64,000 nucleotides of DNA from Nitrosopumilus sp. b1. GTDB lineage: Archaea; Thermoproteota; Nitrososphaeria; Nitrososphaerales; Nitrosopumilaceae. The stretch is from positions 213,915 to 277,914 of the forward strand of contig NZ_MU078723.1 of assembly GCF_014078545.1 (NCBI RefSeq), given 5' to 3'. The position numbers and the translations under genes were made by a program. A model generated the notes under the pieces. The model was not told where the DNA came from and ran no database searches. It worked only from the letters and a program-made list of their open reading frames with translations. Below, piece after piece: positions 1-64,000 of this stretch. Each line of letters starts with the position of its first letter. Position 1 is the stretch's first letter.

Positions 1-350
1 TTTGCAGAACCTGTTCCAGTAGTACTCATAACTATATGATCATATTTTCCACTCTTTGCAATCTTTACTGTTTCTAGACCAGGCCAACCCCTTACAACTC
101 TGGAATTAAATTTGACTCTTTTCTTGTCTGCAATCTTTTTTGCATTTTGTGTGATAGTTTTTCCTTCCTGTAAAAGCTGCTTATCATATGCCTTTGTTCT
201 GGGTCCACCTGCAGGCACATGTGGTATTACATGCAATCCAGTAATTACTCCATCAGTTAGACTTGCAAGGTTTAGTGCATTATCAAGTGCCTTTAATGAT
301 TGACGCGAGCCATCCAAAGGAACTAAAATTTTTTTAAATTGGTTTACCAT
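1..350 (-). CDS. Universal stress protein (UspA family), 3' end outside window
   Basis: The reverse strand reads from an ATG at 350 to the window edge without a stop, giving about 116 residues of a UspA-fold protein. The N-terminus has the family strand KILVPLDGS (residues 7-15). The visible C-terminal part contains HIVMSTTGTGSA, which matches the start of the UspA nucleotide-binding motif G-2x-G-9x-G-[S/T]. UspA proteins are cytosolic ATP-binding or redox-stress proteins; the specific role here is unknown. The gene is divergent from the CBS-domain gene at 450. The stop codon lies beyond the window, so length and any second Usp domain cannot be judged. Confidence 0.9.
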   Translation of the reverse strand, partial: MVNQFKKILVPLDGSRQSLKALDNALNLASLTDGVITGLHVIPHVPAGGPRTKAYDKQLLQEGKTITQNAKKIADKKRVKFNSRVVRGWPGLETVKIAKSGKYDHIVMSTTGTGSA

Positions 351-449
351 GCCATGATGCAAATATTCCTAATTATTAAGATGACAGCAAATTTCACTGC
401 TGGTAATCAGCTGGTGTTTTTTATAATGTAAAAAAAATGTCAGTTCATC

Positions 450-1298
450 TTGTCCACAATTAATGATCTAATGAAACCTCCCATCACAATTAAAAAAAAT
501 GCAAACTGCTATGACGCAATCAGGGCTTTACTTGATAAAAAAATCAGCAGGCTACTAGTTGAGAATGAAGATAACATCATAGGGATTGTTACACAAAAGG
601 ACATTGGGTTATTTCTTCTAAAAGATACAACCGATAGGAATCTTGAGCAAATACCCCTCAAGGAGATAATAAAACCACTAAAATCAATTCAAAAATCTGC
701 CAGCGTTAATGAATGTGCTCAATTTATGCTTGAAAATCAGTTTGGCTCAATTGGAGTTTCAGATGGAACAAAAATCATTGGAATTATAACAAAAACAGAC
801 CTTGCAAGATACTTTCAAGAAACTTATTCCCAGAGAAAAATTGTTGGCGAGTATATGTCACCGTATTATGCGTGGGCATATGATGACACTCCCCTATACA
901 TAATTGTAAAAAAGATGATCGATGAGAAGATTTCAAGAGTAATTCTTCGGGATCATAATGAAATCCCTATTGGAATACTGTCATTTAGGGACCTGTTTAG
1001 AACTGCGTTGCTAGCAGGACAAGAAAAAGATGTACTGGATAATGCAGATCCTGCAATATCTGTAGTCTTTGCAAGAAAGGGATTCCTATCTGAATCAGGA
1101 TTTGGTGGAACTACAAATGCAAGAGAGATAATGAAGGATGAAATCACCACTGTAAACTATGATGATGACCTTGCAAAGGCGTGTTCTGTTTTAAATGAAA
1201 ACAAAATTCATGGTGTCGGGGTACTGTCAAAAAACGGTTCATTGATCGGAATGCTAAGTAAAACAGACATTATCAAGGCACTAGCGTTTATTGATTAA
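450..1298 (+). CDS. Four-CBS-domain protein
   Basis: This 282-residue protein consists of four consecutive CBS motifs (about residues 1-65, 68-125, 128-190 and 220-282). Recurrent landmarks are SRLLVEN, GIVTQKDI, GIITKTDLA, GILSFRDLF and GMLSKTDI. Paired CBS domains bind adenosyl nucleotides (AMP, ATP, SAM) and usually act as energy or ligand sensors. There is no attached catalytic domain, so it probably regulates a partner in trans. The TTG at 450 is chosen because a TATA-like TTTATAAT lies about 26 nt upstream and the first CBS helix starts at once; the upstream ATG at 437 is out of frame and stops after eight codons. Confidence 0.85.
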   Translation: MSTINDLMKPPITIKKNANCYDAIRALLDKKISRLLVENEDNIIGIVTQKDIGLFLLKDTTDRNLEQIPLKEIIKPLKSIQKSASVNECAQFMLENQFGSIGVSDGTKIIGIITKTDLARYFQETYSQRKIVGEYMSPYYAWAYDDTPLYIIVKKMIDEKISRVILRDHNEIPIGILSFRDLFRTALLAGQEKDVLDNADPAISVVFARKGFLSESGFGGTTNAREIMKDEITTVNYDDDLAKACSVLNENKIHGVGVLSKNGSLIGMLSKTDIIKALAFID

Positions 1299-1302
1299 GA
1301 TA

Positions 1303-2298
1303 TCACTTTTGAATAATTGTCAGATCTTCTGATGTATCAATCTCGCTAAATTCTGATTGCTCTTCAAATGGTTTTGTTTCGTTCTGATTGTTAGTAAAGC
1401 AAAATACTTTGGATTCTATCCAATTTGCTTCATCAAGGCTAAATTTTGAGCCGCATTTACTACATATAAAATTCTGATGTGGAGTTTGGAATCGTTGATC
1501 ACATTCATTGCAGATGTAAAAGTCATTCATTACTCGATAATCGCCACCAATAATTTTGATTCTTTTATTACACTTTGGGCATTGTTCGTTATCGTATGTA
1601 TCATGAGTGCTGATGTTTCCGCAGTCATAGTGCTCAATCAATGTATCCCTCCTGAAATTTTGTCCACCACATGAATCACATGAAAAAATTGAGATATTAT
1701 TTACAGAATTGCAATCACGACATCCAATTTCTCTAATCTTGCTTACTTCGTAAATGACAGATTTTTCTTGTTGTCTTCTTAAAAATGGTAGTAAAGATTT
1801 TGGGTCATAGTTACAGTATTCTGCAAGTCTAACCACGCTTGTCTTTTTTAACGAACGTAGTATTTCTAAGACTCGTCTTCCATCAATTCCAATGTTGTTA
1901 AATTCGTCAACCTCTTTTTGGATGGTTTCTAAAACGTGATTCACACTTGATAAGCGAAGTGGCTTTTGCAGATAATGAAATACGCCCATTGAGAATAATT
2001 GTCTAATCTTTGGGTCCTTTCTATCCAACGAAGTTTCGATTATAATTTTGACGTCAGGTGCTATAGCAAATAGTTTTGAGATTAATCCAGCAGCAGTATT
2101 ATCAGGTAAATGATACCCAAGAAAGACAATAGGGTCTCGTTTTTCTAATGCCAATCCTTCAAATGTCTTTATTCCCGATTCGGCGTTTTCGCATACAAGA
2201 ATTTTAGAAAAACCCATTCTTTTCAGATACTGTGTGAGTAGTAAGTTTACAGGAATGCTGTGCTCTATTATTAGAACATTTGAATCAGTAATGGACAA
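1303..2298 (-). CDS. Degenerate receiver domain with thaumarchaeal zinc-ribbon output domain (TackOD1-like)
   Basis: Residues 1-125 have a CheY-like receiver fold, but the phosphoacceptor Asp is replaced by Gly61 (VFLGYHLPD) and the acidic pair is reduced to Glu12. The conserved Lys112-Pro113 (LQKPLR) remains. The C-terminal half carries clustered CxxC/CxxCG knuckles (CRDC, CDSCGG, CPKC, CNEC, CSKCG) with the pattern LIEHYDCG and GDYR. This fits the thaumarchaeal output domain TackOD1, seen fused to receivers in this lineage. It probably acts as a phosphorylation-independent nucleic-acid or protein-binding adaptor. The TTG start at 2298 is supported by a TATA box (CATAAATA on the minus strand, 2325-2332) 27-34 nt upstream. 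Confidence 0.8.
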   Translation of the reverse strand: MSITDSNVLIIEHSIPVNLLLTQYLKRMGFSKILVCENAESGIKTFEGLALEKRDPIVFLGYHLPDNTAAGLISKLFAIAPDVKIIIETSLDRKDPKIRQLFSMGVFHYLQKPLRLSSVNHVLETIQKEVDEFNNIGIDGRRVLEILRSLKKTSVVRLAEYCNYDPKSLLPFLRRQQEKSVIYEVSKIREIGCRDCNSVNNISIFSCDSCGGQNFRRDTLIEHYDCGNISTHDTYDNEQCPKCNKRIKIIGGDYRVMNDFYICNECDQRFQTPHQNFICSKCGSKFSLDEANWIESKVFCFTNNQNETKPFEEQSEFSEIDTSEDLTIIQK

Positions 2299-2464
2299 TC
2301 ACTCTTTTGATTTTTTTAGATTATTTATGGCGGATTGGTTACACAATAAACGAGCTAATTCAATCAAACTATATTAGAAGATCTCAATACCATTCTGAAA
2401 TTATTATATTATCATTATTGGAAATTGTAAGTGTATATTTATCTAAAAAGGAAATCTGAATAGT

Positions 2465-2830
2465 ATGGAAGAATCAAAAGAAAATTTACAAATAGTCTGT
2501 GACAAACTGCTAAAGAGTAGAAGTATCAGATTTGCAGGCTTTCTAGATTACATGGGAAATCTTGTTGCAGGAGGATTCAGAAGTGATGTGGAACCACTAA
2601 AGGATGATGCTGAGCGCAAAAAGATGTTTATCGAGGCAGTTCTAAGGGTCAGAACTAGACAAGACTTTGATGAGAACTTGGGCCCAGTATCATATGCTGC
2701 TGCACGAAGAAAAAACGTTGTGACAATGACTCTTCCTTTTAAGAAACACGTATTGTTCCTATCACTTGAAGAAGACATCAATATTGATCAGATGGGTCAA
2801 AAGATAGTGCAGGCTTGTAATGAGAGTTAA
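2465..2830 (+). CDS. Small thaumarchaeal protein, DUF6659-like
   Basis: This 121-residue protein has alternating helices and strands (RFAGFLDYMGNLVAGGF, then VVTMTLPFKKHVLFLSLE), as in roadblock or profilin-like alpha/beta folds. It resembles the protein at 18290-18673 in layout: a sensor-like GFLD/CDMEG strand, a YAAARR or YEKLRR segment, then a hydrophobic strand. I believe the family is the thaumarchaeal DUF6659, but I cannot confirm that by search. The stop is 2 nt before the VIT-family transporter, so the two are likely co-transcribed and it may modulate transport or signalling. A TATA box (TATTTATC) centred near 2438 supports the leaderless ATG. Confidence 0.65.
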   Translation: MEESKENLQIVCDKLLKSRSIRFAGFLDYMGNLVAGGFRSDVEPLKDDAERKKMFIEAVLRVRTRQDFDENLGPVSYAAARRKNVVTMTLPFKKHVLFLSLEEDINIDQMGQKIVQACNES

Positions 2831-2832
2831 TC

Positions 2833-3516
2833 ATGAGATGGCATTTTCAGGATTTTATTTATGGCTCAATTGATGGCGCAGTAACAACATTTGCAATTGT
2901 TGCAGGAGTAGTAGGAGCATCATTATCACCAAACATCATACTAATTCTAGGATTTGCAAATTTGTTTGGAGATGGCTTTTCGATGGCTGTATCAAATTAT
3001 CAAGCATCAAAGGCTCACAAAGAGTACATTGCAATGATGAGAAAAAAAGAAGAGTGGTCAATTGACAACTTGGAGGAACAAGAGAGGCAGGAAATCAGAG
3101 ATATTTACTCTAAAAAGGGATTCAAGGATGAGCTTTTAGAAGAAATCGTTAGAATGATCACATCTCGAAGAAAGGTTTGGGTTGACACCATGATGCGAGA
3201 AGAGCTGGGCCTTGTTGATGATGAAAAAAAGCCCCTAGATTCAGCACTGAGTACATTCTTTGGCTTTAATGTTATAGGATTGATTCCCTTGTTGCCATTT
3301 GTCTTCTTTTTAATTTTAGATTGGCAAGTTGATGGGTTGGCATTTTTGTGCTCAGTAGTATCCACAGGGGCAGCATTTTTTCTAGTTGGCATGATCAAAG
3401 GAAAGATAGTCAAAAAATCAATCTGGAGTTCAGGACTATTTACTTTGTTAATAGGTGGAAGTGCGGCATTTGTTGCATATATTGTAGGATACGGACTACA
3501 CCTTATCGTAAAATAA
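2833..3516 (+). CDS. VIT1/CCC1-family Fe(II)/Mn(II) transporter
   Basis: This 227-residue membrane protein starts with the hallmark of the vacuolar iron transporter family, an early TM with GSIDGAVTTFAIVAGVVGAS, then GFANLFGDGFSMAVSNY. A Glu-rich cytoplasmic segment (about residues 60-125, with KEEW, LEEQERQE and LLEEIV) corresponds to the metal-binding domain. Three more TM segments follow (about 135-160, 165-190, 200-225), giving the usual five. Such proteins move Fe(II) or Mn(II) out of the cytosol in exchange for protons. It is convergent with the Dps gene, so an iron export function and an iron storage function sit side by side. Confidence 0.88.
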   Translation: MRWHFQDFIYGSIDGAVTTFAIVAGVVGASLSPNIILILGFANLFGDGFSMAVSNYQASKAHKEYIAMMRKKEEWSIDNLEEQERQEIRDIYSKKGFKDELLEEIVRMITSRRKVWVDTMMREELGLVDDEKKPLDSALSTFFGFNVIGLIPLLPFVFFLILDWQVDGLAFLCSVVSTGAAFFLVGMIKGKIVKKSIWSSGLFTLLIGGSAAFVAYIVGYGLHLIVK

Positions 3517-3523
3517 AAAATGA

Positions 3524-4027
3524 TTATGGAATGGTTGCTCGAAGCATCCAAGCCATCTTTTCATGGTTTTCCATAAGACCCGTCAGAAAGTCACTTGTTC
3601 CCATGTCGTTGAACTCTTCGTCACACCTTGCAAGGTCTTTTCTTAAAGATTGAATGATTGACTCGTGGTCTGCAATCAGATTCTTTACCATCTGAGTATC
3701 AGAAGGATAAACACCTGGCTGTTCTTGCAATCTGGAATGAGATTTCATCTCCTCTAATGTTCCAATTGCTTTTCCACCGAGTTGTCTGATTCGTTCTGCC
3801 ACGTCATCTATGAATACTGCAAGCTGATCATACTGACCCTCAAAGAATTTGTGATAGTCATTAAAGTGCGGACTGATAACATTCCAGTGATAGTTTCTAG
3901 TCTTTGTAACTAAAACATATTCATCAGCTAGAAGTTTTGTCAGCATTGATATCACTGCTTCACGGTCGTTTTCTTGAAGTCCAATGTTTACGTCATCTTC
4001 AATCATTTTGTCTATTTTTTGTGCCAT
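3524..4027 (-). CDS. dps: Dps ferritin-like DNA-protection protein
   Basis: The 167-residue four-helix protein has the complete Dps ferroxidase set. His47 in NYHWNV, His59, Asp74 and Glu78 reproduce the H-x11-H-x14-D-x3-E spacing of E. coli Dps (H51, H63, D78, E82). Dps dodecamers oxidise Fe(II) with H2O2, store ferric iron and protect DNA from Fenton damage. The gene has its own promoter with a TTAGCACTAG element 17 nt upstream of the TATA box, the first member of the regulon described below. It is convergent with the VIT-type metal transporter (8-nt gap). Confidence 0.92.
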   Translation of the reverse strand: MAQKIDKMIEDDVNIGLQENDREAVISMLTKLLADEYVLVTKTRNYHWNVISPHFNDYHKFFEGQYDQLAVFIDDVAERIRQLGGKAIGTLEEMKSHSRLQEQPGVYPSDTQMVKNLIADHESIIQSLRKDLARCDEEFNDMGTSDFLTGLMENHEKMAWMLRATIP

Positions 4028-4049
4028 TATCTAACAGCTGCCATTTTCA

Positions 4050-4087
4050 TATTTATGCATTATATGAAAACAATCTAGTGCTAAAAA
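4050..4087 (-). promoter_or_regulatory. Dps promoter with CACTAG element
   Basis: Read on the minus strand, TTAGCACTAG (4075-4084, extended by further T to 4087) is followed by a 17-nt gap and a TATA-like CATAAATA (4050-4057), centred about 26 nt before the ATG at 4027. This is promoter A of ten sharing the element and spacing. Confidence 0.75.
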
Positions 4088-4480
4088 TTAATAATAAATT
4101 CTGTCTTGTAACATTGCTTTACCATATTTTGATTTTTTGATTATTTCAAAAAGAAAATCCATCTCGTTTGGCTTGAAGATTACAGCGACGGGTTCATAAC
4201 GACGGATTTTTTCTGCGAGTTGCATTTCATGATGGGCAGTAACTACAATTATTTTTGCATTTGGATCATAAGTTTTAATTTTTTCAATTCCGTATCCGCC
4301 ATCAAACTTAGGCATCATGATATCCATAATTACAAAATCAGGCATGGATTTTTTATAGAGACAAAAAGCTTCATCCCCATTTCGTGCATGACCCAAAACA
4401 TCAAAACCTTTTGCACGAAATAATTGTTCCCATGTTTCAGTGATGGTAGGTTCATCATCAATTAGTATGACGCTCGTCAA
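4088..4480 (-). CDS. Stand-alone response regulator receiver domain
   Basis: A complete CheY-type receiver of 130 residues. Acidic pocket Asp8/Asp9, phosphoacceptor Asp53 (VIMDIMMP), Thr81 and Lys103 (IFKPN) are all present. There is no output domain, so it acts by protein contacts. It is closely similar in layout to the receiver at 35922-36305 (same residue numbers for all active-site positions). A TTG start at 4480 is used, with an AT-rich TATA-like stretch (TTTAAAAATT on the minus strand) upstream. No histidine kinase is adjacent. The 3' end abuts the Dps promoter element. Confidence 0.88.
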   Translation of the reverse strand: MTSVILIDDEPTITETWEQLFRAKGFDVLGHARNGDEAFCLYKKSMPDFVIMDIMMPKFDGGYGIEKIKTYDPNAKIIVVTAHHEMQLAEKIRRYEPVAVIFKPNEMDFLFEIIKKSKYGKAMLQDRIYY

Positions 4481-4557
4481 TGAATTAAATTACAATTTTT
4501 AAATAATATCTAGATGTGTGTAATTGGATTACATACATAAAATTGAAAAAATAGGCA

Positions 4558-5934
4558 TCAGATTGGTTTTCCACGATACTGATGTCGAATTACTTTATGG
4601 AATAGATTATGCGATGCAACAACTGTCAGTGAAGCAATTGCGATTCCAATAAAGTTTCTAATGGTCATCATCTCATTTGGCTGTTGAGCTATTAACGACA
4701 TTTGAAAGACAACATAATAGTTATCAAACAACCAAAACGCCAACGTAACCCAAGACAAAACGCCTGCTATGAAATAGCCTAGCCGGGTTTTGTTTCTAAC
4801 AAAAATTATTGCTGCAATAATTGTTACGTACCAGATGGCAGAACCTAATAGCCACATTGGATTAAAGACATCTACCCGGTCATCTAACCAATAATAGCTG
4901 GTACCAACAATTGCAAGAGCAATCAAAGAGACCACTAGAATGTTTTGATTTATCTTAAAACTTGAGCGCTCCTCAATCAATTCTGCAGTTGGAGGGTTTT
5001 TTGCCATATCCTTTGTTGCAACATCTATTGATTCACGCACGGATTTGAGGCGTAATGGGATTATTTTGGTAATAGAATCATCCTGAACGACAGTATCATG
5101 AACAAGACTATCAATTAATGGTCTTGCCAAGGAAGCCTTTACTGGAGTTATCAAGTCCACCCAATAAGATGAAAGCCTTGTTGTTAAAAATGGAATTTGA
5201 ATTACAAACAAGTTTTTGTTCAAATAAGCAGAATATGATCTCATTATTTCCTCGTATGTCATCAAGTCAGGTCCACCAATCTCGAAAATCTTTCCGGCTG
5301 TTTCTGGATGTTCCATGCAGCCAACAAGATACGACACCACATCATCAACTGCAATTGGTTGGGCAAGTGACTTGACCCATTTTGGGCACACCATTATTCG
5401 TAGTCGTTCAACTAAATATCGTAACATAGCATAGGAGCCTCCCCCTGCACCAATAATCAAAGAAGCCCTAAGTTCTGTTACTTGAACACTTCCAGATGCA
5501 AGTATTTGACCCACTTCCTTTCTGCTCTGCATATGTGGAGACAGTTCAAGACTGTCATTTACAAGACCGCCAAGATAGATTATTCTTTTGACACCTGCAC
5601 GTGTTGCAGCTTTTAGAAAGTTTTGAGCTTGTGTTTTTTCACGTTTGATAAAATCCTTCCAATCAGATTTACTTCCCTCCATTGAGTGAAGTAGGTAAAA
5701 TGCAACTTCAATTCCTTCCATTGCACTTGTCAAGGAATCGATATCAAAGACATCAGCCTGTACATATTTTACGTTTTTTTCATCAGAAAGTTTTCTCCTT
5801 GACATTCCCTTTATGGTGTAATTATTTTCAGAAAGAGTTTTGATGAGTCTCGCACCAATAAATCCAGTTGCCCCAGTAACAAGAATGTTGTAGGGCTTTT
5901 TTTGCATGTGTTGCTGGGTAGACTGCTGCTCCAT
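4558..5934 (-). CDS. NAD(P)-dependent SDR (NmrA/complex-I-39kDa type) with C-terminal membrane domain
   Basis: Residues 15-300 form an atypical short-chain dehydrogenase with the Rossmann motif VTGATGFIGARLIK and later QADVFD and AFYLLHSM, typical of the NmrA/NDUFA9-like group. The SDR catalytic Tyr-x3-Lys is not obvious, so it may bind nucleotide as a sensor or scaffold. Residues about 330-450 contain four predicted TM helices. The gene follows a 66-residue membrane protein by 1 nt and is probably the last gene of an operon starting at 6193 under a CACTAG-element promoter. SDRs of this kind are often found near photolyase genes in bacteria, which fits the stress/light context here (inference). 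Confidence 0.8.
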   Translation of the reverse strand: MEQQSTQQHMQKKPYNILVTGATGFIGARLIKTLSENNYTIKGMSRRKLSDEKNVKYVQADVFDIDSLTSAMEGIEVAFYLLHSMEGSKSDWKDFIKREKTQAQNFLKAATRAGVKRIIYLGGLVNDSLELSPHMQSRKEVGQILASGSVQVTELRASLIIGAGGGSYAMLRYLVERLRIMVCPKWVKSLAQPIAVDDVVSYLVGCMEHPETAGKIFEIGGPDLMTYEEIMRSYSAYLNKNLFVIQIPFLTTRLSSYWVDLITPVKASLARPLIDSLVHDTVVQDDSITKIIPLRLKSVRESIDVATKDMAKNPPTAELIEERSSFKINQNILVVSLIALAIVGTSYYWLDDRVDVFNPMWLLGSAIWYVTIIAAIIFVRNKTRLGYFIAGVLSWVTLAFWLFDNYYVVFQMSLIAQQPNEMMTIRNFIGIAIASLTVVASHNLFHKVIRHQYRGKPI

Positions 5935-5935
5935 T

Positions 5936-6136
5936 TTATCTCATCGCTTCAAGTTTTGCAATCTTGGCTTTCCTTGCCTTTAGTCCTAAACCAGTAGTGA
6001 TTCCACCGATTACTAACCAAAGTACTCCTCCGGCTTGAAATGCAGATATTAGATTTGGATCGAGTGCCCCTGCAGCAAAAAAGCTTGCAGCAAGACCCAA
6101 GAGTGAAACTCCAGAGATAATCAGCACCTTATCCAA
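5936..6136 (-). CDS. Small two-TM protein
   Basis: This 66-residue protein has two hydrophobic helices (about residues 4-23 and 32-51) and a basic C-terminal tail (GLKARKAKIAKLEAMR). No family is recognised. A TTG start at 6136 directly follows the stop codon of an 18-codon mini-ORF (TAGTTG), suggesting translational coupling. It is 1 nt upstream of the membrane-anchored SDR gene, so the two products may form a membrane complex (inference). Confidence 0.7.
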   Translation of the reverse strand: MDKVLIISGVSLLGLAASFFAAGALDPNLISAFQAGGVLWLVIGGITTGLGLKARKAKIAKLEAMR

Positions 6137-6193
6137 CTAAGTCTCTCTCCAGTTATCAGTTTGAGGTATTCTTTTGAATTGCTTTTGCTTCAT
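6137..6193 (-). CDS. 18-residue leader mini-ORF
   Basis: The ATG at 6193 opens MKQKQFKRIPQTDNWRET and stops immediately before the TTG of the 66-residue membrane protein. A TATA box (TTTAAATA on the minus strand, 6216-6223) is centred 26 nt upstream, so the first codon of a leaderless transcript would be this ATG. It is either a true micro-protein or a device that brings ribosomes to the following TTG. Conservation across relatives would decide. Confidence 0.5.
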   Translation of the reverse strand: MKQKQFKRIPQTDNWRET

Positions 6194-6215
6194 AGTGGAA
6201 TTGGTGCTCTTATTT

Positions 6216-6253
6216 TATTTAAAATAGTGCTAATGTGAATATCTAGTGCCCAA
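6216..6253 (-). promoter_or_regulatory. Promoter of SDR operon with CACTAG element
   Basis: On the minus strand TTGGGCACTAG (6243-6253), a 19-nt gap and the TATA box TTTAAATA (6216-6223) precede the mini-ORF start at 6193. A second degenerate copy TTAGCACTAT (6224-6233) abuts the TATA box. The distal element overlaps the stop codon of the gene at 6254. Confidence 0.7.
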
Positions 6254-6604
6254 CTAATTAGGAATAAAGTCAGAGATGTTAGTCTTAGAGACTTTCAGCC
6301 CAGGAATGGTTTTGTCAATAAATGATGCAACAATCCCCAATGAGGATTTTACACCGTTGGTCTTTTCAGGATCAGTCCCAGGGTACAACCGCACGGTGGT
6401 CTTTTGCTCATTTGTTGAAATTTCAATGAGAAAATCTTGATGCTTCTCATCTATAACGACTGCTGGAAGAAGCATCTTTCGCTTTTCATTATCGATATAC
6501 ACCTCAGTTACCTTAATCAAGTAAGGTTCTTTTTGCATAATTGGATTAAATTTTTCATACAACTCTTGGAGGTTAATCTTTTTATCAAATACTACATGAG
6601 GCAA
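6254..6604 (-). CDS. Conserved-looking protein of unknown function (116 aa)
   Basis: A soluble alpha/beta protein with strands YLIKVTEVYID, KMLLPAVVID, FLIEIST and TTVRLYPG, ending in a hydrophobic IPGLKVSKTNISDFIP. I do not recognise the family. It uses a TTG start at 6604, and a TATA-like CTTTATGA on the minus strand lies about 20 nt upstream. Unlike its neighbours it lacks the CACTAG element, so it may not belong to the same regulon. Confidence 0.65.
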   Translation of the reverse strand: MPHVVFDKKINLQELYEKFNPIMQKEPYLIKVTEVYIDNEKRKMLLPAVVIDEKHQDFLIEISTNEQKTTVRLYPGTDPEKTNGVKSSLGIVASFIDKTIPGLKVSKTNISDFIPN

Positions 6605-6716
6605 AACTTTTCACGACCGTTCATAAAGTAGAATAATTCATGTGTGTTTTTAAAATGATTCATTAGAAATTCATGGTGCCAACAATATTTAGAGGATAGG
6701 AAAAGAAGGTGATTTA

Positions 6717-6754
6717 TTTTAGCACTAGAGAAAAAAGTAGTTTTGTTTTAAATA
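6717..6754 (+). promoter_or_regulatory. Promoter of zinc-ribbon/TFB operon with CACTAG element
   Basis: TTTTAGCACTAG (6717-6728), an 18-nt gap, then TATA box TTTAAATA (6747-6754), centred 25-26 nt before the ATG at 6776. Confidence 0.75.
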
Positions 6755-6775
6755 AATAATAGAGTACAGTTAGGT

Positions 6776-6937
6776 ATGAACAGTTCACATGTTTTAGCAC
6801 AGAAGTTTGATGATGAGAATCACATTGTTGTTAATAGAACCCTAAAGATCTGCATCAATTGTGGATATGATGAAGTGGACAAAACAGAATTTAGCTTATC
6901 GTGCGAGAATTGCGGAACAACTATGTTTTTTGAGTAA
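6776..6937 (+). CDS. 53-residue zinc-ribbon protein
   Basis: The ATG at 6776 opens a short protein with two Cys knuckles, CINCGY (about residues 26-31) and CENCGTTMFF (about 43-52), forming a complete zinc ribbon. The TATA box at 6747-6754 places its ATG exactly where a leaderless transcript should start. It is followed after 10 nt by the TFB gene, whose own N-terminal ribbon looks degenerate. The small ribbon could therefore assist the TFB in trans (inference), or be an independent adaptor. Confidence 0.7.
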   Translation: MNSSHVLAQKFDDENHIVVNRTLKICINCGYDEVDKTEFSLSCENCGTTMFFE

Positions 6938-6947
6938 GGTGAAAAAA

Positions 6948-7844
6948 ATGAATCATAAAGAAGATTGTACTAGACTAGAATTAATTACAGATTCGGGAAC
7001 TGGCGAAGTAAATTGTAAAAATTGTGGCTCTGTGCTTAATGAAAAACCAATTGAATCTGCATCCAGTTTTAAAACAAATGACGATGGTGTTGATATCAAT
7101 CAAACAGGACCGCCAACTAGCATCAAGTTTGCAGACATGGGCCTGTCCACACAAATAGGTATTGCAAATAAGGACTCGACTGGAAAATTTCTCAATGGCG
7201 AGAATAAGCGAATATTCCATAGATTAAGAATTTGGGACAAACGCTCAGTAAGTAAGTCCCATAATGCATCATACGCCAAAGCATTTACACTTTTAGATTC
7301 ACTCAAGACAAAACTTTCCCTTCCAGAGTCAGTCATACAAAAGTCTGCTCTTCTTTACAGAAAGAGTGTGGCAAAAAGAGTACTTATCGGCAGATCAACT
7401 GCAGAGATATTGTGCTCTGTTGTGTACCTAGCCTGTAGGCTAAGCAACACTCCTCGCTCTATACAAGATATTTCAGAAGCTGCAAATATCAAGAAAAAAG
7501 CATTGCAGAGAATCTACAGAATGCTACTAAGGGAGCTAGATGTTAAACCAGAAACGTTTAGCCCAACGGACTTTGTCAATAAGATATCATACCATGTTGA
7601 TGCATCTGAGCAATCAAGAAGACTAGCCATTGAAATTCTAGATACATCAATAAAATTGGGACTCTGTGAAGGAAAGAATCCAGTAGGACTAGCATCAGCC
7701 TCAGTATATTTGGCTGCAGCAAAACATGGAGAATCTGTCTCACAGGTCGATATTTCAAAAGTTTCTGGAATCAGTGCAGTAACAATTAGAGAAAGAGCAA
7801 AATTACTAAAGAAGGTCGCAGATAAAATGGGTGCTAAGAGTTGA
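6948..7844 (+). CDS. tfb: Transcription initiation factor B (TFB)
   Basis: A 298-residue archaeal TFIIB homologue. The N-terminal ribbon reads LITDSGTGEV then CKNCGSVL, but the usual first CxxC is reduced to His3 and Cys7. The linker region IGIANKDSTGKFLNGENK corresponds to the B-reader. Two cyclin repeats follow (about 95-190 and 200-295), with SAEILCSVVYLACRLSNTPR-like and ASASVYLAAAKHG segments. The ATG at 6948 (GTG at 6939 is a close alternative) gives the normal TFB length. TFB recruits RNA polymerase to TBP-bound promoters. Thaumarchaea encode several TFBs; this one is itself downstream of a CACTAG-element promoter, suggesting a condition-specific factor. Confidence 0.93.
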   Translation: MNHKEDCTRLELITDSGTGEVNCKNCGSVLNEKPIESASSFKTNDDGVDINQTGPPTSIKFADMGLSTQIGIANKDSTGKFLNGENKRIFHRLRIWDKRSVSKSHNASYAKAFTLLDSLKTKLSLPESVIQKSALLYRKSVAKRVLIGRSTAEILCSVVYLACRLSNTPRSIQDISEAANIKKKALQRIYRMLLRELDVKPETFSPTDFVNKISYHVDASEQSRRLAIEILDTSIKLGLCEGKNPVGLASASVYLAAAKHGESVSQVDISKVSGISAVTIRERAKLLKKVADKMGAKS

Positions 7845-8125
7845 CAGACATCATCTGGGGAAACGTGGTAAGAATTCTATCAGGTAATACTTTTGAGCTA
7901 AATGTTACGCACCAAAAGGATGGTAATGATGAGCAGTATCCGGAAACTCAAGGAATAGAGATCGACAAGACAGACATTGTAACCATTCCAGTTGAACCAA
8001 ATCAAAGAACAGCTTCTAATCTAGAGCAGGGTTTGATGAACCAATTCGTAAAGTGTGAGATAAAGCAAAAAAAGGACAATTTGCTTGTTGCAGATGTATC
8101 ACACTCTGGTCAAGGCGGATATTAG
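7841..8125 (+). CDS. Small protein, possibly SNase-like/OB strand fold
   Basis: The 94-residue product starts at a TTG overlapping the TFB stop (TTGA), so it is translationally coupled to TFB. The opening WGNVVRILSGNTFELNV resembles the first strands of staphylococcal-nuclease-like OB folds (V-x-DGDTF), but catalytic residues and the rest of the domain are missing. Function is unknown; a small OB-type binding protein is a guess. It lies 2 nt upstream of the 2OG-Fe(II) oxygenase. Confidence 0.65.
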   Translation: MTDIIWGNVVRILSGNTFELNVTHQKDGNDEQYPETQGIEIDKTDIVTIPVEPNQRTASNLEQGLMNQFVKCEIKQKKDNLLVADVSHSGQGGY

Positions 8126-8127
8126 AA

Positions 8128-8904
8128 TTGTGGAATCCAATCATAATATCAGTAAAAGACAAAAAATTAGGAAATGCATTAAATCTACTCAAATCAGCAG
8201 ATACCCCAGCATTAGTACTGAAAAATTTTTTTCCTAAAGAATCTTGCGATATAGTTTCAAGTCGTGTTACGGAATATTTTTCAAAAAATAAATGTGGGAA
8301 TAATAAAAAAATTGGAATATCGCTTGTATCGTTGCGTAACGATAAAGAAAACTACTTTAAAATGGCAGATGCAGCAAGGTCTGTAATTAGAAATATTTTT
8401 CATGGCATGCAAGATCCTAGAAAAAAAATTCATTCAGAATTAAAAGAAATTTTGAATATAGATGACATAAGCATTGCAAAAGAAAAAGACTCAAGATATG
8501 CTTGTGGAGTAATTCGAATTCACGATAAAGAATCAGAATCATCACTACATAGAGACAATGTAAGTTTTGAGGCACCACACTTCTCGGTAAGCAATCTTAA
8601 AAGTCAACTTTCATTCGTACTACCATTTCAATCACCAGATAAAGGTGGAGAATTACAGTTATTTCATCAGAGGTGGAAGGAAAAAGATGAAAAATTTAGG
8701 AGAGTTGACTTTGGCTACTATGATGAGGTCATCATGCAAAATGTGGAATCAGTAAAAATCAGTCCCACCAAAGGTGATTTGATGGTTATTAATCCAAATT
8801 TGTATCATAGAATTCAACCAGTAGTAGGTGAAAAGTTACGAATTACTTTGAACATGTTTGCTGGTTTTTTACCAAATAAAAACGAAATCTTGACGTGGTC
8901 CTAA
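8128..8904 (+). CDS. 2-oxoglutarate/Fe(II)-dependent oxygenase
   Basis: This 258-residue protein has the double-stranded beta-helix signature: His141-x-Asp143 (SLHRDN), distal His227 (NLYHRI) and Arg238 (KLRIT), spaced as in the prolyl-hydroxylase/2OG-Fe(II) oxygenase superfamily. The segment GGELQLFHQRW is a typical core strand. Such enzymes hydroxylate proteins, nucleic acids or small molecules; the substrate is not evident. TTG start 2 nt after the preceding gene, last gene of the zinc-ribbon/TFB operon. Co-transcription with a TFB and proximity to photolyase make a repair or stress role attractive but unproven. Confidence 0.82.
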   Translation: MWNPIIISVKDKKLGNALNLLKSADTPALVLKNFFPKESCDIVSSRVTEYFSKNKCGNNKKIGISLVSLRNDKENYFKMADAARSVIRNIFHGMQDPRKKIHSELKEILNIDDISIAKEKDSRYACGVIRIHDKESESSLHRDNVSFEAPHFSVSNLKSQLSFVLPFQSPDKGGELQLFHQRWKEKDEKFRRVDFGYYDEVIMQNVESVKISPTKGDLMVINPNLYHRIQPVVGEKLRITLNMFAGFLPNKNEILTWS

Positions 8905-8911
8905 TTGGTTT

Positions 8912-9277
8912 CTAAAATGATTTTCCGAGTTCTTTGAGTTTTTTCAAATCAGTTATCTCAATATCTTTACTGAGAGTCACAATTCTTGCAAGCTTTGGAT
9001 TTGCCTTTTCTCCTAATCTCAAAACTAAATCTCCCTTGTATTTTATATCAAGTGTGACTTTTTCTTCACGGAGTTTTTTTGCCAAACTTTTTGCCTCACT
9101 TAATTGCTTAATCAGACCAGGCTTTCCAGACACCTTGATTGGGATGTCAAGAATATCAATTGTTCTTGTGTTTTTTGTGGATGAAAAATTTATTGCAGGT
9201 TGATCATCGCATTGAATTTTGAGATCACCCTTTGCAAGAGATATTAAAAAATTGGCTTGGAGATTAGATTTTGTCAT
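8912..9277 (-). CDS. Unknown small protein (121 aa)
   Basis: Lys-rich soluble protein with strands IDILDIPIKVSG, VTLDIKYKGDLVLRLG and IVTLSKDIEITD separated by a helix (LIKQLSEAKSLAKKLREE). I do not recognise the family. It follows the 61-residue gene by 12 nt and should be co-transcribed from the promoter at 9498-9533. It is convergent with the 2OG oxygenase gene. Confidence 0.65.
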   Translation of the reverse strand: MTKSNLQANFLISLAKGDLKIQCDDQPAINFSSTKNTRTIDILDIPIKVSGKPGLIKQLSEAKSLAKKLREEKVTLDIKYKGDLVLRLGEKANPKLARIVTLSKDIEITDLKKLKELGKSF

Positions 9278-9289
9278 TTTCTCCTACAC

Positions 9290-9475
9290 CTACTTTGTTG
9301 TAATAGTCAACTTCCCAGTAAGGGAAACTGTTCCTGTTGGGACATGCTTACCACCACGTTCTACTTTACCTGACATCTCAAGGTCATCAAATACGTAGGT
9401 TATAGCGGCATGTTTCTCAGTTAGTTTGTCAAAAACTTCGGCAAGCAAATTTGCCCATTCTTGTTCTTCTGCCAT
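9290..9475 (-). CDS. Unknown 61-residue protein
   Basis: A helix (WANLLAEVFDKLTEKHA) is followed by three short strands (ITYVFDDLEMSG, TGTVSLTGKLTI). No family is recognised. The ATG at 9475 lies 26 nt from the centre of a TATA box (TTTAAATA, minus strand), with a CACTAG element upstream that is shared as a palindrome with the divergent DICT gene. First gene of a two-gene operon. Confidence 0.7.
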   Translation of the reverse strand: MAEEQEWANLLAEVFDKLTEKHAAITYVFDDLEMSGKVERGGKHVPTGTVSLTGKLTITTK

Positions 9476-9497
9476 GAGTCCCTAGGGTATTTTTTAG

Positions 9498-9533
9498 TAT
9501 TTAAAAGAAGTAAGAACCACATCCTAGTGGTAA
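9498..9533 (-). promoter_or_regulatory. Leftward promoter of divergent pair with CACTAG element
   Basis: On the minus strand TTACCACTAG (9524-9533), an 18-nt gap and TTTAAATA (9498-9505) precede the ATG at 9475. The element is the left arm of a 21-bp near-perfect palindrome whose right arm belongs to the rightward promoter. Confidence 0.75.
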
Positions 9534-9570
9534 TTTAGCACTAGAACTAATGCTTGTTACTATTTTAATA
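9534..9570 (+). promoter_or_regulatory. Rightward promoter of divergent pair with CACTAG element
   Basis: TTTAGCACTAG (9534-9544), an 18-nt gap and TTTTAATA (9563-9570), centred 26-27 nt before the ATG at 9593. With 9524-9533 it forms an inverted repeat (CTAGTGGTAA, one T, TTAGCACTAG). Confidence 0.75.
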
Positions 9571-9592
9571 CAAAAAAAATGCTGTCAAAACA

Positions 9593-10156
9593 ATGGAGCA
9601 AAAATACACCAGCTACATAGAGAATGTATATGAAGAATATCAGACGCTAAAGAAAGTTCCCAACACAGATGAAGATGAATTCATGAAGATATCCCTTGAT
9701 GAATTAATCAAAAAAGGATACATCAACTTCAAAGCATCAAAAAAGCCGCTAGTAAGATTAAGTATACTTATTGAAATGTTTGCAAAGAAGAATAAAACTG
9801 CTTTATTGGCAACTTTTGAAGACGAGGGTAAATTCAAGTATGCAGAGGATAGATATCTTGAGCTAATGAGAAAACTTCCTCGCGTATGGGTAATTGGAAA
9901 TTTCAAAAACCCATTTCTTGCACAGAATTTTCCAGGTAATGCAAAGACAATTAGCTGTAATAGTACATCTCTAAGTACAGTATGGGCCGTAATAACCAAG
10001 GGGCCAGCAGGCCCGATGGGGCTTGTTGCTGAAGAACAATCAGATGAAACTTTCAGAGGATTCTTTTCTGTGTCCCCAAAGATTGTTCAGTCATCAATTG
10101 ATCTCATAAACTATATCCTCAAAGAAGACATAGACATTAACAAAGTCGAGGAATAG
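9593..10156 (+). CDS. DICT sensory-domain protein
   Basis: The 187-residue protein begins with a helical segment (1-60). The C-terminal two thirds look like a DICT domain: TALLATFEDE, a helix ending in LMRKLPRVWVIGNF, then STVWAVITKGPAG, GLVAEEQ and RGFFSVSPKIVQSSIDLI. DICT is a sensory domain named from diguanylate cyclases and two-component systems and has been predicted to serve light responses. There is no fused output domain. It sits in the middle of the photolyase/Dps/TFB neighbourhood and has its own CACTAG promoter. It is a candidate for the signal-receiving component (inference). Confidence 0.75.
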   Translation: MEQKYTSYIENVYEEYQTLKKVPNTDEDEFMKISLDELIKKGYINFKASKKPLVRLSILIEMFAKKNKTALLATFEDEGKFKYAEDRYLELMRKLPRVWVIGNFKNPFLAQNFPGNAKTISCNSTSLSTVWAVITKGPAGPMGLVAEEQSDETFRGFFSVSPKIVQSSIDLINYILKEDIDINKVEE

Positions 10157-10190
10157 ATTCTTTATTTTTTATTTTAAAAAAGAAAAAGTG

Positions 10191-10547
10191 CTAGTTGTGT
10201 CTAGCATTTGCTTGACCTTTGATCTCAACAATGTCAGAGTCAGATGCTATAGTCTGAACGTTGTCAATACTCATCAGTCCTGATAGTACAACACCATCAT
10301 GCCATCTGCTAACAGATGATTGGATGGGATACTTGTCACGAATTTCTTCTACCTTTTTATCAAGCTTTATTCCATCATGATACTTTACGTACAAGTTCAC
10401 ATGTGGCTTGCTTCTTGATGGAGATATTTTTTTCAGACTGCGCTGAATTTGCATTATCCTAATTGCAAGATCAGGATCCAATGCAGGTGTGCTTGAAAGT
10501 ATGTGCTGGTAGAATTGGTCGTATATCGGCTCAAGGCTTTGTTTCAT
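10191..10547 (-). CDS. 118-residue protein, copy 1 of tandem pair (peptidase-inhibitor-I9-like fold?)
   Basis: Almost the same length and sequence as the neighbour at 10634-10990: shared blocks are LAIRIMQIQR versus LAIKIMRIQR, SRSKPHVNLYVKY versus TRSKPHVNLYVKY, and LSGLMSIDNVQTI in both. The strand-helix-strand layout with an ending like SDSDIVEIKG recalls the ferredoxin-like fold of subtilisin propeptides/I9 inhibitors, but this is pattern recognition only. It may alternatively be a ligand-binding ACT-like domain. It has its own promoter with two CACTAG elements. Confidence 0.7.
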   Translation of the reverse strand: MKQSLEPIYDQFYQHILSSTPALDPDLAIRIMQIQRSLKKISPSRSKPHVNLYVKYHDGIKLDKKVEEIRDKYPIQSSVSRWHDGVVLSGLMSIDNVQTIASDSDIVEIKGQANARHN

Positions 10548-10568
10548 TAATTCAATTGGCCTTTGATG

Positions 10569-10608
10569 ATATTTAACTAGTGGTAAAAATAATGGCTAGT
10601 GCTAATTT
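10569..10608 (-). promoter_or_regulatory. Promoter with two CACTAG elements
   Basis: On the minus strand a distal AAATTAGCACTAG (10596-10608), 19-nt gap and TATA box (TTAAATAT, 10569-10576) precede the ATG at 10547. A proximal copy TTTTTACCACTAG (10577-10589) directly abuts the TATA box, giving a 19-bp-phased direct repeat. Confidence 0.72.
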
Positions 10609-10633
10609 TAAAAATAAAATGGAAAAGAATAGT

Positions 10634-10990
10634 TTAGTTGTGCCGAGAGTTTGCTTCGCCATTTACCTCAGTGATATCAGGATCGGAACAAATGGTTTGA
10701 ACGTTATCAATACTCATCAATCCAGATAGAATTATTCCGTCATTCCATCGACTAACTGAGGCCTGTATTGGGTATTTGTCACGAATTCGGTCAACTTTTT
10801 CTTGGTATTCGATTCCTTCCTTGTACTTTACATACAAGTTTACGTGAGGTTTGCTCCTAGTGGGAGATATTTTTTCCAGTTTTCGTTGAATTCTCATTAT
10901 CTTTATTGCTAGGTCGGGCTCTATTGGAGGAATTTGCGTCTTTACCTCTTTACGAAATGAATTGTAGAGTTCTGTTATTGGACTAGACAT
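10634..10990 (-). CDS. 118-residue protein, copy 2 of tandem pair
   Basis: Paralogue of the adjacent 10191-10547 gene with identical length and co-linear alignment. The conserved core is ISPTRSKPHVNLYVKY, then IRDKYPIQASVSRWNDG and LSGLMSIDNVQTI, ending in a similar Arg-His-Asn tail. It lies 10 nt downstream of the membrane-protein gene at 11001-11576 and is probably expressed from that gene's CACTAG promoter, so the two copies are under separate but equivalent control. Function is unknown. Confidence 0.7.
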   Translation of the reverse strand: MSSPITELYNSFRKEVKTQIPPIEPDLAIKIMRIQRKLEKISPTRSKPHVNLYVKYKEGIEYQEKVDRIRDKYPIQASVSRWNDGIILSGLMSIDNVQTICSDPDITEVNGEANSRHN

Positions 10991-11000
10991 TTCTATTCAC

Positions 11001-11576
11001 CTAAAGGAATCCCTTTATCCTTGGAACTTTGGCATAGTCTTCATGGAGAATGAACCCAGTCATCAATCCCATCACAACTCCAAATAACACATGAAGGAAT
11101 AATGAGAACCACAATACACGGTCAGTCTCAAGCAGTAAGTGATACAGCCCTCCGAGCTCTTCAACGGATAGTCGGGATTCATCAATTACATTAAACTCGG
11201 CTACCATACTTGGCATCATTACAAAGTAATGAATCGGCAAGAAGAATAATGTAAAAACAACTATTCCAGTTAATGCACCAGTAAGTATTCCCTTCGGTAC
11301 AGTAACAATACGAAATGCCCTCCATATACTTGCAGACATTGAATAGCAAGCACCAATTAATGCTGCAGCGCCCATATGTGACATAAATCCAAATGCAATT
11401 GCACTTGTGCTGTCAATGCCAGCTACAATTCCAATCGTTTTGTAAAAAGTACCATTTGGGATATCAAGCTGCGCATCAATTGCTAAGAATGATGAAAATA
11501 ATGCAAATCCGCCCACTAATCCGGCCATTGCTCCAACTTTTGCTTTTCCTAGAATCGAACTTTTTTGATTCGTCAT
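11001..11576 (-). CDS. Four-TM membrane protein of unknown function
   Basis: The 191-residue protein has hydrophobic helices at about residues 11-32, 55-82, 95-120 and 155-180. Notable are a Gly-rich start (GAMAGLVGGFALF), IGACYSM, and a long external loop (120-150) containing a short acidic segment. No family is recognised. The ATG at 11576 is 26 nt from a TATA box, with a CACTAG element upstream. It is first in an operon with the second 118-residue paralogue. Confidence 0.75.
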   Translation of the reverse strand: MTNQKSSILGKAKVGAMAGLVGGFALFSSFLAIDAQLDIPNGTFYKTIGIVAGIDSTSAIAFGFMSHMGAAALIGACYSMSASIWRAFRIVTVPKGILTGALTGIVVFTLFFLPIHYFVMMPSMVAEFNVIDESRLSVEELGGLYHLLLETDRVLWFSLFLHVLFGVVMGLMTGFILHEDYAKVPRIKGFL

Positions 11577-11598
11577 TGCAACCCTTTCGTCGTTGACC

Positions 11599-11636
11599 GT
11601 ATTTAAGGTTCAATGTTTCAAAGTCTAGTGCTAAAA
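11599..11636 (-). promoter_or_regulatory. Promoter with CACTAG element
   Basis: On the minus strand TTTTAGCACTAG (11625-11636), an 18-nt gap and TTAAATAC (11599-11606) lie upstream of the ATG at 11576. Confidence 0.75.
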
Positions 11637-11743
11637 TAATTACAAAGATCTGTAAAAAAATTATAGAATAATTTTTATTATAAATGAAAATTACGAGAAG
11701 AATTATCCATTACAATTTTTAAAAAATAAAATCTTAGAAATAA

Positions 11744-11781
11744 ATTACCACTAGCTAAAAAGTATCTTCGTTCATTTATAG
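11744..11781 (+). promoter_or_regulatory. Promoter of DUF523/photolyase operon with CACTAG element
   Basis: ATTACCACTAG (11744-11754), a 19-nt gap and ATTTATAG (11774-11781), centred 24-25 nt before the ATG at 11802. The stretch 11637-11743 is AT-rich and holds no other recognisable feature. Confidence 0.75.
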
Positions 11782-11801
11782 TCCAAAACAAATTATGATT
11801 A

Positions 11802-12776
11802 ATGTCAAAACGTTACAGGCCGATTGTTGGAGTTAGCAAATGCTTAGAGTTTGATAACTGTAGATACGACGGAAAGCTTTTGAATAATTCATTTGTCAAT
11901 AAGTTAAAAGAATTTGTAGATTTTATTCCAGTTTGCCCTGAGATGGGAATAGGACTAGGATCGCCACGAAAACCAATAAGATTGGTGCGCATAGGAAAGG
12001 AAAAGAACCTCTATCAGCCTTCAACAGACACGAATCTTACTCAGAAGATGAGGGATTTCACAGAGGAGTTTACTTCTTCCATTTCCAAGATCGATGGATT
12101 TATCCTAAAAAGAGGATCCCCAACATGTGGAATCAATAATGTGAGAATGTATCACAATACCCAAAAGGATGTAGCATATGACAAATCAAGTGGGCTTTTT
12201 GCTGAGATGGTCATAAAAAAATTCCCGTTAATTATTCGAGAAGATGAAGGAAGACTGAACAACCTTACCATCCGTGAAAATTTTCTCACAAGACTCTTTG
12301 CGATGTGTAAATTGAGAAAAATTATAGAAAATAATTCACTCAATGAACTAGAAGAATTCCATAAGAATAATCACGTCTTGTTTATTCAACACAGCCTAAA
12401 ATTAACAATGGAATTAGATTTAATTTTGAAAAACAAGACAAAGGTAAATTTTGATGAATTGAGTTCCACATACAAGAGGATTACCTATAATATTCTGTGT
12501 AGAGTTCCGTCCAAAGATGGAGTTAAACAAAGCATAGATGAGATATATTATTTTACAAAAGAAAAAATATCAGACTCAGAGGCTCAGCATTTTACCCAAA
12601 TAGTAAAGGAATATGATAATGGAATAATTCAGCCATCCCATATTTTTACACTGTTGTATTCTTGGGTTTTACGATTTGGAATTGTGGAATTACAAGATCA
12701 GACAATATTCAATCCATTTCCAAAAGATCTAATCAAAGATCTCTTATCAAAACCAAAAGAATACGCCATAGCATGA
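11802..12776 (+). CDS. DUF523-DUF1722 fusion protein (TudS-like/YbgA-like)
   Basis: Residues 1-150 are a DUF523 domain with its Cys motifs VSKCL (Cys14), VCPE (Cys45) and KRGSPTCG (Cys109). In TudS desulfidases three such cysteines hold a [4Fe-4S] cluster. Residues about 170-310 form the helical DUF1722 (YbgA) domain, with HHVLF-like KNNHVLFIQHS and RITYNILCRVPSKDGVKQ. The same domain is adjacent to the photolyase gene phr in E. coli (ybgA). Here it heads the operon ending in photolyase, which supports a role tied to UV or thionucleoside damage (inference). Its promoter bears the CACTAG element. Confidence 0.88.
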   Translation: MSKRYRPIVGVSKCLEFDNCRYDGKLLNNSFVNKLKEFVDFIPVCPEMGIGLGSPRKPIRLVRIGKEKNLYQPSTDTNLTQKMRDFTEEFTSSISKIDGFILKRGSPTCGINNVRMYHNTQKDVAYDKSSGLFAEMVIKKFPLIIREDEGRLNNLTIRENFLTRLFAMCKLRKIIENNSLNELEEFHKNNHVLFIQHSLKLTMELDLILKNKTKVNFDELSSTYKRITYNILCRVPSKDGVKQSIDEIYYFTKEKISDSEAQHFTQIVKEYDNGIIQPSHIFTLLYSWVLRFGIVELQDQTIFNPFPKDLIKDLLSKPKEYAIA

Positions 12777-12862
12777 AATGTTGGCACTATTGCAAAAATT
12801 GTCACCAGTATATATGCAATGAAACATACAACCCACTATGCAAAAGGAAAAAGAACCAATGA
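12773..12862 (+). CDS. 29-residue Cys-rich micro-protein
   Basis: The ATG overlaps the stop of the DUF523-DUF1722 gene (ATGA). The product MKCWHYCKNCHQYICNETYN continues to a second LCKRKK motif, giving five cysteines and two histidines, enough to bind zinc or a metal cluster. Its stop overlaps the ATG of the next micro-ORF in the same ATGA manner. The double coupling argues that it is translated. Family unknown. Confidence 0.6.
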   Translation: MKCWHYCKNCHQYICNETYNPLCKRKKNQ

Positions 12863-12948
12863 GTGGAAAAAAACTCTTTGGATTAATTGCTGCAGTCATG
12901 GTCGGAACTGTGATTGTAGGCCTAGTGCTGTTTACAAACTTTTTGTAG
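12859..12948 (+). CDS. 29-residue single-TM micro-protein
   Basis: Starts inside the stop codon of the preceding Cys-rich micro-ORF (ATGA). After MSGKK almost the whole chain is one hydrophobic helix (LFGLIAAVMVGTVIVGLVLF). It is followed after 48 nt by photolyase. It could anchor a partner at the membrane or be a membrane-stress micro-protein; no homologue is recognised. Confidence 0.6.
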   Translation: MSGKKLFGLIAAVMVGTVIVGLVLFTNFL

Positions 12949-12996
12949 GCAGCAAAAATTTTTTTTATATTTAATCAATAAATGAAATGAAAAATT

Positions 12997-14361
12997 ATGT
13001 CGAAATTTAAAAAAAGCCTTTTTATTTTTAGAAGAGATCTCAGATTAGAGGACAATACAGCACTAATAGATGCTTGCGTGCATTCTAAGGAAGTAATTCC
13101 TTGTTTTATTTTTGATTCTGAAATAATGAAATCCTTCAAAAATTCTAATTTTAGAATCAGATTTTTAATTGAATCACTAATGGACTTGCAATCACAGCTA
13201 AAAAAGTCAGAAGGTAGATTGCAAATATATCAAGGAAAAAGTTTGCAAATCATCAAAAAGATAAAAAAGCAATTTGATTTTGATGCAGTTTTTACAAATA
13301 CAGATTTTACGAAGGCAAGTATGTGTAGAGATAAAGAGATCAGAGATTTTTGCAAAAAGAAGAATATGGAATTTGTAGCCCTAGCAGATTTGACGCTACA
13401 AAATTTTGATCGAATTAGGACTGCAGAAGGAAGCCCCTACAAAGTATATACACAATTTTTTAAAAAAGCCAGATTGGTCAAAGTCAGAGAACCCCAGTGC
13501 TTTAGATACAAAAATTTCATTAAAAAAAGTAGTCCAGATGAGAAAAACCTCGATGACCTCTCAAAAAAATATCCAGAAACAAATTCCCCTATCAAGGGGG
13601 GCACAAAGCAAGCAAAAAGAATCCTGAATAATCTTTCAAAATTCAAAAATTATGATAAAGACAGGAATTATCCTCACATGGATGCAACAACTCATCTATC
13701 ATCTCACAACAAGTTTGGTACGTGTTCAATAAGGGAGATTTATCATAAAATTATAAACGAATTAGGAAAGAATCACACCTTAATCAACGAATTGTATTGG
13801 AGAGATTTTTTTATCAGCATTATGTATCATTATCCTTACACGTTTAATTCATCATTTAGAAAAAAATATTCAAAAATCCCATGGAGTAAGAATGAAGAGA
13901 ATTTTAAAAAATGGTGTAAAGGAATAACAGGTTTTCCCATTGTTGATGCAGGAATGAGACAACTTAATGCAACAGGATACATGCATAACAGAATCAGAAT
14001 GATTGTTGCGTCATTTTTAACAAAAGATCTTCACATTAATTGGAAGTGGGGAGAGAGATACTTTGCTGAAAAGCTAATCGATTATGATCCTTCAGTGAAT
14101 GTAGGCAATTGGCAATGGGCTGCATCTACGGGATGTGACTCACAGCCATGGTTTAGAATATTCAATCCATGGTTACAGCAAAAAAAGTATGATCCTGATT
14201 GCAAGTATACCAAAAAATGGATTCCAGAACTTGAAAATATACCTGTAAAGGACATCCATAATTGGGATAAAGTAGAGATAAAAATTTCCTATCCATCTCC
14301 CATTGTAGATCATAAAGAAGAATCTTCCCACACAAAACAAGTTTTCAAAAAATTTTCATAA
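12997..14361 (+). CDS. phr: Deoxyribodipyrimidine photolyase (class I CPD photolyase)
   Basis: The 454-residue protein has an N-terminal alpha/beta antenna domain (SLFIFRRDLRLEDNTALIDA at about 7-26) and a helical FAD domain (about 205-450). The latter carries ELYWRDFF, GFPIVDAGMRQL, the electron-transfer tryptophans in HINWKWGERYF, and NVGNWQWAASTGCD. It repairs UV-induced cyclobutane pyrimidine dimers using light. Archaeal class I enzymes can use a deazaflavin antenna, and CofE in this window shows that deazaflavin chemistry exists. It is last in the DUF523-DUF1722 operon but also has a TATA-like TTTATATT about 27 nt upstream of the ATG. Confidence 0.95.
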   Translation: MSKFKKSLFIFRRDLRLEDNTALIDACVHSKEVIPCFIFDSEIMKSFKNSNFRIRFLIESLMDLQSQLKKSEGRLQIYQGKSLQIIKKIKKQFDFDAVFTNTDFTKASMCRDKEIRDFCKKKNMEFVALADLTLQNFDRIRTAEGSPYKVYTQFFKKARLVKVREPQCFRYKNFIKKSSPDEKNLDDLSKKYPETNSPIKGGTKQAKRILNNLSKFKNYDKDRNYPHMDATTHLSSHNKFGTCSIREIYHKIINELGKNHTLINELYWRDFFISIMYHYPYTFNSSFRKKYSKIPWSKNEENFKKWCKGITGFPIVDAGMRQLNATGYMHNRIRMIVASFLTKDLHINWKWGERYFAEKLIDYDPSVNVGNWQWAASTGCDSQPWFRIFNPWLQQKKYDPDCKYTKKWIPELENIPVKDIHNWDKVEIKISYPSPIVDHKEESSHTKQVFKKFS

Positions 14362-14364
14362 TAA

Positions 14365-14400
14365 TTGACACTAGATAATTTTCAGCAATAGATTTTATAC
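14365..14400 (+). promoter_or_regulatory. Nitroreductase promoter with CACTAG element
   Basis: TTGACACTAG (14365-14374), an 18-nt gap, TTTTATAC (14393-14400). The usual 26-27 nt spacing from the TATA centre lands on the ATG at 14423 and not on the upstream ATG at 14411. Confidence 0.7.
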
Positions 14401-14422
14401 TTAAAAAACGATGACAGAAAAT

Positions 14423-15025
14423 ATGAACACACTTGAAGCTATAGAAGCCAGAAGATCAATTAAAAATTTTGATCCTACTCATATTATGCCAGAGGACATT
14501 GAAAAAAAGTTATTTTCTTCGGTGTTACTCTCTCCTACTTCATTTAACATTCAGCATTGGCGTTTTGTCTTGGTCAAAGATAAACAGATGAGGGAAAAGA
14601 TCAAAACAGTATCATTTAATCAACCCAAAGTAACAGATGCCTCACTTTTAGTCGTGATCTGCGGAGATACTCAAGCCTGGAGGAAAGATCCTAGAAGATA
14701 TTGGAAAAATGCTTCAGAGTCAGATAGAAATAATTTGCTACCAATGATTGAGGCGTTTTACAGTGGCCGCGAAGAAATGCAGAAGGAGGAAGCTATAAGA
14801 TCATGCAGTATTGCTGCACAAACATTGATGATTGCTGCAAAATCCCTTGGTTATGACACGGCCCCAATGATAGGTTTTAATCAAATTGAGGTTGGGAAGA
14901 TCATAAACTTGCCAGATGACCATTTAATTGCGATGATTGTCTGTGTTGGCAAAGCAAAGGATCCACCCTTACCTAGAGGCGGACAATTAGACTATAGACA
15001 AGTAATCATCGAAGACAAATTTTGA
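14423..15025 (+). CDS. Nitroreductase-family flavoprotein
   Basis: About 200 residues with the classic N-terminus AIEARRSIKNF (FMN phosphate-binding RRS), then LSPTSFNIQHWRFVLV and a C-terminal LGYDTAPMIGFN and MIVCVGKAKDPPLPR. Family members are FMN-dependent NAD(P)H oxidoreductases that reduce quinones, nitro compounds or flavins. The ATG at 14423 is preferred because the TATA box is centred 26-27 nt before it; the ATG at 14411 would add four residues and sit only about 14 nt from the TATA box. It is transcribed alone from a CACTAG promoter, suggesting oxidative-stress induction. Confidence 0.88.
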   Translation: MNTLEAIEARRSIKNFDPTHIMPEDIEKKLFSSVLLSPTSFNIQHWRFVLVKDKQMREKIKTVSFNQPKVTDASLLVVICGDTQAWRKDPRRYWKNASESDRNNLLPMIEAFYSGREEMQKEEAIRSCSIAAQTLMIAAKSLGYDTAPMIGFNQIEVGKIINLPDDHLIAMIVCVGKAKDPPLPRGGQLDYRQVIIEDKF

Positions 15026-15050
15026 ATTAGTTTTTTTGTAGTTCCTTGGT

Positions 15051-15722
15051 CTATGAAAGTTTTCTTTTCACAACGTAAAGTAATGGAATAAACAAAATTA
15101 TCGGAATAGGGATTAGCATTGATAAATAATCTTCAAAAAAGTATTTTGTCTCAAACCATGCCATTGGCAGTACAGTAAAAATGTCAACTGCTGAAAAATC
15201 CTCTATAGTTCCAACTGCAAGGGCATATTTGCCCTGCATTCCCTGAGAATCATAAACTACCAGATAGTACTGGCCATCTTGAGGAATAATGATGTTAATT
15301 TCCTGGCGTTCCCAGTACGTAGCCTGACCAAATGGCTCGTAGAATTCATTTGATGGTATTGCGCCCTCATACTTGGAAATCAATCCTGCGCTTTGGATAA
15401 TTTTTTCAATGTCATTAGTGTCTGAAATTTCTGTACCGCTGAATAATGCAAGATAAGGCTTGTAATTTTCGTATCTGTCAATTTTGGGAATAACTATACT
15501 AGAATAAACAGAATCTCCGGCCTTTGCTTCAAAAGTATAGAATTTTTTTTGATTTGCATCCAAGGTTTCAAAAATAACCCAAGAGATCTTATGGTCAGGA
15601 ATTAACAATGCATTTTCAATTGAGATGTTTTCTTCAGTTGTGGAAAGTGGTTTGTGAGAAAATGCAGGTTGAAGTGTAAATCCAATTATGAATACTATTA
15701 AAACTAAAACTTTTGAATTCAT
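15051..15722 (-). CDS. Secreted, membrane-anchored protein of unknown function
   Basis: A signal peptide (MNSKVLVLIVFIIGFTLQPA, cleavage near residue 22) leads to an external beta-rich domain of about 165 residues. This contains WVIFETL, KFYTFEAKAGDSVYSSIVIP and a C-terminal DGQYYLVVYDSQGMQGKYALAVG block like pre-peptidase C-terminal or jelly-roll folds. One C-terminal TM (about 200-218) ends in VVKRKLS. It is probably anchored to the outside of the cell membrane. Adjacent genes are in the CACTAG regulon, but this promoter shows no element in the right orientation. Confidence 0.72.
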   Translation of the reverse strand: MNSKVLVLIVFIIGFTLQPAFSHKPLSTTEENISIENALLIPDHKISWVIFETLDANQKKFYTFEAKAGDSVYSSIVIPKIDRYENYKPYLALFSGTEISDTNDIEKIIQSAGLISKYEGAIPSNEFYEPFGQATYWERQEINIIIPQDGQYYLVVYDSQGMQGKYALAVGTIEDFSAVDIFTVLPMAWFETKYFFEDYLSMLIPIPIILFIPLLYVVKRKLS

Positions 15723-15770
15723 GCTCTTTCTTGTTTTGTTTGTTAATATAGGAGGTACAAACTTTTCAAA

Positions 15771-15808
15771 GTTGGCACTAGCTATCTACTTTATCACTAT
15801 TCATATAC
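15771..15808 (+). promoter_or_regulatory. Promoter of zinc-ribbon/flavin-binding operon with CACTAG element
   Basis: GTTGGCACTAG (15771-15781), a 19-nt gap and TCATATAC (15801-15808), centred 24-25 nt before the ATG at 15829. Confidence 0.72.
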
Positions 15809-15828
15809 TATAACGAGCATGAATAAGT

Positions 15829-15927
15829 ATGAGTCTGATAGCATTACAAAAATGCAGGGAATGTGGAAAAAGTTTTGAAGAGTGGTCTTGTGATTACTGC
15901 TACTCTAGAAGAGTTTTGAGGGATTAG
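15829..15927 (+). CDS. 32-residue zinc-ribbon micro-protein
   Basis: MSLIALQKCRECGKSFEEWS is followed by a second pair CDYC, making a C2-C2 ribbon with a short basic tail. The TATA box 24-25 nt upstream marks its ATG as the leaderless start of the operon. The stop is 1 nt before the TTG of the flavin-binding gene. Function unknown. Confidence 0.62.
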   Translation: MSLIALQKCRECGKSFEEWSCDYCYSRRVLRD

Positions 15928-15928
15928 A

Positions 15929-16366
15929 TTGCAAGTTCTAATTCAGAAAGATGTAGATTCTCTAATTAACAGCACAAAGATTCCAGTTCGATTATCATGT
16001 ATAATGCCAAATGGGTTTCCTTGTGTACTATCATTGTGGTTTATTTGTGTAGATGGAAAGCTGTGTTGTGCAACACAGGAATCAGCAAAAATTGTAACAT
16101 ATTTGAAAAAAAATAGTTCATGTGCATTTGAGATTGCAGCTGACACCCCACCATACAGAGGAATTAGGGGGTACGGAGTGGCAAAAATTAGAAGAGACAC
16201 CGGAATTGAAATTTTGAATAAATTAATTGACAGATACCTGGAAAATAAAGAATCAAAGTTGGCAAAATTTTTAAGAAAAAATTCTGAAAATGAAGTTGCA
16301 ATAGAGATTACGCCAAGGAGGATTTTCTCATATGACTATTCAAAGCGAATGAGTGATTCAAAATGA
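15929..16366 (+). CDS. Pyridoxamine-phosphate-oxidase-like FMN-binding split barrel protein
   Basis: The 145-residue protein has the pattern of the PNPOx-like family: KIPVRLSCIMPNGFPCVLSLWF, then KLCCATQESAKIVTYLKKNSSC and PYRGIRGYGVAKI. Such proteins bind FMN, F420 or heme and reduce varied substrates. Substrate cannot be predicted. In F420-producing organisms related proteins often use F420, which is a plausible alternative here. TTG start at 15929, coupled to the zinc-ribbon micro-protein upstream and overlapped (ATGA) by the next one. Confidence 0.8.
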   Translation: MQVLIQKDVDSLINSTKIPVRLSCIMPNGFPCVLSLWFICVDGKLCCATQESAKIVTYLKKNSSCAFEIAADTPPYRGIRGYGVAKIRRDTGIEILNKLIDRYLENKESKLAKFLRKNSENEVAIEITPRRIFSYDYSKRMSDSK

Positions 16367-16503
16367 GAGATGAAGGATGTCCCACATGTGGTTCAAAGAA
16401 CTTTGGGACAATAGATATGAAGAGACAAAATGACTCTAGCAAATGGAAGATGCAGTGTTATAATTGTAAGAAATTTTGGTATGAGGTAAAATCTTCCAAT
16501 TAA
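16363..16503 (+). CDS. 46-residue zinc-ribbon protein
   Basis: The ATG at 16363 overlaps the preceding stop (ATGA). MRDEGCPTCGSKNFGTID is followed by WKMQCYNCKKFWYEV, a regular CxxC-CxxC zinc ribbon with Trp/Tyr beside the second knuckle, as in TFIIS- or transposase-like ribbons. Third gene of the operon that starts at 15829. No specific function recognised. Confidence 0.65.
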   Translation: MRDEGCPTCGSKNFGTIDMKRQNDSSKWKMQCYNCKKFWYEVKSSN

Positions 16504-16536
16504 ATTCTAAGAGAATTGGATAGTTCTTGTTTCATA

Positions 16537-16761
16537 CTAGATACAAGAACTGTGATTCTCTTCAGACCAAGATCCTTTGCCACAACGTACACATTGCAAT
16601 GTTATGGGTTTGCTACAAATTCCACATGTTAGCATAACATGTTTTTGGCCTGAACAAAGTATGCATTTGTTGTAAAGTTTTTGCCCTTCTTTTACTGGCA
16701 CACTTTCAACCAGAGTTTCTTCATGCTGGGACTGCCTTGATTTTAAGAGTAGTTGGCTCAT
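16537..16761 (-). CDS. 74-residue protein with two or three CxxC knuckles
   Basis: After a polar N-terminus the protein contains CILC (33-36), CGIC (46-49) and CVRC (57-60), plus a final His-x3-Cys, so two zinc sites are possible. No family is recognised. Its upstream region has only a weak variant of the regulon element (ATACCACAAG) 18 nt before a TATTTTAC box, and the box is closer to the ATG than usual, so membership in the regulon is doubtful. Confidence 0.65.
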   Translation of the reverse strand: MSQLLLKSRQSQHEETLVESVPVKEGQKLYNKCILCSGQKHVMLTCGICSKPITLQCVRCGKGSWSEENHSSCI

Positions 16762-16829
16762 GAAACAATTACGTGAGTAAAATATTAGTGCATACCGTGC
16801 AACTTGTGGTATGCTATTTTCGATTGAGA

Positions 16830-17801
16830 TTATCCTTTAAGATTTGATTCCAAAAATTCTAGCGTCTTTTCCCATGCATCATCTGCTTCTTCAGGGGCAT
16901 ATCGCTCACCGGTAGGGTTTGCAAAAGCATGATCAACATTTGGATATATGTAAATTTCATTCTGGATTTCAAGTGAATCCAAGGTATTTTCAAACTCATT
17001 TACTACACTTGGCGGTATTCCCTGATCAAGTTCTCCAAAGATTCCAAGTACAGGGGCAGACAATGCAGATAGAGTCTCAGATGCAGTAACCAACTTGCCG
17101 TAATAAATTACCGTAGCATCCATTTCTGGATTTATCAGTGCGAGATTTAGCGACTGTGCACCACCAAAGCACCATCCAATAGAGCCAACCATTTGAGCAT
17201 CGTTAGAAAGTTTCAGATACTCTACTGCAGAATTCATGTTCATTATTGCCTTTTCTTGATCAAATGCACTGACTTGAGCCATTGCTGTCTGAGCACTAGT
17301 TGCAACACTTCCATCAAAGAGGTCAACTGCCAAGACAACATATCCATGTGATGCAAGTTTTTCAGCAGTCTCTTTGATGTTTTCATTTAGGCCCCACCAC
17401 TCATGAATTACAATGACGCCAGGAAATGACTCAGATGAAGTGGGTTTTGCAAGGAATCCCAAGTATTCATCATAGTTTACCATACTAGTTGTAACTTTGT
17501 ATTCTCCGTATTTTGTTTCATCAGAGTTTTGAATTGCATCTGGAGCTACATCAGGTAATGAATGAGCACCCCATCCACGCTCTAACAATATTGCAACACT
17601 AGAAGGTTTTACACATGCAGGATTACCATTAGATAATTTGAAGATTAATTCTAATCCTTCAGTGCAAGTAATGCTTGATGGGAACACTCCATCTTGAATT
17701 TGTTTCATTGGCGGTGGAAAATATGCGATTGATTGAGAATATGATAACGGAACTCCACTAAAAATTATCGAAAGTGCAATAATTAGAATAATACTATTCA
17801 T
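16830..17801 (-). CDS. Secreted dienelactone-hydrolase-family protein
   Basis: A signal peptide (residues 1-22, ending SYSQS) precedes a short domain (SSITCTEGLELIFKLSNGN to VKPSSV) seen at the N-terminus of many exported thaumarchaeal proteins, then an alpha/beta hydrolase domain (about 100-323). The nucleophile is Cys in GWCFGG, with Glu in IVIHEWWGLN, Asp in FGELDQGIP and His in NVDHAF, which is the Cys-His-Asp triad of dienelactone hydrolases. Natural substrate unknown; an extracellular ester or lactone is likely. Single gene, ATG start. Confidence 0.88.
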   Translation of the reverse strand: MNSIILIIALSIIFSGVPLSYSQSIAYFPPPMKQIQDGVFPSSITCTEGLELIFKLSNGNPACVKPSSVAILLERGWGAHSLPDVAPDAIQNSDETKYGEYKVTTSMVNYDEYLGFLAKPTSSESFPGVIVIHEWWGLNENIKETAEKLASHGYVVLAVDLFDGSVATSAQTAMAQVSAFDQEKAIMNMNSAVEYLKLSNDAQMVGSIGWCFGGAQSLNLALINPEMDATVIYYGKLVTASETLSALSAPVLGIFGELDQGIPPSVVNEFENTLDSLEIQNEIYIYPNVDHAFANPTGERYAPEEADDAWEKTLEFLESNLKG

Positions 17802-17963
17802 AAGGATAATTCTTTGACAGAGTATTTTATTTTATGTTCTAAAAAATGTCGATTTTGTCATGTTCTATAGGAAGATTATCAATTCAAGCCTCACAAACAG
17901 TAGCAGATTTGTGCGAAATGATCAACATAGGATTAATCTCAAAATTTACTAATACAGGAATTG

Positions 17964-18188
17964 ATGGAGACATCAAAAAAGACCATGATTGGAGTAATAC
18001 TAGGAGTTGCAGTTATTGTAGCTGTGGCATCGTTGATGGTACTTCCATTCTCAGAAGAAGAGGCAGGAGTTCAAAAGATAGCCGAAGAGAATATCAAAAA
18101 ATATCAAGAATCAGAAGACATGATGCTCAAATTAATAGAACAAGAGAAAGAGGAATTATCATACAAACTAGGCGGAAAGTTACCCTAG
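17964..18188 (+). CDS. Small single-TM protein with charged C-terminal helix
   Basis: About 74 residues: a short basic N-terminus (METSKKT), one TM helix (about residues 8-28), and a Glu/Lys-rich amphipathic helix (about 32-65). The ATG at 17964 is used; a TTG directly before it is possible. A longer overlapping frame (17846-18220) is rejected because its composition is unlike a protein. Function unknown. Confidence 0.6.
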   Translation: METSKKTMIGVILGVAVIVAVASLMVLPFSEEEAGVQKIAEENIKKYQESEDMMLKLIEQEKEELSYKLGGKLP

Positions 18189-18289
18189 AGTTTCATAGTA
18201 AAAACTTGAGCGAAATTTAAGAAAATAATAAACGAATTTTAATTTTTGTTGAGTTGCATTTTATCTTTAACGCAAATAATTCTAAATCA

Positions 18290-18673
18290 ATGTCTCAGAA
18301 ACTTGATTATGAAACAAAATTAGGGAGAGTTTTGGCATTAGACGAGAATATCAGATATGCGGCAGTGTGCGACATGGAAGGAAAGATTATGACGTCAAAA
18401 TCAAAAGGAAACTCTGATCTTTATTTGTCTCCAGAAGAAACACAGGAAACACTACTGCATGCAGCAAAGGCATGGAAATCGCGAATGCGTCACTATGACA
18501 AGATTGGAAAAGGACTGTACACATTGGCAGTTTATGAAAAGCTTCGAAGAGTGACAATTCCACTCTCAAGTGGGAACTTGCTGCTAGTCACAATTGACAA
18601 CAAAGGTGGCCAAAAACAGATCATTGATCGAATTCTAAATGAGGTCAACTATGCAGATTACACAGTCGGGTAA
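18290..18673 (+). CDS. Small thaumarchaeal protein, DUF6659-like (second copy)
   Basis: 127 residues from the ATG at 18290. Strand RYAAVCDMEGKIMTSK, a linker with LYLSPEETQETLLHA, then GKGLYTLAVYEKLRRVTIPL and GNLLLVTIDN. The architecture matches the protein at 2465-2830, suggesting a paralogous sensor-like family with a roadblock/profilin-type fold. An upstream TTG at 18254 would add 12 unlikely residues. Single gene, function unknown. Confidence 0.65.
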   Translation: MSQKLDYETKLGRVLALDENIRYAAVCDMEGKIMTSKSKGNSDLYLSPEETQETLLHAAKAWKSRMRHYDKIGKGLYTLAVYEKLRRVTIPLSSGNLLLVTIDNKGGQKQIIDRILNEVNYADYTVG

Positions 18674-18691
18674 TCTGTTTTTCTTTTTTGT

Positions 18692-18973
18692 TTATTCCCC
18701 AGAATCAAAATATATTGAATAGTCACCGGTGTTCTTGAAAATTCTAATGTCCCCACTCTTTAGAGTTTGATGCTCTCGTCTAAAGAAAATATCACACATT
18801 TTTGCAAAAGGCAGTTTCTGTACTTCCTCAACTGTCAGTTTCCCCTGTTTAATCAAATCTCTAAAGTATCCTTTCCTATCTAGATCACGAATATAATTTT
18901 CAACATCAGGAAGATCATCTGAATTTTTTGTTCGAATGATCAAATGATAAGTGTCATCGACAGGGGCATCCAT
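18692..18973 (-). CDS. Unknown 93-residue protein
   Basis: Soluble alpha/beta protein with TYHLIIRTKNSDD at the start, a central charged helix (LTVEEVQKLPFAKMCDIFFRR) and strands IRIFKNTGDYSIYFD at the end. ATG start at 18973. It is convergent with the DUF6659-like gene. No family recognised. Confidence 0.6.
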   Translation of the reverse strand: MDAPVDDTYHLIIRTKNSDDLPDVENYIRDLDRKGYFRDLIKQGKLTVEEVQKLPFAKMCDIFFRREHQTLKSGDIRIFKNTGDYSIYFDSGE

Positions 18974-19100
18974 ACAGTAAACGTTTTCTTCTTTTATTTA
19001 ATGAGTTTCTTAATTCTCAAAGTAGACAATTTTTCAAAAAGTTTTGCATACTGATGAATCATTAGAAAGATCTATATCCAATCACCAAAAATTACGTAGT

Positions 19101-19211
19101 ATGGACTTTACAAAGTATCTTAATTGCCCAAAATGCAAACAGTCAGGATTGTACTGCAAAGAGCATAAAGAAGAAGTAGAAAAGATGCTTGCAGGTTCAG
19201 TTACTAATTAG
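19101..19211 (+). CDS. 36-residue Cys-containing micro-protein
   Basis: MDFTKYLNCPKCKQSGLYCK is followed by EHKEEVEKML, giving CPKC and a Cys-x3-His pair, a plausible zinc site. A TATA box (CTATATCC, about 19072-19079) is centred 25-26 nt before the ATG, as expected for a leaderless transcript in this genome. It ends 5 nt from the convergent gene at 19216. Confidence 0.58.
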   Translation: MDFTKYLNCPKCKQSGLYCKEHKEEVEKMLAGSVTN

Positions 19212-19215
19212 GTGT

Positions 19216-19788
19216 TTAGCTCTTTCCAATCTGGTCTAAAATTTGAGACCACTTCATGTTTTCACCCTTTGCTTGAGCGATAGCATTTTTGTATAAAATA
19301 TCAAAGGCCCATGTGAATATCTCCTTCCAGATCTCTTTGAGGGTCTCCTCCTCAGTCCAGATAACGCTGGTCTTTACAGCATTCATTGCAAAGATATGTC
19401 GTGCATCCTTTGTTGGATCATTTTGCCATTTTGTAATTATCCTGTCACAAAACTCTAGAATCTCGTCTTTTGATAAAGCAAGTTTGCCATCATCATATTT
19501 TGTAGAATTCTCCTTCTCAGAGGACACATCGTTGGTTGATTCATTGGGAATCTCTTCATTCTCAAAAGTTTCTTGTTCAACTCTAGAAGAAATGTCCTCA
19601 ATTGGTTCCTCTTTTGGTTCAGGCTCTGAAAGAATTTCATTTAAGGAATCAGATGGCGTATCAGATTCATGCTGTGGAATAGAGTTTGATAACCCCCTTG
19701 TAAGTTCTGCAAGTTTTTTTCGTTTTTCAGCTAATAGCCGAAACTCTTCATCAATATCATCAATGTTGGAATTATCACTCATGCCCAT
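19216..19788 (-). CDS. Acidic, partly disordered protein (190 aa)
   Basis: Residues 1-30 form a short helix (EEFRLLAEKRKKLAELTRGL). About 30-105 is a low-complexity Glu/Ser/Asn-rich linker. The C-terminal domain (105-190) is helical, with EFCDRIITKWQND and IFTWAFDILYKNAIAQAKGE. No family is recognised; it looks like an adaptor with a flexible linker. ATG start at 19788 (a second ATG two codons later is also possible). Confidence 0.62.
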   Translation of the reverse strand: MGMSDNSNIDDIDEEFRLLAEKRKKLAELTRGLSNSIPQHESDTPSDSLNEILSEPEPKEEPIEDISSRVEQETFENEEIPNESTNDVSSEKENSTKYDDGKLALSKDEILEFCDRIITKWQNDPTKDARHIFAMNAVKTSVIWTEEETLKEIWKEIFTWAFDILYKNAIAQAKGENMKWSQILDQIGKS

Positions 19789-19910
19789 TTCCCACTTTGT
19801 ATAGTATCCTTTATCTTATCAATGAATCGGATGAGTAAAACAGGTTTGTTCCAATTTCGTCTTTGAAATTTGGACACCATCTTAAATATTATCTTGAGGT
19901 ATAAGATATC

Positions 19911-20348
19911 TTGGTAACAGACAAGCCCACACCGAAACCAAAAGAGGATAAAATCTCAATCTGCGATGTAATGAAGAGTAGCACTTCAGAGATTATTCAG
20001 AAGGCAGAGTCACAAGTTCCATTATACATTCAGATGTATTCAGATTATTACAGAGAATATCTTCATTCACTTGATAATGTTTTTGGGACATGCTATATCT
20101 CTGAAAAAGAGTTCTTTGATAATCTAAATTTAGATAAAAACGTGCTAAAGATGTTTAGTGAGGCAAATAAAACTTTCACAAACTTGATGACATCTCAGAT
20201 CGATGTGTATGGTAATTTATTCAAGAACCATCTACAGGTTAGATTAGACACAATACGAACTTGGGATAGTTTCATGAAAATGATGATGGAAAACTATGCC
20301 AAGATGTTAGCAGAGTTTAACAAGACTAATATGACTAAATCAAAGTAA
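19911..20348 (+). CDS. All-helical protein of unknown function, phasin-like in appearance
   Basis: 145 residues, almost entirely amphipathic helix and rich in Met, Tyr, Asn and Phe: a C-terminal block KMMMENYAKMLAEFN follows IRTWDSFM. The shape resembles phasins or PhaE-like helical proteins, but I see no specific signature and do not assign one. TTG start at 19911 is supported by the TATA box CTTAAATA about 25 nt upstream. It precedes the aldehyde dehydrogenase by 14 nt and is probably co-transcribed. Confidence 0.62.
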   Translation: MVTDKPTPKPKEDKISICDVMKSSTSEIIQKAESQVPLYIQMYSDYYREYLHSLDNVFGTCYISEKEFFDNLNLDKNVLKMFSEANKTFTNLMTSQIDVYGNLFKNHLQVRLDTIRTWDSFMKMMMENYAKMLAEFNKTNMTKSK

Positions 20349-20362
20349 TACAAACTCCAACA

Positions 20363-21763
20363 ATGAGTCAAGCACCAAACGTTACTACGATAAACCCAGC
20401 CACTGGAGAGGAGCTAGCAACATATGAAACAATTTCAAAGGATCAAGTTACACATATCATTAAAAAATCAAAGGATGCCTTCCGCGAATGGAAGAAAGAC
20501 TGGAAGAGAAGAACTGAGATTTTACAGATAGTCTCTCAGGAATTAAGAAAGCAATCAAACAAACTGGCAGAAGTTGCTACAAAGGAGATGGGAAAGCCAA
20601 TCAAAGAATCACGTTCCGAATTAATAAAATGTTCTTGGGCAATGGAGTTTTACGCAGATAATGGCCAGGTCTTTCTTAATGATGAAGTCCTAAACACAGA
20701 TGCACGAAAAAGCATCATAGCATTTGAGCCATTAGGAGTAATTGGCAGCATAATGCCATGGAATTTTCCTTACTGGCAAGCTCTTAGATTTGCTGCACCA
20801 TCACTAGCTGCAGGAAACACAATTGTCCTAAAACCAGCTAGTGCAACATTGCAATGCGGCATAGAAATTGAAAACATTCTTGCTGAAGCAGGCGTACCAT
20901 CAGGAGTTTTTCAGACTGCAGTTGGAAATTCCTCAGTTGCAGGACACATATTGGATTCAGATGTTTCAGGAATTACATTTACTGGAAGTACCGAAGTTGG
21001 CATCAAAGTAGGCCAAAAGGCAGCTGGTGGATTAAAGAAATGTGTTCTTGAGCTTGGAGGTAGTGATCCCTTCATTGTTTGTAGTGATGCAGATGTGGAT
21101 AAGGCAGCCGAAGGTGCAGTAAAGGGACGCTTCATAAACTGTGGGCAAAGTTGTGTTGCATCAAAAAGATTCTTTGTTGCAAAAAATGTTGCAGATAGTT
21201 TCATTGAAAAGTTTGTAAAAAATACTGAAAAGCTAAAGGTGGGAGATCCACTATCTGAAGACACAGATATCGGACCACTAGTCAACAAAGGAGGCCTTGA
21301 AACAATCGATGAACAAGTTGATGATGCAAGAAAACATAACGCACAAATTTTGACTGGCGGAGAAAGGATCGGAGATAAAGGATTCTTCTACAAGCCAACA
21401 ATCGTTGGAGGAGTTACAAAAGAGATGAAAGTAGGATACGAAGAAACATTTGGACCAGTTGCAGCAATAACAGTTGTAGAAGATGAAAGAAATGCAATCA
21501 AGTATGCAAATGACACCTGCTTTGGATTAGGCGCAAGCCTTTGGACACAGGATCTTGTAAAGGCAGACAAGTACTCCAGATTAATGGAATCAGGAATGGT
21601 CTCAGTCAACAATGTACTAGTCTCTGATCCACGAATTCCATTTGGAGGAGTAAAAAAGAGCGGTTTTGGAAGAGAGCTATCAAGATACGGAATGCTAGAA
21701 TTTGTCAACATGAAGTCAATCAGGTATTATGACCAGCTAGTAAGAACCCACTTTGTAGAGTAG
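20363..21763 (+). CDS. Aldehyde dehydrogenase, succinate-semialdehyde-dehydrogenase type
   Basis: A 466-residue NAD(P)-dependent ALDH. Catalytic Cys264 lies in NCGQSC and general-base Glu230 in LELGGSDPF, with MPWNFPYWQ and FTGSTEVG of the cofactor site. Overall it is closest in pattern to the short SSADH group (YneI/Sad-like). Such enzymes oxidise succinic semialdehyde to succinate. In the thaumarchaeal 3-hydroxypropionate/4-hydroxybutyrate cycle the reverse-direction semialdehyde-forming steps have been attributed to ALDH-superfamily proteins, so a carbon-fixation role is possible but cannot be decided from sequence alone. Confidence 0.88.
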   Translation: MSQAPNVTTINPATGEELATYETISKDQVTHIIKKSKDAFREWKKDWKRRTEILQIVSQELRKQSNKLAEVATKEMGKPIKESRSELIKCSWAMEFYADNGQVFLNDEVLNTDARKSIIAFEPLGVIGSIMPWNFPYWQALRFAAPSLAAGNTIVLKPASATLQCGIEIENILAEAGVPSGVFQTAVGNSSVAGHILDSDVSGITFTGSTEVGIKVGQKAAGGLKKCVLELGGSDPFIVCSDADVDKAAEGAVKGRFINCGQSCVASKRFFVAKNVADSFIEKFVKNTEKLKVGDPLSEDTDIGPLVNKGGLETIDEQVDDARKHNAQILTGGERIGDKGFFYKPTIVGGVTKEMKVGYEETFGPVAAITVVEDERNAIKYANDTCFGLGASLWTQDLVKADKYSRLMESGMVSVNNVLVSDPRIPFGGVKKSGFGRELSRYGMLEFVNMKSIRYYDQLVRTHFVE

Positions 21764-21875
21764 ATCATAAAAATATACAAAATCGTGCTCAAATTGTTTG
21801 AAAATTGAAACCTTTTGCACCATATCGATAAATTAACAGTTTAAATTCTATTCAAAATCTCATCAGAATAATAGG

Positions 21876-23024
21876 ATGGCTCAGGAAACGCAAGTATCAA
21901 TCATTATTCCAACATATAATGAATCGCAAAACATTAGGCAAATTCTAAAGTCTATTGGGGAGCACATCCCAAAAAACGTTCTAACTGAGGCAATTGTAGT
22001 TGATGATAATTCTCCAGACGGTACTGGAAAAATTGTCGAGGATTATTGGAAGTCAATTAAAGGATTTACAAATTATACAATTAACGTAATTCACAGAAAA
22101 GCAAAAGAGGGCTTGAGTTCTGCGGTCTTAAACGGAATCCAGCATGCAAGGGGAGACACCATAGTAGTAATGGATAGTGACTTTTCTCATCCACCTAGTT
22201 TAATTCCAAAGATGATAGAATCAATAAAATCACAATATGATTTAGTTGTTGCATCAAGATACACCAAAGGAGGCGGAATTCAAGGATGGTCAATCAAGCG
22301 AAAGATCATGAGCAAAGTTGCAACAAAGATTGCAAAATCAGGACTAGGGGTTGATGCACAAGATCCAATGTCAGGATTCTTTGCATTTAGAAAAAATATC
22401 ATAAACGGATTAAAATTTGACACAAAAGGATACAAAATGCTTTTAGAAATTTTGGTTAAACGAAGAGGAGTAAAGATTCACGAAATTCCCTACACGTTTA
22501 TTGACAGAGAGTTTGGCTCAAGCAAGCTTGGTACGTTAACAATCTTGAATTATCTTCGTGATGTTTGGAAGTTATACAGATTTGGAAAACCAGAAAAAGT
22601 AAACGAAAAGAGAGCATCAGTAAAATTCCTTTCAAAGGCTGCGAGATTCTTTACAGTCGGAGCATCAGGACTTGCAGTTAACTTTATTGCATCACTACTA
22701 TTTGCAAGTGGTCCATCAGAGCTTTGGTATCTTCATGCAAACATGATTGGAATTGCATTATCCATGACATCAAACTTTGTCCTTAACAAAGCATGGACAT
22801 TTGGAGATAGAGACTTTGGATTAAAGAGAACAGCAGCACAATATGGAAAGTTTGTTGCGTTTAGCTCATTTGGTGCACTAGTTCAGCTTGGTATGGTGTT
22901 TTATCTTGTAGATAGTAATGGATTATCATATCCAATTGCACTAGTATTAGCAGTAATTACTGCAGCGTTTAGCAACTTTATTCTAAATAAGAGATGGACC
23001 TTTAGAGAAAAGGTCTGGGCTTAA
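21876..23024 (+). CDS. Polyprenol-phosphate mannose/glucose synthase fused to GtrA membrane domain
   Basis: Residues 1-230 are a GT2 glycosyltransferase of the DPM1 type: SIIIPTYNES, VVDDNSPDGTG, VMDSDFSHPP (DxD-type) and DPMSGFFAFRK. Residues about 255-380 form a four-helix GtrA domain (FTVGASGLAVNF, NFVLNKAWTFGD, repeated as NFILNKRWTF). It should transfer mannose or glucose from a nucleotide sugar to a polyprenyl phosphate on the inner membrane face, for protein N-glycosylation or surface glycans. Single gene in this location. Confidence 0.9.
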   Translation: MAQETQVSIIIPTYNESQNIRQILKSIGEHIPKNVLTEAIVVDDNSPDGTGKIVEDYWKSIKGFTNYTINVIHRKAKEGLSSAVLNGIQHARGDTIVVMDSDFSHPPSLIPKMIESIKSQYDLVVASRYTKGGGIQGWSIKRKIMSKVATKIAKSGLGVDAQDPMSGFFAFRKNIINGLKFDTKGYKMLLEILVKRRGVKIHEIPYTFIDREFGSSKLGTLTILNYLRDVWKLYRFGKPEKVNEKRASVKFLSKAARFFTVGASGLAVNFIASLLFASGPSELWYLHANMIGIALSMTSNFVLNKAWTFGDRDFGLKRTAAQYGKFVAFSSFGALVQLGMVFYLVDSNGLSYPIALVLAVITAAFSNFILNKRWTFREKVWA

Positions 23025-23057
23025 TTACTTAAATCAAATTATTCTAGAATACATCTT

Positions 23058-23303
23058 ATGGATATTGGGGATTATTTTGTCAACCCAAATACAGACGGCA
23101 AAGACTGGATAAAGCACAAAATCATGGGACTAAAGTGGGAATTACGTAGAAGTATAGAAGAAGTAGAATTCTTGGCAGAAAAATACCAGATGAAGAAAAA
23201 ATATGATGCTTCAGAAGATGAATTATCAAAGATTCACTCAGAGTTAAGACAGGCTCTTGAAAAATCTAGAGAATTGGCATTTGAGATAAGAAATTTCTCA
23301 TAA
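23058..23303 (+). CDS. 81-residue coiled-coil protein
   Basis: After a short MDIGDYFVNPN start, the chain is one long charged helix (about residues 20-80, with heptads such as LRRSIEEVEFLAEKYQ). A TATA box (CTTAAATC) lies 25 nt upstream of the ATG. The stop overlaps the convergent gene at 23298 by 6 nt. No family recognised. Confidence 0.62.
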   Translation: MDIGDYFVNPNTDGKDWIKHKIMGLKWELRRSIEEVEFLAEKYQMKKKYDASEDELSKIHSELRQALEKSRELAFEIRNFS

Positions 23304-23612
23304 TCTTTGGTTTGTTGCCTGGCAGTATGGACATTTTAGACCATTAGTCTTTCTCCCACATTCATCGCAATTGAGAGTAAACACATCAAACTTGCCGGTT
23401 CTAGAAATTTTATAGAATATTCCCAGTCCTATCACAGAAAACACTCCCAATAAAATGAAATTCATAGGTGCCGCATGATCAATGCTCTGAATAGAGGTAC
23501 TACATTCTATTGAACAGGATTGTTTTTCATATGAGATGGATTTCCATCCAAAAGCGGTTCCGGGTATGAGAATCATTCCAGCAACCAAAAAGAGGACCAA
23601 AATGATTTTCAT
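23298..23612 (-). CDS. Membrane protein with external Cys pair and cytoplasmic zinc ribbon
   Basis: 104 residues: signal peptide or first TM (1-22), a short outside segment with two Cys (SCSIECSTS), a TM (about 50-70), and a C-terminal zinc ribbon CDECGRK to CPYCQ. The predicted topology puts the ribbon inside the cell. The combination of external cysteines and internal ribbon suggests a small membrane-bound sensor or adaptor (inference). Confidence 0.65.
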   Translation of the reverse strand: MKIILVLFLVAGMILIPGTAFGWKSISYEKQSCSIECSTSIQSIDHAAPMNFILLGVFSVIGLGIFYKISRTGKFDVFTLNCDECGRKTNGLKCPYCQATNQRL

Positions 23613-23691
23613 ATTTTCTAGTAACCCCTAAAAGTTTAACATGATGTTTGTGCAGAACGAACAGCTCTAAAAATTCTCAGAAATTTTGAAA

Positions 23692-25605
23692 TTAATTTTT
23701 GTTAATTGATTTTTGGAGTTCATCAAATGCAGATTGGACTTCATTTACCGCAGCTCCATCTTCAAGTGTACTTACATCGCCGATCTTTTCCTTACTAGCT
23801 ATTGCTTTTAGTAATCGACGCATGATTTTTCCACTGCGAGTTTTTGGTAATTTAGAAACAAAGTAAATCTGCTCAGGAGTAGCAATTGGTCCCACTCCAT
23901 TTCGAATCTCAGATACAATCTCCTTTCGCAGTATATCCTCTGATTTTGAAATGCCTTCTTTTAGGACAACGAATGCAATGATTACCTCACCCTTTATTGC
24001 ATCAGGAATCCCACATACTGCAGATTCAGCTACATCATGATGTGAAACTATGCTGCTTTCAAGCTCAGCAGTGCCAATTCTGTGTCCTGCAACTTTGAGA
24101 ACATCATCTGCACGTCCAAGCAACCAAAAATATCCATCCTCATCTTTTATCGCATAATCCCCAGGATAGTAGCAGTTTTTGTATTTTGACCAATAAACTG
24201 TTTGATATTTTGTATCATCACCCCAAAGAGTAAGCAACATTCCAGGCCAAGGTTTACGAATTACCAAGTAACCTTTTGTATTTGGTTTTACATCATTGCC
24301 TTCTTCATCAACAACTGCAATGTCAACTCCAGGAATTGGCAACGTACCAGAACCAGGTTTTAGTGGAATTGTTTCTATCCCAGGCAATGGAGAGATCAGC
24401 ATTCCACCAGTTTCAGTTTGCCACCAGGTATCAATGATTGGACATTTTTCCTTTCCAATAGTTTTGTAGTACCACTTCCAAACTTCAGGATTAATTGGCT
24501 CCCCCACTGTTCCAAGTAGTCTTAGGGAAGAAAGATCAAAGGAGTTTGGAATGTCATCTCCAAATTTCATAAACATTCGCAACGCAGTTGGGGTTGTGTA
24601 AAATATTGTAACTTTGTATTTTTGCAATATCTCCCACATTCTTGATGGAGACGGATAATCAGGTGCTCCCTCATAGATTACTTGAGTTGCACCATGTAGC
24701 AGAGGCCCATATGCAACATAGCTGTGCCCTGTAACCCACCCAATATCTGCAGTACAAAAAAAGACATCAGAGTCTTTAATGTCAAATGCCCACCCAAATG
24801 TAGAGTGAACATGAGTGAGATACCCCCCAGTTCCATGTAGGACTCCCTTGGGTTTTCCAGTAGTGCCAGAAGTGTATAGTATAAACAAAGGATGAGTGCT
24901 GTCTAGTTTTTCAGCAGGGCAATCATCTGATGAGGAGTTCATCAGATCACTCCACAGTAAATCCCTAGGATTTTTTTTGATTGGAGTTTTTGTTCTCTCT
25001 AAAATGATGACATTTTGCACAGAATCATTATTTGCAATTGCCTCATCAACTACAGATTTTAGCTCAACTACAGAGCCTCTTCGAAAACCACCATCGGCAG
25101 TAATTACAATCTTTGATTTAGAATCCTCGATTCTGTCTGCAAGAGACGTTGCAGAAAATCCAGAAAACACTACAGTATGTGTTGCCCCAATTCTTGCACA
25201 TGCAAGCATGGAAATTGGCAATTCAGGCACCATAGGAAGGTAAATTGTGACTCTATCACCTTTTTTGACGCCAAGTGATTTGAGGGCATTTGCAAATTTT
25301 TGAACCATGATCCACATTTCCTCATAGGCAATATTTCTCGAAGTTCCATCTTCACCCTCCCAAAAAATTGCAGTCTTTTTTGATTTGGTCTTTTGATGAA
25401 CGTCTAATGCATTGTATGAAGCATTAATTTTTCCGCCAACAAACCACTTTGCAAACGGAGGATTCCAATCAAGTGTAACATCCCAGTCGTCAAACCAATC
25501 CAGTTTCTTTGCCTGCTCTGCCCAAAAAGAAGAAAAGTCAAATTCTGCGCGTTTACGTGTTTGAGTGTCATTATTTCCAAGACCAATGTTAAATGTCTCA
25601 ACCAT
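23692..25605 (-). CDS. acs: Acetyl-CoA synthetase (AMP-forming)
   Basis: 637 residues, the normal length for Acs. Key motifs are YTSGTTGKPKGVLHGTGG (phosphate loop), DTWWQTETGG (with the Trp that limits the acyl pocket to acetate), GRADDVLKVAGHRIGTAE (hinge) and PKTRSGKIMRRLL near the C-terminus, carrying the catalytic, acetylatable Lys. It activates acetate to acetyl-CoA through acetyl-AMP. A propionate or 3-hydroxypropionate substrate cannot be fully excluded. Monocistronic, with ATG start at 25605 and the N-terminal segment FDFSSFWAEQAKKLDWF typical of the family. Confidence 0.92.
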   Translation of the reverse strand: MVETFNIGLGNNDTQTRKRAEFDFSSFWAEQAKKLDWFDDWDVTLDWNPPFAKWFVGGKINASYNALDVHQKTKSKKTAIFWEGEDGTSRNIAYEEMWIMVQKFANALKSLGVKKGDRVTIYLPMVPELPISMLACARIGATHTVVFSGFSATSLADRIEDSKSKIVITADGGFRRGSVVELKSVVDEAIANNDSVQNVIILERTKTPIKKNPRDLLWSDLMNSSSDDCPAEKLDSTHPLFILYTSGTTGKPKGVLHGTGGYLTHVHSTFGWAFDIKDSDVFFCTADIGWVTGHSYVAYGPLLHGATQVIYEGAPDYPSPSRMWEILQKYKVTIFYTTPTALRMFMKFGDDIPNSFDLSSLRLLGTVGEPINPEVWKWYYKTIGKEKCPIIDTWWQTETGGMLISPLPGIETIPLKPGSGTLPIPGVDIAVVDEEGNDVKPNTKGYLVIRKPWPGMLLTLWGDDTKYQTVYWSKYKNCYYPGDYAIKDEDGYFWLLGRADDVLKVAGHRIGTAELESSIVSHHDVAESAVCGIPDAIKGEVIIAFVVLKEGISKSEDILRKEIVSEIRNGVGPIATPEQIYFVSKLPKTRSGKIMRRLLKAIASKEKIGDVSTLEDGAAVNEVQSAFDELQKSINKN

Positions 25606-25661
25606 GAAATGGATTATAGAATAAACTATCTAAATGTTAAAAAAAATAGTTTAAAAAAAAA

Positions 25662-26504
25662 CTATTGTGCTTCCATTCTAGCAAGCCAGTCGTCTTGGGG
25701 TGCTTTTTGTTGAGATGTGATTGGTGTCACCTGTTGGGGTGGTTTTGGTATTTGTGGTGCACGCTCAGCTTCTTTTGGTGTATCTGATGGTGCAGTTGTT
25801 GGTTCATGTGTTGGTGCTTCAGGAAGCTTTGACTCTATGTTGGAGCTATCATCAAGATATGAGACGGCTGAATCTTGCAAATGTTGCTTTGGAGATTCCA
25901 GTGTTTGTTGAACCTCCATTTCAAGATCATTGATTCTTCTTTGAACATTTGAAATTTCTGCGTTCTCATGAGTTATGTGTTCGATTAGATCAGTAGTTTC
26001 GCGCTTTACTGATTCAAACACAGATTCAGAAATTTCGTTGCTCTTGTATTGCACTTTAGCATCGAAGACCAGCATCTTAACTGCCTTCATTTGCTCATCT
26101 AACTCTGCAAGTCTTGCTTCTAGTTTAGCTGTGATTTCGTGTTCTGTCTCACCCAATGTGAAAAGTTTTGCCTTGTACTTTTCATGAATGACTTCGGCAT
26201 CATCCTTCATTTCATCGTTTTGTGAAACAATTTCCATCAGAGCTTTGAGGCGACGCAGGGTTAGACCTTTTTCGCGCAATAGTCTTTGTGAATCGAGTCT
26301 CCATTTTGGTATGAAAATAACTACATTGCCTTGTGCAACCAATTGTTCAAAAGGAATTTGCTGGAGCCCTTGTGAACCACAGTCTACGCCAACTGTTTGA
26401 ATGCTTCCGTCAATGTCAGTTATTGTTCCGATTACCTTTCCCATGGAGGTACCGTACATGTCCTTGACTTGTTTACCGATTATCTCGATATCGTCATTGC
26501 TCAT
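25662..26504 (-). CDS. cdvA: Cell division protein CdvA
   Basis: 280 residues: an N-terminal PRC-barrel-like domain (IGKQVKDMYG, DIDGSIQTVGVD, FIPKWRLDSQ; about 4-75), a coiled coil (about 80-205), and a long Pro/Gln/Thr-rich tail (about 215-280) ending DDWLARMEAQ. The N-terminus aligns by eye with crenarchaeal CdvA (GQKVKDIYG, TEIDGT, LPEWK). CdvA binds membrane and recruits ESCRT-III-like CdvB for cell division. The ATG at 26504 is chosen since a TATA box (TTATATGT, minus strand) is centred about 23 nt upstream; an extension to 26534 would run across that promoter. The tail is longer than in Sulfolobus and probably holds the CdvB-binding motif. Confidence 0.85.
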   Translation of the reverse strand: MSNDDIEIIGKQVKDMYGTSMGKVIGTITDIDGSIQTVGVDCGSQGLQQIPFEQLVAQGNVVIFIPKWRLDSQRLLREKGLTLRRLKALMEIVSQNDEMKDDAEVIHEKYKAKLFTLGETEHEITAKLEARLAELDEQMKAVKMLVFDAKVQYKSNEISESVFESVKRETTDLIEHITHENAEISNVQRRINDLEMEVQQTLESPKQHLQDSAVSYLDDSSNIESKLPEAPTHEPTTAPSDTPKEAERAPQIPKPPQQVTPITSQQKAPQDDWLARMEAQ

Positions 26505-26629
26505 GCGCAAAACTCTAGTTGTACATATAACCAAGACTGTGTTAGTAAGGTTTCCAGTTTTAGTAAGAATAATTTAACTAAATCAAAATTTCTGGAAGAT
26601 ATTAAAATCCTCGATGTTTTAGATGAACC

Positions 26630-26911
26630 ATGATAGATAGAAATGAACTAGTCCAGATTCTGGATTTTGTTGCAAATCGGTGGAAAGAGATTTCCAAGGA
26701 TGCAGACAACAAAGCTATGCAGACATTGCCAAGCAAGTTTTGGATGAACTCAGTTGGCGGAAAAGCTGGTAAAGGGAGATGGGTAACTATGCTAATGTAT
26801 ACTGAAAGTGAAGAGGATGCAAATGCATTCAAAGAAGTATTACTTAGATGGCAATCAAAAGGAATGCAAAGCACAAAAGCACCAGATCTGATCCAGATAG
26901 GAAAGAAATAG
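26630..26911 (+). CDS. Unknown 93-residue protein
   Basis: Begins with a helix (LVQILDFVANRWKEIS), then WVTMLMYTESEEDANAFKEVLLRW. A TATA-like ATTAAAAT is centred about 26 nt before the ATG. It is divergent from cdvA and lies 31 nt before the ThyX-like gene. No family recognised; the divergent position gives no firm functional link. Confidence 0.6.
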   Translation: MIDRNELVQILDFVANRWKEISKDADNKAMQTLPSKFWMNSVGGKAGKGRWVTMLMYTESEEDANAFKEVLLRWQSKGMQSTKAPDLIQIGKK

Positions 26912-26942
26912 AAATTAATAATTAGATTACTCTCAAGTCGTA

Positions 26943-28559
26943 TTGTCTGAGTTTTCTGATAAAGAAAAAAAGATCCTAGCTGATCATTTTTCAAACACGG
27001 ACGATTCTGTTTTTGCAATAATCACTCCAAGACAAGTTGATCGCGGTGCACTAATGTCAAGGTATAGTAGAACTGACAAAAACATGCGACGCGTCTTTCT
27101 TGATGAGTTTTTAAAAAATGAAAACAGGGGAGAGGAATTTTACAATAGAGTGCTAATTGAGTACGGAGACGATTCAGTTGCAGAGCTTGGTGAGGCACAG
27201 ATTGCAATTGAAGGTCTATCAAATATTGCAGTTAAAAAAATTGAAGATAGAAGAATTGGTCTATCATACTTGGAAAAATCTTCACGATATGTAACATGGA
27301 ACAAAAAAGTAAATGGAGAATACAGATTTTATCGAGATCCAGATTTAATGAAAACAAAATTTGCTGACGATTACATTGATGCATGTAATTTTTCTTTTGA
27401 TGTGTATTCCAAAAGTATTGAGCCAATGATAAAATACGTTAGAGAAAAATTTCCAATTGAGAAATACACATTCAAAGATTCCAATGATGGAAAAGAAAAA
27501 TTATTTTCAAAATTAAAAAACGAACAGGATATAAAATCTGCAAATATGATTTACAATGGCTCCACAAAAGCTAAAGCACTTGACATACTTAGAGGATTGC
27601 TGCCAGCATCAACGCTAACAAATGTTGGAATTACTGGAAATGGAAGAGCATTTGAATATCTATTGACAATTCTTTACAGCTCAAATCTCAAAGAAGAGCA
27701 AGATTTAGCCTCAAAAATCAAGGTAGAATTGGATACTACAATCAAATCATTTGTCAGACGCTCAAATGACAAGTATGGTAAGGCACTGCAAGATTACCTA
27801 AATGATATTAAGAAATTAGCAAAGAAAAATGCAAAGGAATTATCTCAAAAAAATATCTCAACAAAATCAATTACAAAACTTGTAGAGTATGAATCAGAGA
27901 CTAGTGCAATGAATAAAATCATCTCTGCATCATTATACGAACAATCACCAAGTTTGACTTACAAAATAATACTTGATGCAGTAAAGAAGATACCCGTCAC
28001 AAAAAAGAAAAAGATCATAGAATCTTTAGCAAAATTAAGAAAAAATAGGCGTCATAGACCATCTAGAGCATTTGAGATGACGAACTATACGTTTGATCTG
28101 ATAAACAATTTTGGAATGTTCAGAGATTTTCACAGGCATCGTGCATTAACTCTTGAAAGACAACTCTTGACCACAGATCACGGATATGTTACCCCAAAAG
28201 AGATTTCAATTCTAAATATGGAAAAGGAATACAAAGAATGCATGGATAAAACAAAAAATGTTTTTAATAAAATCAGAACAAAGTATCCAGAACAAGCTCA
28301 GTACGTGGTAAATTTTGCATACAATTATCCATACTTTATGAGATTAAATCTCAGAGAGGCAGCTCATCTAATAGAACTAAGAACTGTTCCGCAAGGACAT
28401 GTAGATTATAGAAAGGTAGCTCAAGACATGTTCAAGCAAATTAACAAAGCTCATCCAACACTTGCAAAGATAATTAAATTTGCAGACATGAATGAATACG
28501 AGTTAGAAAGATTCGAATCAGAAAAAAGGACAGAAGAAAAACGAAAAAACATTAAATAA
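26943..28559 (+). CDS. ThyX-like protein with two thymidylate-synthase-X domains
   Basis: 538 residues formed by two ThyX-type folds. Canonical ThyX has RHRxxSxxExSxRY. Domain 1 (about 20-200) reads [14 protein letters not shown] (103-116), keeping Ser, Glu, Ser, Arg and Tyr but not RHR. Domain 2 (about 330-530) reads RHRALTLER (398-406), keeping RHR but losing the rest. Both have the preceding GDDSVAE/RPSRAFE segment equivalent to ThyX GHETPFEH. ThyX makes dTMP with FAD and NADPH. This protein could be an intramolecular two-half enzyme or a derived non-synthase. TTG start at 26943. Confidence 0.75.
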
Positions 28560-28580
28560 AATTATTAATAATTTACAAAC

Positions 28581-28973
28581 ATGACTGTAAAGATCCCACC
28601 AAAAGAGCTCAAAGAAAAACTATCACCAGAACAATATGATGTCTGTGTTAACAAAGGAACAGAGCCACCATTTACTGGCAAATATTTTGATTGTAAAGAC
28701 AAAGGAATGTACAGGTGCATTTGCTGCGGGGAAAAATTATTTGATTCTGATACCAAATTTGATTCCGGAACAGGATGGCCAAGTTTTTGGAAACCAGTAT
28801 CTGATGAGAATATCGAGTATATTTCTGATACATCTTATGGAATGGTACGTACTGAAGTAAATTGTAAGAAATGTGGGGCTCATTTAGGACATGTATTTGA
28901 TGATGGTCCAAATCCAACAAATCTTCGATATTGTATCAACTCTGCATCCTTGGATTTAGAGAAAAAAGATTAA
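28581..28973 (+). CDS. msrB: Peptide-methionine (R)-S-oxide reductase
   Basis: 130 residues, a full MsrB. Zinc is held by CICCGEKLF and [20 protein letters not shown] is the substrate-site signature, and [10 protein letters not shown] carries the catalytic Cys near the C-terminus. It reduces methionine-R-sulfoxide in proteins. Electrons would come from a thioredoxin system such as the TrxB-like reductase at 48591. Short intergenic gap after the ThyX-like gene, so possibly co-transcribed. Confidence 0.95.
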
Positions 28974-29028
28974 TCAGAACAATGATGCGTTGTTAATCTT
29001 AATTAATGCGATATAATTTTGTGACATA

Positions 29029-30039
29029 ATGCGAATAATTTTGTGTGGATTTGGAGTAGTTGGGCAGAGTTTAGCAAAATTATTTGAATCACGTGCAGAT
29101 GATCTTTACGCAAAATATGGATTAAAACCAAGAATTGTTGGAGTATTTGATAGTAAAGGAAGTGCGGTGGATTCTGCAGGATTAAATTTGAGTAAGCTTG
29201 TCGAAACAAAAAAGAAATTTGGAACAGTAAAAAATTATGGTAAAACAAAAAATAATCTTTCAGGATTGGATCTAATCTCTAGCTTAGATGCAGATGTAAT
29301 GATTGAAACCACTGCAAGTAATTACAAAGATGCAGAACCTGGCATGTCACACATAATTTCTGCAATGAAACATAAGATGCACGTAATATCTGTCAATAAA
29401 GGACCTTTAGCACTTGCTTTTCCTTCACTCTTAGAGCTTGCAACATTTAATCAAGTATCTCTAAAGTTTAGTGGAACAGTAGGTGGGGGCACACCAATTC
29501 TAGATTATGCAAAAAATAGTCTCAGGGGTGAAAGAATAACATCATTTGCAGGAATCTTAAACGGAACTACAAATTACATTTTGACAAACATGGCAAATGG
29601 GATGTCATTTGATACAGCACTAAAGGATGCAAAATCAAAGGGTTACGTAGAAGCAGATGAGTCCTTGGATTTGGATGGATTAGATGCTGCAGCAAAACTT
29701 GTGATACTGGCAAATTGGATTATGGGAATGAAGGTAACGTTACCAGATGTAAATAGAACAGGAATACGAAACGTGACAACGCAAGATATCAAAAATGCAG
29801 AGAAAAATAACTGTGCGGTAAAATTGATTGCATCATGCGATAATGATTTGAAAGTAGCCCCAGTTGAGATATCTACAGATGATCCTTTGTGCGTAAATGG
29901 AACTCTAAACGCAATTGCATTTACCTCTGAGCATTCGGGAACACAGACAATCATTGGAAAAGGAGCAGGAGGAATCGAGACTGCCAGTTCTATCCTAAGG
30001 GACTTGATAGATATTAGAAAAGAGATTGTAAGGGCTTGA
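29029..30039 (+). CDS. hom: Homoserine dehydrogenase
   Basis: 336 residues, the short archaeal form without a C-terminal ACT domain. Rossmann start IILCGFGVVGQSLAKL, then VISVNKGPLA and the family signature GTVGGGTPIL with NGTTNYILT, and YVEADESLDLDGLDAAAKLVILA with the catalytic Lys. It reduces aspartate semialdehyde to homoserine for threonine and methionine synthesis. The stop overlaps the TTG start of the PUA protein gene (TTGA). Confidence 0.95.
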   Translation: MRIILCGFGVVGQSLAKLFESRADDLYAKYGLKPRIVGVFDSKGSAVDSAGLNLSKLVETKKKFGTVKNYGKTKNNLSGLDLISSLDADVMIETTASNYKDAEPGMSHIISAMKHKMHVISVNKGPLALAFPSLLELATFNQVSLKFSGTVGGGTPILDYAKNSLRGERITSFAGILNGTTNYILTNMANGMSFDTALKDAKSKGYVEADESLDLDGLDAAAKLVILANWIMGMKVTLPDVNRTGIRNVTTQDIKNAEKNNCAVKLIASCDNDLKVAPVEISTDDPLCVNGTLNAIAFTSEHSGTQTIIGKGAGGIETASSILRDLIDIRKEIVRA

Positions 30040-30515
30040 AGTCAAATCTAGTATCAAAAAGTGAAACAAATGATATCCTGACAGATATCCGAGAGAAATG
30101 GGACATAGACATTCCAAAATCAAAAAACCTTCGAGTTTATGAAATTCAGGATGATGCCCAATTAATTTCAGGTGAAGGATTTGTAGCACTAAAGATAGGC
30201 AATGAGTATCTCCCATTCCTGTCAGAGACGTCAATTTTAGAAAAATTCCCACATGTGATGGTCGATATGGGGGCAGTCAAGTTCATGTGTAATGGAGCAA
30301 ATGTCATGCGGCCAGGGATTAGAAGTTACAGTGAATTTCAAAAAGACAGAATTGTTTGCGTCATAGAAGAATCACAACACAAGTTTCTTGCAGTAGGAAA
30401 AGCTCTGATAGACAGCTCAGAAATGGAATCAATGAAGAAGGGAGAAGTTGTAAAAAATATCCATTACATCTCTGACAAGTACTGGGAAATTGGAAAAACT
30501 GCGATAAAAAACTAG
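30036..30515 (+). CDS. PUA-domain RNA-binding protein (MCT-1/Tma20-like)
   Basis: 159 residues. An N-terminal domain (1-75) with LRVYEIQDDAQLISG precedes a PUA domain (about 78-155) with PHVMVDMGAVKFMCNGANVMRPGI and a final strand FLAVGKALID. The arrangement matches archaeal relatives of MCTS1/Tma20 that bind tRNA or ribosome. Start is TTG within the hom stop codon. The role in translation is inferred from the family. Confidence 0.85.
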   Translation: MKSNLVSKSETNDILTDIREKWDIDIPKSKNLRVYEIQDDAQLISGEGFVALKIGNEYLPFLSETSILEKFPHVMVDMGAVKFMCNGANVMRPGIRSYSEFQKDRIVCVIEESQHKFLAVGKALIDSSEMESMKKGEVVKNIHYISDKYWEIGKTAIKN

Positions 30516-31111
30516 TTTGCTGTATGTTGAATCTCTTTTGAGCCTTCTGCGTTAATTACCAAGACATCAATTCCATCACCGCTAAATGAATCACGCATTG
30601 TAGCAGAACGAACTGCTTTTACAGCTAGATCAACTGCTTCTTGCTCGGACATGTTTTCCTTAAATTGTGGATCCAAAACACCAAGTGCCATCTCTGCACC
30701 AGTACCAACTGCGGCATATTCATCTGGCAAAACCGAACCCAAGGGGTCAAGAGTATAGATGATTGGTTTGTCCACAACACCGCCAACGATTACTTGTGTC
30801 AATAATGGAAAGAATCTTCTCTCATACATCATATTTGACATCATCTTTGCAATAGAGTTTGGTGGAACATCTCGTTTTAGTTCCATCTTGCGAATCTTTG
30901 CCAAGGCAGATATCTGTAATGATAAAATTTGCATATCAGCAACCAGTCCTGCACATGCTGCTCCGACTTTGGGAGTAATTTGGAATGTCTTCTTTGTAGT
31001 TTTGCTGACTAGAAAGTTACCATAAGCGATCCTTCTCTCGCTAGCAAAAACAACACCAGAATCATAAGTAATTCCAACGGCAGTAGCGCCTGGCATGTAC
31101 ATGTATGACAT
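30512..31111 (-). CDS. psmB: Proteasome beta subunit without Thr1 (probably structural)
   Basis: 199 residues of the 20S proteasome beta fold: GVVFASERR (Glu/Arg of the active-site region), Lys at the position of Lys33, DPLGSVLPDEYAAVGTG and SGDGIDVLVI. Aligned with TTTVGI of active subunits, the N-terminus reads GATAVGI, so the nucleophilic Thr1 is Ala9 of the precursor. TACK archaea commonly carry two beta subunits, one of them with such a change. The ATG at 31111 is supported by a TATA-like CTTTATTATG centred 25 nt upstream, so the N-terminus is not misannotated. The 3' ends of this gene and the PUA gene overlap by 4 nt. Confidence 0.9.
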   Translation of the reverse strand: MSYMYMPGATAVGITYDSGVVFASERRIAYGNFLVSKTTKKTFQITPKVGAACAGLVADMQILSLQISALAKIRKMELKRDVPPNSIAKMMSNMMYERRFFPLLTQVIVGGVVDKPIIYTLDPLGSVLPDEYAAVGTGAEMALGVLDPQFKENMSEQEAVDLAVKAVRSATMRDSFSGDGIDVLVINAEGSKEIQHTAN

Positions 31112-31216
31112 GAAACAAGTGATTTTGGAGCATAATAAAGGGTTTTCTACATTTTTTCAGATTTTCCAAAAAAATAGCAGTAATGGTTTATAGATTGTTA
31201 AATCGTTAGCAGACTA

Positions 31217-31633
31217 ATGACAGACGCAGCATTTCGTGAAAACAAGCTTGCAGATATTGCCTTCATGGGCCTAAGATCTGCAATTGGGGTGATCTTCATC
31301 GCTCATGGAATGATGAAATTCAATCCGGGTTTTGCCGGATTCTTAGGAAACATGGGATTGCCAGCAGAGATGCAAATTCCAATTGCACTAGCTGAAGTGG
31401 TTCCAGGAATACTATTGATTATTGGAGTGCTATCGAGAATTTCTGCAGGTATGCTATCAATTATCATGATGGGTGCAATATTTCACGTCAAAGGAGCAAA
31501 GAGCTTAACTGGAGACGGCGGATTTGAGATTGATCTAATCTTACTAGCATCTTGTCTTGTAATTATTGTAGCAGGACCGGGAAGAGTCTCACTAGCAAAC
31601 ATTATCAAAAAAATTCCAAGACCAATCCATTAA
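31217..31633 (+). CDS. DoxX-family membrane protein
   Basis: 138 residues with four TM helices (about 12-32, 50-70, 75-92, 105-125). Family landmarks are GVIFIAHGMMKF in TM1 and IALAEVVPGILLIIGVLSRI. DoxX-like proteins are membrane redox or quinone-associated proteins of poorly defined role. ATG start, TATA-like AT-rich stretch upstream. Its 3' end overlaps the convergent peptidase gene by 4 nt. Confidence 0.85.
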   Translation: MTDAAFRENKLADIAFMGLRSAIGVIFIAHGMMKFNPGFAGFLGNMGLPAEMQIPIALAEVVPGILLIIGVLSRISAGMLSIIMMGAIFHVKGAKSLTGDGGFEIDLILLASCLVIIVAGPGRVSLANIIKKIPRPIH

Positions 31634-32994
31634 TTTTTTCCAAAATTTTCCATTATGTGACAAATGCATTTGGTAGTCTTTTTTAACAAATCAATTCTTG
31701 TAAATTCATTTGGTGAATGAATTCTTGCAAACATGTAAGTACTTCCGATAGATATGCAGGGTGCCTTTAACACATTTACAAAAGAGTACATGGGTCCCGT
31801 TCCAGCATTTGATACATTCAGTATAGATTTGCCATAAGATTTGTTTGCTGCATCAATCACTTGACTGACAAAAGGATCTGATGGACTAGTACGTGCAGCT
31901 GCCTCACCATGATATACTTTAACAGAAATGTCTGAGAATCCTATTGCTTTCAAGTGAGATTTTAATCGTTGAATTTGTTTTTTCGGATTCATCTTTGGAA
32001 CAAGTCGAAAATCAATCTTTACCATTGCCTCACCTGGCAGTACAGTTTTTGCACCATTTCCAGTATAGCCAGATATGAATCCCGCCACATTACAGGTAGG
32101 ATCACCAACAAGAGCCTTTTTTGCTTCAAGCCCAGACTTGTTTCCTAGAAATGACTTTATTCCAAATTCCTTCTTAAAGGAATTTTCATCAAAAGGTTCA
32201 GAATTAATCAGTTTGATGTCATTCTTTGATAGTGGTTCAGCCTCTTTGTACCAATCTTTGATGAGAATTTTTCCATTAGAGTCACGCAAAGAGTGTACTG
32301 CTTCAATCAATCTCCAAGCAGGGTTTTTTATTAAAACAGCCAAGCTAGAATGAGCATCTCTAATGGATTCCTTAACTGAAAGTTCTACATACAAGAGTCC
32401 TTTCATGCCGAGTCCAACAATTGGCCTATCTTTAGAGTCAACATAACCAAATTCCCAGATTACACCATCACAGGCAAATTTCTTTTTGAATTTTTTTAGA
32501 TATGCATCAATGTTTGCACTTCCAGTTTCTTCCTCACCTTCAATGAGGAATTTAATATTACAAGGTACATCACCAGTTTTTTTTAAAAATGCATCAACTG
32601 CCTTAATTCTGGTGATTAATTCGCCTTTATCATCAGACGAGCCACGACCAAAAATTTTGTTGCCTATTTTTTTACCACTAAATGGAGGATGTTCCCACAA
32701 ATCAAAGGGCTCTGCAGGTTGGACATCATAATGATTGTAAAACAGTAGTGTTTTTTTTGGATTTTTTTTGGATTTAATTTCTCCAAACACAATTGGTGCC
32801 ACTCCCTTTCCAAGACGTAATAACTCTGATTTTATCCCATGTTTTTCAAGTATTTTTTTGCATAATTTTGCACATTCTTCTATTCCTTCATTTTTTGCAG
32901 AAACACTTGGTTGGCGAATTAGTTTCTGTAAATCAGATATCAATGAATTCATTCCAGAATCAACTTGTTGTAAAATTGGTTTCATGTTCTTCAC
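31630..32994 (-). CDS. M20-family metallopeptidase (dipeptidase-like)
   Basis: 454 residues with the M20 metal and catalytic motifs YNHYDVQPAEP, GRGSSDDKGEL (bridging Asp), IEGEEETGSAN (catalytic Glu-Glu) and a C-terminal RIHSPNEF (metal His). The insert (about 190-300) is the dimerisation domain. Probably a cytosolic di-zinc dipeptidase or carboxypeptidase. GTG start overlapping the stop of nnrD (GTGA), so the two are co-translated. Confidence 0.9.
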   Translation of the reverse strand: MKNMKPILQQVDSGMNSLISDLQKLIRQPSVSAKNEGIEECAKLCKKILEKHGIKSELLRLGKGVAPIVFGEIKSKKNPKKTLLFYNHYDVQPAEPFDLWEHPPFSGKKIGNKIFGRGSSDDKGELITRIKAVDAFLKKTGDVPCNIKFLIEGEEETGSANIDAYLKKFKKKFACDGVIWEFGYVDSKDRPIVGLGMKGLLYVELSVKESIRDAHSSLAVLIKNPAWRLIEAVHSLRDSNGKILIKDWYKEAEPLSKNDIKLINSEPFDENSFKKEFGIKSFLGNKSGLEAKKALVGDPTCNVAGFISGYTGNGAKTVLPGEAMVKIDFRLVPKMNPKKQIQRLKSHLKAIGFSDISVKVYHGEAAARTSPSDPFVSQVIDAANKSYGKSILNVSNAGTGPMYSFVNVLKAPCISIGSTYMFARIHSPNEFTRIDLLKKTTKCICHIMENFGKN

Positions 32995-33854
32995 TTTATT
33001 CGATCAAATGGTTTCATTGCTTGAGGCAATACATCAATTAGGTCCATTGATGTCATGTGTAGTCCAACTTTTCGTTGAACAATCTTTCCTGCCTGCCCAT
33101 TGATGTAGGTGGCTGCAACTGCAGACTCTAGTGAATTTCTGTTCTTTGATAGCATTCCTGCTACTAATCCAGATAATACATCACCGGTTCCGCCAACTGT
33201 CATTGCAGGAGTCTTTTTTGGATTTAGGTATGTGTTCTTGCCATCAGAAATGACATCAGTAGAGCCCTTTAGAAGAATGGTTACTGAAAATTCCTTTGCA
33301 AATTTTTCCACCATGCTTATTCTTTGTTTTAGATTAGATGGGGGAGAATCTCCAAAGAGTCGTTTGAATTCACCTACATGTGGAGTCACTACGGAATTTG
33401 TATTTGAAATTAATGGAAGAACATCACTAACTAAAGCACTGGCATCAAGGGATAATCTCACATCTGAGTCGATAAGGGACTTTACTAAAATTTTGAGTGC
33501 CTCATTGTCTTGAACAGATAAGCCCATTCCAATTGTAGCAGAATCCAAACTTTTTGGAATTTGACCAAGTAGTTTTCTTACTGCACCACGAGTTAATTTT
33601 TGATCAACTAGTGGTATAACAATGAGATTTGGAGATATTGCTCTGGTAGATTGAACATTTACTTTTGGAATTGCAGTGTAAACTAGATCAGTTCCACAAC
33701 GTAATGCAGCAAGTGAAGACAGAATTGGTGCACCATGATAGATGTAACTTCCCCCAACGACTAGTACTGTTCCATTATCGCCTTTCCTAGAGTTAGAATT
33801 TCTAGCAGGGATGAATTTTTTTACAGCAGCTGCCTGGATGTTTTTTGAGACCAA
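32991..33854 (-). CDS. nnrD: NAD(P)H-hydrate dehydratase (YjeF C-terminal domain family)
   Basis: 287 residues of the ribokinase-like fold: DNGTVLVVGGSYIYHGAP, CGTDLVYTAIP, TPHVGEFKRLFG and the C-terminal signature MTVGGTGDVLSGLVAGM. It repairs hydrated NADH/NADPH, normally ADP-dependent. The epimerase domain (YjeF N) is absent, so the partner must be elsewhere. TTG start at 33854. First gene of a two-gene unit with the M20 peptidase. Confidence 0.9.
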   Translation of the reverse strand: MVSKNIQAAAVKKFIPARNSNSRKGDNGTVLVVGGSYIYHGAPILSSLAALRCGTDLVYTAIPKVNVQSTRAISPNLIVIPLVDQKLTRGAVRKLLGQIPKSLDSATIGMGLSVQDNEALKILVKSLIDSDVRLSLDASALVSDVLPLISNTNSVVTPHVGEFKRLFGDSPPSNLKQRISMVEKFAKEFSVTILLKGSTDVISDGKNTYLNPKKTPAMTVGGTGDVLSGLVAGMLSKNRNSLESAVAATYINGQAGKIVQRKVGLHMTSMDLIDVLPQAMKPFDRIK

Positions 33855-33894
33855 TAGTATTTGGAATATACAGTGTACGAATAAATCTTGTTTT

Positions 33895-34434
33895 TTACTT
33901 GTTTTCAGCCTTGATTAATTGATCAATGGTTGTTAATACCTCAAGGGATTTCTTTTCAACTTGGTCTGCTAACCAATCTCTTTCGATTTTGAGCTCTTTT
34001 TCAGCATCATTGAGTTTTTTTATGGTTTCTTGTAATTGTAAGTTTAATTCATCTGAGCGTTTTTTTTGCTCCAAAACGAGTCGATTAGAGATTTCAAGTT
34101 GGAAAACTTTTTCATTTAAAGCATTAGTTAGATTTTCCAAGACCTTTTCTTTTTCTAATTCCGCATTTTCTTTTTGTTCCAACTCCTTAATCTTGTCATT
34201 GAGAATTTGAGACATATCCTCTAAGAGTCGCTCTCTTTGAACTTCTTTTATTTTAGATAATTCATCAGAGAAATCAATTCTTTCCAGATCACGAGCGGTT
34301 ATCAAGCTTGGTCTTGGAATTTGTTGTGATTTCTTGTCTAATTCTTCCTTTGTTTTTGCAAGTGATTTTATCTTACGATCAATCTGAGTCAATAAACCTG
34401 AAGAACCAATACGAGAATCTTTTTGTTCAGACAA
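33895..34434 (-). CDS. Coiled-coil protein (179 aa)
   Basis: After a 30-residue start and a short segment PRPSLITARDLERIDFSDEL, about 110 residues form a continuous charged coiled coil (about 65-178). No catalytic domain. Likely structural or an adaptor; no family assigned. ATG at 34434. Confidence 0.65.
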   Translation of the reverse strand: MSEQKDSRIGSSGLLTQIDRKIKSLAKTKEELDKKSQQIPRPSLITARDLERIDFSDELSKIKEVQRERLLEDMSQILNDKIKELEQKENAELEKEKVLENLTNALNEKVFQLEISNRLVLEQKKRSDELNLQLQETIKKLNDAEKELKIERDWLADQVEKKSLEVLTTIDQLIKAENK

Positions 34435-34518
34435 TTCGGATTAATTTAGAATACCTATAAAATTCTATTAGGATTAGTTTGTCTGAATCGTACAGACATG
34501 ATGTAAGTCTAGGAAAGA

Positions 34519-35322
34519 TTACTTTTTGCTAGTCTTTCGTGCCTTTCTGTCAAAAAATGCCTTTCTTGCATAACATAGGTATGTTGTGTGACCAATCCCT
34601 TGGAATGAATGCCTTGTTTTTCCTTCGCGTGCATCAATTGTACGCAAAATATGTTCACTTGATTCAATATCTGTAAATTCGTTTTCTACTAATGACATTG
34701 TAAGCTTTTCAAGTTGATTCATGGTTGGACAGATGCAAAATACAGCGCCACTTCCCTTTAGCATCTTTCTTACTTGCGGGATAACGGTCCAAGGGTCTCC
34801 AAGGTCAACTAGTGCAAGGTCAGCATCAATGACAGGAACTTTTTTGGCTACCTTCAAATCTAGTTTATTCATAGTAACATACTTTGACATGCCAGCCTTT
34901 GTGATGTTTTTCTCTGCAATTTTCATGAATGACTCATCTACATCATAGGTATAGACATGTCCACGTGGCTTTACTATACTTGCAGCATATGTGGTGAGTG
35001 CACCACTTCCAGTTCCAATCTCAATTACCTTTTGCCCATCTTTTAGACCTGAACGAGCGGCAATGTATCCTAGGTCCTTGGGATACACGATTTGTGTACC
35101 ATGCTGAAATTTCATAATAAGATCATGCGTGGTAGGCTCAAGAAGGTACACGTACTTGTCTTTGTTTGTGACTAGTCGCTCACCGTATTCTTTACCAATT
35201 GCATCTGCATGCTTTATGACTCCAATGTGGGTATGAAGTTGTTCATTTTTTGAAATCTTTGCCAGCCATTTTTTGGAGGGATTATAGTAAAACAAAACCA
35301 AAGACTTTTGTTTAATCTTCAT
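34519..35322 (-). CDS. trmI: tRNA (adenine-N1)-methyltransferase TrmI
   Basis: 267 residues: N-terminal beta domain with YVYLLEPTTHDLIMKFQHGTQ, then a Rossmann SAM domain with VIEIGTGSGALTTYAA and TYDVDESFMKIAE, and DLALVDLGDPW. In archaea TrmI methylates A57/A58 of the tRNA T-loop. It forms tetramers. The C-terminal basic stretch (RKAFFDRKARKTSKK) may bind tRNA. ATG at 35322. Confidence 0.9.
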   Translation of the reverse strand: MKIKQKSLVLFYYNPSKKWLAKISKNEQLHTHIGVIKHADAIGKEYGERLVTNKDKYVYLLEPTTHDLIMKFQHGTQIVYPKDLGYIAARSGLKDGQKVIEIGTGSGALTTYAASIVKPRGHVYTYDVDESFMKIAEKNITKAGMSKYVTMNKLDLKVAKKVPVIDADLALVDLGDPWTVIPQVRKMLKGSGAVFCICPTMNQLEKLTMSLVENEFTDIESSEHILRTIDAREGKTRHSFQGIGHTTYLCYARKAFFDRKARKTSKK

Positions 35323-35365
35323 ATTTTTTTGCCACTATTTTTTAGATAAGAACCTACTGATTGTG

Positions 35366-35878
35366 CTAAAACGTTCTACCCTTCTGGAGTTTTTGTAAGG
35401 CAGTCAGATAATCACGAATTTGAGCATGAGTTGGATTTAGGTCCTTTAGGTTTTTCACATCAACGTTAAGCTTTGCAAGCTCATCGTAGATTTCTTTATC
35501 CTCAATAGTATCAACAAGAGCTTGTAATCCAAATGGTTTTTGCAGAAGCTCAACTATCTGTTTTAGATTCTTTATGGAATCAACCAAAGTTTCTTGGACA
35601 TAAGCTGATGCAAATATTATACGTTGATTTGGATGAGATGATAGAATGTATTGTGCTACTTCCAATCCGTTCTTCTCAGGCATTTGATAGTCCAAAATCA
35701 CTACATCAAAGGGGGTTTGATCCTCATCATCAGAAGACAACTTGCTAGACTCTTTTTTGTAAAAGTCAATTGCTATTTGACCGTCTTCTGCAATTATCAC
35801 ATTATGTCCATTATCTTCTAAAATTGTCTTATACTGAACCAGTAAGTCTGGTTCGTCTTCAGCAATGAGAATTTTCAT
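35366..35878 (-). CDS. Response regulator with C-terminal helical extension
   Basis: 170 residues: receiver (1-125) with Glu7/Asp8, phosphoacceptor Asp63 (VVILDYQMP), Ser91 and Lys114 (LQKPF). An acidic insert (SSKLSSDDEDQ, about 44-54) precedes the phosphorylated strand, as in the receiver at 51191. A 45-residue C-terminal helical extension (EIYDELAKLNVDV to LTALQKLQKG) replaces a standard output domain. No kinase adjacent; lies 43 nt downstream of another receiver, so they may be co-expressed. Confidence 0.87.
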   Translation of the reverse strand: MKILIAEDEPDLLVQYKTILEDNGHNVIIAEDGQIAIDFYKKESSKLSSDDEDQTPFDVVILDYQMPEKNGLEVAQYILSSHPNQRIIFASAYVQETLVDSIKNLKQIVELLQKPFGLQALVDTIEDKEIYDELAKLNVDVKNLKDLNPTHAQIRDYLTALQKLQKGRTF

Positions 35879-35921
35879 TATTACTTTACTAAATTAGTCA
35901 AGGTTATTAGGATTTTTCTAA

Positions 35922-36305
35922 TTATATTGTTTCTAGTAACATTTCGCCTTTGCTCACTCTATCGATAGTAGAAACTACACTATCAATTTCATATGGTTTG
36001 TACAGAATTGCAGATGCGTTTAGTTCTTGTAGTTTCTTTTCAGTATCAGATGTTAAATCTGCAGTTACCATGATCACTTTTGCTTGAGGATCAAATTCGC
36101 GAATATTTCGTAAACCATAAAATCCATCATAATCTGGCATCATTACATCAAGTAAAACAACTTCAGGTTTAAGTTCTTTGTAAAGAGTGACAGCATCTTT
36201 TCCACTGAATCCTTTTCCCAATACTTGAATATCCTTTATGCCAAGATATTCACAAAAAACTTCAACTGTGTCTCGGTCATCATCGACGACAATTACTTTA
36301 GTCAA
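35922..36305 (-). CDS. Stand-alone response regulator receiver domain
   Basis: 127 residues with a full phosphorylation site: Asp8/Asp9, Asp53 (VVLLDVMMP), Thr81 and Lys103 (LYKPYE). It shares every active-site position with the receiver at 4088-4480. TTG start overlapping the stop of a small zinc-finger gene (TTGA), which is an unusual pairing and suggests joint function. Confidence 0.88.
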   Translation of the reverse strand: MTKVIVVDDDRDTVEVFCEYLGIKDIQVLGKGFSGKDAVTLYKELKPEVVLLDVMMPDYDGFYGLRNIREFDPQAKVIMVTADLTSDTEKKLQELNASAILYKPYEIDSVVSTIDRVSKGEMLLETI

Positions 36306-36466
36306 GTCGAAACACCCTTCGTCTCAAGTTTTGACCAACACAAATCATGATACCATTTTCTATCAAAAAACGCTACACCTTCTTTTAGTTCTAAGGAATC
36401 ATTGCAAAATGAGCATCTCTTCACAGATGAATCTCTTTGCACCATCAACTGGCCAGTGTCCACCAT
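36302..36466 (-). CDS. 54-residue LIM-like zinc-finger protein
   Basis: The reverse-strand frame contains CSFCNDSLELKEGVAFFD then RKWYHDLCW, i.e. C-x2-C with a matching H-x2-C, which is the pattern of one half of a LIM domain or a treble-clef finger. Its stop overlaps the TTG of the receiver gene (TTGA). The start is ATG 36466 or perhaps the internal ATG at 36445; the upstream region is AT-rich without a clear TATA box at the usual distance. Function unknown. Confidence 0.6.
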   Translation of the reverse strand: MVDTGQLMVQRDSSVKRCSFCNDSLELKEGVAFFDRKWYHDLCWSKLETKGVST

Positions 36467-36536
36467 TTTATAACAAAATAAATCTCCAATTTCAAATATT
36501 ATCTACTAGTTTGTTCAATCTGGACAGATTCAACAC

Positions 36537-38429
36537 TTACATTTTTTGGGTAACAGGTATTCCCAAAAGACCCAATGCGTTTGATATTGTGTTCCTAAAT
36601 GATTCAACCAGACAAAGTCTTTGATTAACTATTCCTGAATCGGGAGAATCAAGGACTTTGATGTTTTCATAAAAGCCATTAAAGGTTACAGCCAAGTCGT
36701 AGCAATAACGAGCTATTACCTTAGGTGAAAAGTTTTTGGCAGCATCACGAACTTGAATATCATACATTCCAATTTTCTTTACAAGTTCAACCTCATATGG
36801 ACTGGAAAGATCATCAAAAGAGACATCAAAATCAGGTTTCATGCCGGACTTTTCTAAAATTCTAACAGCGCGAGCATTTGCATACTGGATGTATGGTGCA
36901 GTATCACCTTCAAGACTAAGGGATTTTGTGAGATCAAAAGTTATGATTTTATCAAGATCCTGTTTAATCATCTCATATCGCAGAGTTCCGATGGCAACGC
37001 TTTTAGATATTTCATCGAGTTTTTTCTCATCAAGATCAGGATTTCGCTTTTTTGTTTCTTCAAATGTTTTGCCTTGGAGTAATTCCAATACAGAATCAGC
37101 ACTAACATACAGACCCTTTCGGCCTGACATCTGTGTTTGTTTTCCTTGAGTATCAATTCCCAAGATTTTTGCAGTATCAGAGCTTAATGTCACCGATTCA
37201 TAACCCAGATGAACATATGCATCAGGATTTGATTTGAATTGTGACATTAGTGAAGTGATGATATTTTGTAATCTGGATTGCCGTGAATCAATTACTGTAA
37301 TTACTTTATCTCCAGCAAAGCTCTGTTTTTGATTATTATTTTTGGAAAGAGTAGTTTGCCACAAGACTCTATCATTTGTTTGTGGTACAGGATATTTCTC
37401 ATAGTAAAATGGATCATCAAGCAAACCCAATTTCCATGCTGCATAAGGAATATCTTTTGCAATGTATGTGGCAGTGCCATTACTTCGTACTATTACTTTG
37501 TCTTCTTCTTTACCATCACCACGGATTACCCAACAATCTTTGTTTTTTCCATCGTTTTCATATTCAATTAGTTTTAATTCTTGTAATTTTTCAAATATTT
37601 TTTTCCATAAACCTGAACGAATTATTTGTGATTCAAAGTTTAGACAATCATAGTATACATCCATATTCCAACATGTTTCAAGTTGACATGCGAGAACTTT
37701 TTTTGTCACAGAATCAGCAAAGCTAGCAGTATCAGATACACCCTCTTCAATCTCTTTTAGTATGTTTTTTCTCTCTTCCTCTAGCTTTGGATCATTTTGG
37801 TATTTTTCTGTAGTTTTTACATATACTTCATCCCCACAATAATGGTCAAATTTCTGCCCAGACGGAGGTTCAATTGGAAATCCTAATTTGGTAAACCCAA
37901 GTACAATGTCTGCAACCTGTAGTCCAGAATCATCAACATAATTAAGAACGCTTACAGAATAATTTGCTTTTTTGAGAATCCTAGAAACACAATCTCCTAT
38001 GATTATATTTCTAACATGTCCAATGTGGAGTGCTTTGTTTGGATTGACACTCGTATGTTCAACAACTATCCGTTGCTTCTTTCCGATGTCAATATGCCCA
38101 TAATCAGAAGTGGTTGAATTTTTTAAAACTAGTTTACAAAGTTGTTCTGGTTTTATTAAAAAATTAACAAAACCAGATGGATGAGGTTCAACTTTTGATA
38201 CATAATTTCCAGGGGAATTATTGTATTCTTGAGAAATAGTCTGAGATATTTCAAATGGTTTTCTTTTCAACTCCTTTGCTAGCAAGAAGGATACATTGGA
38301 TGAGATATCTCCAAAGCCTGGCTTTGCAGGCTCCACACTAAATGAAACATTTGGAAATCCAAGTTTTTTTATTATTACTCCAAGAGTGGATTCAATTTCT
38401 TCAAGGATTTTTCTCATAGACAATATCAA
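36537..38429 (-). CDS. argS: Arginyl-tRNA synthetase
   Basis: 630 residues, class I synthetase: N-terminal Add-1 domain, HIGH motif in NPNKALHIGHVRN, KMSKS equivalent MSGRKG, and a C-terminal anticodon-binding DALR domain with APYIQYANARAVRIL. It charges tRNA-Arg. The TTG at 38429 overlaps the stop of the phosphatase gene (TTGA); ATG 38417 (MRKILEEI) is also possible. Essential housekeeping gene. Confidence 0.95.
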   Translation of the reverse strand: MILSMRKILEEIESTLGVIIKKLGFPNVSFSVEPAKPGFGDISSNVSFLLAKELKRKPFEISQTISQEYNNSPGNYVSKVEPHPSGFVNFLIKPEQLCKLVLKNSTTSDYGHIDIGKKQRIVVEHTSVNPNKALHIGHVRNIIIGDCVSRILKKANYSVSVLNYVDDSGLQVADIVLGFTKLGFPIEPPSGQKFDHYCGDEVYVKTTEKYQNDPKLEEERKNILKEIEEGVSDTASFADSVTKKVLACQLETCWNMDVYYDCLNFESQIIRSGLWKKIFEKLQELKLIEYENDGKNKDCWVIRGDGKEEDKVIVRSNGTATYIAKDIPYAAWKLGLLDDPFYYEKYPVPQTNDRVLWQTTLSKNNNQKQSFAGDKVITVIDSRQSRLQNIITSLMSQFKSNPDAYVHLGYESVTLSSDTAKILGIDTQGKQTQMSGRKGLYVSADSVLELLQGKTFEETKKRNPDLDEKKLDEISKSVAIGTLRYEMIKQDLDKIITFDLTKSLSLEGDTAPYIQYANARAVRILEKSGMKPDFDVSFDDLSSPYEVELVKKIGMYDIQVRDAAKNFSPKVIARYCYDLAVTFNGFYENIKVLDSPDSGIVNQRLCLVESFRNTISNALGLLGIPVTQKM

Positions 38430-39121
38430 GACTCCGTAAATGTTGGCGCTAGTTTATCCAATGCCTCAATGACACCATCTCCGGATTTTCCAGACACTAT
38501 TATTGACGCTTTTGATTTAACAAGTTCAGAAGAATTTCCCAATGCTATACTAGTGTGTGCAAGATCAAATAGCGGTATATCGGTTTCGCTATCGCCAATT
38601 GCAATTACATCATTAGGTTTTATGTCCAAATCTTTCATAATCCTCTCAAATCCCGTAGCCTTGTTTATCCCATGCGAATTAATATGAAATGCATATTGGC
38701 TGTCTGATAATATCACATCAAAGTTATTTTCTGCAAGAATTTTTTTAGCAGATTCTATATCAAATGTTCTTTGAAGTACTACTTCAGTTAATCGTGGAAA
38801 AACTGGTTTTTCAACTACATTTTCAATTTTTGACTGAATTAATGACAATGCATCTTTGCATATTTTGATGTCACCTAACAATATGTGCTTATTTGAGCCA
38901 GTCGTGATGCAACCTCCATTTTCTCCTACAGCAATGTTAGTCGTTCCACCAAATACTGATAAAAGATATGCTTCTACGGAGGAACGACCAGATACAAAGA
39001 TCACATTATGCCCTTGATTCTTTAGGTGCCTTAGTGCACTTAGTGCCTCCAAATGGATTATTCCCCCTCCATTTTCAGTAATAGTTCCGTCAATATCTAC
39101 TGCAAAAGTTTTGCGAGTCAT
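38426..39121 (-). CDS. Phosphoglycolate phosphatase (archaeal HAD, Cof-type cap)
   Basis: 231 residues: DIDGTITENGG (nucleophile and acid/base Asp), VIFVSGRS (motif II), a C2-type cap, Lys before GFERIMKDL, and IAIGDSETDIPLF (motif IV). This matches archaeal TA0175-type phosphoglycolate phosphatases. A sugar-phosphate substrate is possible, since the family is broad. ATG at 39121, co-translated with argS. Confidence 0.85.
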   Translation of the reverse strand: MTRKTFAVDIDGTITENGGGIIHLEALSALRHLKNQGHNVIFVSGRSSVEAYLLSVFGGTTNIAVGENGGCITTGSNKHILLGDIKICKDALSLIQSKIENVVEKPVFPRLTEVVLQRTFDIESAKKILAENNFDVILSDSQYAFHINSHGINKATGFERIMKDLDIKPNDVIAIGDSETDIPLFDLAHTSIALGNSSELVKSKASIIVSGKSGDGVIEALDKLAPTFTES

Positions 39122-39188
39122 AGGATGACTAAAATTAAAGAAGATAATATTTGCTACGTAAAGAAATATTCAAAACTAAAAAAAAGAT

Positions 39189-39419
39189 ATGTTTAACATG
39201 ACAAAAAAAGGAATTCTTGATGATATTTTTAGTAAAGCTAGGTTTTCAGATAAACCTTCCATTTACAAAGTGATTTACAGAGATTACAATCAAGACATAG
39301 AGATGAATTTAGATGATTTTATTTTAGAATCAAATAATTTTCAATCAATTCCGGCATCAAGAATAAAAACTGTAATTCGAAAATCCAAAATAGTATTTCA
39401 AAGGAGGTCAAACAACTAA
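39189..39419 (+). CDS. DUF504 family protein (UPF0248)
   Basis: 76 residues fitting DUF504: ILDDIFSKARFSDKPS, then YKVIYRDYNQDIEMNLDDF and the typical ending IPASRIKTVIRKSKIVFQRR. The family is archaeal, often found with RNA-related genes, and has no firm function. The stop overlaps the next start (TAATG). TATA-like AAAAGATATG lies close to the ATG at 39189. Confidence 0.75.
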   Translation: MFNMTKKGILDDIFSKARFSDKPSIYKVIYRDYNQDIEMNLDDFILESNNFQSIPASRIKTVIRKSKIVFQRRSNN

Positions 39420-40519
39420 TGGGAATTCCAGAGAAGATCAAGGCCATTCAAGACGAAATGGCAAAGACTCAGATCAACAAGGCCACTGAACATCACTTGG
39501 GATTATTACGTGCAAAAATTGCAAAGCTCAAACGAGAACAAGAAGAAGGCAAATCAAAAAAAGGCTCAACCACAGATGGGTTTGATGTAAGAAGAGCTGG
39601 TGATGCGACAGTTGTGTTTATCGGATTACCAAGTGTTGGAAAATCAACTCTACTGAATCGAATTACGGGTGCAAAATCTGCAGTAGGTGCATTTCAATTC
39701 ACAACATTAACAGTAGTACCAGGAATGATGGAATACAAAGGTGCACGCATACAAGTACTTGATTTACCTGGAATTATTAAAGGAGCATCAAGTGGGAAGG
39801 GTTTAGGAAAAAGAATTTTGTCGGTAGCAAGAAATGCGGATTTGGTTCTTTTGGTTTTAGATGTATTTCAACCATATCATGAAGATGTGCTTGTAAACGA
39901 ATTGGGCAATATAGGAATCAGACTGAATCAAGACCCCCCAAATATTGTTGTAGAAAAAACTCACACCGGAGGTATAGCAGTTGCACAACAGATTAAACTC
40001 ACAAAAATGTCTGAGAAACTTCTAAAGGACATCTTGAATGTCTATGGAATGACTAGTGCAAGGGTAGTCATCAGGGAAGATATCACATCAGAGCAGTTAA
40101 TTGATTTTATTTCAGGTAGTAAAACATATTCCAAGGCCCTAACAATCATCAACAAAATCGACCTAGTAGATGAGACATTTCTAAAGGAATTAAGAACTAA
40201 AATTAAATCAGACTTTATTGAGGTTTCAGCGGATTCCAATGTAAACATTGATTTGCTAAAAGAGCGAATTTATGAAAAACTCCGTTTCATTAGAATTTAC
40301 ATGAGACCAAAAGGTGGAGAAACAGACTTTAAAGAACCTTTAATCACAAGAGACGGTTCCACGATTGGAGATATTTGTGATAAACTTCATCGTAACATGA
40401 GAAAAGATTTTCGTTATGCAATGGTATGGGGAAAAAGTGTAAAGTTTGGCGGTCAACGTGTTGGAATAACTCATGTCTTACAAGATGAAGATGTTTTAAC
40501 AATTATCAAATCACGGTAA
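39419..40519 (+). CDS. DRG-family GTP-binding protein
   Basis: 366 residues: N-terminal helical segment, G1 GLPSVGKSTLLN, G3 LDLPGI, G4 NKID, and a C-terminal TGS domain (about 290-366, with YMRPKGG and GDICDKLHRNM). This is the archaeal homologue of eukaryotic DRG GTPases (Obg superfamily), which associate with ribosomes. Its start overlaps the DUF504 stop. It is followed closely by a zinc-ribbon gene, a possible partner. Confidence 0.93.
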   Translation: MGIPEKIKAIQDEMAKTQINKATEHHLGLLRAKIAKLKREQEEGKSKKGSTTDGFDVRRAGDATVVFIGLPSVGKSTLLNRITGAKSAVGAFQFTTLTVVPGMMEYKGARIQVLDLPGIIKGASSGKGLGKRILSVARNADLVLLVLDVFQPYHEDVLVNELGNIGIRLNQDPPNIVVEKTHTGGIAVAQQIKLTKMSEKLLKDILNVYGMTSARVVIREDITSEQLIDFISGSKTYSKALTIINKIDLVDETFLKELRTKIKSDFIEVSADSNVNIDLLKERIYEKLRFIRIYMRPKGGETDFKEPLITRDGSTIGDICDKLHRNMRKDFRYAMVWGKSVKFGGQRVGITHVLQDEDVLTIIKSR

Positions 40520-40524
40520 TTATT

Positions 40525-40740
40525 TTGGAAAAAAGTAATCAAGATAAGAAAAATGAAGATAAGATGGATCAGAGTTTTGAACAACGTTGGTGTAAGTTTT
40601 GCATCGATACAACACGACAAGAACTGATTTTTCTACCTGAAATGGCAACTTACAAACGTAAAAGGCGTTTCAAATGCACAATTTGTGGCCATACAAGTTG
40701 GTTACCAGGTCGTCGTCCATCAGCTGAAAGTGTTTATTGA
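40525..40740 (+). CDS. 71-residue zinc-ribbon protein
   Basis: A charged N-terminus precedes RWCKFCIDTTRQELIFL and FKCTICGHTSWLPGRR, a CxxC/CxxC ribbon with a basic tail. It resembles ribosome- or RNA-associated small ribbons. TTG start 5 nt after the DRG stop, so co-transcribed. Downstream 40741-40857 is AT-rich, with a short hairpin (TTGATC/GATCAA near 40737-40755), and holds no other gene. Confidence 0.7.
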   Translation: MEKSNQDKKNEDKMDQSFEQRWCKFCIDTTRQELIFLPEMATYKRKRRFKCTICGHTSWLPGRRPSAESVY

Positions 40741-40857
40741 TCATTTTACGATCAAAAAAATTTGTTTTTCAAAAAAATTTCGTTGATAAATTGTTATCAT
40801 TTTGTGTAATTTTCTTCATTTTAACTATAGAAAAGTAATGAAAATGTCGAAATCTCA

Positions 40858-41037
40858 ATGGCTACAAAAAGAAAAGCAGCTCCAAAAAGAAGAGCAGCTC
40901 CAAAACGAAAAGCAGCTACTAAAAGAAAAGCACCCAGTAAAAAGAGAACCGCAGCAAAGAAAGGCGGCGCTAAGAGACGAAAGTCAACTGGTGGCAAAAA
41001 GAAAGCTGCTCCAAAAAGAAGAGCAAGACGACGATAA
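40858..41037 (+). CDS. Histone-H1-like Lys/Arg/Ala-rich DNA-binding protein (59 aa)
   Basis: Read from the ATG at 40858, the protein is MATKRKAAPKRRAAPKRKAA and onward to APKRRARRR. About half the residues (30 of 59) are Lys or Arg, there are no acidic residues, and K-R-K-A-A-P-type repeats recur. This is the composition of histone H1 tails and bacterial H1-like chromatin proteins. It should bind DNA or RNA non-specifically. A longer Gln/Glu/Lys-rich frame over the same bases (40802-41068) is a shadow of the repeat. A stem-loop follows the stop. Confidence 0.8.
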   Translation: MATKRKAAPKRRAAPKRKAATKRKAPSKKRTAAKKGGAKRRKSTGGKKKAAPKRRARRR

Positions 41038-41055
41038 ATTCGTCAAAAAATTAAC

Positions 41056-41077
41056 AATCGTCAATTAGTTGACGATT
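41056..41077 (+). terminator. Perfect 9-bp inverted repeat, probable terminator
   Basis: AATCGTCAA (41056-41064), loop TTAG, TTGACGATT (41069-41077), followed by a T-rich stretch (TGTTTACC then T5). It lies 19 nt after the stop of the H1-like gene and before a convergent gene, where a terminator is expected. Confidence 0.55.
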
Positions 41078-41109
41078 TGTTTACCTTTTTCTAAATTCTT
41101 AATTGTTTT

Positions 41110-41394
41110 TTAACTAAACATCTGACCAGGTGGATTCGATTGTTTTCCTTTCACAGAAGTTTTTTCTACAGAGAATTTTCTTTCAGATGGAATTATAGAT
41201 AGTTTCACTGATGTGTTAATTGCATAGTGTGGCGTTCCATCAGGATTTGTAAAATTAGTTGCTTTCCCAACTCTGTCAAGATCTACTTTGACTTTAACAA
41301 TAGTCCCATCTTCAAGCTTAAAGGATACAAATTCATTTTCGAGTCTTGAGTAATCAAGCATCTTAAATTCAATTTTTTCTTTGTTTTCACTCAT
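41110..41394 (-). CDS. Unknown 94-residue beta-rich protein
   Basis: Strands FVSFKLEDGTIVKVKVDLDRV and HYAINTSVKLSIIPS dominate, suggesting a small beta barrel. The C-terminus is a flexible NPPGQMFS. No family recognised. ATG at 41394. It is downstream of the collagen-like gene on the same strand (37-nt gap), so the two may be co-transcribed. Confidence 0.62.
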   Translation of the reverse strand: MSENKEKIEFKMLDYSRLENEFVSFKLEDGTIVKVKVDLDRVGKATNFTNPDGTPHYAINTSVKLSIIPSERKFSVEKTSVKGKQSNPPGQMFS

Positions 41395-41431
41395 GATTTG
41401 TAAAAAGCGTTTTGATATTTTAAGATGACCA

Positions 41432-42955
41432 CTAGTACAGGTAGCTCATCAGTTTGATTTGTTCCTCAGTAGTAATAATATTCTTGTTTGTGAGAATTTC
41501 CAATAGTTCTTTGAATAATGCTTTTTGTTCAGAAGACATACCACCCGAGGGGCCTTTCTCTCCCGGTGGACCAGGTGGACCCCTAGGACCTGCCTGACCA
41601 ACTGGACCTTGTTCACCACGTGGACCTTGTTCACCTGCAGGACCAATTGGACCCAACGGACCGCGTTCACCTTGTGGACCTTGAATTCCTTGTGGACCTT
41701 GTGGGCCTTTCTCTCCAGGTGCACCTTGTGGGCCGCGTTCACCTTGTGGACCTTGTGGACCTTGTGGGCCTTTGTCACCCGGTGGACCAGGTGGACCATG
41801 TGGGCCTTTCTCTCCCTGCTGTCCTTGTGGACCTTTCTCGCCTTTCTCTCCTTGTGGACCAGGAACACCGGTTAGACCTTTCTCACCAGATGGACCTTGT
41901 GGACCTTGTGGACCCTTGTCACCAGCTACACCCTGTGGGCCTTCAGGACCGGGTTCACCTAATGGACCTGGTGGACCTTGTGGGCCTTTCTCTCCAATTG
42001 GGCCATCAGGACCTCTAGGTCCTTTTTCACCAGGTGGGCCTTGAATTCCTTTTTCACCAGATGGGCCTTGTGGACCAGTTTCTCCTTTACCACCTTGGGG
42101 ACCGCGTTCACCTGTTAGACCTTTCTCTCCAGATGAACCTTGTGGGCCCTTGTCACCTTTCTCTCCAATTGGACCTCGTGGACCTGTTGGACCGCGTTCA
42201 CCTGCAGGTCCTATCGGACCTTTCTCACCTTGTGGACCAGGTGGACCGGTTGGACCCTTGTCACCCCGGTCTCCTTTATCACCAGTAATTCCTTTTGGAC
42301 CGGTTGGACCCTTGTCACCCTGTGGACCAGGTGGACCAGTAGATCCTCGTTCACCTGGAGGACCTGTTGGACCCTTGTCACCCTGTGGACCAGATGGTCC
42401 CGTTGGACCCTTGTCACCCTGTGGACCAGGTGGACCAGATGGTCCTTTTCCACCGGGTAAACCTCGTTGATTTGAAATAGTCTTGTCACTTGATAAACTA
42501 AATGAATCAGAAAGTGTCTTTTCTGAAAAACTAGAACGAGTAGGTTTTGAGGATGGAGTTGATGGTTTTGGTTCGGGTTTTGGCTCATCAGTTGTTTTCT
42601 TTGAATCACTTTTGCCAACTTTAACTTCAAAAACGGTGTGCAAAGAGGAGAATTGATCCATTATGACAACCCAAACGGATTCAGAATCAAGGACAGATTG
42701 CGGAATGGGTTTTGATGAGGTTCCTAACGTTTCAGTAAATTGACCATCCTTTACTCGCAAGTGATAGTTATCTTTCCAGAGAGTAGGGAAATTTTTAGCA
42801 CGAATACTTTCTTCAGAAGGTTTTGAATCAGTTAATGAGATAGTTACTTCAAATACTCCAGATTGCCTAAATGGTGCAGAACCCTGAATTTCTAATTTAT
42901 CGTTAGATCTAGACACTATCGATGATGTAAATATGAAGTATTTCTGTATTTTCAA
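41432..42955 (-). CDS. Collagen-like triple-helix repeat protein
   Basis: 507 residues in three parts: a beta-rich N-terminal domain (about 1-118), a Pro/Ser/Lys-rich linker (119-164), and 102 uninterrupted Gly-X-Y triplets (165-470). A 34-residue C-terminal segment follows ([19 protein letters not shown] onward), probably a helical trimerisation or capping element. X is mostly Pro and Y mostly Lys, Gln, Arg, Pro or Thr; GEK, GDK and GER triplets recur, giving Lys-Glu/Asp pairs that stabilise triple helices without hydroxyproline. There is no signal peptide or TM. The TTG start at 42955 is the farthest upstream start before an in-frame stop. Role may be structural or surface adhesion; export is not evident. 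Confidence 0.88.
41546..42463 (-). repeat. 918-bp Gly-X-Y coding repeat
   Basis: The DNA encoding the 102 collagen triplets is strongly repetitive, with minus-strand motifs such as GGTCCACAAGG and GGTGACAAGGG recurring at 9-, 18- and 27-bp intervals. GC content is visibly higher than in the flanks. Long frames on the opposite strand here are by-products of the repeat. Confidence 0.9.
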
Positions 42956-43037
42956 ACAGGATTTGAGTATTCTAAGGCTAAATTTTGTAAAAACCCATGT
43001 AATGGTATTTAACTAGAAAAATGGCTTCTAGTCTCGA

Positions 43038-44159
43038 ATGAAAAAGCCTTTTTCAAAAAAATCCAAGCCAGAGCTGCCAGATAAGAACGAGATATCAAAC
43101 AAGGAGGAGACCAGTCTCACAGATTCTGACTATCAACGACGCAAATTATTCAAAAAAGGCATCAATCTAATGGCAGATGAAAAGTTAGAGGAGGCATCAC
43201 TAGCATTTGAGCAGGCATTACGTTTTGATCCCAATCATGTAGAAACATTACTAAAATTAGGATATGCTAGATTCCATCTAGATGATCATGCCGAAGCATT
43301 AAGGGTCTATGATCGAATTTTAGATATTGATGTAACAAATGCAGAAGCATGGAATCTAAAAGCTTTGGTTCATTATGAACAAAAGAATTATTCAAAAGCT
43401 TTGAACAGTGTTGAAAAAGCTATTGAGTCAGATCCAACTTATGGTATGGCATGGTACAACAAAGCATGTTTTCTGTCATTGTTGTCACAGATACCAGAAT
43501 CAATTGATGCACTAAAGCGTTCGATAGAGATTGATGTAAAGAATGCAAGAAAAGCAGTCAAAGATAAAGACTTTACAAATGTCAGAGTCGAGGAAGGATT
43601 TAGAAGAATAATCGAAGTTGTAGTTTTAGAATCAATTAGACAAGGATACCATACAATTGGTTCAATAGTTTGGACGACATTTCTAAACAAAGCAGACACA
43701 GAAGAATCATTAAGAAAATTATTAGAAAAAGGATTAATTGTAAAAAATGAAAAACGAGAAGGATTACACAAAATACCAATGTATGATTTAGCGCCGGAAA
43801 TTGCCAGTAAAGTTGGAACAGAAAAGAAAAGTTTGCTTGGAATTAAAAGGAAGAAGCTGCCAGGTGCTGTGCAAAATCTCAAAGAGCTTAGTCAAGCAAT
43901 TCAACAAGTAAAGGCATCAATTGAAGAAGAAGATGTAGATAAGACGCTAGAAATTTTTGATTCGTTTATCAACACAGACAAATGCGGACAGCAAATGATT
44001 GAACAGTTCTTTGAAGAGCATAGAGAAATTCGTCTCTGGAAAATCAGACTAAAAGATCATGGATTAGATTACATCAAAGATAATAAAACAAAAATGCTAA
44101 CAATGTTTGATAATATCGAAGTATCAGTTACAAAGCAACTCAGAAATGAGATTGCCTAA
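43038..44159 (+). CDS. TPR protein with winged-helix-like C-terminal region
   Basis: 373 residues. Three to four TPR repeats (about 35-175) with ALRFDPNHVETLLKLGYARF, ILDIDVTNAEAWNLKALVHY and AIESDPTYGMAWYNKACFL. A middle section (about 190-255) looks like a winged helix (TIGSIVWTTFLNKADTEESL, LLEKGLIVKN). The C-terminus is helical. Probably a protein-protein scaffold. A TATA box (TATTTAAC, near 43008) is centred about 27 nt upstream of the ATG; it is palindromic and may also serve the divergent collagen-like gene. Confidence 0.8.
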   Translation: MKKPFSKKSKPELPDKNEISNKEETSLTDSDYQRRKLFKKGINLMADEKLEEASLAFEQALRFDPNHVETLLKLGYARFHLDDHAEALRVYDRILDIDVTNAEAWNLKALVHYEQKNYSKALNSVEKAIESDPTYGMAWYNKACFLSLLSQIPESIDALKRSIEIDVKNARKAVKDKDFTNVRVEEGFRRIIEVVVLESIRQGYHTIGSIVWTTFLNKADTEESLRKLLEKGLIVKNEKREGLHKIPMYDLAPEIASKVGTEKKSLLGIKRKKLPGAVQNLKELSQAIQQVKASIEEEDVDKTLEIFDSFINTDKCGQQMIEQFFEEHREIRLWKIRLKDHGLDYIKDNKTKMLTMFDNIEVSVTKQLRNEIA

Positions 44160-44963
44160 TTACTCGGCTGAAAGATCCCAGTAATTTGCATATTCTTGTT
44201 TTGAAATAGGTTTTTCCAAACTCTTCCATTCTTTAAAAGAGCGAACATACAACTTTACATTTGGCATATCTACTGATTTGAGAGCATAGTACGCCAAACC
44301 AGACAAAGTGCCAACACTACCACAATAAGTAATAATCTCAGAATTTGGAGTAACTCCTCGATTTTCAAGTAATCTTTTCATTTCATCTTTTGGACGGAGA
44401 ATTTTTTCCTTTGTCGCAAGTGTTCTATAAGGGAGATTAATTGCTCCTGGAATATGTTGTTCTAAATAGTTTAGTCGCTCACGATTATCCAATAGTGTTA
44501 CATCGGATTTTTCTTTGGATTTCTCCAAATAGTCAGCTGTTGCCAAAATGTCTGGACGCAGTGATAATTTGTGTGATTTTGATGATACAGATGGAGTTTG
44601 AGAGTCATTTTCAAGACCAAGGGATTTCCATTGGCCATATGTGACATCTAAAAGTGAAACCTCATTGTGTCCGATATACTCCAATGTCCAAGCAACACGA
44701 GATGCAAGTGCGCCAAATGTATCATCATACACCACAACTGGAGTCTCATCATCAATGCCCATGTTTTGAAATAATTTTAAAACGCGTTCAGGAGAATCAT
44801 CAGATAATAAATTTGCAAGAGGGAGATTTACTGATGACGGAATATGATTTTGTTTATAGTCCTCTTCTCGTCTTACGTCAATTACTCTTACACTTTTATC
44901 ACGAATCTCAGATCGCAACGAATCAGAGTCGATTGTAATTCGAGTGTTTTTTTGTTGACTCAA
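44160..44963 (-). CDS. Thiosulfate/3-mercaptopyruvate sulfurtransferase (two rhodanese domains)
   Basis: About 267 residues with tandem rhodanese domains. The N-terminal one (IDVRREEDYKQNHIPSSVNL) lacks the nucleophile, having VVVYDDTFGALAS at the loop. The C-terminal one has the active Cys in IITYCGSVGTLSG. This is the usual inactive/active pair. The gene overlaps the end of the sulfite reductase gene: a TTG at 44963 makes the TTGA overlap seen elsewhere in this genome; an ATG at 44972 is the alternative. Co-translation implies a joint role in sulfur assimilation or detoxification. Confidence 0.88.
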   Translation of the reverse strand: MSQQKNTRITIDSDSLRSEIRDKSVRVIDVRREEDYKQNHIPSSVNLPLANLLSDDSPERVLKLFQNMGIDDETPVVVYDDTFGALASRVAWTLEYIGHNEVSLLDVTYGQWKSLGLENDSQTPSVSSKSHKLSLRPDILATADYLEKSKEKSDVTLLDNRERLNYLEQHIPGAINLPYRTLATKEKILRPKDEMKRLLENRGVTPNSEIITYCGSVGTLSGLAYYALKSVDMPNVKLYVRSFKEWKSLEKPISKQEYANYWDLSAE

Positions 44964-46768
44964 GCAGCACATTCACCTTTACCGGTTCTGGTGTGATAGT
45001 TCTCACCACTTCCGTAATCAGAGTAAAAGTCTGCATCCTCATTCTTTGTAGGAGGAGCAATAAGAGAAGATAATGCATTTTTGATATCATTTACAGACTT
45101 TATCTCAGATGATTCATTGCCGGACACCACACGGTGTATCCACGACTTTAAAGTGTCATTGTCTTTTTTGTTTTTCTTGAAGATCTCAATTATCTTTAAA
45201 ATAACAGGAATAACTCGTTTTGCAGGAACGCGAAGACAGTTAACGCCAAGCATTGTTTCACCATCAGAACGACCGCCAAGGGACATCTGATAATTCGGAT
45301 ACATGTCTTTTCCAACTCGTCCTCCACCACCGAAAAATCCGATAGTTGCAATCCCATGTTGCCCACATGAATTAGGGCATCCACTTATCTTAATAGTAGA
45401 ATCACGTAGATCATTATCTTCATCAAATTTTAGTTCTAAGAATTTACGTTGAATCTCTTTTGCAAGCCTATGGGAATTAGTCAGTGCCAAATTACACGAG
45501 GTTGTACCTGAACATCCAATTGGGGCAGCCATAGTTAGACCACCAGAGTTTGCCAATCCTACTTCAAGTAATTTTGAGTACAATCGAGGAAGATCATCTT
45601 CGCGCACATAACGAAATGCAATGTTTTGATTAAATCCTGCACGTCCCATTCCTTCTGAGGAAAAGTTTCTGCAGATATCAGCAATAGCATGAAGTTGATT
45701 TGCGGTAATATCACCAGCTTCGAGTGTGAGAAATACGGTTCGGAATCCATCTTGTTTCTGTTTGAAGGTATTTGTTTTGTACCACCTTGCATATCCATCA
45801 GAGTTTGGAGTTCCAGATTCATCACTGACTCGTATAGGAGATTTGATTTCATTTGGAGTTGTATCCACATCAAGATCAACAATAACTGATTGAGTGGCGC
45901 GAACAATAGCTCTTTCTTTTAGAACAAGATTTTGAAAGTTTTCCCAACCCATGTCATTAACAAGATAACGCATTCTATTCCTTGCAAGATTTTTCCTATC
46001 TCCAAGTCTATCAAAAATTCGAATAACGGCAATCGAAGTGTAGAGCAAATCATCTTCAGGAGTAAAGTCTTCTAATTGATGACCAACAAAGGATCTATTG
46101 CCAAGACCACCGCCTAAGAAAATTTTAAAGCCACGCTGCTTTGTTCCATCAATTTCTCTAATTTGTGGAATTAATCCTACATCTACCATTCGTACCATTC
46201 CATGTTCTTCACAACAAGTAAAATTGAATTTGAACTTACGAGGAAGGTTTTGATTCATGGGATTTCGGAGTAAAAATTTTGCAGTTGCTAGTGCATACGG
46301 TGTTGCATCAAACTCTTCTGAAGAACAAACGCCAGAAAGTGGGCTACACATTACATTTCTTACAGAGTTACCACATGCTTCTCTAGAAGTTAATCCAACT
46401 TCTGCTAATCCACGCATAATTTCAGATACATCTTCTAAAACAACCCAATGTAGCTGAATGTTTTCACGAGTGGAAAAATGTGCACTTCCAATTGAGAACG
46501 CCTCACTAAGTTCTGCAATTTTATCGAGTTGATTTGGATAAACTTCTCCTGCAGGGAGTTTTATTCGAACCATGGCATAATCGCTAGTCATCCTAGTACC
46601 ATATGCACCATGTTGTAATCTGAAGCGTCTGAAACTATCTTCATCATATTTTCCCTGTCTGAATAATTTTACAGTTTTTGCAAAATTATCAGCTTCTTCC
46701 ATTCTAGCCCAGTTAATTTTAGGTAAGGTTGACTCGGGTCTAGATTGTTTTAGATTAGATACTGTCAA
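44960..46768 (-). CDS. Siroheme/[4Fe-4S] sulfite or nitrite reductase
   Basis: About 602 residues with the duplicated NiR/SiR half-domain layout. The [4Fe-4S]-siroheme ligands are in GCSGTTSCN (C-x5-C) and GCPNSCG (C-x3-C); substrate-binding basic residues occur in FRLQHGAYGTR. Assimilatory ferredoxin-type enzymes reduce sulfite to sulfide or nitrite to ammonia by six electrons; sequence alone does not choose. The overlapping rhodanese, and cysteine synthase nearby, favour sulfite. The start is moved to TTG 46768, because a TATA box (TTTATATC, minus strand, 46795-46802) is centred about 30 nt upstream and lies inside the longer frame that begins at 46870. Confidence 0.88.
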   Translation of the reverse strand: MTVSNLKQSRPESTLPKINWARMEEADNFAKTVKLFRQGKYDEDSFRRFRLQHGAYGTRMTSDYAMVRIKLPAGEVYPNQLDKIAELSEAFSIGSAHFSTRENIQLHWVVLEDVSEIMRGLAEVGLTSREACGNSVRNVMCSPLSGVCSSEEFDATPYALATAKFLLRNPMNQNLPRKFKFNFTCCEEHGMVRMVDVGLIPQIREIDGTKQRGFKIFLGGGLGNRSFVGHQLEDFTPEDDLLYTSIAVIRIFDRLGDRKNLARNRMRYLVNDMGWENFQNLVLKERAIVRATQSVIVDLDVDTTPNEIKSPIRVSDESGTPNSDGYARWYKTNTFKQKQDGFRTVFLTLEAGDITANQLHAIADICRNFSSEGMGRAGFNQNIAFRYVREDDLPRLYSKLLEVGLANSGGLTMAAPIGCSGTTSCNLALTNSHRLAKEIQRKFLELKFDEDNDLRDSTIKISGCPNSCGQHGIATIGFFGGGGRVGKDMYPNYQMSLGGRSDGETMLGVNCLRVPAKRVIPVILKIIEIFKKNKKDNDTLKSWIHRVVSGNESSEIKSVNDIKNALSSLIAPPTKNEDADFYSDYGSGENYHTRTGKGECAA

Positions 46769-46955
46769 TACTAATGGCAACTGCTTTGAGTTTGGATATA
46801 AATTTTTGAAACGAGGAATTTTAGCCTGAATGAGTTCAAATTTGCACTTTATTTGCCTACAACTAGTCACCAGAAGGAATTACATCTTAGTAGAACCTAA
46901 TTTTTTTCAAAAATCTTTGCGAAAGTATTAATGTGTTTGACTAAAGTAAATTTTC

Positions 46956-47774
46956 ATGCAAGAAGCTACTAGTGCTCAAAAAGATGAAAAGATCTTTACC
47001 GATGTTCGCGAAGTAGACATTACCAGAGCAATAGCAGCAGAATTTAATTCAGTTTTCATGGACAGAGCAGAGTCTGATGTCATAATTATCGGTGCAGGGC
47101 CTGCAGGACTAACAGCAAGTAGGGAATTATCAAATATGGGTTTCAAAGTTTTAGTGATTGAACAAAATAACTATCTTGGAGGAGGATACTGGTTGGGAGG
47201 ATACATGATGAACCCAGTTACAGTCAGAGAACCAGCACAAAAAGTTTGGGACGAATTAGGAATTCCATACAAAAAAGTTGGGGAAGGGTTGTATCTAACG
47301 CCAGGCCCACACGCAGTCTCAAAATTAATTGCAGGTGCATGTGATGCAGGTGTTAAATTTTTGAATCTTACAAAATTTGATGATCTTGTTTTAAAAGACG
47401 GAAGAGTAGCTGGAATTGTAGTTAACTGGATGCCAGTATCTGCATTACCAAGAAATATCACATGTGTTGATCCTGTTGCACTTGAAGCAAAGATGATAAT
47501 TGATGCATCAGGTCATGATTCAGTAGCTGTAAAACGTCTAGTTGATAGGGGTTTAGTAGAATGGAAAGGAATGAATCCCATGTATGTGGCAGAAGGTGAA
47601 GATGCAGTAGTTAGAAAGACTGGTGAGATATTTCCAGGACTGGTGATTGCAGGAATGTCAGTTACTGAAACTCACGGACTAGCAAGAATGGGACCTACAT
47701 TTGGCTCCATGTTATTTTCAGGCAAGAGAGCAGCAGAGATAACTGCAGCAAAGATAAAAGAATTAGGAACATAA
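46956..47774 (+). CDS. thi4: Thiamine thiazole synthase (Thi4)
   Basis: 272 residues with the FAD/NAD Rossmann motif DVIIIGAGPAGLTAS, GGGYWLGGYMMN, and a C-terminal FPGLVIAGMSV and ARMGPTFGSMLFSGKRAAE. It makes the thiazole of thiamine from NAD and glycine. The residue that distinguishes mechanisms is Cys170 (ITCVDP), equivalent to yeast Cys205, which donates its own sulfur in a single turnover; methanogen enzymes that use free sulfide have His there. So this archaeal enzyme looks like the suicide type. TATA-like TATTAATG centred about 27 nt before the ATG. Confidence 0.92.
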   Translation: MQEATSAQKDEKIFTDVREVDITRAIAAEFNSVFMDRAESDVIIIGAGPAGLTASRELSNMGFKVLVIEQNNYLGGGYWLGGYMMNPVTVREPAQKVWDELGIPYKKVGEGLYLTPGPHAVSKLIAGACDAGVKFLNLTKFDDLVLKDGRVAGIVVNWMPVSALPRNITCVDPVALEAKMIIDASGHDSVAVKRLVDRGLVEWKGMNPMYVAEGEDAVVRKTGEIFPGLVIAGMSVTETHGLARMGPTFGSMLFSGKRAAEITAAKIKELGT

Positions 47775-47789
47775 TCAGTATAATTTAGG

Positions 47790-48557
47790 TTGAAGATATC
47801 ACAAGTTTTTCTTTATGATGAACCTTCTGTTCCTGAGATAGACATAAAACACATTTCAGATTTTATCAAAGAATTATTTGGCATTGATGTAAAAATTCAG
47901 AAAAACATTCTAAGTTTTGGAGATGATACTATTGCAGAAAGAATTGCTTCGTGTAGAGTTTTTAATCCAAGAAGACCTTTTCAAAGACACTATCCAACTC
48001 AGGAAGAAATACAGTTCGAGGTAAGAAACGAATCAGATTCTGCCACTACAGAAAACATAATCATGTATGATGGATTTGAGTTTCAGAATATTATTTCAGA
48101 ATTAATTCCTAAAGAAGAGCAGACCTTTGAAAACCTACACATTGCGTTTACAAATAAGCTAATGTGTACTTATGATTACAATGATTATAGATATCATGGA
48201 AGAGCCTTGATTGGTTCGAATCCATCAATTATCTCGACAACTGGAATTATTGAAGCTCCTGCAAAACCTAGAGAGTATTACATGGAATTAATTTCCAATA
48301 TGACACAGGGGTTAAACTTGGAATCAGTAAAGAGAAAATATTCTGGAAGATATCTAGAATATCACGATAAGCGTCTTGATAAGATTGTAGAGGGGTATGT
48401 TTTGCAAGCAATGTTTTACTATATCACAGGTGAGGCATTTTGTGATTCACTTGAATGTAGGTTACACAATGCCCATTGGCAAAAAGACCTCCTATATTCA
48501 CAATTAGAAGTAGGAAGATTTTGTGATAAGCATCAAAGAATACTAGAAAATTTGTGA
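47790..48557 (+). CDS. Putative metallopeptidase-like protein (DUF6775-type, archaemetzincin-related C-terminus)
   Basis: 255 residues. The C-terminal 45 residues have a Cys pattern AFCDSLECRLHNAHWQK then GRFCDKH, like the structural zinc site that follows the HExGH motif in archaemetzincins. The expected HExGHxxGxxH is not seen; the preceding helix reads EGYVLQAMFYYITGE. I recall this family as DUF6775, a putative metallopeptidase group of thaumarchaea, but cannot verify it. TTG start 15 nt after thi4, so co-transcription is likely. It may be a catalytically dead derivative. Confidence 0.65.
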   Translation: MKISQVFLYDEPSVPEIDIKHISDFIKELFGIDVKIQKNILSFGDDTIAERIASCRVFNPRRPFQRHYPTQEEIQFEVRNESDSATTENIIMYDGFEFQNIISELIPKEEQTFENLHIAFTNKLMCTYDYNDYRYHGRALIGSNPSIISTTGIIEAPAKPREYYMELISNMTQGLNLESVKRKYSGRYLEYHDKRLDKIVEGYVLQAMFYYITGEAFCDSLECRLHNAHWQKDLLYSQLEVGRFCDKHQRILENL

Positions 48558-48590
48558 ATGACTTAAATTAATGAAAAAGTTCGTTGAAAC

Positions 48591-49580
48591 ATGATGTCAG
48601 ATTCTTCTGGTTCCACAGTTTTAGAACGAAAAGAAGATTCCCCAAAGATGCCTGACAAAAAAAAGACAAAATTTGATGTAATAATTATCGGTGCGGGACC
48701 TGCAGGATACACTGCAGGAATATATTGTTCTCGTGCAAGACATGACACGCTAATTCTTTCAGGAATTTTACCGGGAGGACAGCTAGTCAACACTACAGAT
48801 GTAGAGAATTATCCAGGATTTGAAAATGGAATCATGGGGCCAGATTTAATGATTACAATGAGAAAACAGACTGAACGAATGGGAACTACAATCATAGATG
48901 ATGAAGTAGTTAATGTTGATTTCAAACACAAACCATTCAAGGTTTTAACAGCAACTGAAGAGTATGAAGCAAAAGCAGTAATAATTGCTACAGGGGCAAG
49001 TCCAAGAAAATTAGGAGTAACAGGTGAGCAGTCATTTTCTGGAAAGGGAGTATCATACTGTGCAACATGTGATGGGCCATTTTTTAGAAATCAAGAGATA
49101 GTAGTTGTCGGAGGTGGAGATTCTGCAATGGAAGAAGCAACATTTCTAACAAAATTTGCTACCAAAGTACACATCATTCACAGAAGAGAGGAATTGCGTG
49201 CAAGTAAAGTAATGCAAGAGAGAGCATTTGATAATGAAAAAATCAATTTTCATTTTAATTCAGAGATAGAAGAGATCAAGGGAGACCAAAAAGTTCAGCA
49301 AGTAACTCTGAAAAATTCCAAAAATAATGAAAATAAAACAATAACTGCAGGAGCTGTCTTTGTAGCAATAGGCCATGATCCTAACACAAAATTATTTACT
49401 AATCAAATTGATTTAGATAAGCAAGGCTACATTATTTTAAAAAATAGGACAGAGACAAACATTCCAGGAGTCTTTGCTGCTGGAGATGTTCATGATCATA
49501 GATATCGACAAGCGATTACGGCTGCAGGTTATGGTTGTATGGCAGCAATTGATGTCGATAGATATCTTGGTGAAGAGTAA
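48591..49580 (+). CDS. trxB: Thioredoxin-disulfide reductase
   Basis: 329 residues: FAD motif VIIIGAGPAGYTAGIY, redox-active CATCDGPFF, NADPH motif VVVGGGDSAMEEA and C-terminal GVFAAGDVHDHRYRQA. It reduces thioredoxin, supporting MsrB and disulfide control. An N-terminal extension of about 25 residues (SSGSTVLERKEDS) is not part of the fold; the ATG at 48591 may be upstream of the real start. In archaea some homologues use reduced ferredoxin or are F420-dependent; the NADPH motif here argues for the usual type. Confidence 0.92.
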   Translation: MMSDSSGSTVLERKEDSPKMPDKKKTKFDVIIIGAGPAGYTAGIYCSRARHDTLILSGILPGGQLVNTTDVENYPGFENGIMGPDLMITMRKQTERMGTTIIDDEVVNVDFKHKPFKVLTATEEYEAKAVIIATGASPRKLGVTGEQSFSGKGVSYCATCDGPFFRNQEIVVVGGGDSAMEEATFLTKFATKVHIIHRREELRASKVMQERAFDNEKINFHFNSEIEEIKGDQKVQQVTLKNSKNNENKTITAGAVFVAIGHDPNTKLFTNQIDLDKQGYIILKNRTETNIPGVFAAGDVHDHRYRQAITAAGYGCMAAIDVDRYLGEE

Positions 49581-49665
49581 GCAAAAATTCAGTAATTCAG
49601 CGTAGTGTGTTCAGAAAGAACAAACATCTACAGATACCATTTTTTGTTATTTTGTAATCTAAGGT

Positions 49666-51120
49666 TTGCTAGCAAATAACACAAAAACTAGTTTTAAAAT
49701 TGGAGGGATGATAGGAATCATGATTTTACTACTAGGCATTGCAATTATGTTTGGAATTTATCAGATGTCAAAAATAAGTCAAGACATAGTTACTATTGCA
49801 GAGAGTTATTCACCATTGCAAGACACGTTATCAAATATCAGACATCAAAAAGCAAGTCAAGACTCTAACATAGAAAAAATTTTCACACATACATTAAATG
49901 GTAATGAAGAATTGGTCAATAAAGCTAAAGAAGAGTTTTGGTTTAGTAGTGGAATAATAGATTCTGAATTTTCCAAAGCAAAAAAAATTATTCAAGCAGG
50001 TCATAAAACCACAGATACATTTGAATCAAATCTAAATTTCCAAATTTTAGATGAAAGAATTGGAGAGATAAGAAATGATCATATAATATATGATATTGAA
50101 GCCGGAAATACATTATCAAAACTCACTAGCCTAAATTCTCAAGAGATAGAATCATCAAGAGTGAATTTGATTAGTCAAGGTCAGAACATTCAAAAGAATT
50201 TAGAGGTCATGTCCGATGAAATTTCATTTTATGTAGATAATACAACTGTGCAGATTTCACAAAATGAATCTGATGCATTATTTGGTCAAGTAATCATAAT
50301 TACAATAGTAGGAGCAATTGCTGGAACATTGGTCTTACTTCTAAGCAGAATCAATAGTGATTTGAAAAAGGAAGTTGAATTAAAAACACTAGAACTGAAA
50401 AATGCAAATGAAAAACTCCAAAAGCTTGACAGAATGAAAGATGAGTTTATTGGAATTGCATCACATGAATTAAAGAGCCCCATTCAACCAATTTTTGGAT
50501 TTGCAGAGCTTGCAAGATCTGGCGATATTGATCAAAATGAAGCATGGGATGGAGTCACTGAGCTTGCAAAAAAACTTCAGGATCTAGCAAATGATGTTTT
50601 AGATGTTAGTAGATTAGAAAGCAATCGATTAATCCTACATTTAGAAAAGCTTAGAATAAATGACATAATTTTAGGGGTCACAAAAGGATTCAAGCTTAAT
50701 CAAAATGAAATTGAAATTAAAGAAAAATTAGATGAGAATATCGAGATAAACTTGGATAGAGTCAGAATTGAGCAGGTTCTTAGAAATTTGCTCAACAATG
50801 CCATGAAATTCACTTCAAAAGGCACCATTGAAATAACATCACATGTCAATCAGGAAAAAGATGAATTGCAGATTCTAGTTTCAGATTCAGGAAAAGGAAT
50901 ACCTCAAGATATTTTGCCCAACATTTTTGAAAAATTTGTGACAAAGAATCTAGATTCAGAAAATCAAAGTGGAACGGGATTGGGATTATTTTTGTGTAAA
51001 GGAATTATCGAAGCTCATGGTGGTAAAATTTCTGCAAGAAATAAAAAAGATCATGGTGCAGAATTTGAAATAATCATTCCCATAAAACAAGAAATCAAGC
51101 AGGAAATAATTCCAAACTAA
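49666..51120 (+). CDS. Membrane sensor histidine kinase
   Basis: 484 residues: TM1 (about 13-32), an external four-helix-type sensor region (about 33-203), TM2 (about 204-224), a coiled linker, HisKA box with His267 (IASHELKSP), and HATPase domain with N box (LRNLLNNAMKF), G1 (VSDSGKGIP), F and G2 (GTGLGLFLCKG). The external region resembles MCP/4HB-type sensors. TTG start at 49666. The receiver gene 71 nt downstream is its likely partner. Confidence 0.93.
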   Translation: MLANNTKTSFKIGGMIGIMILLLGIAIMFGIYQMSKISQDIVTIAESYSPLQDTLSNIRHQKASQDSNIEKIFTHTLNGNEELVNKAKEEFWFSSGIIDSEFSKAKKIIQAGHKTTDTFESNLNFQILDERIGEIRNDHIIYDIEAGNTLSKLTSLNSQEIESSRVNLISQGQNIQKNLEVMSDEISFYVDNTTVQISQNESDALFGQVIIITIVGAIAGTLVLLLSRINSDLKKEVELKTLELKNANEKLQKLDRMKDEFIGIASHELKSPIQPIFGFAELARSGDIDQNEAWDGVTELAKKLQDLANDVLDVSRLESNRLILHLEKLRINDIILGVTKGFKLNQNEIEIKEKLDENIEINLDRVRIEQVLRNLLNNAMKFTSKGTIEITSHVNQEKDELQILVSDSGKGIPQDILPNIFEKFVTKNLDSENQSGTGLGLFLCKGIIEAHGGKISARNKKDHGAEFEIIIPIKQEIKQEIIPN

Positions 51121-51190
51121 TGGATTCGATTGTCTGTCTGAACTAAACAAACTCTAATTAATTTGCATTTTTCTTACGATACAAGTTGAA

Positions 51191-51571
51191 TTGAACATAT
51201 TAGTTGCTGAGGATAACTTGTTTACTGCACAACAGTACCACAAAATACTTGAAAAAAATGGCCACAATGTTACCTTGGCAAGAGATGGGGAAGAATGTAT
51301 TCAAAAATTCCAACAAAAATTAAGTGAATTTGATTCAATTGAAAACCCTCCATTTGACGCAATATTATTAGATAATAACATGCCAAAGAAAAACGGTGCA
51401 GAGGTTGCCAAAGAGATTCTTGAGAAGACACCTCAGCAAAGAATAATCTTTGCATCTGCATATGATATTGACGCTTTACTAAAGGTGCCAGAAAACCTCA
51501 AACAATCACTAGAAGTGCTTCAAAAACCATTTTCACTTACTAGTATGCTAGACAAACTAGAAAGGAGCTAA
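51191..51571 (+). CDS. Response regulator receiver domain, partner of the upstream kinase
   Basis: 126 residues: Glu7/Asp8, phosphoacceptor Asp61 (ILLDNNMP), Ser89 and Lys112 (LQKPF). A short acidic insert (LSEFDSIENPP) before the phosphorylated strand matches that of the receiver at 35366. No output domain. TTG start at 51191. The kinase at 49666-51120 is the only histidine kinase in this window and the natural phosphodonor. Confidence 0.9.
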   Translation: MNILVAEDNLFTAQQYHKILEKNGHNVTLARDGEECIQKFQQKLSEFDSIENPPFDAILLDNNMPKKNGAEVAKEILEKTPQQRIIFASAYDIDALLKVPENLKQSLEVLQKPFSLTSMLDKLERS

Positions 51572-52573
51572 TCACATATAGACAATATCAGAAAGATGTT
51601 TTGCCTGAGTCAGGTTTTTATCAAATTCATCTTCTGACATTATATTCTGCTGAGCGTAAATGCTCTTGAATTTTCTACCATCATCGGCAAATATACCAAC
51701 GACGCATGCATTATCATCTATAGAATATTTTTTCATCGAAGCATATACTGCTGCAGATGATGGGCTGATTAGGAGTTTATCCTTAAGAAATACTTCTTTT
51801 ACAACTGCAAAGGCTTCAGCATTTGTCACAGATATCCAGTCATCCACTACATTTTCACGTTTTAGAAACAAGTCAGGCTTTGCAGATTCTTCAAAATTTC
51901 GCCATCCTTGTATCAGGTGATTTTGTTGGGGTTGACAGCCAATTATCTTCACGTTAGGGTTTTTTTCTTTAAGAAAAGTCCCAATGCCGGTTATCGTTCC
52001 ACCAGTTCCAACACCAGTGAAAAAATGAGTCACCTTACCTTCAGTTTGTTTCCAAATTTCAGGACCGGTTCCTTTGTAATGTCCCATGAAATTTGCTTCA
52101 TTTGCATACTGGTTTGGAGAATAATATGTGTCAGGTCTTGATGATGCAATAGATGTTGCTAACGCAATGCTTTGATCAGTTCCAGCACCAACCTTTGGGC
52201 ATAGATCATCACTTGTCTCATAGACTTTGGCACCCAAAGATCTTATGATGTCTTTAGTTTCATTGCTAGCTTTTTCAGGAATTACAATTTCGGTTTTGTA
52301 TCCAAGTAAATTTGCTATTCCAGTCAGGGCAATTCCAGTATTTCCAGAAGTAGGTTCAATGATTATACTCTGACCTCGTTTTAGAATTCCTTTTTCTTCT
52401 CCATCTTTTATCATCCAATACGCAGCTCTGTCTTTTACAGAACCAAATGGATTATGACCTTCAAGTTTTGCAAAAAAATCTTTATTTTCAGATGAAAGAG
52501 ATTCTAATTTTACAAGAGGAGTGTTACCAACTCTACTGAGTACTTCTTCATCAGATACTGTTTTTGTTGCCAA
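51572..52573 (-). CDS. Cysteine synthase family PLP enzyme
   Basis: 333 residues of the fold-II PLP family: PLP Lys in NPFGSVKDRAAYWMI, substrate loop EPTSGNTGIAL, phosphate-binding GTGTGGTITGIG, and C-terminal CVVGIFADDGRKFKS. O-acetylserine or O-phosphoserine sulfhydrylase is expected, although cystathionine synthase-type activity is possible. It lies 3 nt downstream of a TusA-family gene, linking it to sulfur relay, and 1 nt past the convergent receiver gene. Confidence 0.9.
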   Translation of the reverse strand: MATKTVSDEEVLSRVGNTPLVKLESLSSENKDFFAKLEGHNPFGSVKDRAAYWMIKDGEEKGILKRGQSIIIEPTSGNTGIALTGIANLLGYKTEIVIPEKASNETKDIIRSLGAKVYETSDDLCPKVGAGTDQSIALATSIASSRPDTYYSPNQYANEANFMGHYKGTGPEIWKQTEGKVTHFFTGVGTGGTITGIGTFLKEKNPNVKIIGCQPQQNHLIQGWRNFEESAKPDLFLKRENVVDDWISVTNAEAFAVVKEVFLKDKLLISPSSAAVYASMKKYSIDDNACVVGIFADDGRKFKSIYAQQNIMSEDEFDKNLTQAKHLSDIVYM

Positions 52574-52576
52574 TTA

Positions 52577-52810
52577 TTATTTCACTTTCTTAATGGAGAA
52601 TTCAATTACATTATCGTTTTTTTTCATACTTAATAGTTGATGGCCATTTCTTGTAACCCATCTGGAAATATCATCTTCTGCAGCAGGATCGTCAGCCAAA
52701 ACTGTAAGAGTCTGACCTACTTGCATTTTTTCAATTTCAATTTTTGTTCTAAAGACAGGTTCTGGACAAAACAAACCAGTGGCATCTAATTTTTTTTCTG
52801 ATTCTGACAT
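52577..52810 (-). CDS. tusA: TusA-family sulfur carrier
   Basis: 77 residues with the family signature DATGLFCPEPVFRTK; Cys15 carries persulfide sulfur. The rest (GQTLTVLADDPAAEDDISRW) is the conserved ferredoxin-like fold. Pairing with a cysteine synthase gene suggests delivery or exchange of sulfane sulfur in cysteine or thio-cofactor synthesis. ATG at 52810, first gene of a two-gene operon. Confidence 0.92.
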   Translation of the reverse strand: MSESEKKLDATGLFCPEPVFRTKIEIEKMQVGQTLTVLADDPAAEDDISRWVTRNGHQLLSMKKNDNVIEFSIKKVK

Positions 52811-52876
52811 GTTAATTATACAACATTAATCACGTTTTGTCATATTAAAATCTATTCGAGTTTAGCTTGTCCTACA

Positions 52877-53794
52877 TTAAAATGCCATCTTCAACATTGA
52901 ACTGATGTTTCTGTCTTTCATAGGAAAAGGATCATAATCTTGGAAATTTATTTTACGAGATATTCTCTTCATTGCAAAAATTGCAAATTTGTAAAATAAA
53001 ATCCACAGGTAGCTATTAGGATTTCGCTCAAATAATTCTAGCAGTAATGAAAAAATTTTTTTTGATTTTGGATAAAACTGTGTCATATAGTCATGAATGA
53101 ATTCAGTAGAGTTATCAATTTTGTACCGCAAGTGATCAATTGTTTCTTTAGCAGTAGCATAACCAGTTTGTTGAATAGATATTTTCTTATGTTTCATCGC
53201 AGATAAAATGGAATCCAGGTTATTCTCAGATTCAATCACATTTACACACCTACCCAAAGTTGAAAGGACGTGTGAGTCACTTCCTGCAACTCCTGTAATG
53301 TTGTGCTCTTGTGCAAAAATAGTGGCTTTGGTATTTGCCAAAACATCAACATTATTACTATTGAATACCTCAATCAAATCACAATTTTGTGCTTTATCCC
53401 GAAGCGCATCTAAAAGGCTAAACGGATGAGGAGCAGAAGATATGGCATCTTGTTTTTTTATTTCATCTAAAATTTCTTCAAATGATAAACCAGATTTAAT
53501 TGGTTCAGATATTCCATATGCGATTATATGAGATCCATCGTTAGTAGAAATTTCTTCAGCAGGGTAAATTTGAATATTTTTGAATTTTTCATGATCGTTT
53601 TTGTAATTTAGTAGTTCCCTGTATCCATCCAAAGTATTATGATTAGTTACAAAGAGAGAGTCAAGACCAAGCTGATATGATTTTTCAATTTGTTCTTGTA
53701 TGGTAATGTTACAATCATACGGCGCATCAAGTTTACCAACATGAAAATTTGAGAATTCATTATGACAATGAAGTTCGGCCCTTAATTGCTCCAA
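52877..53794 (-). CDS. PHP-domain phosphoesterase-like protein
   Basis: 305 residues. PHP metal-binding motifs: ELHCHNEFSN (residues 7-16), LFVTNHNTLDGYREL, HIIAYGISE, SAPHPFSLLDA and GVAGSDSHV. A helical C-terminal part (about 215-305) has no recognised motif and an aromatic-rich stretch (SYLWILFYKFAIFA) that may contact membrane. PHP proteins hydrolyse phosphoesters; substrate unknown (histidinol-P, nucleotide or polynucleotide). ATG at 53794. Confidence 0.85.
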   Translation of the reverse strand: MEQLRAELHCHNEFSNFHVGKLDAPYDCNITIQEQIEKSYQLGLDSLFVTNHNTLDGYRELLNYKNDHEKFKNIQIYPAEEISTNDGSHIIAYGISEPIKSGLSFEEILDEIKKQDAISSAPHPFSLLDALRDKAQNCDLIEVFNSNNVDVLANTKATIFAQEHNITGVAGSDSHVLSTLGRCVNVIESENNLDSILSAMKHKKISIQQTGYATAKETIDHLRYKIDNSTEFIHDYMTQFYPKSKKIFSLLLELFERNPNSYLWILFYKFAIFAMKRISRKINFQDYDPFPMKDRNISSMLKMAF

Positions 53795-53847
53795 GATAGT
53801 CTGTTTAAAAAAAATCAGTACATATATGTTATAATCTTTGTCCGAAC

Positions 53848-54576
53848 TTAACGGAACAAATCCTCATTCTCTTTACGAATTAACCCAGAAGAGTTTCCAT
53901 TGGTTTGTTCATACTTAAAATCCCGTATTATTGCAAAAGGGCAATTTTGGGTTTTACCTCTAACTAATTCTGCGGCACTGCATAACTCATCAGCAATTGC
54001 AATTGCAGTAACACGTAAAGTTTTTCCAAATGAATCTTGTTTTCCTTCATAATCAATTATTGGATCAAGACCTGAGATACCAATTGCGCAATCAGTCTGT
54101 CCCATTCTAAAAGGCCTACCAAATGTATCAGATATTATTATTCCAATATTTTTTCCTGTAGCAGACAGTACGTCATCACGTAACTTTCTTGCAGATTCAT
54201 CAGGATTTTTTGGCAATAAGGCGGCAAATCCTTTTTCTATATTGCTCTCATCCACGCCAGCATTTGCACAGACATAACCCAAGTTTGTCTCTACAATCAA
54301 AATTCCATTTTCCATGCGTATAATGCGCTTTGATTCAGAGAGAATGATTTGAACTAATTTAGGATCTTTACCATAAGAAGATGCAATTCCTACAGCAAGA
54401 ATAGATGGAATTACAGAGTTAAGATGAATAAGACGTCCTTCCATTTTAGAAATAATTTTTTGCGATACAATCAAGATATCCCCATCTTCTATAGCAGGCT
54501 TGAAATTTTTTATTAAATTAACAAGATTTTCATTTTCTTCTATCTCATGCTTGATTTTTATCGGGATTACTTGCAT
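53848..54576 (-). CDS. cofE: Coenzyme F420-0:L-glutamate ligase
   Basis: 242 residues, the archaeal CofE length. Motifs include GDILIVSQKIISKMEG, a Glu/Asp-rich metal region (CANAGVDESN) and SDTFGRPFRMGQTDCAIGISG. It adds glutamates to F420-0 using GTP. Its presence shows that the organism makes the deazaflavin F420, relevant to flavin/F420-binding split-barrel proteins and to the deazaflavin antenna of photolyases. ATG at 54576; divergence from other cof genes, none of which are in the window. Confidence 0.92.
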   Translation of the reverse strand: MQVIPIKIKHEIEENENLVNLIKNFKPAIEDGDILIVSQKIISKMEGRLIHLNSVIPSILAVGIASSYGKDPKLVQIILSESKRIIRMENGILIVETNLGYVCANAGVDESNIEKGFAALLPKNPDESARKLRDDVLSATGKNIGIIISDTFGRPFRMGQTDCAIGISGLDPIIDYEGKQDSFGKTLRVTAIAIADELCSAAELVRGKTQNCPFAIIRDFKYEQTNGNSSGLIRKENEDLFR

Positions 54577-54610
54577 GATCTGTAAAATAGTTCAGAGTAT
54601 AAAATGTGAT

Positions 54611-55261
54611 TTATGCTAAAGTCGGGGTTTCTAATTTCATATTGTAATGTTTGTTGATAATATCGAGAATCTTTGACAGATCCTTTTCTTCAAGAGTGGT
54701 TGTTGCAAGGTCCTTAACTTTATCCTGAGCTCGAAATGCTATTCCCAATCCACAGATATCAAACAGTTTGATATCATTGGCACCATCCACAACTACAACA
54801 ATATCGTCTTTTTTTTCATTCCATTCGCTAATTTTGATTCTGGCGGATTTGGCTTTATCAGAATCAACATGAATCTTGACACCATCAAGTTTTCCGTCTT
54901 TGAAAATCAATTCATTTGAATAAACATGATCAAGGTCCAATTCTTCTTTTAACCTATCAGTCATTATTGTAAAACCGCCAGATACTGCCATAATCTTCCA
55001 TCCAGCAGATTTAAGAATTCTACAAGCCTCTTTTGCACCAGTCATTATTGGTAAAGAATTTGCAACTGATTCACATGTCTCATAGCTTAAACCACGTAAT
55101 GCTTCAACTCTAGTCTTAAGACCTTCTTCCCAGTTAATAGCTCCTTGAATTCCTTTTTTTGTAATTTCCCAAATTTCGTCTTCTTTGTTTAATTTTTCTG
55201 CGAGAATCGGCAAGTATTCAGCATCAAAGAGTACGCCTTCAACATCGAAAATTGCCAACAA
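54611..55261 (-). CDS. SerB-like HAD phosphatase
   Basis: 216 residues resembling phosphoserine phosphatase: motif II IMAVSGGFTIM, a helical C1 cap with EEGLKTRVEALRGL, and motif IV VVVDGANDIKLFD. Motif I is IFDVEGVLFD, with Glu instead of the second Asp of DxDGT, which is a notable change to the acid/base residue. It may still be active, as some HADs tolerate Glu, or have a shifted substrate. TTG start at 55261 (a second TTG follows at once). Confidence 0.82.
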   Translation of the reverse strand: MLAIFDVEGVLFDAEYLPILAEKLNKEDEIWEITKKGIQGAINWEEGLKTRVEALRGLSYETCESVANSLPIMTGAKEACRILKSAGWKIMAVSGGFTIMTDRLKEELDLDHVYSNELIFKDGKLDGVKIHVDSDKAKSARIKISEWNEKKDDIVVVVDGANDIKLFDICGLGIAFRAQDKVKDLATTTLEEKDLSKILDIINKHYNMKLETPTLA

Positions 55262-55364
55262 TTGTTTTCTGATTTCATCTCAAAAAATTAATTATATTAA
55301 AGTTTAAATTCAATTTTGGATCGGGACCGCTAGTAATAAATCGAACATAATTATGCTATTTTTC

Positions 55365-55652
55365 ATGGATGAACTCGAACACAAATACGAAGTGGAAGTA
55401 AAATCAACTGAGAAAAGACAAAAGATTCCAGATAATGTAAAAGCAGAATTAAAGGAATCCGGAATGATGGACGATAAAGGAAAATTAAAGTTAAAAGGAG
55501 TTAGTCCAAAAATGCTCAAACGAATGAAACAAGAATATGTTGACTGCCCAATTTTAGGTGACGGTACGCATTTCATACAATGTTTTGTTTGTTCAAATTT
55601 CCAGAGCAGGGTTATGGGAAACGTACTCTGTAAAGGGGACCCTCTGAAATAA
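55365..55652 (+). CDS. Small Cys-containing protein of unknown function
   Basis: 95 residues: a charged N-terminal part and a helix-turn-helix-like middle (VSPKMLKRMKQEY), then a Cys cluster CPIL, CFVC and LCKGDP near the C-terminus, enough for a metal site. The ATG at 55365 is preferred because TAATAAAT is centred about 27 nt upstream; an ATG at 55353 would add four hydrophobic residues. It is 58 nt upstream of proS. No family recognised. Confidence 0.65.
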   Translation: MDELEHKYEVEVKSTEKRQKIPDNVKAELKESGMMDDKGKLKLKGVSPKMLKRMKQEYVDCPILGDGTHFIQCFVCSNFQSRVMGNVLCKGDPLK

Positions 55653-55710
55653 CTAAAGTCATAACTATCCACGAAAGGCTCATTAGTGAAAATTCTCATC
55701 AAAAAACAGC

Positions 55711-57150
55711 TTGAGCAAGGAAGTAGGCATAACTGCCAAAAAAAATGATGATTTTAGTGAATGGTACACACAAGTAGTACTGAAAGCACATCTTGCAGAT
55801 TACGCTCCAGTAAAAGGATTAATCGTGCTACGACCAGATGGCTATGCCATTTGGGAATCATTAAAAAAAACTTTTGATGAAAAATTCTCAAAACGAGATA
55901 TTCGCAATGGATTCCTACCAGTATTAATTCCGGAATCACTTTTAGGAAAAGAAAAAAAACATTTTTCCGGATTTAACCCAGAAGTTTTTTGGGTAACCCA
56001 TTCTGGTGAAAATGAGATTGGAGATAGACTGGCATTACGTCCAACTTCAGAAACATTGGCATACTCGTTGTACTCAAAATGGATAAAAAGTTGGAGAGAC
56101 CTTCCTTTGAAGATAAACTTCTGGAACACTGCACTTCGTGCAGAGATTAAAGCTACCAAACCTTTTCTTAGAACATCAGAATTCTTATGGCAAGAAGGGC
56201 ATACAGTACACACAACACAGCAAGAAGCTGAAAAAGAAGTGCTTGCAATTCTTGAAATTTATAAAAAAACTGTAGAAGAAGAGTTAGCTATTCCAGTAAT
56301 AACAGGAGTTAAGAGTGAAAAAGAAAAATTTGTTGGAGCTGTGTACACGACAACGATGGAGTCAATGATGCCTGATGGTAAAGCACTCCAAATGGGAACA
56401 TCACACTTTCTCGGACAGAATTTTTCTATACCATTTGATGTCAAATTTGCCGACAAGGATAATGTGGAACATAATGCATGGCAGACATCATGGGGAGTTT
56501 CATGGAGACTAATTGGGGCAATGATAATGACACATGGTGATGATAAAGGATTAGTTTTGCCGCCAAAGGTTGCTCCAATACAAATTGTAATTGTTCCAAT
56601 TTATTATTCAGATGAGGATGAGAGCAAAGTTATGACCAAAGCCACAGAAATAAAAGAAAAGTTAGAAGAAAAAAATCTCAGAATTCACGTAGATAATAGA
56701 AAAGAGATCACGCCAGGATACAAGTTTCATGATTGGGAATTAAAAGGCATACCACTCAGAATAGAAATAGGTCCAAAAGATATTGAAAAGAATAAAGTTG
56801 TTATTGCAAAACGTCACAATAAAGAAAAAATAGATGTTGAATTTTCTGCTATTGACTCAATTCCCGCAATTTTAGATAATATTCAAGATGCTATGCTCCA
56901 AGAAGGAAGAAAAATTCTAGAATCCATGATTAAGACAATTTCAGAATACGATGAGCTAAAAAACAATATTGAGAAAGGAGGTTTCTTCAAGGCACCTTGG
57001 TGTGGAAAAAAGTCCTGTGAAGAGAAAATCAAAGAGGAAACAGGAGCAGATATCAGAGTGATTCCTTTTGATTCTGAAGATTCTACAAAAAAATGTATTT
57101 TTTGTCACGAACAAAGCGTGATGATGCCATTATTTGCCAGAGGATATTAA
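55711..57150 (+). CDS. proS: Prolyl-tRNA synthetase (archaeal/eukaryotic type)
   Basis: 479 residues, class II: motif 2 region with ALRPTSETLAYSLY and LRTSEFLWQEGHT, motif 3 GDDKGLVLPPKVAPIQ, an anticodon domain, and a C-terminal zinc-binding end with CGKKSCEEKI and CIFCHEQ, as in archaeal ProS. It charges tRNA-Pro. TTG start at 55711. Confidence 0.95.
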   Translation: MSKEVGITAKKNDDFSEWYTQVVLKAHLADYAPVKGLIVLRPDGYAIWESLKKTFDEKFSKRDIRNGFLPVLIPESLLGKEKKHFSGFNPEVFWVTHSGENEIGDRLALRPTSETLAYSLYSKWIKSWRDLPLKINFWNTALRAEIKATKPFLRTSEFLWQEGHTVHTTQQEAEKEVLAILEIYKKTVEEELAIPVITGVKSEKEKFVGAVYTTTMESMMPDGKALQMGTSHFLGQNFSIPFDVKFADKDNVEHNAWQTSWGVSWRLIGAMIMTHGDDKGLVLPPKVAPIQIVIVPIYYSDEDESKVMTKATEIKEKLEEKNLRIHVDNRKEITPGYKFHDWELKGIPLRIEIGPKDIEKNKVVIAKRHNKEKIDVEFSAIDSIPAILDNIQDAMLQEGRKILESMIKTISEYDELKNNIEKGGFFKAPWCGKKSCEEKIKEETGADIRVIPFDSEDSTKKCIFCHEQSVMMPLFARGY

Positions 57151-57187
57151 CCCAAAATATATAGTCTGAAATGGTTTTTTGAAAATC

Positions 57188-58498
57188 ATGACGGTAGTAT
57201 CAGAAGAGTCAGAACAGATTTCAATATTAGATGAGTTTATCGAAACAAGAAATAGGACATTAAATCTTGTAAAAAATTTAGAAAAAGATGACTATGTAGT
57301 GCAGACTGCGCCATACATGAGCCCTCCAAAGTGGCACTTGGGACATGTTAGTTGGTTGTATGAAGTGATCTTAAGCAAAATTACTGATAACTATGAGTTT
57401 TATTCAAAAAAATATTCAGAGTATCTCAATTCGTATTACCAACAATTTGGAAAACCACATGATAAAGACAAAAGAGGTATTATTTCCAGACCCACGGTAG
57501 ATGAAATAATTCAGTATTATCATATTATTAACAAACGCGTTTCGGATTTTCTTGAAAAAAATTCTGCAGATGATAAAGTCAAAAATTTGTTTATTATGGG
57601 TCTGAACCACGAATGTCAACATCAAGAATTATTGGTATATGATTTACAACATCTACTTGCAGATGCATATCAACCAATTCAAAAAAACATACCTAAAAAT
57701 TCTACTCATGTCACAAAAGAGTCCATCAAAATCGATGGTGGACTATACACTATGGGATATTCAGGTCATGAGTTTTGTTATGATATTGAATTACCTGAAC
57801 ACCAGGTGTACCTTAATGATTTTAAAATCGATTCAGTGCCTGTATCCAATGGAGATTATATCAAATTCATAGAAGATGGCGGGTATCAAAATTTCAAATT
57901 ATGGTTATCTGATGGTTGGGAAAAAGTAAAAGAGAATAATTGGACAGCGCCAATGTACTGGTTACACGAGGAAGGAGAGTGGAAGACTCATGATTTTTTG
58001 GGAAAACGAAAAATTAATCCAAACGAACCTGTATGCCATGTAAGCTTCTATGAAGCTGATGCCTATTGCAGATGGGCAGGAAAAAGGCTCCCAACTGAAG
58101 CAGAATGGGAAAAAGCAGCTTGTTGGGATGAGAACAAACAAAGAAAAACACTATTTCCATGGGGGAATGAAAAGCCAACAGAAGATCACGCAAATTTGCT
58201 AGAGTCATACATATGGAATACTACAGAAATTGGTTCATTTGAATTAGGGAAAAGTCACTATGGATGCTATCAGATGATAGGCGATGTTTGGGAATGGACA
58301 TCATCAGAATTTGTAGGATATCCAGGATTCAAATCGGGATTTGATGAATATAATGACAAGTGGTTTACAAATCAAAAAGTTCTCAGAGGGGGTTCTTTTG
58401 GTACGCCAAAGATGTCAATCAGAGCTAGTTACAGGAATTTTTTCAGACTAGATGAAAGATGGTTGTTTTCAGGATTTAGATGCGCTCAAGATATTTAG
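57188..58498 (+). CDS. egtB: Ergothioneine-type sulfoxide synthase EgtB
   Basis: About 436 residues: an N-terminal DinB-like domain with iron ligands in KWHLGHVSWLYE and NHECQHQELL (H-x3-H-x-E), and a C-terminal FGE-sulfatase domain with GRWAGKRLPTEAEWEKAA-like sequence, GDVWEWTSSEF, LRGGSFGTPK and SGFRCAQ. EgtB couples trimethyl-histidine to gamma-glutamylcysteine or cysteine with O2. ATG 57188 fits the TATA box (AATATATA, 57156-57163) better than the TTG at 57179. The convergent neighbour is egtD, supplying the substrate. Confidence 0.9.
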   Translation: MTVVSEESEQISILDEFIETRNRTLNLVKNLEKDDYVVQTAPYMSPPKWHLGHVSWLYEVILSKITDNYEFYSKKYSEYLNSYYQQFGKPHDKDKRGIISRPTVDEIIQYYHIINKRVSDFLEKNSADDKVKNLFIMGLNHECQHQELLVYDLQHLLADAYQPIQKNIPKNSTHVTKESIKIDGGLYTMGYSGHEFCYDIELPEHQVYLNDFKIDSVPVSNGDYIKFIEDGGYQNFKLWLSDGWEKVKENNWTAPMYWLHEEGEWKTHDFLGKRKINPNEPVCHVSFYEADAYCRWAGKRLPTEAEWEKAACWDENKQRKTLFPWGNEKPTEDHANLLESYIWNTTEIGSFELGKSHYGCYQMIGDVWEWTSSEFVGYPGFKSGFDEYNDKWFTNQKVLRGGSFGTPKMSIRASYRNFFRLDERWLFSGFRCAQDI

Positions 58499-59520
58499 AA
58501 AATCTTTGATGCAAGAACCATAGAATAATTTTGGCAAGGGTCTTGCCATATTTTTTTAATTTCAAAATTTGTTGCATCCATCATGTTTTCGATTTGAGAT
58601 ACAGTGTATTTGTGAGAGTGTTCAGTGTGAATTAACTCATCTTTAACAAAATCAATACTCAAGTTTGCTTTAGGAATATTTACAGATTGTACTTCTTTTG
58701 AGCGAAGATACATTTCAATTCGATTTTCTTTCTCATTGAACTCGGCCTTGTGATAAAACTTGTCAATATCGAAATTTGCATCAAGTTCATTGTTGATTCT
58801 CTGTAAAACATTGAGGTTGAATTGTGCAGTAACCCCAAGTGAATCATTATATGCATCTTCAAGTATTTTTTTATCCTTGACAAGATCAATTCCAGCTAAA
58901 AACAAATCGGATTGTTTCATTGTAGAATTTACGTCATGAAGGAATCTTATGCTATCATCATATTCAAAATTTCCAAAACTAGAACCCAAGAATGCAATTA
59001 GATTTGGTGTATCATCAAATGATTTGATAAATTTTAGGCCACCCTCGTATGTGTCAATTATCCCAGTAATGTGTAAATTTTCATATGATTCCAATAAAGA
59101 TTGAGAGCCTTCTTTTAGAATATCAGATATATCTATTGGAAAATACTCTACACGTTCTTGTAAATCATGCAATATGTCCAACAATAGTTTTGTTTTGGTG
59201 GATGAGCCACTGCCTAATTCAACTAACCTATAGGATTTATCTAAGAACTGCGGTAGTTCATTTTTAAGAAATTGTAAGATTGAAATTTCAGTTCTGGTCA
59301 AATAGTATTCTGGCAGGTGGCAGATTTGCTCAAAGAGACGCGAGCCGGTTTGATCATAGAAGAATTTTGGATGAATAAATTTTGAATTTTGGGTTAAACT
59401 GTACGAAATCTCTTCAGCAAATGTTTTTTCTGTTTTTGATGTATTTGGCTTAAAATAATGTAATCTAGGATTAACCTCATGCAGATTGTAGCCTAATTCT
59501 TGTAATATTGTTGAGTGCAA
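58495..59520 (-). CDS. egtD: L-histidine N-alpha-methyltransferase EgtD
   Basis: 341 residues (family about 320): SAM-binding LVELGSGSSTKTKLLLD, then IAFLGSSFGNFEYDD and LAGIDLVKD, all typical of EgtD; the N-terminal FFYDQTGSRLFEQIC is also a family hallmark. It trimethylates histidine to hercynine, the EgtB substrate. TTG start at 59520, TATA box (plus-strand TAAATAAA, 59543-59550) centred 26 nt upstream. 3' ends of egtB and egtD overlap by 4 nt. Confidence 0.92.
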   Translation of the reverse strand: MHSTILQELGYNLHEVNPRLHYFKPNTSKTEKTFAEEISYSLTQNSKFIHPKFFYDQTGSRLFEQICHLPEYYLTRTEISILQFLKNELPQFLDKSYRLVELGSGSSTKTKLLLDILHDLQERVEYFPIDISDILKEGSQSLLESYENLHITGIIDTYEGGLKFIKSFDDTPNLIAFLGSSFGNFEYDDSIRFLHDVNSTMKQSDLFLAGIDLVKDKKILEDAYNDSLGVTAQFNLNVLQRINNELDANFDIDKFYHKAEFNEKENRIEMYLRSKEVQSVNIPKANLSIDFVKDELIHTEHSHKYTVSQIENMMDATNFEIKKIWQDPCQNYSMVLASKIF

Positions 59521-59602
59521 GTATTCAAAGTGAATTTTTTTGTAAATAAATGCCTTATCCTAAATTTTGTACAATTTCTTGATATACTGCAAAAATATAC
59601 AC

Positions 59603-60571
59603 ATGATATTGAGTTACATATTACAAGTTGAAAATTTAAAAAAATATTTTACCAAAAAGAGTGTTTTTACTTCAAAGTCATCGACGGTACACGCAGTAGA
59701 TAACGTTTCATTTGAAGTAAAAAAAGGAGAAGTGTTTGTTCTTGCAGGAGAATCAGGTTCCGGAAAAACAACAATTGCAAAATTAATTCTTAAATCAATT
59801 CATCCAGATGAAGGAAATGTCATCTTTCAATCACAGCAAATCACTGATGAACAAAAAAGTATCAATAAAATTAGAATGCAATGTCAAATGATCCATCAGG
59901 ATCCATATGACTCAATTAATCCACGAATGAAAATTTTAGATATTATATCAGAACCATTAGAGATACATAATTTTGGAACCAAGAAAGAGATTGAAGCAAG
60001 GGTGCTACAAGTTTTAAAAGAAGTCAGATTGGAACCTGCTGAAAATATTGTTAATAAATATCCCCATATGTTATCAGGTGGACAAAGACAAAGAATTGTT
60101 TTAGCTAGGGCTTTGGCATTAAAGCCCAAAATTTTGATTGCAGATGAACCTGTATCTATGTTGGATGTTTCCATTAGAGCAGAAATGTTAGAGCTAATGG
60201 AGGAACTCAAGAAAAAATATGAGATTACATTTATCTACATTACACATGATTTAGCAACGGCAAAATATTTTGGAGATACAATTGCAATTTTGTATTTGGG
60301 ACAAATTGTTGAACAAGGTCCAATCAAAGAAGTTCTTTTGAACCCAAAACATCCGTACACCCAGGCATTAATTGATGCAATATCAGAACCAGATCCAGAA
60401 AACCTTCACAAAGAGAAAAAAATTCGCATCAATGAACCAGTTGGAAAGATTGAGCAATATCACGGATGTAGATTTCGTTCAAGATGCCCATATGCAATTG
60501 AAAAATGCAAGGATGAACCTAAATTAGAATCAAAATTTGGTCGCAAAGTGGCCTGTTTTGTTGAAATCTAG
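59603..60571 (+). CDS. ABC transporter ATPase, oligopeptide/dipeptide (DppF/OppF) type
   Basis: About 322 residues: Walker A GESGSGKTTIAKL, Q-loop MIHQDPYDSINPR, signature LSGGQRQRIVLARAL, Walker B ILIADEPVSMLD, H-loop ITHD, and the oligo-HPY C-terminus GCRFRSRCPYAI. It normally pairs with a DppD-type ATPase and two permeases, none of which lies within the window. Possible starts are ATG 59603 and TTG 59609; the TATA-like GATATACT near 59581 favours the latter. The 3' end overlaps smc. Confidence 0.9.
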   Translation: MILSYILQVENLKKYFTKKSVFTSKSSTVHAVDNVSFEVKKGEVFVLAGESGSGKTTIAKLILKSIHPDEGNVIFQSQQITDEQKSINKIRMQCQMIHQDPYDSINPRMKILDIISEPLEIHNFGTKKEIEARVLQVLKEVRLEPAENIVNKYPHMLSGGQRQRIVLARALALKPKILIADEPVSMLDVSIRAEMLELMEELKKKYEITFIYITHDLATAKYFGDTIAILYLGQIVEQGPIKEVLLNPKHPYTQALIDAISEPDPENLHKEKKIRINEPVGKIEQYHGCRFRSRCPYAIEKCKDEPKLESKFGRKVACFVEI

Positions 60572-63500
60572 GTTTTGGCCATTGATGGTAATCGTTTGTC
60601 TTTGTAAGTGACCACTTGAGAAACACCATTCTTTGGATAAACACCATAGATTAGTTGGGCCTTTTGTACAACAGAGTCTTTCAAAGATACCATAATGAAT
60701 TGACTTTCTTTGGAACGCTCTTCTAAAATTTTAGAGAGTCTTTCTGAGTTTGGAGCATCAAGGTGTGCATCAACTTCATCAAATAGATAGAACGGAGAAG
60801 GTTTTAGTTTTTGTAATGCCAAAACAAATACAATTGCAGCAAGTGTTTTTTCACCACCGCTGATTGATGTTGATTCACGTTTTGGCTTGTTTGGGAATTG
60901 GATAAGGTAAGAAATTCCAGTATTAAATATGTCATCTTCATTTTGTAACTCTAACCAAGCATTTCCTCCAGTCATTTTTGTAAATATGTGACGTATTTCC
61001 TTATCCACCTTATCAAATGCATCAAGGAAGGTTTGTCTTTTGTCTTTTTCAATTTCTTCAATGAATTTTACAATGGAGTTACGTTCTTGTTCTAAGGAAT
61101 TCTTTCTAGTAGACATTGAACGGTATCCATCAGATACTTCAATGTATGTTTCAGGTGCTTTTGCATTTAATGCTGTTAATGATCTTTGTTCCGAAGATAA
61201 TGCGAGGAGTAGAGGCTCTACATCAAATGTGGAGATACTCTCATCAAAACCAAATGTTTCTAATAATTTATTGAGTTTGGTTTCACTTTCGGTTAGGTCG
61301 CGTAGATCACGAGATAGGGAATCAGTTTGTCGTTCATATGAATTGATGTCTTTAGTCAATGAACGGTCACGATCGTTTAGTTCTTTTAATTTATCATCAT
61401 ATTCTTTTAGTTGAGACACAGATGTTCCAGAAGTAGAAATTAATTCTTGTTCTTTTTCTCTTAGTTTGATTAAGGATTCATTCTTTGCAACTTTCTCTTG
61501 TTCAAGATTTGCAATTCGTGATGTTAAATCTTGTTTTTCAGATTCCAATGTTAAAATTTCATCATTAAGGTTACGTATTGTGCTCTCTTCTTTTGATTCT
61601 TGAGCATTAAGGGATGCAAGCTTTGATGATTTTTCTCTAAATTCAGCCATTATGCTAGTCATTTTGGAATCAAGTGATGCCTTTCTCTCATTTAGTCTGG
61701 AAAGCTCATTTGCAATCCTTGTTTGCTCGCCTTCAGCATAGTTCTCCTGAACCATCTCAATGCGCTCCTCCAAAGAGGATACATAGGACTCTTTTTGGAC
61801 GATCTCTGTTTTCAGGCTTGATTTTTTCTGTTCCAAATCAGTGTTTCTTGTGCCTAATTGCACACTCATTTGGGACGTACCATTTAGTTTCCAGATTAAG
61901 TCATTCAGACTTTGTTTTGTAGTAGCCAAACCGGTTTCGGATGTGGAAAGTCGCTCCCTATGATTTTCTATAGAATCATCAAGTTTTTTCAATGAAGTCT
62001 TCTTTTTCTGTATGTATCGTTTGAGAAGACTGATTGAGCTAAGTAAGCCATCAACAGAAGTACTCATGGAAATAATTTTTGTCAGTTTGGAAATTTTTGA
62101 ATTAATATCAACAATTACTGCACTTGATTTTGACTCAAAGAATTCACCTTCTACCGTTACAGCTTTGTAACCTGCCTTTGATATTCTGTATGCAGAGGAT
62201 CTAGAGTCAGTCAAAATAACATTACCAAACAAAAATGTCTTTAATGCAGAATATTGAGAGTCACATTTCACATAATCAGATAATATTCCAATGATTCCTT
62301 TGTCTTGTGGTAAATCAAGTTTAAAGTTTGGAATTGCATCTAGTGGAATAATTTTTAACTTTGGTAGTTTTTTATCGCGTGCTATCTCTGCAAGACTAAG
62401 AAGTGTTGCAAAGTCTTTGACAACTATAGCTTTAATCCAATCAGTGCCAGCAGCTAAGACTGCACGCTCATATTGTTTATCCCAAGTAATCATTTCATAG
62501 ACAAGACCTTCAATGCCCAACTTGTCAGATTCTTCTTTTAATTTTGCAATTGAGTAATCTTCATGCATTACACTTTTGACAACTTTAATCTTTGCTTCAT
62601 ATTGTGCTGCAGCATTACTTGACTTGTCTAAGATTAATGATAAATCTTCAATATCTTTTTCAAATTTTTCTCGTTTTGATATTAATTGAGATATTCGAGA
62701 TTTTAGTTCGGTAATTGATGCTTGATGATTTGCTTGTACTGATTCTAATTTGTTTTTTAGTCCAGCAAGTTTTTGTGATTCAACTTCATAAGTTGCTTTT
62801 TTGTTATTATTTGTTACAATTTTGTTATCAATGTCTTGAATTTCAGATTCTACTTGGGATAGGGCAAGCTTTGCAGAGTTTAGTTTTTCCCTAAGATCTT
62901 TTATTTTTCTATCTACTTCAACTTTTTTTGCTGTAACATGAGATTGTTCTTGGAGAACTTTGTTTCGTTGTGCATCAAGCTGAAGTATGTCAGCTTCAAG
63001 TTTTTGCTTTTCAGTGTTAGTTTGGCTAATAGAATCAGATAGTTCGTTGGTTTCGGTCTTAATAGAATCCTGTTTTTGGTGAATTTCTTGAATTTCTTGC
63101 TTTATCTCTGGAATATGAGAATCGATTTGCTGAATTCGTTTTTGGGCAGTAACAATTCCGCTATTTGTCTCCTCAAATTGCTGCATTGCGTCACTTAGTT
63201 CAGTATCAATTGTGGCTTTGGCCTGATTGTATGCATTAACTTCATCCATGAATTTTAGTTTCTTCCCATCAAGTTCCTGAATCTCTTTTCGAATAATTTC
63301 TCGCTCTTCAGACAGTTTAGTTACTTCGGCAGAAATCTCATTGAATGATTTTTCTTTGGTTAGTTTTTCTGATTTGACTGTTCTCATTTTGTTTGCAGCC
63401 GATATGGCATTTAGACGATTCAGCTCTCGCTCCAGAAAATCATAACGCATTTTGAGATTTCTTTCTTCTTCAAGCTCGTCAATTCGTTTTTTAATTTCAT

Positions 63501-64000
63501 CCATTCTGGCAAGAGCAATTTCGAGACGTCTGTCTGCTTCTTCTAGTTGTTTTTGAGATTCTGCTTTCTTTTCATCAAAATATGACAAGCCAATTAAGTT
63601 TTCAATGGCTTGCCTTTTTTCTTCTGGGGTAAATTCAGATATTCTTGTTACGGTTCCTTGTTGGACTGCGTTTAATTGGTTTAATCCAGCATTTGCGACA
63701 TCTAAAAGATCTAAAATTTGAGTTCTGTTTGTTTTTTTCTTATTTAGATAATAATTATTTTCACCTTTATCATCCATCTCTCTTGTAATTTCGACATTAT
63801 CAGAATCTACGGGTATTTTGCGATCAGTGTTATCAAAGTGAACACTTGCACGTGCCATTTTTGGTCCACGTCGATTTCCTTCAATATCATGCATCAAAGA
63901 TCTTAATTTGTCAACTCGCATTGTTTTAGGACGATTTTCACCCATTGCAAAAATTATTGCATCTAAGATGTTGCTCTTACCTGATCCGTTTGGTCCAGAG
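60568..64000 (-). CDS. smc: Chromosome segregation protein SMC (N-terminus outside window)
   Basis: The visible 1,143 residues start within Walker A (SGPNGSGKSNILDAIIFAMG) and run to the stop at 60568. Two long coiled coils (about 170-490 and 650-960) flank the hinge (about 495-650, with IEGLVYEMI and GYKAVTVEGEFF). The C-terminal head has the ABC signature SISGGEKTLAAIVFVLAL and Walker B FYLFDEVDAHLDAPN. SMC dimers organise and separate chromosomes with ScpA/ScpB-like partners. About 25-30 N-terminal residues are missing. Its 3' end overlaps the ABC ATPase gene by 4 nt. Confidence 0.95.
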   Translation of the reverse strand, partial: SGPNGSGKSNILDAIIFAMGENRPKTMRVDKLRSLMHDIEGNRRGPKMARASVHFDNTDRKIPVDSDNVEITREMDDKGENNYYLNKKKTNRTQILDLLDVANAGLNQLNAVQQGTVTRISEFTPEEKRQAIENLIGLSYFDEKKAESQKQLEEADRRLEIALARMDEIKKRIDELEEERNLKMRYDFLERELNRLNAISAANKMRTVKSEKLTKEKSFNEISAEVTKLSEEREIIRKEIQELDGKKLKFMDEVNAYNQAKATIDTELSDAMQQFEETNSGIVTAQKRIQQIDSHIPEIKQEIQEIHQKQDSIKTETNELSDSISQTNTEKQKLEADILQLDAQRNKVLQEQSHVTAKKVEVDRKIKDLREKLNSAKLALSQVESEIQDIDNKIVTNNNKKATYEVESQKLAGLKNKLESVQANHQASITELKSRISQLISKREKFEKDIEDLSLILDKSSNAAAQYEAKIKVVKSVMHEDYSIAKLKEESDKLGIEGLVYEMITWDKQYERAVLAAGTDWIKAIVVKDFATLLSLAEIARDKKLPKLKIIPLDAIPNFKLDLPQDKGIIGILSDYVKCDSQYSALKTFLFGNVILTDSRSSAYRISKAGYKAVTVEGEFFESKSSAVIVDINSKISKLTKIISMSTSVDGLLSSISLLKRYIQKKKTSLKKLDDSIENHRERLSTSETGLATTKQSLNDLIWKLNGTSQMSVQLGTRNTDLEQKKSSLKTEIVQKESYVSSLEERIEMVQENYAEGEQTRIANELSRLNERKASLDSKMTSIMAEFREKSSKLASLNAQESKEESTIRNLNDEILTLESEKQDLTSRIANLEQEKVAKNESLIKLREKEQELISTSGTSVSQLKEYDDKLKELNDRDRSLTKDINSYERQTDSLSRDLRDLTESETKLNKLLETFGFDESISTFDVEPLLLALSSEQRSLTALNAKAPETYIEVSDGYRSMSTRKNSLEQERNSIVKFIEEIEKDKRQTFLDAFDKVDKEIRHIFTKMTGGNAWLELQNEDDIFNTGISYLIQFPNKPKRESTSISGGEKTLAAIVFVLALQKLKPSPFYLFDEVDAHLDAPNSERLSKILEERSKESQFIMVSLKDSVVQKAQLIYGVYPKNGVSQVVTYKDKRLPSMAKT

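Follow-up and report, generated by a model that had tools for sequence, protein, structure and literature searches.

A CACTAG promoter element in Nitrosopumilus as the putative operator of a proposed B12-dependent light-defence regulon

A cluster of light- and UV-type genes shares one promoter element

The window analysed here is a stretch of 64,000 nucleotides from the genome of Nitrosopumilus sp. b1, in which the following annotated genes stand under promoters carrying a CACTAG element:

3524–4027, minus strand: Dps-like ferritin (PF00210, E 1.4e-29)
4558–5934, minus strand: SDR / NAD(P)-binding protein (PF13460, E 1.2e-14)
6776–6937, plus strand: 53-aa zinc-ribbon-like protein (weak Pfam matches)
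6948–7844, plus strand: TFB (PF00382, E 5.8e-31)
8128–8904, plus strand: WelO5-like 2OG-Fe(II) oxygenase (PF22814, E 3.1e-35)
9593–10156, plus strand: DICT-like protein, weakly assigned (PF10069, E 0.058)
11802–12776, plus strand: RudS-like protein, TudS desulfidase plus DUF1722 (PF04463, E 7.5e-36; PF08349, E 7.3e-16)
12997–14361, plus strand: DNA photolyase (PF03441, E 8.9e-81; PF00875, E 1.7e-36)
14411–15025, plus strand: nitroreductase-family protein (PF00881, E 1.9e-27)
15929–16366, plus strand: pyridoxamine-phosphate-oxidase-like protein, weakly assigned (PF12900, E 0.011, below cut-off)

The start of the TFB gene at 6948 was set from comparison with its orthologue in the sister species G001. 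Two stretches of PF00382 represent the two TFIIB cyclin repeats of the encoded protein, and a possible N-terminal zinc ribbon scores 26.7 bits against PF08271, under the cut-off of 29. The DICT label given to 9593–10156 in a preliminary description of this DNA is plausible but weak, PF10069 being matched at E 0.1 or better by seven of 14 family members (best E 0.0003). In the 11802–12776 protein PF04463 (at 9–149) is followed by PF08349 (at 193–307) within one chain, the same order as in the tRNA 4-thiouridine desulfidase RudS, whose TudS plus DUF1722 architecture is described in an excerpt of PMC11417400. Unlike known RudS genes, the RudS-like gene identified here is archaeal and lies under a CACTAG promoter, and its activity is a prediction.

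The ten promoters are served by 11 elements:

4075–4084, minus strand: TTAGCACTAG, before Dps; kept in G001
6243–6252, minus strand: TGGGCACTAG, before the 66-aa/SDR unit; second copy TTAGCACTA at 6225–6233
6719–6728, plus strand: TTAGCACTAG, before the zinc-ribbon-like/TFB/oxygenase unit
9524–9533, minus strand: TTACCACTAG, before a 61-aa gene (9290–9475)
9535–9544, plus strand: TTAGCACTAG, before the DICT-like gene; degenerate second copy (6/8) 19 bp downstream
10596–10605, minus strand: distal element TTAGCACTAG, before gene 10191–10547
10577–10586, minus strand: proximal element TTACCACTAG, abutting TATA, 19 bp downstream of the distal element at 10596–10605
11625–11634, minus strand: TTAGCACTAG, before a 191-aa gene (11001–11576)
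11745–11754, plus strand: TTACCACTAG, before the RudS-like gene, with photolyase downstream
14365–14374, plus strand: TTGACACTAG, before the nitroreductase gene
15772–15781, plus strand: TTGGCACTAG, before a short Cys-rich gene and the gene at 15929; second copy TTATCACTA at 15791–15799

Ten sites of the form TT[AG][GCA]CACTAG had been listed previously, and all ten hold as real elements; nine have this form but 6243–6252 reads TGGGCACTAG, and the list was incomplete, the minus-strand copy at 10577–10586 having been overlooked. The pattern TTNNCACTAG is matched 10 times in the window (1.98 expected), a number reached in none of 100 shuffles, and all of these matches are intergenic and fall within 4.0–15.8 kb. 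CACTAG itself occurs 38 times (14.7 expected) and, with its complement CTAGTG, is joint commonest among the 880 intergenic hexamers of the window that contain three G+C. Twenty-six of these copies lie inside ORFs of at least 55 aa and the other 12 are all located at 4.0–15.8 kb, in agreement with the earlier statement that the remaining copies in the window are coding; one of the 12, at 12922, falls within a very short reading frame seen by eye. The 21-bp palindrome at 9524–9544, previously put forward as a binding unit, is instead two divergent promoters placed back to back, the recurring unit being a direct repeat of 18–19 bp. A second copy at +18/+19 is absent from six of the ten promoters originally listed.

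The element is conserved across the family

Scanning of the whole genome, as suggested in the preliminary description, gave a clear enrichment of the strict form TTASCACTAG (20 matches against 4 for reversed controls), whereas the signal was weak for the looser forms TTNNCACTAG (95 against 61 reversed controls) and CACTAGN{15,21}TTWAWA (14 against 13 controls). TTASCACTA, lacking the final G, had 48 matches against 52 for controls. The element is kept at the orthologous promoters of G001 and of relatives across the family, recurring in different genera, and within 151 genomes of the family TTRSCACTAG-N14-19-TATA has 179 matches, a few elements being counted twice at two gap lengths, against 6 for controls.

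Among 501 distinct instances of the element, which are related across genomes and not independent, a second copy follows as a direct repeat at +19 in 107 and at +18 in 39, with 0–7 at the other downstream offsets, and in such doubled elements the second copy abuts TATA. TTWWATA is present at +29/+30 of the element in 216 of the 501, and the median distance from element to start codon is 57–58 nt in eight of the 14 gene families with the most sites. Many promoters have this layout of 18–19 bp direct repeats with a TATA-abutting copy and others have single elements; a second copy at +18/+19 was found for two of 12 elements where a zinc-ribbon gene precedes TFB and for none of the 39 elements directly upstream of TFB genes. 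Single sites whose distance above TATA is constant would be compatible with an activator as well.

Recurrence of one element at orthologous promoters and throughout the family gives good support to the coherent regulon of light/UV-type genes that had been proposed, its predicted members on the best reading being photolyase, the RudS-like protein, Dps, SDR, TFB and redox genes. The single regulator envisaged for it would be encoded outside the window.

A B12-binding protein is the candidate regulator

The candidate is a B12-binding protein of ~280 aa encoded on another contig. Although 7.97% contamination is recorded for the assembly that contains the window, island and B12 gene alike are present in its cleaner sister G001. 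Element matches occur in every one of the 32 genomes that encode a close B12 protein (at least 66% identity to the G045 query), with a mean of 4.4 per genome and two or more in 29 of them, against 13 matches in all (mean 0.15) in the 84 genomes without a B12 protein match, where ten genomes have at least one site, including two in G040 and three in G100. Once G000, G001 and G014 are set aside, strict sites are few genome-wide (mean 0.25) in the 32 genomes whose B12 proteins are more distant. Co-occurrence alone cannot name the reader of the element, because any member of the regulon would co-occur.

The pattern TTNNCACTAG is found within 350 bp upstream of 68 of the 78 named B12 genes as compared to 37 of 380 other genes, and nine of the remaining ten carry one- or two-base variants in the same interval, by a loose pattern without a chance control. 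The element lies 56–57 nt upstream of the distant B12 genes of G018, G061, G075 and G115, while in G002 and G043 it precedes the gene adjacent to the B12 gene.

The sensor half carries a Wx9EH motif in all 80 named loci and in 186 of 187 database proteins of at least 250 aa, and the B12-binding motif D/ExHx2G/Px41SxT/Vx22-27GG in 78 and 181 of these, respectively. Photocobilin and CarH domains are its top folds, the predicted model matching 8c36_B, a CarH-type cobalamin-binding fold, in Foldseek (E 6.2e-12, TM 0.84 by target length). CarH is also the best NCBIfam model (E 3e-16), but its 59.5 bits fall below the cut-off of 400. The gene complement includes two adenosyltransferase families. The N-terminal domain is conserved and basic, and is predicted to form a sheet of three strands followed by helices that is not MerR-like; it gave no confident fold match in structure comparison and no Pfam match (P0001), so DNA binding by this domain is suggested by its conservation only.

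Proposed control by light and alternative readings

We propose, with a probability of roughly 0.6, that the CACTAG element is the operator of this CarH/LitR-like protein, which would keep the UV/light-defence genes repressed in darkness and release them on illumination. Contact with the element would be made by the conserved basic N-terminal domain, and the chromophore would be adenosylcobalamin. In the dark, protein on the distal element and the TATA-abutting copy would block TFB/TBP; in the light, breakage of the Co-C bond would release the DNA, and the TFB of the island unit, itself a regulon member, may amplify the response. The ammonia-oxidising archaeon of the window and its relatives are thus likely to detect light by means of B12 and to respond by turning on UV defence. 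The fuller picture, in which a CarH-type photosensor on a new class of DNA-binding domain recognises CACTAG direct repeats at BRE/TATA and governs a light-defence regulon that has a TFB of its own, as the archaeal counterpart of the LitR regulon, has in our view slightly better than even odds.

The same protein might instead act as an activator that touches TFB/TBP from the distal site in a fixed helical phase, with the proximal copy left for negative autoregulation, a reading that agrees with the constant element-to-TATA spacing and with the lack of second copies directly before TFB genes. We consider it unlikely, as a TATA-abutting proximal copy would compete with the BRE contact, in the distant genomes G002 and G043 the copy that precedes the neighbour of the B12 gene is a TATA-abutting one, and the characterised homologues of the sensor are described as dark repressors in excerpts of the literature (among PMC9304148, PMC9758184, PMC8156234). 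Less probable again is the view that the island TFB, working in the manner of an alternative sigma factor, recognises the element as a variant of the BRE in the core promoter, with the B12 gene merely one target, even though sites occur in each of the 28 genomes whose TFB match is at E <1e-80 and the element also stands before the TFB unit. The proximal copy occupies the BRE position, but the distal copy, ~19 bp above TATA, is beyond BRE reach. In eight of the 32 genomes that encode a close B12 protein, 1 to 9 sites occur although no TFB match reaches E <1e-80, which makes TFB less likely as the regulator. We give little credence to a further factor as reader, such as the small wHTH encoded at G000:C37 under a CACTAG promoter, with the B12 protein its partner or target; the element of its gene (L051:4017) is canonical, and a photolyase-related gene and a B12 paralogue are close by, but no BLAST match to it was found among the proteins of 21 islands, 18 of which contain the B12 gene.

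Comparison with known B12 photoreceptors

The archaeal protein resembles bacterial CarH/LitR in its four-helix cap with Wx9EH, its Rossmann domain with D/ExHx2Gx41SxTx22-27GG and its similar fold. The likeness may extend to a direct-repeat operator overlapping the core promoter, the archaeal element being a putative operator, and, as far as excerpts on CarH/LitR describe, to photolyase, SDR, FAD-oxidoreductase and RudS genes among or beside the targets. It differs in the N-terminal domain, where the predicted three-stranded sheet and helices take the place of a MerR winged helix, and in the putative operator, TTASCACTAG having a period of 18–19 bp as against the 11-bp repeats or TGTACA-N12-TGTACA given for CarH/LitR in such excerpts. 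According to excerpts from among PMC9304148, PMC9758184 and PMC8156234, a class II LitR repressor recognises TGTACA-N12-TGTACA, with a period of 18 bp, across a -35 box in a region that holds photolyase, SDR and FAD-oxidoreductase genes, and this LitR, whose operator is like the putative archaeal one, is switched by a LOV protein and not by its own B12; an excerpt of PMC11417400 places RudS with PhrB in a LitR-controlled operon. In both Foldseek and sequence-profile comparison the archaeal B12 half is matched best by photocobilins (PDB 8j2w/8j2x), which show nothing like the archaeal N-terminal domain because the match begins at the very start of their chains.

Excerpts of earlier papers report light effects on ammonia-oxidising archaea and photolyases in surface lineages (PMC10232715) as well as B12 production by these archaea (PMC8123684), but our search of open-licence PubMed Central papers turned up no description of a system for light-dependent transcription in these organisms. 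Our analysis names a candidate photoreceptor, a putative operator and candidate target genes. If correct, it would bring the Archaea within the range of B12 photoregulation, show a known sensor joined to a DNA-contact domain of a new kind that works on a TBP/TFB promoter, and tie the B12 production of ammonia-oxidising archaea to light sensing.

A second B12 paralogue in the genome of the window (L051:6890-7756) lacks the Trp and EH of Wx9EH and the lower-ligand His. This is a loss of the kind that separates CarA of Myxococcus, the B12-independent paralogue of CarH, from CarH, although in the excerpts on these proteins CarA keeps EH and the B12-binding motif, whereas the archaeal paralogue keeps neither.

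Occurrence and conservation of the CACTAG element

The window contains 10 copies of the general form of the promoter element, TTNNCACTAG, against 1.98 expected; none of 100 shuffles yields as many as 10, and all the copies are intergenic and lie between 4.0 and 15.8 kb. The window unit comprises photolyase, RudS-like, Dps, SDR, nitroreductase, WelO5-like 2OG-Fe(II) oxygenase, TFB (archaeal TFIIB) and DICT-like protein genes. Beyond this interval each CACTAG falls inside an ORF of at least 55 aa, bearing out the preliminary description, in which the other occurrences were coding. Nine of the ten sites listed there stand, while the tenth (6243) has just CACTAG in common with them and a site at 10577-10586 had been overlooked. 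The genome-wide excess implied by the proposed regulon is present for strict TTASCACTAG, with 20 sites versus 4 in reversed controls (15 versus 2 in the sister species, G001), but the loose form is weak (95 versus 61) and the spacing form by itself is not above control (14 versus 13).

Further elements lie on contigs C9, C3, C17 and C37 of the window's genome, together with the gene of a B12-binding protein that is a candidate reader of the element.

Elements and B12 gene beyond the window
C9:21022-24430, elements before an amine-oxidase-like flavoprotein gene and before the gene of the ~300-aa family c5, the B12 gene being next after c5
C9:22184-23029 (L045:8185-9030), B12 gene
C3:39238/39257 (G000:C3:39238-39266), doubled element upstream of an M48 peptidase gene, at ~300 bp
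C17:122654, element before a 154-aa gene
C37:12007, element before a small wHTH gene

The 29-nt doubled stretch on C3 has the same sequence in G001. There the element is also retained at four orthologous promoters: that of Dps, where the flanks are near-identical, and those of TFB, of the 61-aa gene and of the flavin-type gene, where they have diverged further. Around TFB relatives from 20 genomes we examined 20 islands, each of 14-20 kb and located via the protein rather than the motif, and counted 142 general-form sites versus ~10 expected, with just 3 in G020; some of these genomes are also among the named loci below, so that the separate counts are not independent. An archaeal AmoA (E 1.3e-118) is among the proteins of the window's genome, whose closest named relatives belong to the Nitrosopumilaceae.

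Co-occurrence with a B12-binding protein

The B12 gene, encoding ~280 aa with PF02607 and PF02310 B12-binding domains, is the second commonest island gene (18 of 21 islands, including the window's, for which it lies on another contig). Estimated contamination is 7.97% for the window's assembly and 0% for G001, which carries the island as well as a B12 gene, its protein being 95% identical to that of the window's genome.

A B12 match (E 1e-40 or better) is present in 67 of 151 Nitrosopumilaceae genomes. Strict sites are present in every one of the 32 genomes carrying a close version, 29 of which have two or more (mean 4.4); among the other 35, the window's genome has 9, G001 6 and G014 2, the remaining 32 averaging 0.25. 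The 84 genomes lacking a match hold 13 strict sites altogether, spread over ten genomes. Two genomes, G040 (listed as 99% complete) and G100, have TFB and 2-3 sites with no B12 gene detected.

The general form lies within 350 bp upstream of 68 of 78 B12 genes (those of the 80 named loci with more than 350 bp upstream), compared with 37 of 380 other genes of at least 150 aa in the same loci, some of which perhaps owe their site to an intergenic region common with a regulon gene. Nine of the ten remaining B12 genes have one- or two-base variants upstream, in eight cases at -57/-58 or -38/-39, the pattern being loose and counted with no chance control. Before versions of ~50% identity the element stands 56-57 nt from the B12 gene in G018, G061, G075 and G115, and in G043 and G002 it precedes the adjacent c5 gene, abutting the TATA box.

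Promoter architecture

Among 501 distinct TTRVCACTAG sites, a second copy (scored at ≥7/8 positions) follows at 19 bp in 107 and at 18 bp in 39, with 0-7 at remaining downstream offsets. Measured from the first base of the element, TTWWATA begins at 29 or 30 nt in 216 sites and at 11 nt in 28. From these offsets the full unit reads as distal element, 8-9 nt, proximal element and TATA. The proximal copy occupies the BRE position, at which contact with TFB would be expected. Exact doubled TTASCACTAG with 8-10 nt spacing was found in 9 of 151 family genomes, with no reversed control. Of the 14 families richest in sites, 8 have a median element-to-start-codon distance of 57-58 nt, including B12, c5, TFB, the flavoprotein and the 61-aa gene; this spacing fits leaderless mRNAs.

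In the window, a full second copy at +19 is present at three promoters (10605, 6252 and 15772) and a weaker one at 9535, the remaining six of the ten having none. Second copies are common before B12, c5 and SDR genes. Where TFB is the first gene after the element, by contrast, none of 39 distinct elements has a copy at +18/+19, and where a zinc-ribbon gene precedes TFB, 2 of 12 have one. By second copy, TFB promoters and B12 and c5 promoters thus form two classes.

A predicted, CarH-like sensor half

CarH, a bacterial B12-dependent photoreceptor repressor, has the motifs Wx9EH and D/ExHx2G/Px41SxT/Vx22-27GG, as given in PMC9304148. Fitting residues in the archaeal protein are W128, E138-H139, E173-x-H175-x2-G178, S220-x-T222 and G248-G249; Wx9EH is present in 80 of 80 named loci and the B12-binding motif in 78. 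The folds closest to the AlphaFold model of the protein (mean pLDDT 89) are photocobilin and CarH cobalamin domains, and CarH is the best NCBIfam model (E 3e-16), with a score far under its cut-off. We do not class the protein as a CarH member, because it lacks the MerR domain of CarH and scores below the curated cut-off. Across 32 sequences, 21 of the N-terminal 74 residues are invariant, and many of these are basic or aromatic. This N-terminal part is predicted as a three-stranded sheet with helices and gave no confident match in Pfam or fold comparisons; it is the putative DNA-contact domain. Adenosylcobalamin should be available, since the genome has genes of two adenosyltransferase families. 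Among 120 listed of 1482 database entries for the protein, the names comprise, with others, 'histidine kinase', 'methanogenic corrinoid protein MtbC1' and 'cobalamin-dependent protein', and two JGI entries read 'MerR family transcriptional regulator, light-induced transcriptional regulator'.

A second B12 paralogue in the window's genome (L051:6890-7756, G000:C37) lacks the Wx9EH Trp, the EH and the lower-ligand His; close to it are a photolyase-related (DPRP) gene and the wHTH gene with a CACTAG promoter.

Model of regulation

Most likely, the adenosylcobalamin-bound B12 protein would sit on the paired element in the dark, blocking TFB/TBP, and light would free it, with binding, light response and sign of regulation all predicted. 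The distal element, in many promoters a single one, stands at a fixed spacing from TATA, as would suit an activator, a role for the B12 protein that we consider unlikely. That the TFB of the unit itself reads the element is improbable, because eight genomes with a close B12 protein have sites but no match to this TFB at E below 1e-80.

Repression by the B12 protein would have a partial parallel in a Pseudomonas LitR region with genes for photolyase, SDR and FAD-dependent oxidoreductase. The regulator there recognises an 18-bp direct repeat, TGTACA-N12-TGTACA, lying across a -35 box, and is switched by a LOV protein, not its own B12. Gene set and operator layout resemble the archaeal system, although DNA motif and N-terminal domain differ. 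Searches of open-licence PubMed Central papers showed neither a described case of archaeal B12 photoregulation nor a report of the CACTAG element.

Further putative targets and island genes

The c5 gene (L045:9303-10199 and relatives), which adjoins the B12 gene, distant genomes included, is the element's most consistent target (69 of 75 loci having it); the ~300-aa product has no above-cut-off Pfam match and, by eye, a signal-peptide-like start. Related 118-aa genes lie in tandem at 10191-10547 and 10634-10990 of the window, the first with a doubled element and no Pfam match. A ~60-aa cysteine-rich protein is encoded in 15 of 21 islands, often directly after TFB (L045:16559-16804, L115:10320-10502 and relatives). 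The oxygenase of the TFB unit (window 8128-8904) has the WelO5 carrier-independent halogenase family as its best match (E 3.1e-35).
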